A stretch of 38,658 nt of DNA from a virus. The stretch covers positions 1 to 38,658 of IMG/VR virus record IMGVR_UViG_3300005841_000018; one strand, given 5' to 3'. Positions 1 through 38,658 of this stretch are shown here, piece by piece. Position numbers and translations under genes: made by a program. The notes under the pieces were generated by a model. That model was given only the letters and a program-made list of their open reading frames with translations. It had not been told where the DNA came from and did no database searches. Position 1 is the first letter of the stretch. The number at the start of each line of letters is the position of its first letter.

Positions 1-70
1 CCATTTACATGAAGTAACAGATACAGGACAGTCTATACCTGTTTCATCACTACAGCAAGCAATGCAGACC
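1..70. repeat. Terminal direct repeat, left copy
   Basis: These 70 bases are identical to 38589-38658. The gene on the minus strand continues in frame through the repeat, so this is the overlap of a circular (or circularly permuted) assembly, not evidence of a physical end at this place. Confidence 0.97.
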
Positions 71-276
71 ATTTTAATATCAAATTGTATTTCATCCGGT
101 AATTCATAAATATGATTTGCAACTGGTTGCCAGTTAATAATTTCCATGCCTTTTTCGCCCCAAGAAATCTCAGAGATTAAGGACATCAATTTACGCCAAT
201 ATTTAGTGTCAATCTCTTTCCATACTTCTTGATGGAATACCCACCATTTTTCATTGTTGAATTTTACTTGTGGCAT
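1..276 (-). CDS. Unknown coiled-coil protein, N-terminal part (gene spans the contig joint)
   Basis: This is the first 92 codons of a gene that continues in frame at 38588 and stops at 37968, giving about 298 aa. The start is the ATG at 276, which overlaps the preceding 54-aa gene by 13 bases. The N-terminal third is Trp-rich (for example EKWWVFHQEVW) and is followed by a Cys-rich stretch with CIACC and DCPVSVTSC, possibly metal-binding. I do not recognise the family. It is the last gene of the leftward operon. Confidence 0.85.
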   Translation of the reverse strand, partial: MPQVKFNNEKWWVFHQEVWKEIDTKYWRKLMSLISEISWGEKGMEIINWQPVANHIYELPDEIQFDIKMVCIACCSDETGIDCPVSVTSCKW

Positions 277-428
277 TTTGATTTCAATTTTCGTATCCAA
301 GTCATTATTTCTTCATCAGAGGTTAGATAAACCCTTTGCTTTATTCTATTCATCAATACCTTTTCATCATAAGATAAAGGCTTAAACTTTGTTGTTGGAT
401 ATTCTTCTACTTTCATACTCCAAGCCAT
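264..428 (-). CDS. Small hypothetical protein, 54 aa
   Basis: A short ORF starting MAWSMKVEEYPTTK and ending KLKSKCHK. It fills the gap between the 97-aa gene (6 bases upstream) and the joint-spanning gene, whose start it overlaps by 13 bases. This tight packing matches the rest of the operon and is the main evidence that it is real. It is basic and probably cytoplasmic; function unknown. Confidence 0.65.
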   Translation of the reverse strand: MAWSMKVEEYPTTKFKPLSYDEKVLMNRIKQRVYLTSDEEIMTWIRKLKSKCHK

Positions 429-434
429 TTACTT

Positions 435-728
435 TCAAATTTTACTTGCATCAGCGATAGCATCATTCAGTTTTTGAAATGCATTAGCCGAGTCAATAGG
501 ATCATCAAATTCCTGACATACTCCTCGTGCAGCTTTTATGAGTTTTCCATTTGCTTTTTTAAGCGATTGGCATTGATCCCATACGCAATTACGGCCAGCG
601 TCGAAAGCCCAAAACAATCTGTTTTTTAGAAATTTCTCATCTGAAAGGTTTGTCATATCCGCGCATTCCAATCCTTCTTTAGTAAGAATCCATTCATTAA
701 AATCTGGATGCTTTGTGGGTGTTTTCAT
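435..728 (-). CDS. Hypothetical protein, 97 aa
   Basis: ATG start, no signal peptide, no membrane segment. The middle (FWAFDAGRNCVWDQ, then Lys-rich helices) looks like a small helical protein. I recognise no family. It follows the RyR-domain gene after a 23-base gap in the same leftward operon, a position typical of early phage accessory proteins. Confidence 0.8.
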   Translation of the reverse strand: MKTPTKHPDFNEWILTKEGLECADMTNLSDEKFLKNRLFWAFDAGRNCVWDQCQSLKKANGKLIKAARGVCQEFDDPIDSANAFQKLNDAIADASKI

Positions 729-751
729 GGTATTTGTTTTATGTAAAGGGG

Positions 752-976
752 TTACTCGTAATGAAGTGTATCTTTTATTGAACTTTCAATGGCTTGATAA
801 ACTTTCCTTACGGAATTTCGGTCTAAATCTTTGGCCGATTCTGAAAGTTTTTCATAAGGAACCATTAGTTCCTCGCCTGATTCGGATTTACGTGAAGTAA
901 TATTTTGAAGTAATTTACCTATAATCCATGCTTCGTGGACTTTTGCTGATACAATTTCAATATCTGGCAGGTTCAT
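752..976 (-). CDS. RyR-domain-like small protein, 74 aa
   Basis: The sequence carries the RyR signature: a helix with VHEAWIIGKLL, then EELMVPYEKLSESAKDLDR, the conserved 'LVPYdxLsxxxKxxDR' core that closes the family. RyR domains occur singly in phages and in bacterial conflict systems, where they have been proposed to sense nucleotide-derived ligands; that role is inference here. It lies 2 bases after the Tad2-like gene, suggesting co-translation. At 74 aa it is essentially one bare domain. Family assignment is moderately sure; function unknown. Confidence 0.8.
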   Translation of the reverse strand: MNLPDIEIVSAKVHEAWIIGKLLQNITSRKSESGEELMVPYEKLSESAKDLDRNSVRKVYQAIESSIKDTLHYE

Positions 977-978
977 AT

Positions 979-1188
979 TTATCTCTCTTGATGGTGATTA
1001 AACTCCGACCAATCTTCATTCCATGCTAAATCAGTTCTGTCCATTAAGAATTGAGATGGTGAACATTTCACACCATCTTCAAAAATCATTGTCAGTCCTT
1101 CCATAGTTACCCACTCATCGGACGAAAAGAATCTGTGTGTTAACTTTTTGCCTTGCTTCATTAGTGTAACGGCTTCTTGAAATGTCAT
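979..1188 (-). CDS. Tad2-like (DUF2829-type) small protein, candidate anti-defence protein
   Basis: The 69-aa protein has the DUF2829 layout: N-terminal MTFQEAVTLMKQGKKLTHRF (family pattern MnFxEALxxlkxGkkvxRxxW), a short beta region, and the closing DLAWNEDWSEF (family DLLAxDWE). Some family members (Tad2) bind the signal nucleotide made by Thoeris immunity and so protect the phage. Whether this member does so cannot be read from sequence; many relatives are uncharacterised. It is coupled to the upstream gene by an ATGA overlap at 1185-1188 and is followed by the RyR-domain gene. Confidence 0.7.
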   Translation of the reverse strand: MTFQEAVTLMKQGKKLTHRFFSSDEWVTMEGLTMIFEDGVKCSPSQFLMDRTDLAWNEDWSEFNHHQER

Positions 1189-1409
1189 AGGTTATATTTT
1201 GATTTTAGGTAGTCATCAAATCGTTCAGTACTTATTATTCCTTTCTCAGGATCGAATGTCTTGGAGTCATAACCACGTATCCACGCCTCTTTCATTTTCT
1301 CAAGTAAGAACTTAGATAGATCATTAGTTAATAGCTCGACCTGATTATCGGGCATAATCGGAAGGCTATGCTCTAACATTGATTCAATCTTTTTGTTTAG
1401 TTCATTCAT
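1185..1409 (-). CDS. Hypothetical protein, 74 aa
   Basis: A charged, mostly helical protein with the segment KMKEAWIRGYDSKTFDPEKG in the middle. No recognised family, no membrane segment. It has ATGA overlaps at both ends (1406-1409 and 1185-1188), so it is translated as part of a coupled chain with the Tad2-like gene. Confidence 0.8.
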   Translation of the reverse strand: MNELNKKIESMLEHSLPIMPDNQVELLTNDLSKFLLEKMKEAWIRGYDSKTFDPEKGIISTERFDDYLKSKYNL

Positions 1410-1642
1410 AGTGGTTTTGTTTCGTTGATCAATTCGATAATTTCTTCTCTTGATAAATATTTAGCCCTTTCTTTCTCCACGGCTTGTATAAGCGCTGCCT
1501 TGAAGTCGGAAAGCAATTCGTGCTGTTGAAAATAAATGTAATCGCCAAGTGTGTTTGTTAATTGAACTCGTTCATTGATCCATGAAACTCTAGTCATCAT
1601 GTTTTCATTCCAATTTTTCTCATCTTCTTCTTTATTGTTCAT
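1406..1642 (-). CDS. Hypothetical protein, 78 aa
   Basis: An acidic helical protein with a Trp-containing N-terminus (KNWNENMMTRVSWINE) and a C-terminal helix (KYLSREEIIELINE). No family recognised. Its stop overlaps the next start (ATGA at 1406-1409), and it begins 5 bases after the 98-aa gene, so it belongs to the same early operon. Confidence 0.8.
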   Translation of the reverse strand: MNNKEEDEKNWNENMMTRVSWINERVQLTNTLGDYIYFQQHELLSDFKAALIQAVEKERAKYLSREEIIELINETKPL

Positions 1643-1647
1643 AGGAT

Positions 1648-1944
1648 TTACTGTTGATTGAATAATGGTTTAATCACTTTTTCAAGTATAAATTTGTTAG
1701 ATTCATTCCAATTACATTTTTTGATATAGCCATCTTCGTCAATCTCTCCATCCATGATTTTGTTTTTAATTAAGCATGTTATTAAATCAGCATCCCATCC
1801 AGAATTTCCAAATGGTCTTTTGCCTGAAAATCCTTCACCTTCTTCCCAAAGGGTTTTCATAAGTTCATAAAAAAACTCCCTTATTGTAACTTCTCTATTA
1901 AGATCTCCCGATTTAAATTTTAAATCCAAAATGTTTGTATCCAT
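1648..1944 (-). CDS. Hypothetical phage protein, 98 aa
   Basis: It contains the stretch EFFYELMKTLWEEGEGFSGK followed by RPFGNSGWDADL. I recall similar stretches in small proteins of many tailed phages, but the function is not known. It is soluble and acidic, with no catalytic motif I can name. Confidence 0.8.
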   Translation of the reverse strand: MDTNILDLKFKSGDLNREVTIREFFYELMKTLWEEGEGFSGKRPFGNSGWDADLITCLIKNKIMDGEIDEDGYIKKCNWNESNKFILEKVIKPLFNQQ

Positions 1945-1963
1945 AATCTATTTTGTTATTAGG

Positions 1964-2323
1964 TCAACTAACCATTATTTTCCTAACATCTAAACCGCCT
2001 TGTAATATGTGATCCAGCAACCCTGGCTTTTTACGCATCTTTAAAACCTCTTTCAATGACGGCCTAAACCATTCTTGAGTTGGTTTCAAGTTAGGTGCAA
2101 TGTCTTGGTAAAACGAACTATGAGCAATATTCCCGCAATGCTCACATGTATGAATAAAAGGAGTAACACCAGAATCAACATCAATAGTTTTCGTGATGAG
2201 ATTGCAAACTTGGCACATATAACAATTTACTCGATTGGAAAGATCAACTTTGTAAAAATCATTTGTTGCCACATCGTGTAGCAATGCTTTATATTTCCTT
2301 TCAATTTCCCGTTGACTATCCAT
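1964..2323 (-). CDS. Zinc-ribbon-containing hypothetical phage protein
   Basis: Two CxxC knuckles are visible, CYMCQVC and CEHCG, separated by about 20 residues that include GVTPFIHT: a zinc ribbon. The C-terminal half has EWFRPSL, which I recall next to this ribbon in other phage proteins of unknown role. Length 119 aa, ATG start. Position beside the replication genes suggests a nucleic-acid-related role, by inference only. Confidence 0.8.
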   Translation of the reverse strand: MDSQREIERKYKALLHDVATNDFYKVDLSNRVNCYMCQVCNLITKTIDVDSGVTPFIHTCEHCGNIAHSSFYQDIAPNLKPTQEWFRPSLKEVLKMRKKPGLLDHILQGGLDVRKIMVS

Positions 2324-2361
2324 ATTTTTTTTTGTTTAGTTACCCTCCAATTTCTCGTAGC

Positions 2362-3027
2362 TTAAGCCAGTTCTTTTACTTCTCCGTTTTCCATAAAGTA
2401 GCCTTTACCTAGTAGCCATTCCCGCTCGTCAAGGCCATCAGATTTCATCTTTCCGGTAATAGGATCGATGTTTTCTTTCTTGTACTGGTGGATGAGTTTC
2501 AAAAGAAGATCTATTCTTTCCATGTCGGAATCTTTTTCAATCTTTGTTTTCTTAAACATTCCTTCGCCAAGTTCTTTAATATGTTTTTGTACCATCTTTT
2601 CGGTGGCCTCAGAAAACGGTGTTGACGGCAATAGTTTGGCGTGTGCTTCCCTGGTTTCTTCCAATTGCCTTTTAGTCTCTTGTTCGGTCGATCGCTTCTC
2701 AATCCAAATAGCTACCGTTTCAGGGGTCAATCTCCAAGACCGTGCAACATTTCCATCTTCGTAAATTATGGCCGGATTCTTCAAAGCGTCCAAAATCAAA
2801 GCCAGTGTTTTGTGTTTGTAGTTTTCTGCCGTCCATTCCGCAAGGATTAGGGCATTGGCTTCACTGAAATTAGGAATTTGATACAATGTACCAATCCGAA
2901 GCAAAGCGTCGCTAATGGCCTGTATTGCAGTCTTAGGCTCAATTAGTCTTACTGCCGTATTTAGCGTCGATGAGGGCGTTAAGCTTTTGCTGCTGGTCGA
3001 TAATTTTTGCAACTCCTGTTTGTCCAT
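2362..3027 (-). CDS. Probable replication-associated protein, 221 aa
   Basis: The middle (EANALILAEWTAENYKHKTL, then GNVARSWRLTPETVAIWIE) resembles proteins I associate with the replication region of Bacteroidota phages and elements, next to DUF1376-type proteins. A helicase-loader-like role is possible but unproven. The ATG start gives an unusually long 89-base overlap with the upstream gene; the first ~25 residues are Ser/Thr-rich, and a later non-ATG start cannot be excluded. Confidence 0.65.
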   Translation of the reverse strand: MDKQELQKLSTSSKSLTPSSTLNTAVRLIEPKTAIQAISDALLRIGTLYQIPNFSEANALILAEWTAENYKHKTLALILDALKNPAIIYEDGNVARSWRLTPETVAIWIEKRSTEQETKRQLEETREAHAKLLPSTPFSEATEKMVQKHIKELGEGMFKKTKIEKDSDMERIDLLLKLIHQYKKENIDPITGKMKSDGLDEREWLLGKGYFMENGEVKELA

Positions 3028-3586
3028 TGTGTCCGTTTACTTTAAATCCATTTAAACTTATCCTGAAAGCTTGCTGGGTTTCCATATCCCATTTTTTACG
3101 AACCGCAACTGAAAGAAATACATTCATTTCATCTTGTGAAACCTTTCTACCTCTCATTTGTTGCCAGTCCCAATCTGAATCATCTAAAATCAATTGACTC
3201 CATTTTAACCAATTTTCATTTATAATTTCATCTCTATTTTCATTTTCCATAAGGCTATCCTTATGGGTTTTCACATGGTCTTCCTTATGGGATTTAAGGT
3301 TATTTCTACGTGATTCAGTAAATGCAATTCTTTTGTTTTTTTCTTCTTCTGCGCGGACATTATAAAACAAACCATTTGGATCTACTTTAAACTTTTTTTG
3401 GAGGGTAGGCCACGATGAGCCAAAATCCGAACCAAGAACAGTTTTTATTTCGTCCAATGATAAATGCCCGTTATTGAATTGTGCATATAGTAAATCCATA
3501 TAACAACCCTTTAAAAATCTACTGAAAGTTATTGTGCCACCGGCCCAGTCACCCCAATACCAAAGTGTAGCTGGATCACTAGCCAT
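2939..3586 (-). CDS. DUF1376/YdaU-like replication protein
   Basis: The N-terminus (DPATLWYWGDWAGGTITFSR, GCYMDLLYAQFNNGHL, then the GLFYNVRAEEEK region) follows the DUF1376 pattern: a winged-helix domain found in phage replication initiators. Residues ~85-120 are a charged linker and the C-terminal ~95 residues form a second helical part with WDWQQMRGR. It likely marks the origin or recruits host replication proteins, since no polymerase, primase or helicase gene is seen in this genome. It overlaps the upstream HNH gene by 8 bases. Confidence 0.72.
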   Translation of the reverse strand: MASDPATLWYWGDWAGGTITFSRFLKGCYMDLLYAQFNNGHLSLDEIKTVLGSDFGSSWPTLQKKFKVDPNGLFYNVRAEEEKNKRIAFTESRRNNLKSHKEDHVKTHKDSLMENENRDEIINENWLKWSQLILDDSDWDWQQMRGRKVSQDEMNVFLSVAVRKKWDMETQQAFRISLNGFKVNGHNGQTGVAKIIDQQQKLNALIDAKYGSKTN

Positions 3587-4040
3587 TAAACTTTTTCTTT
3601 AATTCAGGTCTATAATTCTGATAATAATCATCAAGTTCTTCAACTGATTCAAAATCTGATGTATTCAAAAAGAAATGGAAATTTCTTATCTTGTATTTCT
3701 CTAAAACAGGAGCAGATATTTTTGTATCCTTTTCTTTTTTAAATTTTATGTGAATGAATAAATCTAAAAGTTCATATTCAGTAACATTTAATTCTCTCAT
3801 CGCACCCATCCAATTCACATTCTTAACTCGTTCATGACAATCTTCGCAATAAGTAACTAATGCATCGTCAGGGTATTCCCACGGCATTTTTCCTTTTTCA
3901 TAATATAGATGATGAACATGAAGTGTTTTTTCGGGAGAACAACAATGACGACATCGAAATCCATCTAATTCAAAGATATGCAAGCGTTTCTTTTGCCAAC
4001 GCGGATCTTTCAGTAATTCGATATATGCTTTATTACCCAT
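3579..4040 (-). CDS. HNH endonuclease
   Basis: Classic HNH architecture with zinc knuckles: CRHCCSPEKTLHVHHLYYEK, then PWEYPDDALVTYCEDCH. The HVHH contains the catalytic His; the CxxC pairs hold the structural zinc. After ~residue 75 follows a helical tail without known motifs. Length 153 aa. It sits inside the replication operon with 8-base overlaps on both sides, so it is either a homing nuclease or a recruited phage nuclease. Confidence 0.88.
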   Translation of the reverse strand: MGNKAYIELLKDPRWQKKRLHIFELDGFRCRHCCSPEKTLHVHHLYYEKGKMPWEYPDDALVTYCEDCHERVKNVNWMGAMRELNVTEYELLDLFIHIKFKKEKDTKISAPVLEKYKIRNFHFFLNTSDFESVEELDDYYQNYRPELKKKFNG

Positions 4041-4290
4041 TGCGAACGTCTGTCTTTAAATCCAAATAATGCTCAAGGAAAATGAGTATTAGTCTATCCA
4101 TTTCTTTATTCCAAGAGTCTGGATAATCCCAAACTTCGTAATTGAACTCACCTTCACCCTGAATTTTCTTAACCCTAGGTAGGCGGCTCATATCTTTGAA
4201 TTTATTGCTTATGTGAATTCCAACAATCATTAGAATCTTATTGTTGTAGGCTAATCCTAGGTGTTCAAAACGATCTTTTACTGTTGCCAT
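4033..4290 (-). CDS. Hypothetical protein, 85 aa
   Basis: A soluble protein with EVWDYPDSWNKEMDRLILIF near the C-terminus. No family recognised. It overlaps the HNH gene by 8 bases and follows the Cys-rich 109-aa gene after 2 bases. Confidence 0.78.
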   Translation of the reverse strand: MATVKDRFEHLGLAYNNKILMIVGIHISNKFKDMSRLPRVKKIQGEGEFNYEVWDYPDSWNKEMDRLILIFLEHYLDLKTDVRNG

Positions 4291-4292
4291 TT

Positions 4293-4622
4293 TTATACAA
4301 ACTTTATTGCGTTAAGACGACCCATCGCTCGAATTAGATTAGTTGAGAAATTGTCGTAAAAGCCCCGACAAACAATGTCCTTACCTTCAATTGTTCCTTT
4401 GTGGCATTGAAAATGTGAATCAGAACGATTGCATGATTTGATTAATTGCTTCATGCGTTGTGCGCTTACAATTCTATTCGGTGATAAAAGACATTGATCG
4501 CATTGTTTTTCTTTTACTTCAAGCATAAATAAAAATCCCTCGCTGTTATCAGGGTTACGGCCTTCAAACAACAAGGGAATTTTTAAATTTCTTTTCGCTC
4601 CGTAACAGCGTATCAAATTCAC
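4293..4622 (-). CDS. Cys-rich hypothetical phage protein, 109 aa
   Basis: GTG start. The cysteines form a clear pattern, CDQC near residue 40, a single Cys, then FQCHKGT and VCRGFYD, suggesting bound metal. I recall this CxxC...CHKGT...CRGFYD order in uncharacterised phage proteins. It is the first gene downstream of a good Bacteroidota-type promoter (4633-4662) and so heads the left-end sub-operon. The promoter box ends only 10 bases before the GTG. Confidence 0.78.
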   Translation of the reverse strand: MNLIRCYGAKRNLKIPLLFEGRNPDNSEGFLFMLEVKEKQCDQCLLSPNRIVSAQRMKQLIKSCNRSDSHFQCHKGTIEGKDIVCRGFYDNFSTNLIRAMGRLNAIKFV

Positions 4623-4632
4623 TTTGACAAGA

Positions 4633-4662
4633 CAAAAGTAATAATTCTTATCACATCACAAA
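4633..4662 (-). promoter_or_regulatory. Bacteroidota-type promoter
   Basis: On the minus strand TTTG (4659-4662), an 18-base spacer, then TACTTTTG (4633-4640), a perfect match to the -7 box TAnnTTTG. It lies in the 58-base gap between the SpoU-like gene and the GTG at 4622 and would drive the genes down to the joint. Confidence 0.6.
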
Positions 4663-4680
4663 ACAAATAGTAGAAAAAAA

Positions 4681-5121
4681 TCATAGTTTGTTAATTCTGT
4701 CGAATAGGACAATACTACCAGCTACCGAAACGTTTAAACTTCGTTCTCCTGGCAAATAAATAACCTCTTGGCAATGTTCAATTGCTTGTTTTGTTAATCC
4801 ATTATCCTCAGCACCAAGTAAATAACAAGCCTGTTTTGGGTGTTTAAAATACTTTATAGGCGTTGCGGTTGGAATAAGCTCTATGCCTATTAATTTGCAA
4901 TCGTGTGGCCTATGCTGATTGAAATCGTTAAAATCATTATAATTGAAAGTAGGAATGTGCCGCCAACTTTTCATTGTATCGGTGGCCTGTTCTTTGAATC
5001 GACATCCAATTAAGAAAATAAAGTCAGCTTCAAATATTTGGGCGGTTCTGAAAAGGCTTCCATAGTTCATTGAAGTTTTCATGTTCAAACAGCCAATTCC
5101 AAAATATCCTTTATCCTTCAT
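4681..5121 (-). CDS. SpoU/TrmH-type RNA 2'-O-ribose methyltransferase
   Basis: All three SpoU motifs are present: NYGSLFRTA (motif 1, with the catalytic-type Asn and Arg), LLGAEDNGL (motif 2) and SLNVSVAGSIVLFD (motif 3, the knot). This family transfers a methyl group from S-adenosylmethionine to ribose 2'-OH in tRNA or rRNA. At 146 aa it is a minimal domain like TrmL, without an extra RNA-binding domain. I chose the ATG at 5121 because it overlaps the upstream stop as ATGA; an in-frame ATG at 5136 is possible. The substrate is unknown. An unusual gene for a phage this small. Confidence 0.88.
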   Translation of the reverse strand: MKDKGYFGIGCLNMKTSMNYGSLFRTAQIFEADFIFLIGCRFKEQATDTMKSWRHIPTFNYNDFNDFNQHRPHDCKLIGIELIPTATPIKYFKHPKQACYLLGAEDNGLTKQAIEHCQEVIYLPGERSLNVSVAGSIVLFDRINKL

Positions 5122-5387
5122 AAATTTTCCATCCACTTATTAAAAGACTCTTCAAATTCTTCGTATGTTCCGTTAGTGTTTATATCGTACCATGAATTAC
5201 TGATAAAGCGTTTAACATTGTCATGATAAATTAAAGTACCTTGAGGTAAGTTTGTAGACCATCTTCTTATATTCATAATCCAAACCGTTCCAACTCTTAC
5301 GTTGTATTCATTTATCCTTTCATATAGCACCGGAGGCAGTGACTTCCTTTTAAGGTTTAAGGTCAATAGATCGTTGCGGAGTCTCAT
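5118..5387 (-). CDS. Hypothetical protein, 89 aa
   Basis: A basic N-terminus (MRLRNDLLTLNLKRKSLPP) then a mixed domain with VGTVWIMNIRRWSTNLPQGT. No family recognised. ATGA overlaps link it to both neighbours. Its first 40 bases are duplicated, imperfectly, at 5601-5640, where they encode a truncated copy. Confidence 0.78.
   Translation of the reverse strand: MRLRNDLLTLNLKRKSLPPVLYERINEYNVRVGTVWIMNIRRWSTNLPQGTLIYHDNVKRFISNSWYDINTNGTYEEFEESFNKWMENL
5348..5387 (-). repeat. 40-base duplication, copy A (5' end of the 89-aa gene)
   Basis: Copy A aligns without gaps to 5601-5640 with about 31 of 40 bases identical. The first 16 bases on the plus strand (TTTTAAGGTTTAAGGT) and the last six (TCTCAT, holding the reverse-complement start) are exact. 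Confidence 0.8.
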
Positions 5388-5599
5388 TGTTTTTTAGCAA
5401 TTACATTCTGAACAAAATCTTTTGTATAAATAATACATCCTTTTTCCTGAATATCCTTAGCTATCTCATCGTCCACATTCATCATGCAAGTTTTAGAATA
5501 ACATTTATGAATTGTAGATTTAGGGTCTCTTATTTCTTCCTGATAATTATAAGCGCAATTTATCGCCAATAAATCTTCTATAAATTCTTTACTCATCAT
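5384..5599 (-). CDS. Hypothetical protein, 71 aa
   Basis: Three cysteines in the middle (HKCYSKTCMMN and later KGCIIY) and a helical N-terminus (EFIEDLLAINCAYNY). No family known. It lies between the two copies of a 40-base duplication, as if inserted in front of the 89-aa gene. ATGA overlaps on both sides. Confidence 0.72.
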   Translation of the reverse strand: MMSKEFIEDLLAINCAYNYQEEIRDPKSTIHKCYSKTCMMNVDDEIAKDIQEKGCIIYTKDFVQNVIAKKQ

Positions 5600-5640
5600 T
5601 TTTTAAGGTTTAAGGTTATGGATTCATTTCGAAGTCTCAT
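5596..5640 (-). pseudogene. 14-codon remnant or leader peptide (copy of the 89-aa gene start)
   Basis: The frame reads MRLRNESITLNLKK then stop, matching MRLRNDLLTLNLKR at the start of the 89-aa protein. It keeps ATGA overlaps with both the methyltransferase stop and the 71-aa start, so it may still be translated as a coupling peptide even if it began as a truncated duplicate. Confidence 0.5.
5601..5640 (-). repeat. 40-base duplication, copy B
   Basis: The partner of 5348-5387. It carries the remnant start codon and ends right before the 71-aa gene. Confidence 0.8.
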
Positions 5641-6266
5641 ATTAAACTAAGTTGATTAATATTGTTTGCCTTAAATGCTCCTATGCCACATTGGTAAATA
5701 GTTAATCCGGCTTCATAATCAACCAAATTCCTGGCTATCTTTATTTTACTTTGTTCTCCATTGTAAGTATCCAAATTAATCTCATGGAATTTTATCCAAT
5801 TATTCATTTCGTCTTTGCCTTCCATAAAATTTCCAGATCTGTTGCTTAAAATATTAGGAAGATTGAAGTTCGTCCAATATAAATGCCGCCCCCTTTTTTT
5901 ACCTGGTATTAACGGTTCATAAAATGGTATAACATTTTCAACGCAATATTTACCATCAAAATAATTTTCAAGGAATATTATTTCTTGATAGAGTTTCATG
6001 TCTGGATATTCTGTGAACGTGCTTTCATGCCTGGCAAAACGTGAGCGGCTATGAGTTGGGCAAGGTGGTGAAGTCCATATAAAATCAAATTCTTTGTAAT
6101 GATCTAAAAGATATTGGTGAGCATCGGTTACAATTACAATGTCATTAGGGAATCTTTCTTTATACATTCGGGCTAATTCTGGATCTAATTCAATTGCCGT
6201 TACTTCGCAATCTTCCCATTTATATCTGTTTCCACCCAAGCAAGCGTAAAGATTTAATGCTTTCAT
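5637..6266 (-). CDS. DNA cytosine-C5 methyltransferase (orphan, minimal)
   Basis: Motif I is NLYACLGGNRYKW (residues 5-17, binds S-adenosylmethionine), motif IV is SPPCPTHS with the catalytic Cys near residue 69, and motif VI is CVENV. At 209 aa it is much shorter than typical Dcm enzymes and lacks an obvious separate recognition domain, as in other small phage methyltransferases. Start chosen at 6266 for the ATGA overlap with the upstream stop; the frame is open further upstream. No cognate restriction enzyme is visible, so it likely protects phage DNA or marks it for another step. Confidence 0.85.
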   Translation of the reverse strand: MKALNLYACLGGNRYKWEDCEVTAIELDPELARMYKERFPNDIVIVTDAHQYLLDHYKEFDFIWTSPPCPTHSRSRFARHESTFTEYPDMKLYQEIIFLENYFDGKYCVENVIPFYEPLIPGKKRGRHLYWTNFNLPNILSNRSGNFMEGKDEMNNWIKFHEINLDTYNGEQSKIKIARNLVDYEAGLTIYQCGIGAFKANNINQLSLI

Positions 6267-6451
6267 TTCGCAACAATTGAAGTAATATAAAGTAAAGCAA
6301 TTGCAAACATGGCTCCGATTAAGCAGGTGAAAACGGCAGCGATTAAAGGATTGAAGCCGTACAATTTCTGCCATTGCAATTCCTTGAACTTCCTTAATCT
6401 CTGTTCCTGTTCTCGGTATTCTAAGATGGTTTTTAGGTTTAGGTGGGTCAT
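6263..6451 (-). CDS. Small single-pass membrane protein, 62 aa
   Basis: A charged helical N-terminal half (EYREQEQRLRKFKELQWQK) is followed by a hydrophobic segment of about 22 residues (PLIAAVFTCLIGAMFAIALL) close to the C-terminus, giving a tail-anchored look. Function unknown. ATGA overlaps with both neighbours. Confidence 0.75.
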   Translation of the reverse strand: MTHLNLKTILEYREQEQRLRKFKELQWQKLYGFNPLIAAVFTCLIGAMFAIALLYITSIVAK

Positions 6452-6564
6452 TTGATAAGTTCTTTTACTGATTTAACTTTTGATTTAGGAATACGCATTA
6501 CTACCGTCTTTTCTTTCTTTGGACGGCCTGATCCTGGCCGTTTACCTCCGTGTTGTTTTTTCAT
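6448..6564 (-). CDS. Mini basic protein, GRPKK motif (RHH-like), 38 aa
   Basis: The sequence holds GGKRPGSGRPKKEKTVVMRI, the glycine/arginine-rich lead plus a TVVMRIPKSKV strand, then a helix. This order resembles the N-terminal part of ribbon-helix-helix DNA-binding proteins of phages and plasmids, here cut to the minimum. It fits exactly between two ATGA overlaps (6561-6564 and 6448-6451), strong evidence that it is translated. Confidence 0.68.
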   Translation of the reverse strand: MKKQHGGKRPGSGRPKKEKTVVMRIPKSKVKSVKELIK

Positions 6565-7001
6565 AAAAAAAGATGTTGTAAATTTTCCTTTATCATGTAT
6601 TCTTTCATGAATTGAATTTTATCAATACCACTATCGTTTATTCGTTTGCCCATGAAATCGTTAAATCTCATATCTCCATCGTTAATATAAATACCGTTAT
6701 CCATATCAAAAGCAAACTGGAAACAATCCATGCCGATACCGTAATCATCAGGTAATGGTTCTTTAAGTTTAAAGTATAATCCAAAATGTGCTGGCTCCAT
6801 AGTGAACATAAACGCTATTTTATCCAACAAATCTTCTGGTAATAATGGATCTGGATGATTCCAATAAGGTGATATTTTAAAATAGTCTTTGAGTGTCATA
6901 TAATCACAACATTTACTTTTACAAGTACAAGATTTATTGTAATGGTGGCTGCAAAAATTAGGAGGCCAAACATCATCAACAGGTTGTTTAATTAATTTCA
7001 T
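6561..7001 (-). CDS. Cys/His-rich hypothetical protein, 146 aa
   Basis: The N-terminal ~35 residues are metal-ligand rich (NFCSHHYNKSCTCKSKCCDY), followed by an acidic domain. No family recognised. I use the ATG at 7001 (MKLIKQP) rather than the in-frame TTG at 7013, because 6998-7001 forms an ATGA overlap and a GGGAGGT lies just ahead of it, a rare Shine-Dalgarno-like sequence in this genome. Confidence 0.75.
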   Translation of the reverse strand: MKLIKQPVDDVWPPNFCSHHYNKSCTCKSKCCDYMTLKDYFKISPYWNHPDPLLPEDLLDKIAFMFTMEPAHFGLYFKLKEPLPDDYGIGMDCFQFAFDMDNGIYINDGDMRFNDFMGKRINDSGIDKIQFMKEYMIKENLQHLFL

Positions 7002-7165
7002 AATACCTCCCAAAGTATATTCATTCCATCACATTCAACTATTTTTTCCCCGATATTGTAATTAACAATTTGTTTTGCTTGATCTAAAGTAAACCAACTA
7101 TCTAATCCAGTGCCAGCATTCAAAAATTTGCCATTTTCTTTTTGTATTCTGTAGTTCGCTTTCAT
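6998..7165 (-). CDS. Small hypothetical protein, 55 aa
   Basis: The short ORF reads MKANYRIQKENGKFLNAGTG at its start, with a later FTLDQAKQIV helix, which looks like a small beta-alpha protein rather than random translation. It couples to the 146-aa gene by an ATGA overlap and follows a noncoding gap that could hold a promoter. Function unknown. Confidence 0.68.
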   Translation of the reverse strand: MKANYRIQKENGKFLNAGTGLDSWFTLDQAKQIVNYNIGEKIVECDGMNILWEVL

Positions 7166-7273
7166 ATTCGTTTCGTTTAATTGTTATGTAAATATAAACG
7201 ATTCTTTTTGAATTATGTTACAATATTCAAGATTTATTTTTAAGGCTTGAAATTGGATAAATTTGGGCTATTT
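7166..7273 (-). promoter_or_regulatory. AT-rich noncoding gap, weak promoter candidate
   Basis: One of the larger gaps in the left arm. On the minus strand TATATTTA near 7190 is one base from TAnnTTTG, but I find no TTG at the usual distance (the nearest is about 24 bases upstream). A start point for the 55-aa gene is plausible but not shown. Confidence 0.25.
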
Positions 7274-7369
7274 TCACCAGTTTAAATCTTTGTCAAAGTC
7301 TTTGAAATAATAAAAAACAATATCCATGTAAAGTAAGAATAAAAGCGGAGGAAGGAGAAGTAAGATCAT
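7274..7369 (-). CDS. Tiny hydrophobic peptide, 31 aa
   Basis: Begins MILLLLPPLLFLLYMDIVFY and ends with a charged KDFDKDLNW tail. It would be a single membrane segment with a polar tail. Its ATG overlaps the MerR-like stop as ATGA (7366-7369), like most real neighbours here, but nothing else supports it. Confidence 0.4.
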   Translation of the reverse strand: MILLLLPPLLFLLYMDIVFYYFKDFDKDLNW

Positions 7370-7656
7370 AAGTGTATCGATTTAAGTTTCAATTTAGCTC
7401 CTTCAATTGTAAATTTTTCGGTTCTAAGAAGATATTTAATTTGATGAAATTGTGCTACTGAAGCTCTTGGGTAATGCCATGTATGACTTCCGGCCTTTCG
7501 ATAAACTTCGAATTGTGAAGCCCAAAAACGAACCGTTGTAGCTGTCTCACTAATTATTTTGCCTATCTGAGGAGCCGTAAAATAAACCTGTTGAATAGGC
7601 TCATTAATCCTAAGCGTCTTTACATATTTTATTTGTCCTCCCTGATATACTTTCAT
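7366..7656 (-). CDS. MerR-type DNA-binding protein
   Basis: Residues ~27-95 match the MerR HTH layout: YFTAPQIGKIISETATTVRF, then WASQFEV, the wing with HTWHYPRASVAQFHQIKYLL, and the closing FTIEGAKLKLK typical of Bacteroidota MerR proteins. There is no effector domain after the HTH, so it may act as an architectural regulator or excisionase-like factor. No integrase is visible. ATGA overlaps at both ends. Confidence 0.75.
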   Translation of the reverse strand: MKVYQGGQIKYVKTLRINEPIQQVYFTAPQIGKIISETATTVRFWASQFEVYRKAGSHTWHYPRASVAQFHQIKYLLRTEKFTIEGAKLKLKSIHL

Positions 7657-7850
7657 GCAAAATAATATTCAGAATATCGTTTACCGTTCTTATTTGTCAC
7701 TAATCTGGATTGAATAGGATAACCAAGTTTTTTTATCTCAGGCGCCCTTGAGTTGATTGTCATGAAGCCAAACTTTTGATAGCATGTTAAGCGCGTTAGC
7801 TTACGGCCGAAGGGTTTGAGGTAGCGGATTATAATTTCATTCTGACTCAT
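7653..7850 (-). CDS. HTH_39-type phage DNA-binding protein, 65 aa
   Basis: The frame LTRLTCYQKFGFMTINSRAP, IKKLGYPIQSRLV and the basic KNGKRYSEYYF wing match the small winged-helix domain (HTH_39-like) that tailed phages carry near replication or recombination genes. It likely binds phage DNA or adapts replication factors. ATGA overlaps on both sides. Confidence 0.72.
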   Translation of the reverse strand: MSQNEIIIRYLKPFGRKLTRLTCYQKFGFMTINSRAPEIKKLGYPIQSRLVTNKNGKRYSEYYFA

Positions 7851-8038
7851 TTTGTATTGATTAAATTCAACATCATGCGATTTGGATGGTCGAATGTTAA
7901 AATAAGCTTATCTAATCGTTCTCTGGTTTCTTTTGAATAGATGTCACTATCATACCAGAATCTATTGGTAAGCCAAAATCCGCGTCTTAAATAAGGATGG
8001 CGCGCGCTTTCCGATGAACTTGCTTTGTTTGTTTTCAT
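7847..8038 (-). CDS. Hypothetical protein, 63 aa
   Basis: A small basic protein with HPYLRRGFWLTNRFWYDSDI and a helix with ERLDKLILTFDHP. No family recognised. Translationally coupled to the HTH gene (overlap 7847-7850) and preceded by an AACCTATG start context seen at several genes of this arm. Confidence 0.7.
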   Translation of the reverse strand: MKTNKASSSESARHPYLRRGFWLTNRFWYDSDIYSKETRERLDKLILTFDHPNRMMLNLINTK

Positions 8039-8045
8039 AGGTTAT

Positions 8046-8504
8046 TTATTTTACGACTATCCATTCAACTCCAGGGGCAATATCATTCTTTAAAGCCATG
8101 CAAAGTTTCCATTTCAGCCTCCACACTTCCTGCTCCATGCCTTTTACTTCGATGTATTGTTGGCTCCCATCTGTTAATGTCACAACAAAATCGATGTAAT
8201 AATTACAGATATGAACTCCATTTACTTTAATATCTATTTTGTGTTGCCTTTTCCATTCTTTAACTTCACCGGCTTTGATTCTCCAATCAAGTTGTTTTGC
8301 ATAATTCGCTTCGAGTTTGGATTGAAACCACATGCCGTTGTAGTCTGTTCGTGTTGATTTAATTCTCGGCTCATTTTCAGATTTTGAATTAGTTGGTCTA
8401 GCTGATCCACAGTAAGCGCATTTCTCATCCTCTTTATCGTTTATTCGTTTGCATGAACAAATCCACCGTTTTTCTTTTTTGAATCTTGTTTGAAAGAAAC
8501 TCAT
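8046..8504 (-). CDS. Zinc-ribbon DUF1064-type PD-(D/E)XK nuclease
   Basis: Residues ~13-37 form a RanBP2-like zinc finger (WICSCKRINDKEDEKCAYCG). From ~58 comes a DUF1064 nuclease: FQSKLEANYAKQLDWR, then YYIDFVV and YIEVKGME, the D and ExK active-site residues of the PD-(D/E)XK fold. The family is thought to act in phage recombination or resolution. It sits two genes after RecT, linked by ATGA overlaps, which supports a partnership with it. Confidence 0.83.
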   Translation of the reverse strand: MSFFQTRFKKEKRWICSCKRINDKEDEKCAYCGSARPTNSKSENEPRIKSTRTDYNGMWFQSKLEANYAKQLDWRIKAGEVKEWKRQHKIDIKVNGVHICNYYIDFVVTLTDGSQQYIEVKGMEQEVWRLKWKLCMALKNDIAPGVEWIVVK

Positions 8505-8881
8505 GCTTTTAAAGAATTCTCCAATTCGCTTTTATAAAGGCTGATGCATGTGCGATAATAATCAAGCTGATGTGCTATAGCTGCATTCAATCGGTCAGCG
8601 TATTCATAAGTAGCCAGCTCCATTCCGCATTCACCATCGGCTATTTTAAGAAGCACTGAGGCTTGATAATCCTTTCCATCTGAAAGCCTTTTGATGGCTG
8701 TCATTCGCGCGTTCTGTAAATGCTTTTGTGCTGCTGCCATACATTCCGCACTCAGGCCCATAATAGAGGCTAATTTTTTGCCTTGCTCGACAACTGAGTC
8801 AATGTCAAGGCCGCTAATATCTAGATCTACTATTGCGCGAATAGATGCTAAATTTGATTCTATATTTTCTTTTGTTGTCAC
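8501..8881 (-). CDS. Hypothetical recombination-module protein, 126 aa
   Basis: A mostly helical protein (GKKLASIMGLSAECMAAAQK, then KDYQASVLLKIADGECGMEL). It lies between RecT and the DUF1064 nuclease with ATGA overlaps on both sides. I do not recognise a family; position suggests a helper in strand annealing. Confidence 0.75.
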   Translation of the reverse strand: MTTKENIESNLASIRAIVDLDISGLDIDSVVEQGKKLASIMGLSAECMAAAQKHLQNARMTAIKRLSDGKDYQASVLLKIADGECGMELATYEYADRLNAAIAHQLDYYRTCISLYKSELENSLKA

Positions 8882-9717
8882 TTTTTGCGTTGGTCAACAT
8901 AGTAATCATCCTTATCGGCAGCGTTTTTTGCCGCATGTCCAATCTCTGTAACTGTATGTGGAGTATTCAATCCTTTCCTTACAAGTTTTTCCTCTTCAAT
9001 TTTCATCCTAATTAAAGCATTAGCCTCTAAAAAATTTTCTGAATTTTGTTCTTTAGTCCAATTATCCGGCATTAATTTAGGATCAATTGAGCCAGTAATT
9101 TGTTCGAGGTTGCTAAGTAGAAGTAAGTAGGTCGTTTTGAGTTGATCGCAATCATAAATAGTTTGAGCTTGTGTATCGATCACTTCTTCAATTGTTTGCA
9201 TACCCATAAGCAAGTCAGGACAATGAAGTCGACCAAAGAAAGCGGCAGCGCGATATTTAAACATTTGCTCAGGCATTGTTTTCCATTTGCTTCCGGGTTT
9301 ATCAAGCCAGCCTTCTGCCTTTACCATTTTCATGGTAACCTTTGTTCCTTCTTTATCGGTTGATTTATCGATTTTTAAAGTCTTAGCCAAATAACCGTAA
9401 TCATCACCATCCCCTGATTTTTCAAATTGCAATTCAGAAGCAAAGCGTTTCGAGTTATTGATAATCCCGATTACAAATTGACCGCTCCAACCTGGATTAC
9501 CTTTTACTATGTAAAGATTCTGCATTACCATAAGCGGACTTATATTCATTCGGTTGCTCATCTCCATTGCTATCATTACGTTCTCAACTTTGCCCCGATA
9601 AACTTCAGGGATAAGACTTGATTGGGCCAGCATCTTCGCTACTCGTTGGGCGTGTTCAAAATTCTGCAAAGAGAATGCGCTTTCATTTATTGGTTTTTCT
9701 AATTGGTTTGTCTCCAT
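8878..9717 (-). CDS. recT: RecT-family single-strand annealing protein
   Basis: The core shows the RecT pattern: NFEHAQRVAKMLAQSSLIPE, ENVMIAMEMSNRMNISPLMV, NPGWSGQFVIGIIN, then WKTMPEQMFKYRAAAFFGRL and a GMQTIEEVID closing helix. RecT pairs complementary single strands during phage recombination and replication. At 279 aa it has normal length, with a divergent charged tail. No RecE-type exonuclease is next to it; the DUF1064 nuclease two genes on may act instead. Confidence 0.93.
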   Translation of the reverse strand: METNQLEKPINESAFSLQNFEHAQRVAKMLAQSSLIPEVYRGKVENVMIAMEMSNRMNISPLMVMQNLYIVKGNPGWSGQFVIGIINNSKRFASELQFEKSGDGDDYGYLAKTLKIDKSTDKEGTKVTMKMVKAEGWLDKPGSKWKTMPEQMFKYRAAAFFGRLHCPDLLMGMQTIEEVIDTQAQTIYDCDQLKTTYLLLLSNLEQITGSIDPKLMPDNWTKEQNSENFLEANALIRMKIEEEKLVRKGLNTPHTVTEIGHAAKNAADKDDYYVDQRKK

Positions 9718-9729
9718 TTTTGTTATAGG

Positions 9730-9975
9730 TTAAGACTCTAATTCATTAGAGGGTTCTAATTCTTTCGTGAATGATTGAGCTAATTTTGTTCCCAATTCTT
9801 TGGATGATGAAATAACCTGTTCGGCAATAGGTAAAAGGAATTTAGCGCATACATCAGGAGTCAATCCAAACTGAAATGAATCGCATAATCCATCTTCATA
9901 AGTTATTTTACCAAGATATTTACCTTTGAATTCTCCCCAATTTTGGAGTTCAATTTCAATCTTTTTTAATCTCAT
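9730..9975 (-). CDS. Hypothetical protein, 81 aa
   Basis: Begins as a beta-rich domain (EIELQNWGEFKGKYLGKITY) and ends with a helical acidic tail. No family recognised. It precedes RecT by 12 bases and shares the TTAACCTATAACAAA-like leader with it. Confidence 0.75.
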   Translation of the reverse strand: MRLKKIEIELQNWGEFKGKYLGKITYEDGLCDSFQFGLTPDVCAKFLLPIAEQVISSSKELGTKLAQSFTKELEPSNELES

Positions 9976-9993
9976 TTTTTGATTTGTTATAGG

Positions 9994-10164
9994 TTAACTC
10001 CATTTATAATCAACAATACTTTTATTGTAAAGCATTTTGTAATGCTCTTTGTAATTCTCTAAAGCTCCCTGGATGTCAAATCCCCAGCCGTTTACTTTGA
10101 AGTCATCATTTCCTATTGCTTGGAAAAGATTGTGATTTAGTCTTTCAATTTTTATGTGTATCAT
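9994..10164 (-). CDS. Small hypothetical protein, 56 aa
   Basis: The frame reads MIHIKIERLNHNLFQAIGND and later VNGWGFDIQGALENYKEHYK. The ATG overlaps the Imm-5-like stop (ATGA at 10161-10164). It fills a gap of about 185 bases that would otherwise be empty in this densely packed operon. Function unknown. Confidence 0.7.
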   Translation of the reverse strand: MIHIKIERLNHNLFQAIGNDDFKVNGWGFDIQGALENYKEHYKMLYNKSIVDYKWS

Positions 10165-10679
10165 AGATTCCATATTTCAATAGGTAGATATTTGCGACAA
10201 ATGTCAGCGGTTCGCTTTTGGTTTCGTATCTTTGCAGCAGAATCAGCAGCAGCATAAGCAGAATCAGCAGCATCATAAGCAGCATCAGCAGCAGCATAAG
10301 CAGCATAAGCAGCAGCAGCAGCATAAGCATCAGCAGTATAAGCAGCATAAGCAGCAGCATCAGCAGCATCAGCAGCATAAGCATTTAATTCTTCACGAGT
10401 TGCTTGCCCATCTGCAAATTTTAATGCAACTTCACAGGCATTTATTGATCGCTGATCTTTCATAAGATGCCGAACAGTCAATGCGCAATGAGCTTTAGTG
10501 CGCATTAGTTCTTTGAGATTGTCTGGATTCGTTCGTCTATAGAGCCACAAAAGCCAGTCGCCACGATGGCATGTTTCAAATATTTCAGGCCATGTTTTGT
10601 CTTTGGCCCATTCTTTGGCATCATTACACGCTCCTAGTTTTCTTAAGGTGTCTTGAATTGAAATTTTTTCTGTAGTCAT
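10161..10679 (-). CDS. Imm-5-like protein with long Ala-rich repeat
   Basis: The N-terminal half carries the motifs KLGACNDAKEWAKDKTWPEI and CHRGDWLLWL, known from 'putative immunity protein' (Imm-5-like) domains that many phages carry. From ~residue 99 to 146 the protein is an AYAAD-type low-complexity tract (Ala, Tyr, Asp), then a short basic end. It is not clear that the phage version gives immunity to anything. The tract is encoded by a GCA/CAG-type repeat likely to vary in copy number. Confidence 0.82.
   Translation of the reverse strand: MTTEKISIQDTLRKLGACNDAKEWAKDKTWPEIFETCHRGDWLLWLYRRTNPDNLKELMRTKAHCALTVRHLMKDQRSINACEVALKFADGQATREELNAYAADAADAAAYAAYTADAYAAAAAYAAYAAADAAYDAADSAYAAADSAAKIRNQKRTADICRKYLPIEIWNL
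10235..10383. repeat. Trinucleotide-based low-complexity tract
   Basis: About 150 bases built from CAGCAG, CATAAG and CAGCAT units on the plus strand. It opens long frames on both strands, which are shadows; only the frame of the 172-aa gene has a structured N-terminal domain. Confidence 0.85.
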
Positions 10680-10696
10680 AATTTTATCTATCTAAG

Positions 10697-10984
10697 TTAA
10701 AGCGTTACCCAGTTGATTGTGTCAAATTTTATGTTCTCTTTTCGCAATGAGTTCATGATATCCTCTTCGAGAGATGTAGCGCCAACAATAAAGGGCTTAT
10801 CAATATCAATTTCTATTCCGTTGACTGTTTCAGACCACGAATAAGCCAAAAGTCTTTCTATATCAATATCATCATAGTCACGAAATTTTACCCAAATCTT
10901 AGCGTTCAATATCCCTGATCCTCCCTTTGGGTCATATGGAAGATCGTAAATAGGATTGCGGGGATCTAAATCAAATCTGTCCAT
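10697..10984 (-). CDS. Hypothetical protein, 95 aa
   Basis: Acidic, with a beta-strand-rich look: LNAKIWVKFRDYDDIDIERL and VNGIEIDIDKPFIVGATSL. No family recognised. Its start context ends in AACCCTATG, close to the AACCTATG seen elsewhere in the left arm. Confidence 0.75.
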   Translation of the reverse strand: MDRFDLDPRNPIYDLPYDPKGGSGILNAKIWVKFRDYDDIDIERLLAYSWSETVNGIEIDIDKPFIVGATSLEEDIMNSLRKENIKFDTINWVTL

Positions 10985-11021
10985 AGGGTTATTTTTAGTG
11001 ATTCAAGTTCGTAGGGAGTTT

Positions 11022-11336
11022 TCATAAACCTGATTGTTCAATATGTTTTGAAAGAATAAATTCCAATCCATGATAAAGGTCTTTGGCCTTTTTAAGATCA
11101 CCGTGATTAACTTCGTTTGTGTAATTTTTAAGAGCCTCTAAGAGTTCCTTATTGATTGATTTAAGGCTTTCGTTTTCTTCAACTAGCTTTTCATTTCCCC
11201 CATTTAGAAAATGGCATCTATTAGACGCTTCTTCAATTGAATCACGATCGCTTTCTGGATACCAATCGTTGCCAACATAATATCCGACTGTCCAAAGGAA
11301 TTTTTCAGTTTTTCTATAAACATAATTCGTGTTCAT
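11022..11336 (-). CDS. Hypothetical protein, 104 aa
   Basis: The N-terminus (FLWTVGYYVGNDWYPESD) resembles small phage proteins that open with a beta sheet carrying 'WxVGYY...WxPxSD'. The rest is a helical coiled-coil-prone tail (NEKLVEENESLKSINKELLE). Function unknown. Confidence 0.75.
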   Translation of the reverse strand: MNTNYVYRKTEKFLWTVGYYVGNDWYPESDRDSIEEASNRCHFLNGGNEKLVEENESLKSINKELLEALKNYTNEVNHGDLKKAKDLYHGLEFILSKHIEQSGL

Positions 11337-11375
11337 AATTTTAGGGGTTAGTGGTATTTACTTTTTAGGGTTAGA

Positions 11376-11558
11376 TTAGGCTTTATACCAATCATCAATA
11401 AATGCTTTAGCATCGTCCAAAGCATCGCCATTCAATTTGAAGGTATCCGCGCTTTCTTCCAATGTAGAACCGTCCAGTCTTTTGATTGTCCAGGTATATT
11501 CCTTCTCAACCGTGTCAAGAATGATAATGAAGTTTTTATATTTTTGCTCGATTTTCAT
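11376..11558 (-). CDS. Hypothetical protein, 60 aa, first gene of the left operon
   Basis: I choose the ATG at 11558 (MKIEQKYKNF). The in-frame ATG at 11597 lies inside the -7 box of the leftward promoter and so would be at or before the transcription start. The protein looks like one beta-sheet domain (FIIILDTVEKEYTWTIKR) with a C-terminal helix. Function unknown. Confidence 0.72.
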   Translation of the reverse strand: MKIEQKYKNFIIILDTVEKEYTWTIKRLDGSTLEESADTFKLNGDALDDAKAFIDDWYKA

Positions 11559-11594
11559 TTGGCGTTTTGTTTTAGTTGTTGTGAATCGACAATA

Positions 11595-11625
11595 CATAGG
11601 TACTACACTGTTGTTTACTATGCAA
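11595..11625 (-). promoter_or_regulatory. Leftward early promoter
   Basis: On the minus strand TTG (11623-11625), 20-base spacer, TACCTATG (11595-11602), one base from the Bacteroidota -7 box TAnnTTTG. It sits in the divergent gap ahead of the whole left arm. The direct repeat TGTTTAC, near 11613 and 11627 on the plus strand, overlaps its -33 side and could be an operator. Confidence 0.5.
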
Positions 11626-11666
11626 GTGTTTACCCGAATTTATTTTTTAAAAATATTTATTGGCGC

Positions 11667-11701
11667 TTTGTTGCAAATTAGACAACCGTTCTATACTATT
11701 G
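11667..11701 (+). promoter_or_regulatory. Rightward promoter
   Basis: TTG (11671-11673; TTTG also at 11667-11670), 20-base spacer, TACTATTG (11694-11701), one base from TAnnTTTG. The ATG of the mini HTH gene starts 8 bases later, so the leader would be very short. The geometry mirrors the leftward promoter. Confidence 0.55.
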
Positions 11702-11709
11702 TACTCATT

Positions 11710-11859
11710 ATGAAGGTCGAAACAGAAAGCCTCAAAACAGTCGGGAATTACGCTAAAAAGATAAAGCGCAATAGATCAAGGATTTATCAAATGATTCATG
11801 AGGGTAAACTTGAGATTGTAAAGATTGATGAAGTGCATTTTATTAAAGTTGAAAAATGA
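11710..11859 (+). CDS. Mini HTH DNA-binding protein, 49 aa (excisionase/HTH_17-like)
   Basis: Residues 8-45 (LKTVGNYAKKIKRNRSRIYQ, then MIHEGKLEIVKIDEVHFI) form the helix-turn-helix of the HTH_17 type: 'xxAkxlgvsrsxIyxxixxGkLxxxkidgxxxI'. The frame is open back to 11437, but the ATG at 11710 is placed right after a promoter. As first gene of the rightward operon beside the divergent promoters it may regulate the switch. Confidence 0.75.
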   Translation: MKVETESLKTVGNYAKKIKRNRSRIYQMIHEGKLEIVKIDEVHFIKVEK

Positions 11860-12179
11860 TAAAGTCCACGCCACGGTATATAAATAAGGCTAAGAAAAAA
11901 GTGCATCCGTTAATTCCTTCACGTTCTGATAAAACGCCTTACGTTTATTTTCTTATTCGTAGGCATAAAATTGTTTATGTTGGACAAACTCATTCCATTC
12001 GATTAAGAGTTCACCATCACAATTGTTACTTTAAATATAATTCTATAAGATGGATTGAATGCGAGGATAAAAATTTATCCTATTACGAAAAGAGATGGAT
12101 TAAAAAATTTCAGCCGGAATATAATGTAATGTACACCAAGCGCTGGAATGGAACGGAAAGACCTACAAAAGAAATATGA
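11856..12179 (+). CDS. GIY-YIG endonuclease, stand-alone
   Basis: The domain reads YVYFLIRRHKIVYVGQT, then IRLRVHHHN, and ends YEKRWIKKFQPEYN with the catalytic Glu. This is the GIY-YIG core with little else (107 aa), so it is a mini nuclease of homing or repair type. ATGA overlap with the HTH gene. Confidence 0.83.
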   Translation: MIKSTPRYINKAKKKVHPLIPSRSDKTPYVYFLIRRHKIVYVGQTHSIRLRVHHHNCYFKYNSIRWIECEDKNLSYYEKRWIKKFQPEYNVMYTKRWNGTERPTKEI

Positions 12180-12480
12180 ACCCGATGAATATCTAGCTGA
12201 ATTCTATTGGGGAATAGGATTTGGGATTACGAAAATTGATCATCAGATTTTGATTATTTTGCCATTTGTTATTGTAAATGGTCACTTCAAAAGAAGTTTA
12301 CAAATGAACTCCACCTTCAATCTTTGGACAGTAGAGAACCCTATAACGGTGATAAATAGCCCAGTAGATGGTACTTACATTATCTTTAAATCCCATCTTC
12401 ACGAATGCTATAATTACACAAGTTGGGATTACAAGACAATGAATCTGAATACGATTAAAATAACAATGTCACTTAATTAA
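12148..12480 (+). CDS. Hypothetical protein, 110 aa
   Basis: Overlaps the GIY-YIG gene by 32 bases with its ATG. Contains YLAEFYWGIGFGITKI and a hydrophobic strand (ILIILPFVIV), but no clear membrane helix. No family recognised. Confidence 0.65.
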   Translation: MERKDLQKKYEPDEYLAEFYWGIGFGITKIDHQILIILPFVIVNGHFKRSLQMNSTFNLWTVENPITVINSPVDGTYIIFKSHLHECYNYTSWDYKTMNLNTIKITMSLN

Positions 12481-12486
12481 AAAATC

Positions 12487-12723
12487 ATGGATCAAAATGC
12501 AGAATTAGATAGATTATCAGCTTCATTGAAATTAGCCAAAAAGCGCGATATGAATGTAATTGGTCTTCTTTGTGCTGGAGAAAAAGATATGGCTTTTTAT
12601 CCATCAGAATATCTTGCTGATACAACCAATTCTAATGGAGATGAATGCAATCTGATTGTTCAGCTACAGATGAAAAGATTCCTTGAAATTGAGCAACAGG
12701 AGATAAATATAATCCCAAGATAA
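12487..12723 (+). CDS. Hypothetical protein, 78 aa
   Basis: A soluble acidic protein starting MDQNAELDRLSASLKLAKKR, with VIGLLCAGEKDMAFYPSEYL in the middle. No family recognised. Starts 6 bases after the 110-aa gene. Confidence 0.7.
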   Translation: MDQNAELDRLSASLKLAKKRDMNVIGLLCAGEKDMAFYPSEYLADTTNSNGDECNLIVQLQMKRFLEIEQQEINIIPR

Positions 12724-12753
12724 CGATTAAAATAACCTTATCCTTAAACTAAA

Positions 12754-13137
12754 ATGGACGCAAGAGAATTAAGAATAGGGAATTATATCGGTATCATTCA
12801 TGCAGGAATTGAGATTAAGATTATAGCTGAGCATATTAAATTCATTGCTGAGGGAGACACTTCTTATAAACCTATTCCCCTCACCGAAGAATGGCTATTG
12901 AAGTTTGGGTTTGAAATTAATCATGGAACACCAAATAACAGTAACGCAATTTATACTGACTTTGAATATAGAACTAAGGATTTTAGAATTTATTTAGACC
13001 AACATCCAAAGGATTGTTCATTGCATTATAATGCAATCAATGATTGGTATCCAGAAATATCAGAATTCAAATTTGTCCATCAGCTTCAAAATCTTTATTT
13101 CGCTTTAACCGGAGAAGAATTAACTATAACTAATTGA
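12754..13137 (+). CDS. Conserved hypothetical phage protein, 127 aa
   Basis: Carries ELRIGNYIG at the start, PIPLTEEWLLKFGFE in the middle and VHQLQNLYFALTGEEL at the end. I recall this three-block pattern as very common in hypothetical proteins of Bacteroidota phages and prophages, which supports the host assignment. Function unknown. Confidence 0.85.
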   Translation: MDARELRIGNYIGIIHAGIEIKIIAEHIKFIAEGDTSYKPIPLTEEWLLKFGFEINHGTPNNSNAIYTDFEYRTKDFRIYLDQHPKDCSLHYNAINDWYPEISEFKFVHQLQNLYFALTGEELTITN

Positions 13138-13142
13138 ATTTT

Positions 13143-13298
13143 ATGGACTTACAAGAGAAGCTAAACGAGACACAGAATGAAATTTTGAGAGAATCAACAA
13201 TAATTTCGATTTCAAAAAACAAGTTAAAAGACCTCAAAAAGAAAGAAAAAGGTTATTTAAAGTTAATTGAAGGGGCTAAATCTCTTGAACAGAAATGA
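13143..13298 (+). CDS. Small coiled-coil protein, 51 aa
   Basis: A short Lys/Glu-rich frame starting MDLQEKLNETQNEILREST. It starts 5 bases after the previous stop and ends with an ATGA overlap to a small membrane protein. Function unknown. Confidence 0.65.
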   Translation: MDLQEKLNETQNEILRESTIISISKNKLKDLKKKEKGYLKLIEGAKSLEQK

Positions 13299-13402
13299 TT
13301 ATATTTTTTGGAATATTCATCATCGCAACAATTGCTTATATTGTTTTTAGGCTTCTGATGAGGAAAATAGAAATGAAAGTTAAGGTATATAAACCAGAAT
13401 AA
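13295..13402 (+). CDS. Small membrane protein, 35 aa
   Basis: One hydrophobic segment (IIFFGIFIIATIAYIVF) then a basic tail (RLLMRKIEMKVKVYK). Couples by ATGA to the coiled-coil gene. This N-in or N-out single-pass layout is common among small phage membrane proteins; function unknown. Confidence 0.6.
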   Translation: MIIFFGIFIIATIAYIVFRLLMRKIEMKVKVYKPE

Positions 13403-13470
13403 ACATTACATGAAAATCGTTCTCTTTAGGTAGTTTAGGAAGATCCCGAATATCATGTAGTTCGGTTATT

Positions 13471-13579
13471 GAAGCTGTGGTGAAATGGTAAACATAGGGG
13501 TATTATCCATTGACGAATGGATTAAAAGAGCATTAACAGACGCCTCATGCTCATGGAGGTTCGACTCCTTCCAGCTTCA
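13471..13579 (+). tRNA. tRNA-like element with abnormal central part
   Basis: A perfect 7-base acceptor stem (GAAGCTG, 13471-13477, with CAGCTTC, 13572-13578), TG, a D-arm-like GTG...CAT with a TGG-containing loop, and a T-arm GGAGG/CCTTC with loop TTCGACT (13560-13566). Between them are 59 bases instead of the usual ~30. They fold into two perfect hairpins (ATCCATT-GACG-AATGGAT at 13505-13522; GAGCAT...ATGCTC at 13528-13552). I cannot place a 7-base anticodon loop, so no amino acid is assigned. No CCA is encoded. It may be a type II tRNA, a tRNA with an insertion, or a decoy. Confidence 0.6.
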
Positions 13580-13597
13580 CACAAAATTAAATTTGGT

Positions 13598-13798
13598 ATG
13601 ACATCGATAAAACAGCTATCACCTATTTTTTGGGGTGCGTATTTATGGTGCGCACTCCTTTTTTTGTCTTGCACTTCAAGCAGAAATTTAGGATACGTTT
13701 ACGGAAAATTAGAACCAGCTTATTACCCTAAGAGATTACACATTCCAGGAATTATAGACGTTCAGAAGAACAGCAAGCGTGAAAAGATCAGATTTTGA
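13598..13798 (+). CDS. Small lipoprotein, 66 aa
   Basis: N-terminus MTSIKQLSPIFWGAYLWCAL, then LFLSC: a signal peptide ending in a lipobox (LFLS-C), so the mature protein begins at that Cys as a lipoprotein. The rest (about 42 residues, including KLEAPAYYPK-like Pro/Tyr-rich sequence) is short. The frame opens earlier, inside the tRNA-like element, so I use the ATG at 13598. It could be a superinfection-exclusion lipoprotein or an outer spanin, but the lysis genes are far away. Confidence 0.65.
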   Translation: MTSIKQLSPIFWGAYLWCALLFLSCTSSRNLGYVYGKLEPAYYPKRLHIPGIIDVQKNSKREKIRF

Positions 13799-13824
13799 AA
13801 ATAAATACCAAATACTTAGTTTTA
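13794..13824 (+). promoter_or_regulatory. Promoter ahead of the packaging/virion genes
   Basis: TTTG (13794-13797), 19-base spacer, TAGTTTTA (13817-13824), one base from TAnnTTTG. Expected start near 13830, giving a leader of about 100 bases before the ATG at 13933. Confidence 0.5.
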
Positions 13825-13828
13825 CAGT

Positions 13829-13932
13829 ATGTACATCCAACTTAACAGGAATAAAAATAGCGGAGCCGGTGCAAGGACGGTAGGAATTAAACGGGAAGCC
13901 AGGGGTTAAAAGCTCTTGACTTCGCGCATTTT
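13829..13932 (+). promoter_or_regulatory. GC-richer, possibly structured leader RNA
   Basis: This untranslated stretch is clearly GC-richer than its surroundings. It can close a stem GCGGAG (13860-13865) with CTTCGC (13920-13925), with inner hairpins CCG/CGG (13866-13880) and AGGGG/CTCTT around a 7-base loop (13901-13917). A 26-codon frame starts at 13829 and stops at 13907-13909, so a leader peptide is an alternative. It does not match a riboswitch family I can name. Confidence 0.4.
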
Positions 13933-14268
13933 ATGAAAGACCTAATAGAAAAAGCTCTTAATGCAAAAGTAGATTACTCCGATCGTGAAGGATGCGAGAA
14001 GAAGCTTAATGATTGTATCAACGCTGTGGGTATGTGCGCCAAGTATCAATCAATCTGTAAGGGTGATTTGGAACGTGCCAAGGCATTAACCCTAAGAAAA
14101 TATCCGGATCTTAACAGTCGTATGCTAAAGTTCAAGCTAGATGCTGGAACAATTGACGAACAGCAGAACTTAGAATACGCTGAGAAGCTTTGGAGCGGGT
14201 TACATAAGACAATAGACGGGCTAAAAAGCTTGTTAAGCGTTCAAGAAAAGGAAACTTCATGGAGATAG
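13933..14268 (+). CDS. Hypothetical protein, 111 aa
   Basis: A helical protein with KYPDLNSRMLKFKLDAGTID and EYAEKLWSGLHKTIDGLKSL. No family recognised. First gene after the leader RNA and before the packaging HNH gene, so a virion-assembly or late-control role is possible. Confidence 0.72.
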   Translation: MKDLIEKALNAKVDYSDREGCEKKLNDCINAVGMCAKYQSICKGDLERAKALTLRKYPDLNSRMLKFKLDAGTIDEQQNLEYAEKLWSGLHKTIDGLKSLLSVQEKETSWR

Positions 14269-14301
14269 TCACGTGAAACTTCCACATAAACAAATTTTGA
14301 T

Positions 14302-14309
14302 TATATTTG
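14302..14309 (+). promoter_or_regulatory. Perfect -7 box directly before the HNH gene
   Basis: TATATTTG matches TAnnTTTG exactly and ends 3 bases before the ATG at 14313. No good -33 TTG is seen at the usual spacing, so this may be a weak promoter producing a leaderless message, or chance. Confidence 0.3.
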
Positions 14310-14312
14310 TGC

Positions 14313-14648
14313 ATGCGCAAGAAATCACCCAATTGCAGTGGATGTGGACAAGAGAATGATAGACTACCTCAAAGATATTGCAAGAAATGCCACGCAAAAT
14401 ATATGCGTGAAAACAGACCTAAGCATAGGGATTTGCCAGAAGAAGCACGTAAAAAAGCAACGGCCCGATCTTATGCACATGTTTATGTTAAACGTGGTAA
14501 AATAGAACGTAAGCCTTGTAAGATATGCGGAACAAATGAACGACTAGAAATGCACCATGAAGATCATTCAAAGCCAACAGAAGTGATTTGGTTATGCAGA
14601 AAGCATCATATTGAGGTTACAAAGAATATCAGGCACATTTCAGGCTAA
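14313..14648 (+). CDS. HNH endonuclease next to terminase
   Basis: Zinc knuckles CSGCG and CKKC, then CKICGTNERLEMHHEDHSKP and WLCRKHH: an HNH domain with an N-terminal zinc ribbon. In HK97-type cos phages an HNH protein coded beside the terminase is needed for packaging-end cutting, and this position suggests the same. I use the ATG at 14313 (an upstream TTG is possible). Confidence 0.85.
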   Translation: MRKKSPNCSGCGQENDRLPQRYCKKCHAKYMRENRPKHRDLPEEARKKATARSYAHVYVKRGKIERKPCKICGTNERLEMHHEDHSKPTEVIWLCRKHHIEVTKNIRHISG

Positions 14649-14649
14649 C

Positions 14650-14994
14650 ATGGCAAAAGTTCCACCACCAAAGGAGACACAATTCAAGCCCGGAAAATCA
14701 GGTAATGAGGCTGGCAAGCCGAAAGGCACTCTTTCTTTCAAAACTCGCATCAAAAGATGGCTTGAAGTAGAGATGGAAGCCGAGAATCCGGAGACATTGG
14801 CAAAGGAAAAGATGCCTCTGATCGACATTATTATTCTTAAGCAGATCCAAAAGGCCAGACAAGGGAACGATAAGTCATTTGAGTTAATAAAAAACCACAT
14901 CGAGAGCTTACCAAAGCAGGGAATAGACCTAAGCAATACAGACGGAACGCTGTCGAAGGAGATTGTTTTTAAGAGATATAAGAAGGAAAAATAA
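14650..14994 (+). CDS. Terminase small subunit-like protein
   Basis: Starts MAKVPPPKETQFKPGKSGNE and continues GKPKGTLSFKTRIKRWLEVE, the 'FkpGkSGNpaGrPKG' lead found in DUF5681-type small terminase or DNA-packaging proteins. The C-terminal half is helical (IIILKQIQKARQGND). It lies directly before the large subunit, which it would deliver to the packaging site. ATG at 14650, 1 base after the HNH stop. Confidence 0.78.
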   Translation: MAKVPPPKETQFKPGKSGNEAGKPKGTLSFKTRIKRWLEVEMEAENPETLAKEKMPLIDIIILKQIQKARQGNDKSFELIKNHIESLPKQGIDLSNTDGTLSKEIVFKRYKKEK

Positions 14995-14995
14995 A

Positions 14996-16234
14996 ATGCC
15001 AATAAGCCTTGAGTTCAATGAAATCTACGAACCAATATTCTTCACTAAAGCAAGGCACATCCTCATTTGGGGTGGTCGTGGACGGGGCGGTTCTTTTACA
15101 TGTACTCAGTATTTCATCCATCTTATTACGCAGCCAGCGTATTTCAGAGGGTATATTATGCGCGAAGTCCTTGGCGATATTCGAGAAAGCCTTTGGCTCG
15201 ACATCAAAGACAGGATCGAAGAAGCTGAACTTACGGAACTCTTCCAACTTGACGAAAGTAAAATGACAGCTACTTTCTTGCCTACTGGGAATACAATCGT
15301 ATCGAAAGGATTCAAGAAAGCATCTAAGAAACAAACAGCAAAGTTAAAATCATTGGCAGGGGCCACGCATGTGCTAGTCGAGGAAATGGAAGAGATCAGC
15401 GAGTCTGATTTTAAGCAGCTTGACGACACGCTAAGAACCACCAAGACCGAGGACATTCAATTGATCGGCATCTTCAATCCTCCACCTAAAGGTCATTGGA
15501 TATGGAAGAAATGGTTTACATTGGAACCGGCACATATCGAGAATTATTTCAAGGCTGTTCCAAAGCCAGTGCCGAGCCTTTTAGCTATCTTCAGCACCTA
15601 CCGAGACAACATCGATAATCTTAACACTTCATTCGTCAATAACTTAAACCAATACCTTAAGGATGATCCAGAGTATTACTATCAAATGGTAGAAGGCTTA
15701 ATAAGCGAAGGTGTAAGAGGTAGAATATTCAAGAACTGGAAGCAAGCGCCTTGCATGCCAGGGCTATGGACTAAGTTCTACGGGCTGGATTGGGGCTTCA
15801 GTGGTGATCCATTGGCTTTGGTCGAATGCGAAAACCATAACCGCAGCCTTTGGGTGGAGCAGAAGATTTACAAACGAGGGCTTACTAATGATGACCTACA
15901 TGATGAATTGATTAGAGTAGGCATTCCCAAACGCGCGCCTATAGTTGCTGATAATGCCCAGCCAAAGGACATAGAGGACATGAAACGTAAAGGTTGGAAT
16001 TTCATAGCCTGTAAGAAAGAAGCAGTGGTATCGAGCGTGAAATATTTAAAGCAATATGAAGTACACGTTACTGAAAATTCTACCGACATTTGGAATGAAT
16101 ACGAAAACTATGCTTATGCTTTGGATCAATTTAAAAACCCGACTGAAGAGCCTATTGATCAATTTAATCACGCAATTGATGCCATACGCTATAGTCTTGA
16201 TAGGTTGAGAATAAGTAAACCAAGAGTTATATGA
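14996..16234 (+). CDS. terL: Terminase large subunit
   Basis: The ATPase half carries a glycine-rich Walker A-like loop GGRGRGGS (~26-33) and Walker B HVLVEEME (~125-132). The nuclease half has FYGLDWGFSGDP with the first catalytic Asp (~265), VADNAQPKD and NHAIDAIRYS near the end, the usual acidic metal-binding positions. It pumps DNA into the prohead and cuts it. 412 aa from the ATG at 14996; the frame opens at 14963 but that start would overlap the small subunit by 32 bases. Confidence 0.95.
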   Translation: MPISLEFNEIYEPIFFTKARHILIWGGRGRGGSFTCTQYFIHLITQPAYFRGYIMREVLGDIRESLWLDIKDRIEEAELTELFQLDESKMTATFLPTGNTIVSKGFKKASKKQTAKLKSLAGATHVLVEEMEEISESDFKQLDDTLRTTKTEDIQLIGIFNPPPKGHWIWKKWFTLEPAHIENYFKAVPKPVPSLLAIFSTYRDNIDNLNTSFVNNLNQYLKDDPEYYYQMVEGLISEGVRGRIFKNWKQAPCMPGLWTKFYGLDWGFSGDPLALVECENHNRSLWVEQKIYKRGLTNDDLHDELIRVGIPKRAPIVADNAQPKDIEDMKRKGWNFIACKKEAVVSSVKYLKQYEVHVTENSTDIWNEYENYAYALDQFKNPTEEPIDQFNHAIDAIRYSLDRLRISKPRVI

Positions 16235-16548
16235 ATTGTCCTATTTGGCCTGATTGTAGTTGCGGCCCAAAAGCAACCGACCAATGTAAGTTAATTGGAT
16301 TTGAGCAGCATTTAGAAAATAACCCGCATTTTAAACCAAGGGGATTGATTATGAAAAGCGAATCGTTTAAATATATTGAGCCAACCCGGGCAAGAGTTGA
16401 GCGCGAAGCAATGGAGCGAATGACCAAGATTTATGAAAGACGAAAAGGCAGCCAATTCATATTTAATGGGTTAAATCCATGGTATTCACCAGAATATTTC
16501 CCATCAATTTCAGATCAAGACGTTTACGGACAACCACAAACAAAATGA
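16231..16548 (+). CDS. Hypothetical protein, 105 aa, Cys-rich N-terminus
   Basis: Starts MNCPIWPDCSCGPKATDQC, four Cys in 19 residues, suggesting bound metal; the rest is charged and ends NGLNPWYSPEYFPS. No family recognised. ATGA overlaps join it to terL and to the membrane protein that follows. Confidence 0.7.
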   Translation: MNCPIWPDCSCGPKATDQCKLIGFEQHLENNPHFKPRGLIMKSESFKYIEPTRARVEREAMERMTKIYERRKGSQFIFNGLNPWYSPEYFPSISDQDVYGQPQTK

Positions 16549-16697
16549 AAGACTTATTTAAAAACTATGGTAGGATATTAGCCGGACTTGTCGGTTTGCT
16601 TGCATTTGCTCCTGGCTTCGCGGTGATAACTTTTGCCGTTGTTATGTTTGTTCGCATGTGGTTGTGGTTTATTACTTGGACTTGGGGATTATGGTAG
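16545..16697 (+). CDS. Small membrane protein, 50 aa
   Basis: Begins MKDLFKNYGRILAGLVGLLA and is hydrophobic almost to its end (VITFAVVMFVRMWLWFITW), room for two membrane segments. Its ATG overlaps the upstream stop (ATGA). Function unknown; an odd neighbour for virion genes. Confidence 0.7.
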   Translation: MKDLFKNYGRILAGLVGLLAFAPGFAVITFAVVMFVRMWLWFITWTWGLW

Positions 16698-17529
16698 CCA
16701 TCCGTCTTACATCCGGTGAGAAGATAAAAGTTCCTAATTCATGGGCTTCATGTTCTGCTGAAATATTCCAGAAGATTATAGGCCAATGGGAGCCTGAAAA
16801 GGATATTAAAGATCGATCGGTATTGAAATTATTCAACATCATGATCGGAATGGATATTAATCCTGAAGAAGATGATTTGGATTTAGAAGCAGCTATCTGG
16901 GAATGTACTAGATTCGTTTATCTTGAACCAATGGACTTTACAAAGCTACCGGTTCCAAATAAGATCAAGCTACTAGATAAAATAATAGAATTCCCGAAAG
17001 ATTTAGGCAGACTTAAGATAGGTCAGAATATACATGTAAGACAAGAATTGCAGAACGTTAAAGATCCCAATGAAGCCTTAAGCATAGTGGTAGCTATCTA
17101 TCTTCAGCCAATGCTAGATAAAGTTAAGTACGGTTTGAAAGAATCGTTATTCGATTTTCATAGAGCCAAGGAATATGAGAAAGAAATATTGCAATTACCG
17201 ATAACCGAAGTTTATCCAATTGGTTTTTTTTTCTTAAGGCAGCTGCGGAATTATGGGAAGGGATTAATACCAAGCTTAAACCGGATGATACGGAGGAAAA
17301 TGCAAAACGTACTTCTATTGCTCAATTGGCGGAAAGTCAGAGACTTGCTCCATACACTGCCACAGACTTAATCGAGCCTATGGCGGTAACTTTTGGATTA
17401 GATCCTGATTTTGTATGGCAAAAAGAAACCGATGATGTTTTGCACTGGGCTTTTAAATTGAAGGAACGAGCTGAGTATAATGAAAGATTTAGACAAATTG
17501 ATAGGGCGATGAATCAAATAAAAGAATGA
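16691..17529 (+). CDS. Tail-region protein expressed by -1 frameshift (tail-assembly-chaperone-like)
   Basis: The frame from ATG 16691 runs to a stop at 17371, but after the T9 run (17224-17232) its sequence turns into odd basic residues. The -1 frame after the run continues sensibly as LKAAAELWEGINTKLKPDDT up to the stop at 17529. The heptamer T TTT TTC (17227-17233) in the right phase is a textbook slip site. Products would be 226 aa (no shift) and 279 aa (shift). A miscounted T run is the alternative explanation. Tail-chaperone identity is inferred from the frameshift and place, not from motifs. Confidence 0.7.
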
Positions 17530-17717
17530 TAGAACGAATAGAGAATTTAACCTATCATTCCAAGTTTTCATTTAACGGTAAAATTTACGTTATTTTGTCA
17601 CGCGAAGGTAATATGAGCGAAGTAAAGGATGAAACTGGTAAGCTTTGGGCGTGGCCTTCATGCGCAAAAGTTAATCCACTCGCCATACCGCCAAGATTGT
17701 TTTCTAATAGAAATTGA
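17526..17717 (+). CDS. Hypothetical protein, 63 aa
   Basis: A small beta-rich protein: FSFNGKIYVILSREGNMSEV and KLWAWPSCAKVNPL. ATGA overlap with the frameshift product and a TTGA-type overlap with the next gene. No family recognised. Confidence 0.72.
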   Translation: MIERIENLTYHSKFSFNGKIYVILSREGNMSEVKDETGKLWAWPSCAKVNPLAIPPRLFSNRN

Positions 17718-18199
17718 TAGTTTCAACAATTCAATTAGTAGCAGAGGGTTTATCAAGACCTTGCGCATTCATATTCGGTAATCTATTTGCTGTTAATAAC
17801 GACTTAGATCTTCCAAGTCTCACCGAAGGCAAGGATCTAGTATTTGTTTACATTCCTCCGATAGAAGTCAGCGAAGAAACAGAGGACACGCCTTTGATTC
17901 ATTCGGTATTTCCATTTAATTTCATGATTCTACAACGGATTGATATGCCCACTAATGATTACAAAAGCATAGAAGTAGAGCCGATTATTGATGGATGCCG
18001 GGATTTAGTTCGTGAGTTCATCCATACATTAAATGATGAAGATATAGTAGAACACGGAACTACAGTTAACGGAAACGTGCGTGATGGTATTGATAAATGG
18101 AAAATGGAAAACACTTATGGAGCTTTCGATACACATCTATTTGGAGTGGCGGTTACATGTGATTTACCAGTTAATGAAGGTAAAACAGGTTGCGTATGA
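17714..18199 (+). CDS. Tail-terminator/tail-completion-like protein
   Basis: TTG start overlapping the upstream stop (TTGA at 17714-17717); the first in-frame ATG would remove half the protein. 161 aa with PCAFIFGNLFAVNNDLDLPS and HLFGVAVTCDLPV. Its place before the gp10-like gene suggests a tail-terminator or neck part. Low-moderate certainty, by context. Confidence 0.58.
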   Translation: MIVSTIQLVAEGLSRPCAFIFGNLFAVNNDLDLPSLTEGKDLVFVYIPPIEVSEETEDTPLIHSVFPFNFMILQRIDMPTNDYKSIEVEPIIDGCRDLVREFIHTLNDEDIVEHGTTVNGNVRDGIDKWKMENTYGAFDTHLFGVAVTCDLPVNEGKTGCV

Positions 18200-18705
18200 A
18201 GGTAATAGTCCGCATATCAGGAACCACACGAGAGGCAAATAAAGAGGCAATCTTCAGCACTCTTGAAATAGTCCGCAGGCGAATTGTGGGCGATATGAAT
18301 ATCAATAATCGCAATGCCTCAAAGAAGTTTATTAAATCATTAGATATAAAAGAATTACGTACGGGTGGTCAATTAGTAGGAGAAGATTACGCTCAGCAAT
18401 TAATAACTGGCCGCAAGCCAGGTAAATTTCCACCGCTTAAGCCTATTGAAAAGTGGATCGAGGATAAAGGACTAACATTAAATAAGATTACAAAAAAAGG
18501 ATTGGCCTATGTTATCGCTCGAAAGATTGCTAATAAAGGGACGGATATTTTCAGACATAAAAAGCCAGCATTGAACGTGAAACGAATAATGGATGACGTT
18601 GAACCACATTTAAAAGATCAATTAATACAAGCCGGTAAGATCGAAATCAAGACAGCAATAGCAAAAGCATTGGGAGCTACACAACATTTAAAACTTCAGG
18701 CGTGA
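18196..18705 (+). CDS. HK97 gp10-like tail-completion protein
   Basis: The middle has YAQQLITGRKPGKFPPLKPI, then EKWIEDKGL and LAYVIARKIANKGTDIF, the 'GR.PGK.PP...I..WI..KGl...aiAr.I...Gt' pattern of gp10-like phage proteins at the head-tail joint. ATG at 18196 has an ATGA overlap; 169 aa. Confidence 0.7.
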   Translation: MKVIVRISGTTREANKEAIFSTLEIVRRRIVGDMNINNRNASKKFIKSLDIKELRTGGQLVGEDYAQQLITGRKPGKFPPLKPIEKWIEDKGLTLNKITKKGLAYVIARKIANKGTDIFRHKKPALNVKRIMDDVEPHLKDQLIQAGKIEIKTAIAKALGATQHLKLQA

Positions 18706-19040
18706 CTTTAAAACTAGCGGTTAAAAATTCGGTTGTACTTAAACTAAAGTATTATCCTAATAAGGACGGCAAAGCGCGTAGTGGTTGGCGAACCGTCCTG
18801 CCGTTAGATCTTTATTCCTATCGTAATGTTCTCTATATGCTAGGTTGGCAAAGTGACGGGTCTAGTGTTTCGGGTGGTTCAGGATATCGTCTTTTTTTTA
18901 CTAGGAACATTCAAGAATACAAAGAAGCTGACACAACAGTACAACAGCCTTTTGCGATGGCAAGAATTAACGCTTCGCAGCATAAGACCGGATTAAAAGT
19001 TAAAGCGTGGAACATGATTAAATTTGGACAAGTAGAATGA
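18702..19040 (+). CDS. WYL-like domain protein among tail genes
   Basis: GTG start, overlapping the previous stop (GTGA). The stretch LKLKYYPNKDGKARSGWRTV, LPLDLYSYRNVLYMLGW and GYRLFFTRNIQEYKEAD resembles a WYL domain: 'I.Y...R.V.Pl.l....yYl.a....R.F...RI'. WYL domains usually bind ligands or nucleic acids in regulators, so one alone in a tail operon is unexpected. The match is by eye. Confidence 0.5.
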   Translation: MTLKLAVKNSVVLKLKYYPNKDGKARSGWRTVLPLDLYSYRNVLYMLGWQSDGSSVSGGSGYRLFFTRNIQEYKEADTTVQQPFAMARINASQHKTGLKVKAWNMIKFGQVE

Positions 19041-19231
19041 AAGAGGCAGTGGAAGCATTGATGCAAGTTGAATATGAAAGAAGGGTTTTCCTTACCCTAA
19101 ATTTTGGAAGAACATATGATAAGCAAATGGAAAATGAATTACATTTTTTGAGAGATTTACCTAGAAAAAAATATCAAACACTTGTAGACGAATGCAATAG
19201 ATTGAAGAATTTGATAACCCAATTAGCATGA
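19037..19231 (+). CDS. Small helical protein, 64 aa
   Basis: A charged, helical protein (MKEAVEALMQVEYERRVFLT, DECNRLKNLITQLA). ATGA overlap on both sides. Function unknown; likely a tail-assembly helper by place. Confidence 0.7.
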   Translation: MKEAVEALMQVEYERRVFLTLNFGRTYDKQMENELHFLRDLPRKKYQTLVDECNRLKNLITQLA

Positions 19232-20985
19232 GCTTAACGGTAACACAACGTCCTAATCAAAGCGGTGTTTGGGTAGCTGCTAAGAATCCGGTCATCTATA
19301 AAATGACTCGGAAGGATTTTGTTTGGTCAACTCTTGTTAATAGTGGTGGTAATACTGCAATTCAAATAGCAACTGATGTAACAACTTCATTTATAGTAGG
19401 TGATATTATTTGGCTTCAATCTGATGATGGAGCATATAGCGTAAGCGGGACAGTAGTTAGTTCAGCTTATGTAATAGTTACCACTGTTATTACTACAGTG
19501 CCTTATGTTGCCAATAATGCCTCTGGTTATATTAATATAATCAGTCGTAGGCCAAATTACTATGTAGGAGTAGGAGTTTATAGGGCTACGCTTAACACTT
19601 TAATCGGAACTGTAAACTATTATCCCACAACAGTAGGGCTTTTAACTATCGATGTTTCTTCGGTTCTTCTTTCTATTTTAGACCCATCTATTTCAATCGC
19701 CATAGGTGAAAAGTTTATAGAAAATGCCAGCGACATTTCAACTGCTGTTAAAGACTTTTATATTAAATATACTGAGTTTTGGACAGGATCAGGCAATAGC
19801 GCGACTGATGATGTAGCAAATATTTCTTATGGAGTATTAGCCGCAAATCAGATAGGCCAATCAGGATATCTAACCACCACTACTTTTCTAACAAAATTCG
19901 ATTCATTGAAAATAATGATGGGTGAATTTTATTGCATCTCATTTGCAGATACTGCTGGATCTACTTCATTGCTTATTAAAAAATCATGGTATGATCCGTC
20001 AGGGACTTTATACGCATCCAGTTACGCGATTAGCATCCCATTTGGCGGATCGGTAAAATCAATCTATACTTATTCACAAGCATTAAGTAGTAATTTCTCA
20101 ACCATGCTTAGCTGGAGAGAACTATTGACGCCATACATAAATATCGATGCTGGAACATCATGGTCTTTTTTCCCTACAGCAATCACAACAGCAGCAATGT
20201 CTAAATGGGGATCAGCTTTATGTTATGTCCCTAGCGGAATAACGTTTGATATTTATTGGACAATACAAATAAGCGGAAGTGCTGCAACATATCAATTAGA
20301 ATTAGGTTGGTTTGATACTAACGGTACTATTATAAGCTCTAGCGTAATATCAACAGGCACAGTACCATCAGGGACTATTTCTGGAACTAAATCAATAACA
20401 CCAGGATCAAATGTGCAATATGTTGGATTAAAATTATCGCCAACCGCTGCCGGTAACGTTACCGCAGGAGCTACAGCATTATATTTAGTTATTCCTAATA
20501 CAAAAAATAGACTTGATTTCAGAGCAGCGAGTATTCCTGCAACGTTGCCATACGCGGAAACGGATATAACGACTTCAATAAGTTCTTTAATTGTTCCGGC
20601 ATGTAATGCCATTACTTTATTTTGGCGTAATAGTAAAGGTGGAGAAAGTTCATGGTCATTCGGATACACTCAAGATTCTGTACAGAAATTACAAGATCCA
20701 TTTAAGAATACATGGCTAACTCTTTATGAGCAGAATTTAACTTTGGCGCAATTTAATGCACTCAATGAATTGTTTTCTGTTAATCAAGTTTATCAAACTC
20801 CGATTATTGAATTGACCACATCAGTAGATAAAACCGAAGCTAAAGTAGGTCAACAGGTTTACACGGTTGACACTAGTGGCAATAAGATTGGTGTTATAGT
20901 GATAGGAGGCGAGAATAAGACCAGAACAAGAAACAAAAGACATTCTTTCCAGGTGACAATAGAACTTCCTGAAATATTCGGATGA
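19228..20985 (+). CDS. Large tail structural protein, 585 aa
   Basis: A Ser/Thr/Gly-rich all-beta protein with sequence such as PNYYVGVGVYRATLNTLIGT and a C-terminal domain with NKRHSFQVTIELPEIFG. No catalytic motif. Length, composition and its place between completion proteins and the tape measure suggest a distal-tail or baseplate-like component. Coupled by ATGA to both neighbours. Confidence 0.65.
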   Translation: MSLTVTQRPNQSGVWVAAKNPVIYKMTRKDFVWSTLVNSGGNTAIQIATDVTTSFIVGDIIWLQSDDGAYSVSGTVVSSAYVIVTTVITTVPYVANNASGYINIISRRPNYYVGVGVYRATLNTLIGTVNYYPTTVGLLTIDVSSVLLSILDPSISIAIGEKFIENASDISTAVKDFYIKYTEFWTGSGNSATDDVANISYGVLAANQIGQSGYLTTTTFLTKFDSLKIMMGEFYCISFADTAGSTSLLIKKSWYDPSGTLYASSYAISIPFGGSVKSIYTYSQALSSNFSTMLSWRELLTPYINIDAGTSWSFFPTAITTAAMSKWGSALCYVPSGITFDIYWTIQISGSAATYQLELGWFDTNGTIISSSVISTGTVPSGTISGTKSITPGSNVQYVGLKLSPTAAGNVTAGATALYLVIPNTKNRLDFRAASIPATLPYAETDITTSISSLIVPACNAITLFWRNSKGGESSWSFGYTQDSVQKLQDPFKNTWLTLYEQNLTLAQFNALNELFSVNQVYQTPIIELTTSVDKTEAKVGQQVYTVDTSGNKIGVIVIGGENKTRTRNKRHSFQVTIELPEIFG

Positions 20986-22559
20986 GGCCAAGATATGCAA
21001 TATATGTAGAGGAACAACTTATCGATCTTGATCCAAAGACTATTATTGCTATTACTTTACAGGCTTCAGATTTCGCTAGTGGTGATATTATCACCCGGAA
21101 GGCTTCATTTACAAATCAATTAAAAGTACCATCCTCGCCGACTAATATTAGAATTTTTGAGTTTGCTAACAATCCAAAATCAGGCTCTACGCTTCCTTAT
21201 ACGAAGAAAATGATTAAAATTCTGGCTAACGGAATTCAGATTTTAGAAGGAGTTACGATAATTAAATCATTTGATACTTATTTCAACCTACAGATTTATT
21301 CTATTCCAAAAGACTTAAGTTTCAGGATTGCTAACCTTTATCTTTCTGATCTTGATTTCGGGGATAGTCCCATAACTTGGAACGCTGCTTTTATTGATTC
21401 TAAAAGAGCCTCTACTACTGGATGGTGTGCGCCAGTTATAAACTATGGACAAATTAATACGGCTCTGATTCCTAACCCTGACATTGGTACTTATTATTTA
21501 CCTGCTATTTCTTACAAGGATACATTAACGGCAATTTTAAACAATGCTGGCTATACAGTATCGGGAACATTTTATACCAGTGATGCGGTATTTAATAAAC
21601 TTGTTCTCACTTATGCAAGGCAGGATTTTTTAAGCACTACATTAAAAATGAATGAGGCGTTATCTACCACGTTTCTTCAATCGGATTTCATTAAAGACTT
21701 CTTTATTCGGTTCGGGGCATTCTTTAGATATTCAAATAATAATATCGAAATAATAACTTATGAAAGCATTTTAAGTAACACCTCTAATGCTATTGATTGG
21801 ACAAACAAGAGAGTTAAAAATAAAAAGGACGTTATTCAATATACCTGGGGGTCATTAGCTCAAATAAATAATTTTCTATACAATTCACCAAGTAATGGTG
21901 AATCAACCTTTGATGTGAATGTTTATAAACCTTGGTTTAATCCAAATGGATCGCTTACTATTAATAACGAAAATATAAGTGCAAGCACTGATTTATACAC
22001 TTCTATTTTTGAACGTCCAGAATTTGTAACACAGAACTCAAATATTCCAGTGGATACTGCAATAGAATTCGCCGGCGGTGGAGGTGTTGGCTCTTACTAT
22101 TGCGTAACTTCTTCAATATGGGATAAAGCCATGCCGAGTAGTTATACTTTCGACAATCCGCCAAAACCAATGCTAGCTTTACTTTGCCCAAAAGATGCTA
22201 GTGAGGCTGCGTGTAATTATAACGGAACCAATAGAACAGATTATTTAGTCGGGAGGTTTAGTAGTATAGATATTACCGGGACTGTTCTGGCTTCAGCCAC
22301 ACAATCACTTGGGTGGCAGCAATTACAGCCAGTGAGCGGAACAATCAACGGATTGTTGGATATTTATTACAATCAGGTACAATTACTTTTTGATCGTGGA
22401 TTAATAACAACTACACATGAATATAATCTTACTGATTTGGACATTAATAATTTGGATTTGCTTACGCCTATATTTGATGATGGAAATTACTATTTGATAA
22501 ACAAGGTGAATTCATTTGTGAGTTATAAAACTACGCGTGTAGAACTTTTGAAAATCTAG
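20982..22559 (+). CDS. Tail hub/baseplate-like protein, 525 aa
   Basis: Starts MRPRYAIYVEEQLIDLDPKT and has a first beta domain (RKASFTNQLKVPSSPTNIRI) typical of the tail-tip proteins of Bacteroidota siphophages, then a long mixed region with no enzymatic motif. It directly precedes the tape measure gene. The assignment is contextual. Confidence 0.6.
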   Translation: MRPRYAIYVEEQLIDLDPKTIIAITLQASDFASGDIITRKASFTNQLKVPSSPTNIRIFEFANNPKSGSTLPYTKKMIKILANGIQILEGVTIIKSFDTYFNLQIYSIPKDLSFRIANLYLSDLDFGDSPITWNAAFIDSKRASTTGWCAPVINYGQINTALIPNPDIGTYYLPAISYKDTLTAILNNAGYTVSGTFYTSDAVFNKLVLTYARQDFLSTTLKMNEALSTTFLQSDFIKDFFIRFGAFFRYSNNNIEIITYESILSNTSNAIDWTNKRVKNKKDVIQYTWGSLAQINNFLYNSPSNGESTFDVNVYKPWFNPNGSLTINNENISASTDLYTSIFERPEFVTQNSNIPVDTAIEFAGGGGVGSYYCVTSSIWDKAMPSSYTFDNPPKPMLALLCPKDASEAACNYNGTNRTDYLVGRFSSIDITGTVLASATQSLGWQQLQPVSGTINGLLDIYYNQVQLLFDRGLITTTHEYNLTDLDINNLDLLTPIFDDGNYYLINKVNSFVSYKTTRVELLKI

Positions 22560-22602
22560 GCTGAGTTAATTCCAGCTTGGTTTAATTTAGTGTTTTTATG
22601 AA

Positions 22603-24465
22603 GTGGCAGACGAGACCGAAAAAATAACGTATGAGATTGTAATAGATGATTCAAAGGCTACAGCTTCAGCTAATAAAGTTGCCGATTCATTTGATAATAT
22701 TTCTCAATCAGCAACAAAATCCAAAACATCCTTAAAAGATCACAGTGATACTGTGGATAAAATCATCCCTGGATTTAGCGGAATGACATCTGGTATTGTT
22801 TCAGCAACTAAGGCTTCATTGGCTTTCATTGCTACCCCTATAGGCGCTGTCATTGCTGCTTTGGGCGTAGCCATTGCTTCCGTAACAGCTTACTTTAAAT
22901 CAAGTGAAGACGCTGAAAATAAACTAGCGAAAGGAACCGCTATACTTGGAGCGGTATTCGAGCAGCTTACAAACTTCGCAGAAGATCTAGGAGAGTTTTT
23001 AGTAGGGCTTTTTGAGCATCCACAAAAGGCGCTTACAGATTTTGCCAATCTCTTGAAAGAGAATATCATTAATAGATTTACTGGAATGCTTGAACTCATT
23101 CCTAATTTAGGCAAAGCAGTAGGACTTTTATTTGAAGGCAAATTTGCAGAAGCCGGTAAATTGGCTTTTGATTCTGTGGCGAAAGTAAGTACGGGTATTG
23201 CGGATGCCTCAAGTAAGATTGAAGGATTCATTACTAAAGTTGGAGAAGCAGTAGAATTAGGTATTAAAAATGGTGAGCGACTTGCTGCTATTCAGGCTGA
23301 TATAGATAAAAAACAAAGACAATTAATTGAAGATCGCGCCAAGACAGATATTGAAGTAATCAAGCTTAGAGAAAAGGCAATAACTGAAGAAGGAGATTTA
23401 AAAAAGAAAACTATTCAGGAGGCTATTGATCTTGAAAAGAAATTATCAGATCAGGAACTCGCACTAGCAATACTTAAGCAGGCACAAGCTAAATTAGAAG
23501 TTGAAAATAATGGAGCCACGAAAGAAGCTCTTACCAAACTTGCCGAAGCTAATGCGGCAGTTATTAATGCTGAAGCAACTCGTTATCAAAATACTCTTAG
23601 GTTTTCAAGGGAGATTGAGGCTATTAATAAAGCCCAAGAAGCAGAAGATCAAAAGGCTCATGACGCTAGTTTAAAAAGAATTGATGATGAAGAGAAAGCC
23701 AGACAAAAGGCTGTTATTGACGAAGCTAAAGACATAGAAGAATCTCAAAAACAATTTGAGGATGCCGATAAAAAATATTTAGAGATTGAAGATAATAAAT
23801 TAAAAAGGAAACTTGATAATATAAACAAAGAGCGCAAAGCAAAAGATCAAGATGCTAAAATTGACGAACTTCAACAAAAACAAAAGCTTGCGACAACTCA
23901 ATCAACATTAAATCTTATCGCTGGGGCTTTAGATAAAAGCTCAGCTGCTTATAAGATACTTGCTATAACTTCTGCATCGATCGATACATTTAGAGCGGCA
24001 AATGCTGCTTTAACAGCAGGGCCATTCATTGGGCCAATCCTTGCAGCGGCGACAGTAGGAATAGGATTGGCTAACGTTGCTAAGATTGCCGGATTCGCTC
24101 AAGGTGGTCTTTCCGGTACTCGCATAATGCCTGGAATGGGGAAATCGATTTATCGTAGCAATGGAGATAATATGTTAGCTACCGTTCGAACTGGTGAAGT
24201 AATACTTAATGAACGGCATCAAGCAATGCTAGGGGGTGCTGATACATTTGCACGTATGGGGGTTCCTGGATTTGCAAATAGCGGCATAACAGATACTAGG
24301 CTAGATTATTCTATGAACAATGCACTGCAAACCCAATTGAATAACGATAGAAATTTTGATGCAATGATTAACAAAATTAATTCAACTGTTCCGGTATTAG
24401 TTGTTGAGCATGTTGAAAATTTAATGAATCAAAGAACTGAAATAAGAGAGCAGGCTACATTATGA
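22603..24465 (+). CDS. Tape measure protein
   Basis: GTG start (an ATG 5 bases upstream is in another frame and stops after 9 codons). 620 aa: a hydrophobic segment (FIATPIGAVIAALGVAIASV), a long charged coiled coil (~210-430), a second hydrophobic stretch (GPFIGPILAAATVGIGLANV) and a Gly-rich C-terminal part with RTGEVILNERHQAML, a tape measure hallmark. By the usual 0.15 nm per residue the tail would be about 90 nm, short for a siphovirus. Confidence 0.88.
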   Translation: MADETEKITYEIVIDDSKATASANKVADSFDNISQSATKSKTSLKDHSDTVDKIIPGFSGMTSGIVSATKASLAFIATPIGAVIAALGVAIASVTAYFKSSEDAENKLAKGTAILGAVFEQLTNFAEDLGEFLVGLFEHPQKALTDFANLLKENIINRFTGMLELIPNLGKAVGLLFEGKFAEAGKLAFDSVAKVSTGIADASSKIEGFITKVGEAVELGIKNGERLAAIQADIDKKQRQLIEDRAKTDIEVIKLREKAITEEGDLKKKTIQEAIDLEKKLSDQELALAILKQAQAKLEVENNGATKEALTKLAEANAAVINAEATRYQNTLRFSREIEAINKAQEAEDQKAHDASLKRIDDEEKARQKAVIDEAKDIEESQKQFEDADKKYLEIEDNKLKRKLDNINKERKAKDQDAKIDELQQKQKLATTQSTLNLIAGALDKSSAAYKILAITSASIDTFRAANAALTAGPFIGPILAAATVGIGLANVAKIAGFAQGGLSGTRIMPGMGKSIYRSNGDNMLATVRTGEVILNERHQAMLGGADTFARMGVPGFANSGITDTRLDYSMNNALQTQLNNDRNFDAMINKINSTVPVLVVEHVENLMNQRTEIREQATL

Positions 24466-24677
24466 GTGTTCAGGAATTACATAAAGAAACAGTTAATTTT
24501 TTGCTTACTAATGGCCTACTTACACCATCGGCTTATCGAAAAATTGAAATATTTGTAGAGGTTAAGACTCTTCAACATCAGGGAATTAAGAAAACCCACG
24601 CTGTTCAAATAGTATCAGATAAATGTAAAATGTGCATTTCTGACGTATGGGAGGCCATGAAGATGGAAAAAAAGTAA
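24462..24677 (+). CDS. Hypothetical protein, 71 aa
   Basis: A helical protein (KIEIFVEVKTLQHQGIKKTH, then IVSDKCKMCISDVWEAM) that might be a helix-turn-helix. ATGA overlap with the tape measure gene. It closes the tail module. Confidence 0.65.
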   Translation: MSVQELHKETVNFLLTNGLLTPSAYRKIEIFVEVKTLQHQGIKKTHAVQIVSDKCKMCISDVWEAMKMEKK

Positions 24678-24729
24678 CTCCGTTAATTTGTGGATTAATT
24701 TATTTTAAATCTAATCGCACTTTTGATGC

Positions 24730-25881
24730 GTGATCGGAAAGATACTTATCAATGATCAAATCGGGGCGTATGAAAAACCTGATAAAACTTTAGGGGGAAT
24801 CACCCTTTTAGGAATTCTACAACAATTTAAAGCACTTCCACAAGGCACACGAATAGTAAATGTGGAGATCGTTTCTCCGGGAGGTATTGTAGATGAAGGA
24901 AATGACATTTACGATTATCTTATTTCTGAAAAAAAGAATTATGTAATAAATACTGTTCAGGTAGGGGCCATCGCTTCAATAGCTACAAAGCTATTCTTAG
25001 CGGGAGATTCACGGATAGGTGATCCAAGATTTGATTTCATGATTCATAATCCCTGGAATGATCCAGGCCCAGGAGATTCAAAATATCAAGCTGAACAACT
25101 TGAAGGTCTTTTGATGGCAGAAGAACAATTAAGAAAATTTTATTCCAAAGAATTAAATATTACGGAAGAAGGATTGGCGCCTTTAATGGATGCAGAAACT
25201 TCTTTAACTGGAGAGCAACGTTTATCTCTTGGATTCGCAACGCAATTAAAATCAGCAAAACCAATATTGGCTATGAAAAAAGAAGAAGGCAAAGGGTTTA
25301 ATCTACGTGAGAAAATCGCAGCCCTCGCAAAATCAGTAGGCATTAAAGCCGAAGGAATTAAAGCATTGGATCTTAATACTGTTGATGGAAAAGTATTATC
25401 GGTGGAGGCTCCGAATGAAGATTCTCTTGTCGGTGCAGCCGCTTCTATTGATGGCACTCCGGCTCCAGACGGAGATTATACAATAGCCCCTGATGATATG
25501 GGCATGAGCGATGTTGTGACCGTAAAAGGTGGATTAGTCACGGCAGTGGCTGAACAACCTTCGGCAAAATTACCAGTTGCTATTGAAGCTCGTATGACAG
25601 GTCTTGAAAAAAATGTGAGTTTGTTGATTGATTCAGTAACCGCACTTTTGGAACAGAACAAAACTCAAAAGGCTGAAGCGGTAAATGAGGCAGTTGTTGA
25701 GGCAGAGAAAAAAACTTCTGCATTGATCACGGCCCTAAAAACAGAGATTGGAACAACGCATGAACCCCGCAGGGCGGCAGTAGTATACGCTTCAAGTGTT
25801 GAAAAAGAACAAAGCGTTTTTAAAACTATTGCTGAAAGAATGAAAGAAAAAGAAGAGGCACGTAAATCAAAAAATAAATAA
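24730..25881 (+). CDS. Prohead protease (ClpP/S14 type) fused to a scaffold-like region
   Basis: GTG start; the in-frame stop at 24724 excludes a longer form. Residues ~1-175 are ClpP-like: VSPGGIVDEGNDI, GAIASIATKLFLAG with the catalytic Ser and FMIHNP with the catalytic His. Residues ~210-285 are an added beta domain (APDGDYTIAPDDMGMSDVV), and ~285-383 a coiled coil plus a Lys-rich tail, suited to act as internal scaffold for the capsid. Followed 3 bases later by the major capsid gene. Confidence 0.88.
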   Translation: MIGKILINDQIGAYEKPDKTLGGITLLGILQQFKALPQGTRIVNVEIVSPGGIVDEGNDIYDYLISEKKNYVINTVQVGAIASIATKLFLAGDSRIGDPRFDFMIHNPWNDPGPGDSKYQAEQLEGLLMAEEQLRKFYSKELNITEEGLAPLMDAETSLTGEQRLSLGFATQLKSAKPILAMKKEEGKGFNLREKIAALAKSVGIKAEGIKALDLNTVDGKVLSVEAPNEDSLVGAAASIDGTPAPDGDYTIAPDDMGMSDVVTVKGGLVTAVAEQPSAKLPVAIEARMTGLEKNVSLLIDSVTALLEQNKTQKAEAVNEAVVEAEKKTSALITALKTEIGTTHEPRRAAVVYASSVEKEQSVFKTIAERMKEKEEARKSKNK

Positions 25882-25884
25882 GCG

Positions 25885-26826
25885 ATGGCAGCAAGTCCCG
25901 TACTAACCAGTAATTATAATGGCGATGTCCTTGATTACATTATTACAGAAACAGTAGTAGGAAACGAAGCCGTTGACAAAGGCTCTGTTTATGTAATCCC
26001 TGACGTTCCCTCAAAGTTGAGCATTGCAAAAATGGTTTCAACGGCCAACCCGATTATCGACCGGGAGGCCATGCCGACAACCAAGTCAGCAACCGTAACA
26101 TGGAGTGAAGCTACGCTTACGCCTGTGGAAATGATGATTTATATCCCCGATATTAATCCTCGGATTTTCGAAGCAGCTTGGAGGCCCTTCCAACCCAAAG
26201 GCGCTCTCCCTAACAAAGTTTTGGATCCAAATATCCAGAAAGTATTTGCAGATGTTGTTATCAAACAAGCTCAAAAGCAAGTTGGGAAAATTATCTGGCA
26301 AGGTGATAGCACTCTCGCATCTACCAATCCGTTGCACTTTTTCAATGGATTTTTTACCCGCGCAGCTTCAAGCTCTACGAATATTGACGTTACGAACTTG
26401 GGAACTATCACAACTGCTAACATCCAAGCAATCTTAGAATCTTGTCAACAATCTGTACCGGATGCTTTATTTGATGATCCTGATATGGTTTTCCACATGA
26501 ACACCGGTGATTTCAGAAAGTATCAGCAATCAGTAAGACAACTTTCTTATAAGGGTCAAGGCCCTGCCGAAGATGTGCCAGCTGAGTATGGCGGTCGTGA
26601 GATTCGTTATTATAGCCAGGCACCGGCGAATAAAATCCTTGTTGCAAAAGCAACTACCGGTACAGATTCTAATTTCTACGCAGCCGTAGATAAACAGAAT
26701 GATATGGAGAATTTTATTATCGAAAAACTCCGTCCTGAAGGTGAACATTATTTCTTGAAAGCACTTTTCAAGATGGATGCAAACTTCTCTATCGATAGCG
26801 AGTCAGTTTATTACGCAGGTTCTTAA
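25885..26826 (+). CDS. Major capsid protein
   Basis: 313 aa, no long N-terminal prodomain, consistent with a separate scaffold in the upstream protease. Features PDVPSKLSIAKMVSTANPII and ATVTWSEATLTPVEMMIYIP, an HK97-like E-loop and P-domain layout; the C-terminal part has EHYFLKALFKMDANFSIDSE. The gene is codon-richer in C and G than its neighbours, as is common for highly expressed capsid genes. Confidence 0.85.
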   Translation: MAASPVLTSNYNGDVLDYIITETVVGNEAVDKGSVYVIPDVPSKLSIAKMVSTANPIIDREAMPTTKSATVTWSEATLTPVEMMIYIPDINPRIFEAAWRPFQPKGALPNKVLDPNIQKVFADVVIKQAQKQVGKIIWQGDSTLASTNPLHFFNGFFTRAASSSTNIDVTNLGTITTANIQAILESCQQSVPDALFDDPDMVFHMNTGDFRKYQQSVRQLSYKGQGPAEDVPAEYGGREIRYYSQAPANKILVAKATTGTDSNFYAAVDKQNDMENFIIEKLRPEGEHYFLKALFKMDANFSIDSESVYYAGS

Positions 26827-26835
26827 TTTAAAAAT

Positions 26836-27207
26836 ATGGCAGCAATAACACCAACCAGATTCACGGCGGCAACGGATCTTAATGCTTTTGAAAGCAAAGG
26901 CATCAAATCATATATTCAGGCTTTTGCATCTACATCCGCATGGGTAGCGCAATCAGCTTTCGAGCAGCATGTTTGTTATGCGACACTTACGGGTGCGATG
27001 ACTATCAACGCTACGCTTACCAATCTTGTGCAATTTGATCGAGTGTGTTTTCACTTTTGTCCTGATGGTACAGGCAGGGTAGTTACTTTCGGAACAGGAT
27101 TTGTTTCAAGCGGTACACTTACTACTGTGGCTTCGAAAGATTCTACGGTATGGGCAATATTTGATGGAACTAATTTGAAGATCACTTCAAGAGAAATAGG
27201 AGCATAA
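26836..27207 (+). CDS. Decoration-like protein, one copy of a beta domain
   Basis: 123 aa with the domain LTGAMTINATLTNLVQFDRV, FHFCPDGTGRVVTFGTG, FDGTNLKITSREIG. The same domain occurs twice in the next gene. Directly after the major capsid gene, so a capsid decoration or capsid-fibre protein is most likely; not proven. Confidence 0.65.
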   Translation: MAAITPTRFTAATDLNAFESKGIKSYIQAFASTSAWVAQSAFEQHVCYATLTGAMTINATLTNLVQFDRVCFHFCPDGTGRVVTFGTGFVSSGTLTTVASKDSTVWAIFDGTNLKITSREIGA

Positions 27208-27208
27208 T

Positions 27209-27889
27209 ATGGCAGTAATATCCGCACCAACCAGAACGCAGGGAGCGCTTGGAATTGTTCAAGCTTATGCCTCTACAAGTACGCTAATTATTGGCGCGCC
27301 TGAAGGTGAGGATTTGCATTATTGTTATGCTGCTCTAACTGGCGCGATGACTATTAACGCAACTATGCCAGGACTTTTACAGTTCCAAAAGGTATTTTTT
27401 CACTTTACGGCTGATACAACAACTCGCACGGTGACCTTAGGAACTGGGTTTATTAACCTCGTTTCTAGTGGGTTGATTGGTTCAGGTGTTGTAGTTCCAG
27501 CTTCTTCTAATTCTACAGTGATGACCATATTCGATGGGACTTCATTGAGAGTGGTTGAGGTAAAAACAGAAGGTAGGGGAACCACCACTGAAAGCCCAGC
27601 TTATGCTACTCCTTTAGAAGTGACAGATCAATTTGCAGCAAGACATATAGTAACACCGGCTCAGCTTACCGGAGCATTGACATTGAATGCTACGGCAGTG
27701 ACTAAAGCAATTGTAGGGGACGAATATGTATTTCATTTCTCAACAGATGGCACACAAAGGGTTGTAACATTCGGAACGAACATTCTTTCCAGTGGCACGA
27801 TTACGATTCCGGCTAATAAGACAGCAACGGCACGAGGATTCTTTAATGGAACTAGCATTTGTATAACAGGTCGCGAAATATCAGCTTAA
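27209..27889 (+). CDS. Decoration-like protein, two copies of the same domain
   Basis: 226 aa. Copy 1 reads LTGAMTINATMPGLLQFQKV and FDGTSLRVVEVK; copy 2 reads LTGALTLNATAVTKAIVGDE and FNGTSICITGREIS. With the single-domain gene just upstream this makes three tandem copies, clear evidence of internal duplication. Confidence 0.65.
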   Translation: MAVISAPTRTQGALGIVQAYASTSTLIIGAPEGEDLHYCYAALTGAMTINATMPGLLQFQKVFFHFTADTTTRTVTLGTGFINLVSSGLIGSGVVVPASSNSTVMTIFDGTSLRVVEVKTEGRGTTTESPAYATPLEVTDQFAARHIVTPAQLTGALTLNATAVTKAIVGDEYVFHFSTDGTQRVVTFGTNILSSGTITIPANKTATARGFFNGTSICITGREISA

Positions 27890-27890
27890 T

Positions 27891-28745
27891 ATGGGATGTG
27901 GATCAATAGGAAGATCAGAAGTTAATAACTGTGCAACGCCTATCGTTGGCGGTATTGGTGGTGGATCTCGTCTTATCGCTTATAATTATGATGAGGTAAG
28001 TTTCACAGAATCTGGAACTACGCCAAATCTATTTACTGCGATTACACTTGCTTCAGGCGCTAGTGGTTATCAATTTCAAGGTTACAAACTTAGTCTTAAG
28101 CCTTCTGTTGATTTAGTCGCTGGGGCGAGTGGACAGAGTCTTTTCAAACATAGCACAGCCTTTGTAATCTTCTCTAACACCCAATTAACAAAGAATAATA
28201 TTCAAAATTTAGCGCAAGGTCGTTACGTTGTGCTTTATGAGAACAATGGTAAGAATACAGAGTCTTTTGAACTCATGGGAGTTAATGTAGGCCTTGAGCT
28301 TAAGCCGCAAAAGATCAGAGATTTACAGGTAGATGGGGCGGCTTATACTCTTCTTCTTCAAACTCCTGATTCGGAGTTAGAGACTAAACTTCCTCAAACA
28401 TTCTTAAGCTCTACTTACGCGGCTACTTTGACAGCTGTAAATACAACTTTGTTTTTACCTACAGTAACTAATATTTCAGATTTGACATTGACAGCAGCAG
28501 GTGGAGATGCTGAAACTATCACCGGGACTAACTTCTATGGTTCAATAGGTCTTGCTTCAGAAGTGGCTAGTGTACAATGGGAAAATCAAGTTACTAAAGC
28601 TTTGACAACTCAAACAGGAGTAACGGTAGCTTCGAATACTTCGATAACATTTACTTCAGTGGCATTGGTTGCTGGGACTTATAAATTAATAGTTACTACT
28701 ACAAAAGGAGTAGCTAGTTCAACTCAAATCGCTGTAGCCGCATAA
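27891..28745 (+). CDS. Tail-tube-like structural protein with C-terminal Ig-like (IPT/TIG) domain
   Basis: N-terminal ~190 residues: a beta domain with GSRLIAYNYDEVSFTESG and ENNGKNTESFELMGVNVGLE, resembling tail-tube proteins. Residues ~195-284 form an IPT/TIG-type Ig domain (GGDAETITGTNFYG ... GTYKLIVTTTKGVASST). Tail-tube proteins with an extra Ig domain are common. It is followed by two overlapping small genes, as tail-tube genes often are. Confidence 0.62.
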   Translation: MGCGSIGRSEVNNCATPIVGGIGGGSRLIAYNYDEVSFTESGTTPNLFTAITLASGASGYQFQGYKLSLKPSVDLVAGASGQSLFKHSTAFVIFSNTQLTKNNIQNLAQGRYVVLYENNGKNTESFELMGVNVGLELKPQKIRDLQVDGAAYTLLLQTPDSELETKLPQTFLSSTYAATLTAVNTTLFLPTVTNISDLTLTAAGGDAETITGTNFYGSIGLASEVASVQWENQVTKALTTQTGVTVASNTSITFTSVALVAGTYKLIVTTTKGVASSTQIAVAA

Positions 28746-28966
28746 TGGAAGCTAAAGTAAAATTCAAAACTCCTGGGATTATAATTAATATCAATGGCCA
28801 AAGAATTGATCATACCAATTTAACTCAGGAAAATTACGATTATCTTTGTGCGTGGAATAAAAGTTATGCTGATTACTTTGAGCCACTAGAGGGAAAAATT
28901 CAGCCAATAGTAAAGGAAAAAAAAGATGGCAAGGCCAAAGAAGGACAGCAATCAGACAGTAATTGA
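28745..28966 (+). CDS. Small protein after the tail tube, possible chaperone N-part
   Basis: 73 aa; starts on the tube stop (TAATG overlap). Contains INGQRIDHTNLTQENYDYLC and a Lys-rich end. Near its end is an A8 run (28917-28924). The next ORF overlaps it by 41 bases in another phase, the layout of G/GT tail chaperones; a +1 or -2 shift would be needed here. Confidence 0.6.
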   Translation: MEAKVKFKTPGIIININGQRIDHTNLTQENYDYLCAWNKSYADYFEPLEGKIQPIVKEKKDGKAKEGQQSDSN

Positions 28967-29201
28967 AGAAAAACTTTTAACCTTGAAGCTTGGATCAATT
29001 CAAGTTCCTTATATCGATGATGGTAAAGGGAAATGGAAAACCGTAACACAAGGTCAATGGAATTTAAAAGATCAGGCTGCTATTTTTGACTATTGGAGAA
29101 ATGTACTATTCTCAGAACTAGATGAAGAGAAGAAAGAAAAAGCATTAATAGCGAAGAAAGAAAAACTTTTCATGCCAGTTGAAGAACTGGAAGAAGCATA
29201 G
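28926..29201 (+). CDS. Small protein overlapping its neighbour, possible chaperone T-part
   Basis: 91 aa from the ATG just after the A8 run: MARPKKDSNQTV, then WKTVTQGQWNLKDQAAIFDY, ending with an acidic/Lys helix. It may be translated on its own, the A-rich stretch acting as the initiation region, or as a shifted extension of the 73-aa protein. Confidence 0.6.
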   Translation: MARPKKDSNQTVIEEKLLTLKLGSIQVPYIDDGKGKWKTVTQGQWNLKDQAAIFDYWRNVLFSELDEEKKEKALIAKKEKLFMPVEELEEA

Positions 29202-29206
29202 GATGA

Positions 29207-30367
29207 ATGATATATGGTTACAAATACGAACCGTTATTAATTCGCGTACCGACCTGGATAGATAGACGATTCCAGATTCAGGGTTACGATGCAGACAATC
29301 TTTACCCACAGCGAGCCAAAGAAGCCAAGAACAGAAGCTATACTGCTAAAAGAGCTTGTCATACATATGGTGAGTTTTTAAATGGAGAAGGATTCACCGA
29401 TTCCAAATTATCCTCATTAATAGTCAATCGTAAAGGCCATACAGGTAATGATTTTTTAGATCATATCTGTAATTCCGCATCTTGGGCCAACGGATTTTTT
29501 ATTCATGTTGGTTATAATCTTAATTATAAAGTCAATTCAGTAAAAGTTTTGGATTTCGAGTTTAATAGGTTCGGACTCCCTGACGATGAAGGGGATTTTG
29601 AGTTAATAAAATATTCTACTAACTGGGAAAGAAATCCTTATAAGACAATCAAATCCGTTCAGGAAATTTGTGATTACCATGTTTTTAATCCAGATCCGAA
29701 TGTGGTCAAAGACCAGATTGAACAAGCTGGCGGGATTTTAAATTACAAAGGCCAAATATTCTATTGGACTCCTGAAGAAGGGCAATACCCGAAGGCTACT
29801 TTCGATACAGTATTTGATCAAACACAAACTCAAGCAGAAATAGGAATATTTGATCTTGCAATGGAACAGAATGGATTTAGAGCGCAGCATATTATTGGCT
29901 ATCCTGGGAAATTTGACACAAGACAAGACGAACAAGAATTTAAAGATGGCATTAATTCATTTTCAGGACAAGGAGGAGGAGGAGTGCTTGTAATAGAAAA
30001 TCCTGACGGTCAATTAAAAATGGCCGATATGGTCACCTCTTTGCAAATGCAAAATACAGGAGATCTACATGTAAGTGTTGATAAAAGAGTGCGCGATGCA
30101 ATACGTCTATCTTTCGGAATGCCAGCTGAAATTCTTGCAGAGATGCCAGAAACCGGTATGTTCAATCAGCAACAGATGACAGATGCATATACTTATTACA
30201 ATTCTATTACCCGGTCGATGAGAAGCACAATTTCAAGACAGGTAAAGAAGATTTTTGATAACTGGTATATACCAATAACTGAAGATTTTTCAATCATAGA
30301 GCAAAAATATGCTGTTAGTGTTACGGTTCCTTCGAATACTCCATCTAAACAAGTAGCAAATGGTTGA
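29207..30367 (+). CDS. Portal protein
   Basis: 386 aa, with YGEFLNGEGFTDSKLSSLIV near the start, and FGMPAEILAEMPETGMFNQQ followed by the QMTDAYTYYNSITRSMRSTI helix near the end: the 'lRIsfgiP..ll...etG.fn...' pattern of phage portals. It forms the ring through which DNA enters. Unusually it comes after capsid and tube genes. ATG at 29207; an ATG at 29203 is in another frame. Confidence 0.78.
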   Translation: MIYGYKYEPLLIRVPTWIDRRFQIQGYDADNLYPQRAKEAKNRSYTAKRACHTYGEFLNGEGFTDSKLSSLIVNRKGHTGNDFLDHICNSASWANGFFIHVGYNLNYKVNSVKVLDFEFNRFGLPDDEGDFELIKYSTNWERNPYKTIKSVQEICDYHVFNPDPNVVKDQIEQAGGILNYKGQIFYWTPEEGQYPKATFDTVFDQTQTQAEIGIFDLAMEQNGFRAQHIIGYPGKFDTRQDEQEFKDGINSFSGQGGGGVLVIENPDGQLKMADMVTSLQMQNTGDLHVSVDKRVRDAIRLSFGMPAEILAEMPETGMFNQQQMTDAYTYYNSITRSMRSTISRQVKKIFDNWYIPITEDFSIIEQKYAVSVTVPSNTPSKQVANG

Positions 30368-30947
30368 AGTATATCTCATAACGCAAGCTGATATACAGAA
30401 ATTTCATCCTATGGGTGATCTTCCACAGGGTAGAATTGATCCGTTTATAATTCAGGCACAAGAATTGGATTTAAAACCAGTTTTGAATGATTCATTGTAT
30501 TATGATTTCACTACAAAGTATAATACTTCAACCGATCCAATGTATAATGCCTATCAAACTCTTTTAAATGGTGGGACTTATATTTATTCTGGCCAAACAA
30601 TTCAATATCCTGGAATAAAACCAATGCTAGTAGCTTATACTTTGTCGAGATTTTTCCCAATGAATCAGGTTAATGTTACTCGATATGGAATTGTGAATAA
30701 AAAAAATGATCAAAGTGAGCCGGTGAGCACGACTCAAATAACTTATATTGTTAATGGCCTTCGCGCTCAGGCAATAGGTTATCAAAATCAATTAGAACAG
30801 TTTCTTTTACAGAATCAAACTACTTATCCTTTATATGGATCTTTCCCATCTTCGGTAAATCAGCGAACCGGAGTTAAAATAATTAATTCAGCGAGATATA
30901 GTCAGGGAAGATATAGAGGGTGGTGGAATGGAAATTGGTACGATTAA
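30360..30947 (+). CDS. Head-tail connector-like (DUF6712-type) protein
   Basis: 195 aa. DIQKFHPMGDLPQGRIDPFI, IQAQELDLKPVLNDSLYYDF and PGIKPMLVAYTLSRFFPMNQ match a connector type I associate with Bacteroidota phages. The end is rich in Tyr/Trp/Arg. It overlaps the portal gene by 8 bases. Confidence 0.7.
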   Translation: MVEVYLITQADIQKFHPMGDLPQGRIDPFIIQAQELDLKPVLNDSLYYDFTTKYNTSTDPMYNAYQTLLNGGTYIYSGQTIQYPGIKPMLVAYTLSRFFPMNQVNVTRYGIVNKKNDQSEPVSTTQITYIVNGLRAQAIGYQNQLEQFLLQNQTTYPLYGSFPSSVNQRTGVKIINSARYSQGRYRGWWNGNWYD

Positions 30948-30959
30948 AAAAATAAAATT

Positions 30960-31244
30960 ATGGCAACAGCGTGTAAATTGGGTGAGGAAATAACGGTTGA
31001 CGGAACTGCGGTGGAATATCTTATTACGGAAACTAATATTCTTTTAGAGAAAGCGCCAACTACTTTGAATATTACTTTGAGTACTAATTCTGGAACTATA
31101 CAATTTGCTGTTGGCGAAACTCCACCGTCTGCACAAAAAGCGTGGTCTACAGGCACATCTTTTGTAATTCATGGTGTACAAAATGGATTATTTAATTTGT
31201 GGGCCAAGGGAAGTACAACTGGCCAAAAGTTTACTATTACATGA
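30960..31244 (+). CDS. Small beta-rich structural protein, 94 aa
   Basis: Contains YLITETNILLEKAPTTLNIT and an end SFVIHGVQNGLFNLWAKGST. It could be an adhesin or decoration domain. ATGA overlap with the next gene. Confidence 0.65.
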   Translation: MATACKLGEEITVDGTAVEYLITETNILLEKAPTTLNITLSTNSGTIQFAVGETPPSAQKAWSTGTSFVIHGVQNGLFNLWAKGSTTGQKFTIT

Positions 31245-31906
31245 TCGCAGTAACAGCAGATCCTACAAGGGATGTTACTTTATATTTCCGAATTAATAGG
31301 GATGGCGCTATCATATTTTCTTTTTTTGATTCGGATGACAATGAATTAGATTTATCACAATATTCATTAGTCGTTAATTTTAAAAGAAGAAAAAATGATA
31401 TTACAAATTTTCTACAATTAACGCCTGCCATTTCTGGAAATAACGCTACGTTAACAATGACTAAAGCAAATTCTGCTACATTTCGGGAACAGACTTTTTT
31501 TTATGAGATGGTAAGAACAAAAGCAGGATTTGAAAAAAATTGGCTCACAGGAGATGCTATTTTTCACATGGGTAAATTTGATGGGGTCACAAATGCAACA
31601 GAAACATTTATAAATTCTTTTGATGATATGTTACGAATAACAATTGATGAAGTTGGCGCATCTTCGGCTGGAACTTTAATACTTAAAGGCGCGTGGAATG
31701 CGTCTACTAATACAGTTCCTAGTAATGGAGATTCAACAATATTACAGGGATTCACATATAATAATGGAAATCATTATAGTACGACTTTATTAAGTCCTGA
31801 TGGTAATGTAATTCTGCCATATGCAATAATCACAGCCTTAATCGATGGCCCAGGCCCACTTCTTAACGATCCTACAAAATGGAGTTTAACTTATCCAGTA
31901 TCATGA
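31241..31906 (+). CDS. Baseplate/receptor-binding protein, BppU-like N-terminus
   Basis: 221 aa from the ATG at 31241 (ATGA overlap). The first ~120 residues (LYFRINRDGAIIFSFFDSDD, then LSQYSLVVNFKRRK) resemble the immunoglobulin-like domain at the N-terminus of baseplate upper proteins, which holds fibres onto the tail. The rest is beta-rich with a repeated NGNHYSTTLLSPDGN-like motif. Confidence 0.62.
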   Translation: MIAVTADPTRDVTLYFRINRDGAIIFSFFDSDDNELDLSQYSLVVNFKRRKNDITNFLQLTPAISGNNATLTMTKANSATFREQTFFYEMVRTKAGFEKNWLTGDAIFHMGKFDGVTNATETFINSFDDMLRITIDEVGASSAGTLILKGAWNASTNTVPSNGDSTILQGFTYNNGNHYSTTLLSPDGNVILPYAIITALIDGPGPLLNDPTKWSLTYPVS

Positions 31907-33483
31907 AAAAATTACTTTTACTTTTATTACTCATTCCTACTTTGTCCTTTGGGCAAAAGAACGTAGTTCAATTACAGACTCAGAATCATAGTCAAATACT
32001 TTTAAAAAGTCCATCATCACTGAGGTCTTATAACATGAATGATAGCATCATTCAGAGTTCTGTTAATTTGCTTGGTTCTTATGCTAATCCAAGTTGGATA
32101 ACTTCACTTGCCAATACAAAGATTACTGGTCTCGGCACACTAGCTACTTTAACTCCAGGTACTGGTGTAGCGACTGCTTTAGGTGTAAATATAGGAAGTG
32201 CAGGGGCACCTGTTTTATTTAATGGCGCAGGAGGTACACCATCCTCATTAAATCTTAATAATGCTACAGGAACGCCCACACTTACAACTCCTGTCTTTAA
32301 CGGACTTCCTACAGGAACCGGTGTAGCATCAGGAGCGACAGTTTCAACGTTAGCTGCACGAGATGCTAATGCAAATTTATCCGCGAACAATTTTCAACCT
32401 GGTTATACTACAACGGCGACAGCAGCAGGAACGACCACATTAACTGTATCAAGTACATCAGTTCAATATTTTACGGGTACGACAACTCAAACGGTATTAC
32501 TTCCTGTTACAAGTACTTTGTCAACTAATCCTCAAACCATATTCACGATAATCAACAATAGCACCGGTATTGTAACGGTACAGAGCTCAGGCGGTAATAC
32601 CATTATCCCGATGACACAAGGATCAACTCTTATCGTGTCATGCATCTCTACTTCTGGTACTGGAACAGCCTCTTGGAACTCTCAATATTATCCTGCACTA
32701 CCGTCTGGTGCAGCGGTTGGCGATATATTTGATGTTTCTGCAATATCAGGTGGAGCACCAACTCAATTCGCAAGGATACCAGGCGGAACATCTGGGTATG
32801 TTCTTACCGCTAATGGAGCTGGAGTAGCTCCTACGTATCAACCAGCAACAGGGGGATTAACGTCAAGCTCTACAAATCAAATACCCGTTTATACGTCATC
32901 AAGTACTGCAGCAGGAAGTTCAGAACTTACTTATTCTTCAAGAGCATTATTATTTGGCACTACAGCCTCAGGAACGGATTCATTTAACTTTGGAGGTTCA
33001 TCAGATGGATTTGATCTAAATTTTTCGACTGGTCAATTCAAATGGAAAACCAATAGCACACACTGGCCTGAGATATGGAGTGATAATAAATTCAGGGAAG
33101 CACACTTTTCAAACCTTACAACTTTAACAGAATCAAGTGCAACTTCATTTGGTCGAGTAACGATAAGCGCAAGCGAATATGCAACAGGAGAAATATTAGT
33201 TGGAGTTCAAGCTAATGATGGAACAGATTTTCAGGCTCTTTCTACAAGATTTCAATTTAATGCAGTTAGAAAGGGTGCGACTACTACCATAAATATTGAA
33301 ACTCCGGTACAGCCCGCGTGCGCGTGTAGCACTGGTACATTAACGGTAACTATTACAGCAATTGATTCCGGTAGCGGAAATATTGATTTTAAGGCAAACG
33401 CGGTGAGTAGTTTAACTCAAACTGCTTTGCAAGCTCAATTCTTTATCAATAAAATTTTCCGTGGAACCGCAGTAACACAATAA
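31903..33483 (+). CDS. Tail-fibre-like protein with a Sec signal peptide
   Basis: 526 aa. The N-terminus MKKLLLLLLLIPTLSFGQKN has a full signal peptide with the Gly-Gln junction common in Bacteroidota. The remainder is Gly/Ser/Thr-rich beta repeat sequence like phage fibres (LTPGTGVATALGVNIGSAG), with a C-terminal part holding SNLTTLTESSATSFGRVTIS and a CACS tetrad. ATGA overlap with the previous gene. A fibre that is exported is unusual. Confidence 0.75.
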   Translation: MKKLLLLLLLIPTLSFGQKNVVQLQTQNHSQILLKSPSSLRSYNMNDSIIQSSVNLLGSYANPSWITSLANTKITGLGTLATLTPGTGVATALGVNIGSAGAPVLFNGAGGTPSSLNLNNATGTPTLTTPVFNGLPTGTGVASGATVSTLAARDANANLSANNFQPGYTTTATAAGTTTLTVSSTSVQYFTGTTTQTVLLPVTSTLSTNPQTIFTIINNSTGIVTVQSSGGNTIIPMTQGSTLIVSCISTSGTGTASWNSQYYPALPSGAAVGDIFDVSAISGGAPTQFARIPGGTSGYVLTANGAGVAPTYQPATGGLTSSSTNQIPVYTSSSTAAGSSELTYSSRALLFGTTASGTDSFNFGGSSDGFDLNFSTGQFKWKTNSTHWPEIWSDNKFREAHFSNLTTLTESSATSFGRVTISASEYATGEILVGVQANDGTDFQALSTRFQFNAVRKGATTTINIETPVQPACACSTGTLTVTITAIDSGSGNIDFKANAVSSLTQTALQAQFFINKIFRGTAVTQ

Positions 33484-35019
33484 ATGAAAAAGTTATTCTT
33501 ATCATTTTACATCCTAGCTTCATTTTGGTGTAGTGGCCAAAATGTAATGATGCCTGGCAGTATATCTGTACCCGTTCCTTATTCCACGTTTAGCGATGTA
33601 GCAGGATGGTGGAGGGCTGATACTTTTACCGGATCAGCCGGAGGTTATAGCATTACAGATTTAAGCGCGAATGGTAACGCAATGTTGCAACAGGCGGGAA
33701 CATTAACGCCAGGCACAGGTGTAAACAGCAAAGCAAAGTTTACGGGTAATGCAGCAGCTTATCTAAACTCAAATCTTGCTATAAGAAATTGGCCGTGTAC
33801 AATCATTACGATTGCTGTTAGAGCTAATAATGCAACATGCGGTTTCTTCGGTCATTCAGGGTCAAACCCAACAGCCACTTTGTGGACTGGTTATGAAGCT
33901 AGTAACCAAAACTCTACTTATAATAATAATAGAACAAATAATACTACTTCAGAGGCAGGAAGTATAACGGCTTACGGAACTTGGATAGGTTGGGGTTCGC
34001 GTGTGGTTACTATGAATGGCCTGATTCAAACAGACCACCCGCTAGCAACTACTACACAATCATCGCCAATTAGCACATCTCTCGGCACTCAGTATCGTGG
34101 ATTCAATAGTGATTGGTACGAAACATTGGTTTGGAATAGATGCCTAAGCCTTAGCGATTTGGATGAGGTGTACACTTATATCAACACACGGTATGGAATG
34201 TCAATTCCTCTTTGGTCTAGTTACACAGGAGTGAATGTAATTTTTGTATGGGGCCAATCCAATGCCGCTGGAAGGGGGATAAAAGCCGCATTAAATCCTC
34301 CCTATAGTGGCGCTCAGACTAATGTGTTTGTGTGGACTAATGTTGCTGATTACACCTCAACTGCTGGATCGTCATGGGCAACACTAGATGAGTCGGCCTT
34401 CAACAATGATCTTGGTGACGCACAAGGGAATCTTTATTATGGTTATGAAGCCAGCCTTCCACAAAATTATATTAACCGAGTTGGAGGGAGCGTTTATCTA
34501 TTCAAGTTTGCGCAAGGCAACACATATCTAAATAATCAAGGAGGAGCATTGCCTTTTTGGGATGCTGTAGATAACACGGTTTCGCAGAATGCGAGTGTTA
34601 GGTTGTATCAAGGGTTTATGACTAACTGGGTAAATGCGCTAATTAATTTTCAGACGAATAGCAAGCGCCCAATAGGAAAAGTTATTATTGGAACACACGG
34701 CGAAAACGATGCTATAAATTCAACAGCGGCTGGGAACTACCAAACCAATCTTATTAATTTTTATCAGACCATCGTTCCTGAATTACGAGTCGGCACGAGT
34801 CTACCTATAATTATCACACGGTTACCAAATGGCCAAGATCCTGCCAATGAGACTTCTTTAAGTACAGTACAGACAGCCCAAACAAATGCCGCTGCCACTT
34901 TGCCTAATTGCACATTGTTCAATACAGATTCTTATGCTTTTAATAGTGGATCGGGGCCGCATTGGAGTAATGCAGCTTATATACAAATAGGAATTGATTT
35001 AGCGGCATTGATTAATTAA
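33484..35019 (+). CDS. LamG-like plus SGNH acetyl-esterase protein with a signal peptide
   Basis: 511 aa. Signal peptide MKKLFLSFYILASFWCSGQN, then a LamG-like/concanavalin domain (~45-235; VAGWWRADTFTGSAG, WPCTIITIAVRAN), then a SASA-type SGNH hydrolase: GQSNAAGRG (~255-263, with catalytic Ser), GTHGEND (~402) and PHWSN (~491, His). This enzyme type removes acetyl groups from surface sugars, which suits a receptor-modifying tail spike. It starts right after the previous stop. Confidence 0.8.
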   Translation: MKKLFLSFYILASFWCSGQNVMMPGSISVPVPYSTFSDVAGWWRADTFTGSAGGYSITDLSANGNAMLQQAGTLTPGTGVNSKAKFTGNAAAYLNSNLAIRNWPCTIITIAVRANNATCGFFGHSGSNPTATLWTGYEASNQNSTYNNNRTNNTTSEAGSITAYGTWIGWGSRVVTMNGLIQTDHPLATTTQSSPISTSLGTQYRGFNSDWYETLVWNRCLSLSDLDEVYTYINTRYGMSIPLWSSYTGVNVIFVWGQSNAAGRGIKAALNPPYSGAQTNVFVWTNVADYTSTAGSSWATLDESAFNNDLGDAQGNLYYGYEASLPQNYINRVGGSVYLFKFAQGNTYLNNQGGALPFWDAVDNTVSQNASVRLYQGFMTNWVNALINFQTNSKRPIGKVIIGTHGENDAINSTAAGNYQTNLINFYQTIVPELRVGTSLPIIITRLPNGQDPANETSLSTVQTAQTNAAATLPNCTLFNTDSYAFNSGSGPHWSNAAYIQIGIDLAALIN

Positions 35020-35025
35020 ACGTGG

Positions 35026-35056
35026 TTGGGATAAAGTAGGAAATGAAATTCATTTG
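35026..35056 (+). promoter_or_regulatory. Promoter ahead of the lysis genes
   Basis: TTG (35026-35028), 20-base spacer, TTCATTTG (35049-35056), one base from TAnnTTTG. The spacer ends in a short inverted repeat AAATGAA/TTCATTT that runs into the box and could be an operator. Confidence 0.45.
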
Positions 35057-35082
35057 AAATTTAAACCTAAAAAGAAATAGCT

Positions 35083-35442
35083 ATGGAGTACGCTTTAATC
35101 TCAGCCTGTAACCTGATTGGAATTTTATTCCATGTAGGGGCCAAAATTATCGATCTTGATAAACTTTCTCCTGATGATACTTTAGGAGATGTATTTAAAC
35201 TTTTCTGGAAAACAGATAAGGTGACGATTTTTATTTCAGGAGTAATTTTAGCGTTTAATCTTTTGCTTCATTACATTCTGCATGGTTATGCGCCAAAATC
35301 AATTGTTGATTGGGAATATTTTGATCTGTCTTATTTTGGAGTCTCATTAATTCTTGGATACCAGGGACAACGGTTAGTCTATGGCGCGTTAGGCAAGGCA
35401 GTAGATTTTGCGGAGAAAAAACTAAACGATAAATTACAATAA
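35083..35442 (+). CDS. Membrane protein, holin-like candidate
   Basis: 119 aa with about three hydrophobic segments (LISACNLIGILFHVGAKI, VTIFISGVILAFNLLLHYIL, YFGVSLILGYQGQRLVYG) and a charged C-terminus. It may be a holin or antiholin partner, as a 3TM holin sits at the other end of this module. First gene after the lysis promoter. Confidence 0.6.
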   Translation: MEYALISACNLIGILFHVGAKIIDLDKLSPDDTLGDVFKLFWKTDKVTIFISGVILAFNLLLHYILHGYAPKSIVDWEYFDLSYFGVSLILGYQGQRLVYGALGKAVDFAEKKLNDKLQ

Positions 35443-35443
35443 C

Positions 35444-35683
35444 ATGGCAAAAGAAAAATTCGAATCGTACTCCCCCGTCTATTCTCATAAGCCATCCGAT
35501 AGAGTTTTGGAATGGCTTGAGAAGATGAGCGGAAAAGGGAGCGTTATTTACATTGATGAATCCGATGTAAATATTCAATCCTCTAAGCCATCTAAAGAGT
35601 TGCTAAATTTGTTGGAAGGATTTGATGAATTCAATCTTCAATCTGGAACACCACCACCACCACCAAATCCTCCTAAACTTTGA
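35444..35683 (+). CDS. Hypothetical protein, 79 aa, Pro-rich tail
   Basis: A helical, charged protein with a C-terminal PPPPPNPP stretch, encoded by a CACCAC repeat. No family recognised. Starts 1 base after the holin-like stop. Confidence 0.65.
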   Translation: MAKEKFESYSPVYSHKPSDRVLEWLEKMSGKGSVIYIDESDVNIQSSKPSKELLNLLEGFDEFNLQSGTPPPPPNPPKL

Positions 35684-36081
35684 GATGGATTTACTTTTTG
35701 TTGCTTTCTATTTTCATCTTTCGGGTTGCGTGGGCCGCATTGCCTTATGACACTGAATCGATCGATTGGTATTGGCTATCGGAGGAAAAGACAACGGCAC
35801 AATTTGGATTTTGGAGATTGATGTTATTTTTGGTTGAGGGAGTTTTAATGCTATGCATAATGGGTGTAGCTTATGAAACCGATCCGGCAAAAAAATATCA
35901 TGCTTACCAGATGGCGAGAACACTGTTGTGGATTCAGGGTTGGTACATTTTAGAATACTGCATACACTACACTTCTGTTTGGATCACATGGGAACAATTA
36001 GGATTTATTGGAAATGAACGAAGTGGATTATCCAGTCACATTATTACAATGGCTATCTTTGCATACTTCGGACATGATTAA
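35680..36081 (+). CDS. Multi-pass membrane protein, 133 aa
   Basis: TTG start (TTGA overlap with the previous stop). Hydrophobic segments IYFLLLSIFIFRVAWA, LMLFLVEGVLMLCIMGVA and the end SHIITMAIFAYFGHD. No family recognised. Likely part of the lysis or envelope module. Confidence 0.55.
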   Translation: MRWIYFLLLSIFIFRVAWAALPYDTESIDWYWLSEEKTTAQFGFWRLMLFLVEGVLMLCIMGVAYETDPAKKYHAYQMARTLLWIQGWYILEYCIHYTSVWITWEQLGFIGNERSGLSSHIITMAIFAYFGHD

Positions 36082-36262
36082 TTTGATTATTTGCGTTTGC
36101 ATATTTACTGTTATGTTTATGGGGACGGTGATTGTTAGATTAATTTCAACCATTAAAAGATTAAAGAATGAAAGAGATGAGACAAGGATAACCTTTGAAA
36201 GAGAGATTATGCAAATGAAAAAAGAAGTGGCACAATATATTCATCTCAATAAAAGAAAATGA
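36074..36262 (+). CDS. TM plus coiled-coil protein, inner-spanin-like, 62 aa
   Basis: From ATG 36074: an N-terminal membrane segment (MINLIICVCIFTVMFMGTVI) then a charged helix (KRLKNERDETRITFEREIMQ). This layout fits an inner-membrane spanin, but no outer-membrane partner is seen nearby. An ATG at 36014 is possible but would overlap the upstream gene by 68 bases. Confidence 0.55.
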   Translation: MINLIICVCIFTVMFMGTVIVRLISTIKRLKNERDETRITFEREIMQMKKEVAQYIHLNKRK

Positions 36263-36543
36263 TTTTTCTGCAAGCAATAACAAAGGACGGGGCAATATCT
36301 GCAGATTACATGCTAGTCATTGTAATTGGTATTTGTGGGTTTTTAATTATTGCTATCGCAAGTTTCGCATTCTATACGATAAATAAGAATCTTGAAAATA
36401 TGCGCACTGATTTCAATAATAGTATTACGGTAATGGGGAAGGACTTCTCAGAATTCAGAAAGGATTTTCATACTTTCGTACAAATACAGGCGGGATTAAA
36501 TGCAAAGTTTGAAGAAAGAACAAAAGACCATGAATCTAAATGA
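36259..36543 (+). CDS. TM plus coiled-coil protein, 94 aa
   Basis: One membrane segment (YMLVIVIGICGFLIIAIASF) then a long helix with heptad-like spacing (NKNLENMRTDFNNSITVMGK). Also spanin-like; the two neighbouring TM-coil genes may work together. ATGA overlap upstream. Confidence 0.55.
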   Translation: MIFLQAITKDGAISADYMLVIVIGICGFLIIAIASFAFYTINKNLENMRTDFNNSITVMGKDFSEFRKDFHTFVQIQAGLNAKFEERTKDHESK

Positions 36544-37048
36544 TCAAATATCAAAATGGAAGGATATCCCTGGCTATGAAGGGTTTTATCAGATTTCCAA
36601 TACTGGGCTAATCAAAAATATTAAAAGAAGTAGGCATCTATGTTTATCTAAAAATGGTGGTGGATATTATAAAGTTAAATTACGATATGGCAAAAAGAGA
36701 GATGCCGCAGTCCACAGATTAGTTGCTGAGACTTTTATTGAAAATCCCTTATGCCTTCAACAAGTCAATCATATCAATGGGATTAAAACCGATAATCGAG
36801 TTGAAAATTTGGAATGGTGTACACCTCAAGAAAATATAACACACGCTATTCAAATTGGATTAAAAAATACAATTGGTTCAAATAATGGTTCTGCTAAATT
36901 ATCCGAATCTGATGTTGAAGAAATTTTGCAATTAGATAGAATGTATGGATTAAGAACAAGAGTTATCACAAAAGAATATCATGTTCATAAATCTTCTGTG
37001 GAACGAATTAAAAATAATATTACATGGAAAAATATTATTAGGCCATGA
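36530..37048 (+). CDS. NUMOD4-HNH homing endonuclease
   Basis: A NUMOD4 motif (WKDIPGYEGFYQISNTGLIK) is followed by an HNH region (VHRLVAETFIENP, VNHINGIKTDNRVENLEW) and a C-terminal HTH-like part (GLRTRVITKEYHVHKSSVER). I use the ATG at 36530. Its first 28 bases match the first 28 of the following endolysin gene (about 23 of 28), a trace of insertion at that gene's start. It overlaps neighbours on both sides, so translation of the lysis genes continues through it. Confidence 0.85.
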   Translation: MNLNDQISKWKDIPGYEGFYQISNTGLIKNIKRSRHLCLSKNGGGYYKVKLRYGKKRDAAVHRLVAETFIENPLCLQQVNHINGIKTDNRVENLEWCTPQENITHAIQIGLKNTIGSNNGSAKLSESDVEEILQLDRMYGLRTRVITKEYHVHKSSVERIKNNITWKNIIRP

Positions 37049-37527
37049 ATTCACAAGATAAAATATCAAAATTTGTAAGCTTCGGTGAAGCGATAAGGAG
37101 TGAAACAGCGTCAAGGCTTAATATTCCAAACCTACCGGATGAGCACCAACTAGCAGCCATGAAATACGTGGCTAGTCAAATTTACGACCCCCTGAGGGAA
37201 CATTTCGGGCCAATTCATGTAAACTCATTTCTAAGGGTTCCTGCACTTAATAATTCAACGCCAGGATCAAGCAAGACAAGCGCACACATGAAAGGAGAGG
37301 CTATAGATATGTCTCTTCTGGGACGAAACGCGGAGGTTTTTAAGTATGCTTTGAATCTTAAAGACTCATTAGATTTCGATCAGATGATTTGGGAATTTGG
37401 AGATAAAGCAGAGCCGGCATGGGTTCATATCAGCAAAAATGCTGTTCAAAAGAATCGAAAAGAAGTTTTACGTGCTTACCACGATCAGGATGGTAATATT
37501 AGATATGTGCCATTTGACTTATTTTAA
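37045..37527 (+). CDS. Endolysin, M15-type peptidase
   Basis: 160 aa. Peptidase M15 pattern: VNSFLRVPALNNSTPGSSKT, then SAHMKGEAIDMS (~79-90, zinc His and Asp), FDQMIWEFGD and WVHIS (~126, third ligand His). This enzyme cuts peptide bonds of the cell wall. No export signal, so a holin must let it out. ATGA overlap with the HNH gene. Confidence 0.9.
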   Translation: MNSQDKISKFVSFGEAIRSETASRLNIPNLPDEHQLAAMKYVASQIYDPLREHFGPIHVNSFLRVPALNNSTPGSSKTSAHMKGEAIDMSLLGRNAEVFKYALNLKDSLDFDQMIWEFGDKAEPAWVHISKNAVQKNRKEVLRAYHDQDGNIRYVPFDLF

Positions 37528-37529
37528 TT

Positions 37530-37967
37530 ATGGGTAATCCAATAATAGACTTCTTTGTAGGTAAAGGTAGCAACATAGTTAAAATCGTTGCTGATAAACT
37601 AGGAATGGATAAGGTTCAAGCCGCCCAATTCCAATTAGAATATCAAAAAGAAGCTCAGGCTATGGATATGGCAGAGCTTGATATGGCAAAATCTACCATT
37701 ATCGCTGAAGCTCAAAGCTCTGACAAATGGACTTCGAGAGCGCGGCCAAGCTTTATGTACGTAATGTATTGCATTATCTTGGCTTCAATTCCTATGGGCA
37801 TTATCACTGCTATTAATCCACAAGTGGCAATTAATATTTCAACAGGGTTCAAATCATGGCTTGCCGCTATACCAGATTCTATGTGGGCTTTATTTGGAAC
37901 TGGTTACGTTGGTTATTCGGTTTCCAGAAGCTATGATAAGCACATGGAAAAGAAGTTCGGTAAATAG
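37530..37967 (+). CDS. Holin, 3TM type
   Basis: 145 aa. A helical N-terminal half (MDKVQAAQFQLEYQKEAQAM) is followed by WTSRARPSFMYVMYCIILAS and the segment ALFGTGYVGYSVSRSYDKHM, the pattern of 3TM holins (GTA_holin_3TM-like), in which the N-terminal helix leads into membrane hairpins. It ends the rightward operon; its stop is immediately next to the stop of the opposing gene. Confidence 0.78.
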   Translation: MGNPIIDFFVGKGSNIVKIVADKLGMDKVQAAQFQLEYQKEAQAMDMAELDMAKSTIIAEAQSSDKWTSRARPSFMYVMYCIILASIPMGIITAINPQVAINISTGFKSWLAAIPDSMWALFGTGYVGYSVSRSYDKHMEKKFGK

Positions 37968-38658
37968 TTATTGTTCTTCTTCCTTGGGGCTTAATTTGCC
38001 ATCATTAAGGTGCTTCTTTACGTTGGCCAACAATCCGCGACTAAGTTTATCAACATCTTTGTCTCGCTCAGCTAATTTGCTTTCGAGTTCTTTGATTCGC
38101 TCTTTCAGGAATGGTATTTCATCTTCCTTAACTCTTTGCATTTCAATTTCAGCCCCGTGAATTATTGATTTGAGCGATTCTATCTCGCTCTGTGAGTCTT
38201 TCGAAACAAATCCAATGGATTTAGATTTCAATTCCCAAACATGATATAATTTTTGTAACTCCAGAATTGTGTTGTCGCTTATATATTCTTCTGGTTCATT
38301 GTTTACAAAATATGCGACATCATTCCAGATATCATCTTGACTTTTTACTATCTCTTTATCCACCTCTTCACTTCTCTCCTTCAAAAAAGTCACTACAACA
38401 TCAATTTCATGCAATGAAGTATTTTGACCCAATGATAAAAGATAATCCTGAATTTCTTCTAATAAGGATTCGTCATTATCAAAGTCTAAATTGACATTAG
38501 TATTTTTTAACATTGCTTCTTCAATTGTTAGTTTCTTCAGCTCACTATCCTTTAAGTGAGCTACTTGCTTACCATCCGATTCTTTAGTCCATTTACATGA
38601 AGTAACAGATACAGGACAGTCTATACCTGTTTCATCACTACAGCAAGCAATGCAGACC
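37968..38658 (-). CDS. Unknown coiled-coil protein, C-terminal part (gene spans the contig joint)
   Basis: The C-terminal 206 codons of the ~298-aa joint-spanning gene; here the frame is open to the contig end, and the last 70 bases duplicate 1-70. An internal ATG lies at 38513. Residues ~200-280 are a long coiled coil (EIEMQRVKEDEIPFLKERIK), ending KLSPKEEEQ. Function unknown. As last gene of the left operon it ends flush against the holin gene. Confidence 0.82.
   Translation of the reverse strand, partial: VCIACCSDETGIDCPVSVTSCKWTKESDGKQVAHLKDSELKKLTIEEAMLKNTNVNLDFDNDESLLEEIQDYLLSLGQNTSLHEIDVVVTFLKERSEEVDKEIVKSQDDIWNDVAYFVNNEPEEYISDNTILELQKLYHVWELKSKSIGFVSKDSQSEIESLKSIIHGAEIEMQRVKEDEIPFLKERIKELESKLAERDKDVDKLSRGLLANVKKHLNDGKLSPKEEEQ
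38589..38658. repeat. Terminal direct repeat, right copy
   Basis: An exact copy of 1-70, in frame with the joint-spanning gene. Confidence 0.97.

Follow-up and report, generated by a model that had tools for sequence, protein, structure and literature searches.

Tail fibres are taken to join the virion inside the cytoplasm. Two adjacent fibre genes of a tailed phage that both open with an apparent Sec signal peptide therefore raise the question of whether such proteins leave the cytoplasm and, if they do, whether they still become part of the particle. The genes in question lie at 31903-33483 (+ strand, 526 aa) and 33484-35019 (+ strand, 511 aa) of the window, by which we mean the whole analysed stretch of 38,658 bases; these coordinates, taken from a first-pass annotation, proved correct. 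That annotation had set export against virion assembly and proposed that the exported proteins coat or strip the host surface or, alternatively, that they are retained in the virion.

Gene order and the two fibre genes

The window was assigned to an uncultured tailed phage of Bacteroidota because of the similarities of its capsid and portal proteins and because of its Q-rule signal peptides. The portal is 27-30% identical to those of Bacteroides and Parabacteroides phages. The features used in the analysis are as follows.

from 14963, + strand: terminase
from 22603, + strand: tape measure
from 24730, + strand: ClpP-type protease
25885..26826, + strand: probable major capsid protein (~30% identity to the Bacteroides phage p00 capsid protein)
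29207..30367, + strand: portal protein (phrog_11226, E 1.5e-53)
30360..30947, + strand: DUF6712 protein after the portal, probable head-tail adaptor (Pfam, E 5.3e-25)
31241..31906, + strand: baseplate/adaptor-like gene, without signal peptide (weak phrog_1084)
31903..31953, + strand: Sec signal peptide of fibre 1, MKKLLLLLLLIPTLSFG then Q (Q-rule site; rule-based call versus shuffles)
31954..33483, + strand: mature fibre 1, 509 aa and stop (Thr/Ser/Gly-rich, fibre-like)
33484..33537, + strand: Sec signal peptide of fibre 2, MKKLFLSFYILASFWCSG then Q (Q-rule site; rule-based call versus shuffles)
33538..35019, + strand: mature fibre/spike 2, 493 aa and stop (N-terminal region, then esterase domain)
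34234..35007, + strand: SASA (SGNH-type acetylesterase) domain of fibre 2 (Pfam PF03629, E 2.8e-11)
from 36500, + strand: HNH
37045..37527, + strand: peptidase M15 endolysin, downstream of the fibres
37530..37967, + strand: holin (GTA_holin_3TM; Pfam, E 7.1e-19)

The order portal, adaptor, baseplate-like gene, fibres and lysis genes places both proteins at the position of receptor-binding fibres or spikes. The start of the baseplate-like gene was inferred from two related loci, L002 and L003 (see below), to which its product aligns at 56-71% (alignment A2); this product is perhaps the docking partner of the fibres. The ATG of fibre 1 at 31903 shares bases with the stop codon of the gene before it (ATGA), and 31903 is therefore its natural start. 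A longer start is also present at 31879. The ATG of fibre 2 directly follows the TAA of fibre 1, without a gap. The similarity of the capsid to that of p00 had suggested a Mu-like transposable phage, an idea that was dropped as no transposase was present among the early genes scanned. Two genome scans returned no prophage relatives.

An SGNH-type domain had been ascribed to the fibre genes, and this holds for the second protein and not for the first. In fibre 2 the SASA match covers residues 251-508 with 43.9 bits against a curated cut-off of 24.8, and the domain contains GQSN, GEND and GPHW motifs; the region preceding it was judged by eye to be LamG-like. Fibre 1 gave no Pfam or PHROG match. 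It is 43% identical to a signal-peptide fibre of L003, from which it differs in the mature N-terminus and with which it shares the middle. Searches with the fibres themselves found no relatives of either in phages or viral contigs, the PDB sequence search gave no match, and the single-sequence structure prediction of fibre 2 was unusable (pLDDT 31). Position and relatives together suggest that both fibres belong to the virion.

Signal peptides in the window and its relatives

Fibre 1 begins with MKKLLLLLLLIPTLSFG followed by QKNVVQLQ, with the predicted cut between SFG and Q, and fibre 2 with MKKLFLSFYILASFWCSG followed by QNVMMPGS, with the predicted cut between CSG and Q. Both N-termini have a Lys-rich n-region, a hydrophobic core free of charges, small residues ahead of the cut and Gln at +1, and thus the sequence features of Sec/signal peptidase I (Q-rule) substrates of Bacteroidota, about 71% of which expose Gln (PMC10653852). 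When an explicit, purpose-made Q-rule rule was applied to the 53 ORFs of at least 100 aa, exactly two qualified, namely both fibre genes. Shuffled proteins gave an expectation of 0.06 per window, and two matches were reached in 0 of 300 shuffles, which confirmed the signal peptides on both genes; a cruder shuffle of the N-termini gave 0.8 expected matches, a figure that is too generous because this shuffle preserved the hydrophobic composition of the signal peptides themselves and included nested starts in the count. Export of both fibres is thus well supported at the level of sequence.

Neither fibre carries a T9SS C-terminal sorting domain (Pfam, NCBIfam) or a lipobox with Cys at +1: the FWC of fibre 2 has no small residue before the Cys, and the corresponding region of fibre 1 has no Cys. 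The proteins are therefore indicated to stay in the periplasm until lysis. For the same reason the earlier interpretation stands only in part, with export supported and coating or stripping of the host surface left unsupported.

Relatives were collected with the portal as the anchor, and the loci were thus not chosen for signal peptides. The two closest relatives that reach the region have signal-peptide fibres at the same place. In L002 (portal 81%) the fibre begins with MKMLKYLFLLLPFFSFA followed by Q; L003 (portal 82%) has two such fibres, beginning with MKKIILGLLIFSSIASFG and MKKMIFLLLLSHWCFG, each followed by Q, and the latter signal peptide sits on a GDSL esterase; the correct L003 start is the ATG at 2630. 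In L005 and L008, whose portals are 61-65% identical, the same region holds an esterase-like fibre without a signal peptide (assigned by Pfam GDSL in L005 and only by eye in L008), and the trait is therefore not needed by the lineage. Since L002 and L003 are signal-bearing whereas L005 and L008 are plain at the same region, signal-bearing and plain fibres replace each other within one lineage. Among the more distant portal relatives, L025 encodes a 1247-aa pectate-lyase-like spike beginning with MKKLIFLLLLIPAIVKA (ending PAIVKA) followed by Q, L022 a 240-aa protein with a signal peptide, and L021 a fibre with a signal-like segment ending RCSA before Q, behind a longer start; those of L025 and L021 were missed by the strict rule and called by eye.

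Signal-peptide fibres of Cellulophaga phages

Four neighbouring proteins of Cellulophaga phage phi10:1, gp091-gp094, bear a structural annotation based on experimental MS/MS, and all have Q-rule signal peptides; gp087, gp088, gp090, the portal and the capsid are structural too, without signal peptides. The MS/MS virion annotation likewise covers phi19:1 gp101-104 and phi18:3 gp085-087, all with signal peptides, and Gln occupies +1 in 10 of the 11 signal-peptide virion proteins of the three phages. Since virion status is known here from the depositors' annotation in GenBank records, the detection may reflect co-purified vesicles or cell debris, or the N-termini may be uncleaved. With such proteins annotated in the particles, the opposition between virion membership and export looks false, and retention in the virion becomes the best supported of the alternatives first proposed for the window fibres.

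These annotations also bear on the idea that the fibres are secreted effectors outside the virion, which would digest or mask glycans and thereby block re-infection or free progeny from the matrix. Signal peptides and an esterase domain would suit such a role, and T5 Llp and T4 Spackle provide precedents for exported phage proteins directed against superinfection or incoming tails; Porphyromonas gingivalis phages, too, encode Q-rule proteins of unknown function. Yet the Cellulophaga counterparts are MS/MS virion proteins in the fibre slot, the window genes sit in a late operon, where they are coupled to the baseplate-like gene, and the missing T9SS domain and lipobox argue in the same direction. 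The lack of a lipobox and the operon coupling likewise speak against a superinfection-exclusion protein. We therefore regard secreted effectors as unlikely.

The signal-peptide fibre/tailspike cassette was found in Assiduviridae, Pachyviridae and Duneviridae, three families with no core proteins in common (PMC8776804), and is sometimes nearly unchanged between phages (phi10:1 gp093 versus phi19:3 gp088, 97%). The tail proteins of 11b, P12002L, P12024S, Danklef, phi13:1 and FCL-2 have ordinary N-termini without signal peptides, and the trait is therefore common, but not general.

The plan of a conserved N-terminal docking region and a variable C-terminal tip is clear in the Cellulophaga phages. 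Identity to the spike part of phi10:1 gp093 is 49% in phi17:2 gp054 and 44% in phi14:2 gp097, structural proteins that carry the same spike on other N-termini without a signal peptide, while phi46:3 gp081 consists of the gp093 spike joined to a gp094-type signal peptide. In Nekkels_1 the signal peptide and ~110 mature residues are 95% conserved with a different C-terminus behind them, as in fibres generally, whose docking end is usually conserved while the tip varies. Taken together, Nekkels_1, phi46:3 gp081 and the plain copies of the gp093 spike indicate that the export signal travels with the docking end.

A dual product, in which the precursor is exported and a downstream start yields a cytoplasmic form for the virion, can be drawn from the in-frame ATGs at codons 22 and 23 of fibre 2, which make a signal-less form possible, and from the ATG at codon 28 of L003 fibre 1. 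In phi10:1 gp091, gp092, gp093 and gp094, however, the first in-frame start after the cut lies at codons 77, 44, 66 and 79, past the first mature part, and a product without the signal peptide would therefore be missing the beginning of the conserved N-terminus; we give this explanation little credence.

Periplasmic O-glycosylation in Bacteroidota uses the sequon D(S/T)(A/I/L/V/M/T) (PMC8550257; PMC12871550), which is described as being used at almost every occurrence in non-cytoplasmic proteins and as frequent in those of the hosts (PMC12871550). In signal-bearing fibres it was depleted: in an exploratory test on partly related proteins, 25 of 106 D[ST] sites carried the sequon, against 62/155 in signal-less fibre/tail proteins (p 0.007; protein-level label permutation p 0.011) and 88/207 in signal-less structural proteins (p 0.0012). 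When Ser was also accepted in the final position, which the review permits, p was 0.00013, and substituting N, E, G, S, T, A, K or Q for Asp as controls gave no difference. The effect is carried by the Cellulophaga signal-bearing set (17/86); the window-type set had the sequon at 8/20 sites (p 1.0). In the homologous spike domain, the signal-bearing copies had 0 sequons and two plain copies one each. Sequon avoidance in the Cellulophaga set suggests periplasmic transit. Two reasons for export were discarded: gain of O-glycans, because the sequon is depleted rather than enriched, and disulphide formation, which is unsupported as most fibres have few Cys.

This depletion is relevant to two further explanations. 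The hydrophobic N-terminus might be no export signal at all, remaining uncleaved and giving the virion an anchor or a membrane-active end, and in its composition a simple hydrophobic N-terminus would score much the same, but Gln follows small residues at +1 nearly always, and is kept on unrelated mature sequences, as the Q-rule predicts; together with the periplasmic transit suggested by sequon avoidance, this makes an uncleaved end highly improbable. The proteins might otherwise be recently captured host secretory proteins with relic signal peptides, or their detection in virions contamination. SASA and lyase domains occur also in cellular proteins, and Bacteroidota secretory proteins obey the same Q-rule (PMC10653852). 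Against this, the signal peptides are kept in diverged copies of the cassette, the cassette occupies the fibre position in three phage families, and the glycosylation motif so frequent in host non-cytoplasmic proteins is depleted in these fibres, so that we consider a host relic or contamination very unlikely. None of these explanations fits the virion annotation, the Q-rule and the modular exchange together as well as the one set out below.

A proposed route and comparison with known systems

The best explanation, which we hold to be fairly probable, is that the fibres are Sec-exported to the periplasm, processed there and docked on virions at or after lysis. Signal-peptide proteins are annotated in purified particles of cultured phages, and such fibres therefore seem to be exported before they are mounted; docking when the envelope opens would be the simplest account joining export with presence in the virion. 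For the window phage we infer cleavage, periplasmic residence, virion membership and docking at lysis as follows. Both genes would encode receptor-binding tail fibres or spikes made as Sec precursors, from which signal peptidase I would remove the 17-18 residue peptide, exposing a Gln that host glutaminyl cyclase should convert to pyroglutamate. With neither a lipobox nor a T9SS domain to take them further, the fibres would then accumulate in folded form in the periplasm. Once the envelope is opened by the holin and the M15 endolysin, whose genes lie just downstream, heads and tails assembled in the cytoplasm would meet the periplasmic fibres, which would dock via their mature N-termini, perhaps on the baseplate-like 31241-31906 product, and fibre 2 would deacetylate a surface glycan during the next adsorption.

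Whether this amounts to a separate tailed-phage route of Sec export, periplasmic finishing and late docking, with a cassette exchangeable among unrelated Bacteroidota phage families, we put at even chances. Periplasmic finishing in such a route would comprise signal-peptidase cleavage, pyroglutamate formation and O-glycosylation avoidance. If the route is real, adsorption proteins of some Bacteroidota phages mature in a different compartment, unrelated phages exchange the adsorption module, and docking has to take place late; a phage depolymerase with a signal peptide need not then be a free secreted enzyme. We found no statement of export of tailed-phage fibres before docking in the open-licence literature, although earlier notice is possible.

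Among known systems, the cassettes of Cellulophaga phi10:1, phi19:1, phi18:3, Ingeline and Nekkels resemble the window in their adjacent fibre/spike genes, nearly all following the Q-rule, but carry pectate-lyase-like spikes rather than a SASA esterase, and tblastn detected no homology between their proteins and the window fibres. The signal peptides of the Ingeline and Nekkels lyases have been mentioned in one sentence, without a mechanism (PMC8776804). SGNH/GDSL esterase fibres also occur in the tail modules of L005 and Cellulophaga phi13:1 (gp024), there without an export signal. The Q-rule proteins of P. gingivalis phages are likewise phage genes using the host Q-rule Sec pathway; they have unknown function, may modify the host and were not called tail fibres (PMC10367356). 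T4 Spackle (gp61.3), whose signal sequence cleavage has been shown (PMC7650644), and T5 Llp share signal-sequence export with the window fibres but are small periplasmic or lipoprotein inhibitors, not fibres. The comparison extends to filamentous phages as well. Their pIII and pVIII are virion proteins made with Sec signal peptides, but their assembly takes place in the membrane as the particle is extruded, and no lysis is involved, whereas the window belongs to a tailed phage with a holin and an endolysin.

Genes between the fibre and lysis genes

Two features of the window lie between the fibre genes and the lysis genes:
35680-36081, membrane-type ORF with a TTG start (MRWIYFLLLSIFIFRVAWA)
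36500-37048, NUMOD4/HNH homing-type endonuclease
The former, which has a counterpart at about 7250 in the close portal relative L003, is possibly an additional lysis or membrane protein.

Signal peptides near capsid and tail fibre genes of compared phages

Directly 3' of the capsid gene, the compared phage loci L023 and L024 carry a tandem pair of small proteins (7076-7480 and 7477-7860), both with strong predicted Q-rule signal peptides; these may be exported head decoration or effector proteins. A Q-rule N-terminus was also observed in Bacteroides phage p00, on a hypothetical protein two genes past the capsid gene (20053-20439). In Maribacter phage Colly_1, the annotated 'tail fiber' (6923-8929) begins with a lipoprotein-type signal (LVGC); after it, from 8962, comes a gene for an OmpA-like protein that carries a Q-rule signal peptide.

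A more distant portal relative

In the phage contig L022, a gene run with glycosyltransferase-like and methyltransferase-like N-termini (257-4596) is located upstream of the head genes, and the protein at the capsid position (6426-7655) has a hydrophobic, signal-peptide-like N-terminus. Capsids with signal peptides have been mentioned for P. gingivalis phages (PMC10367356).
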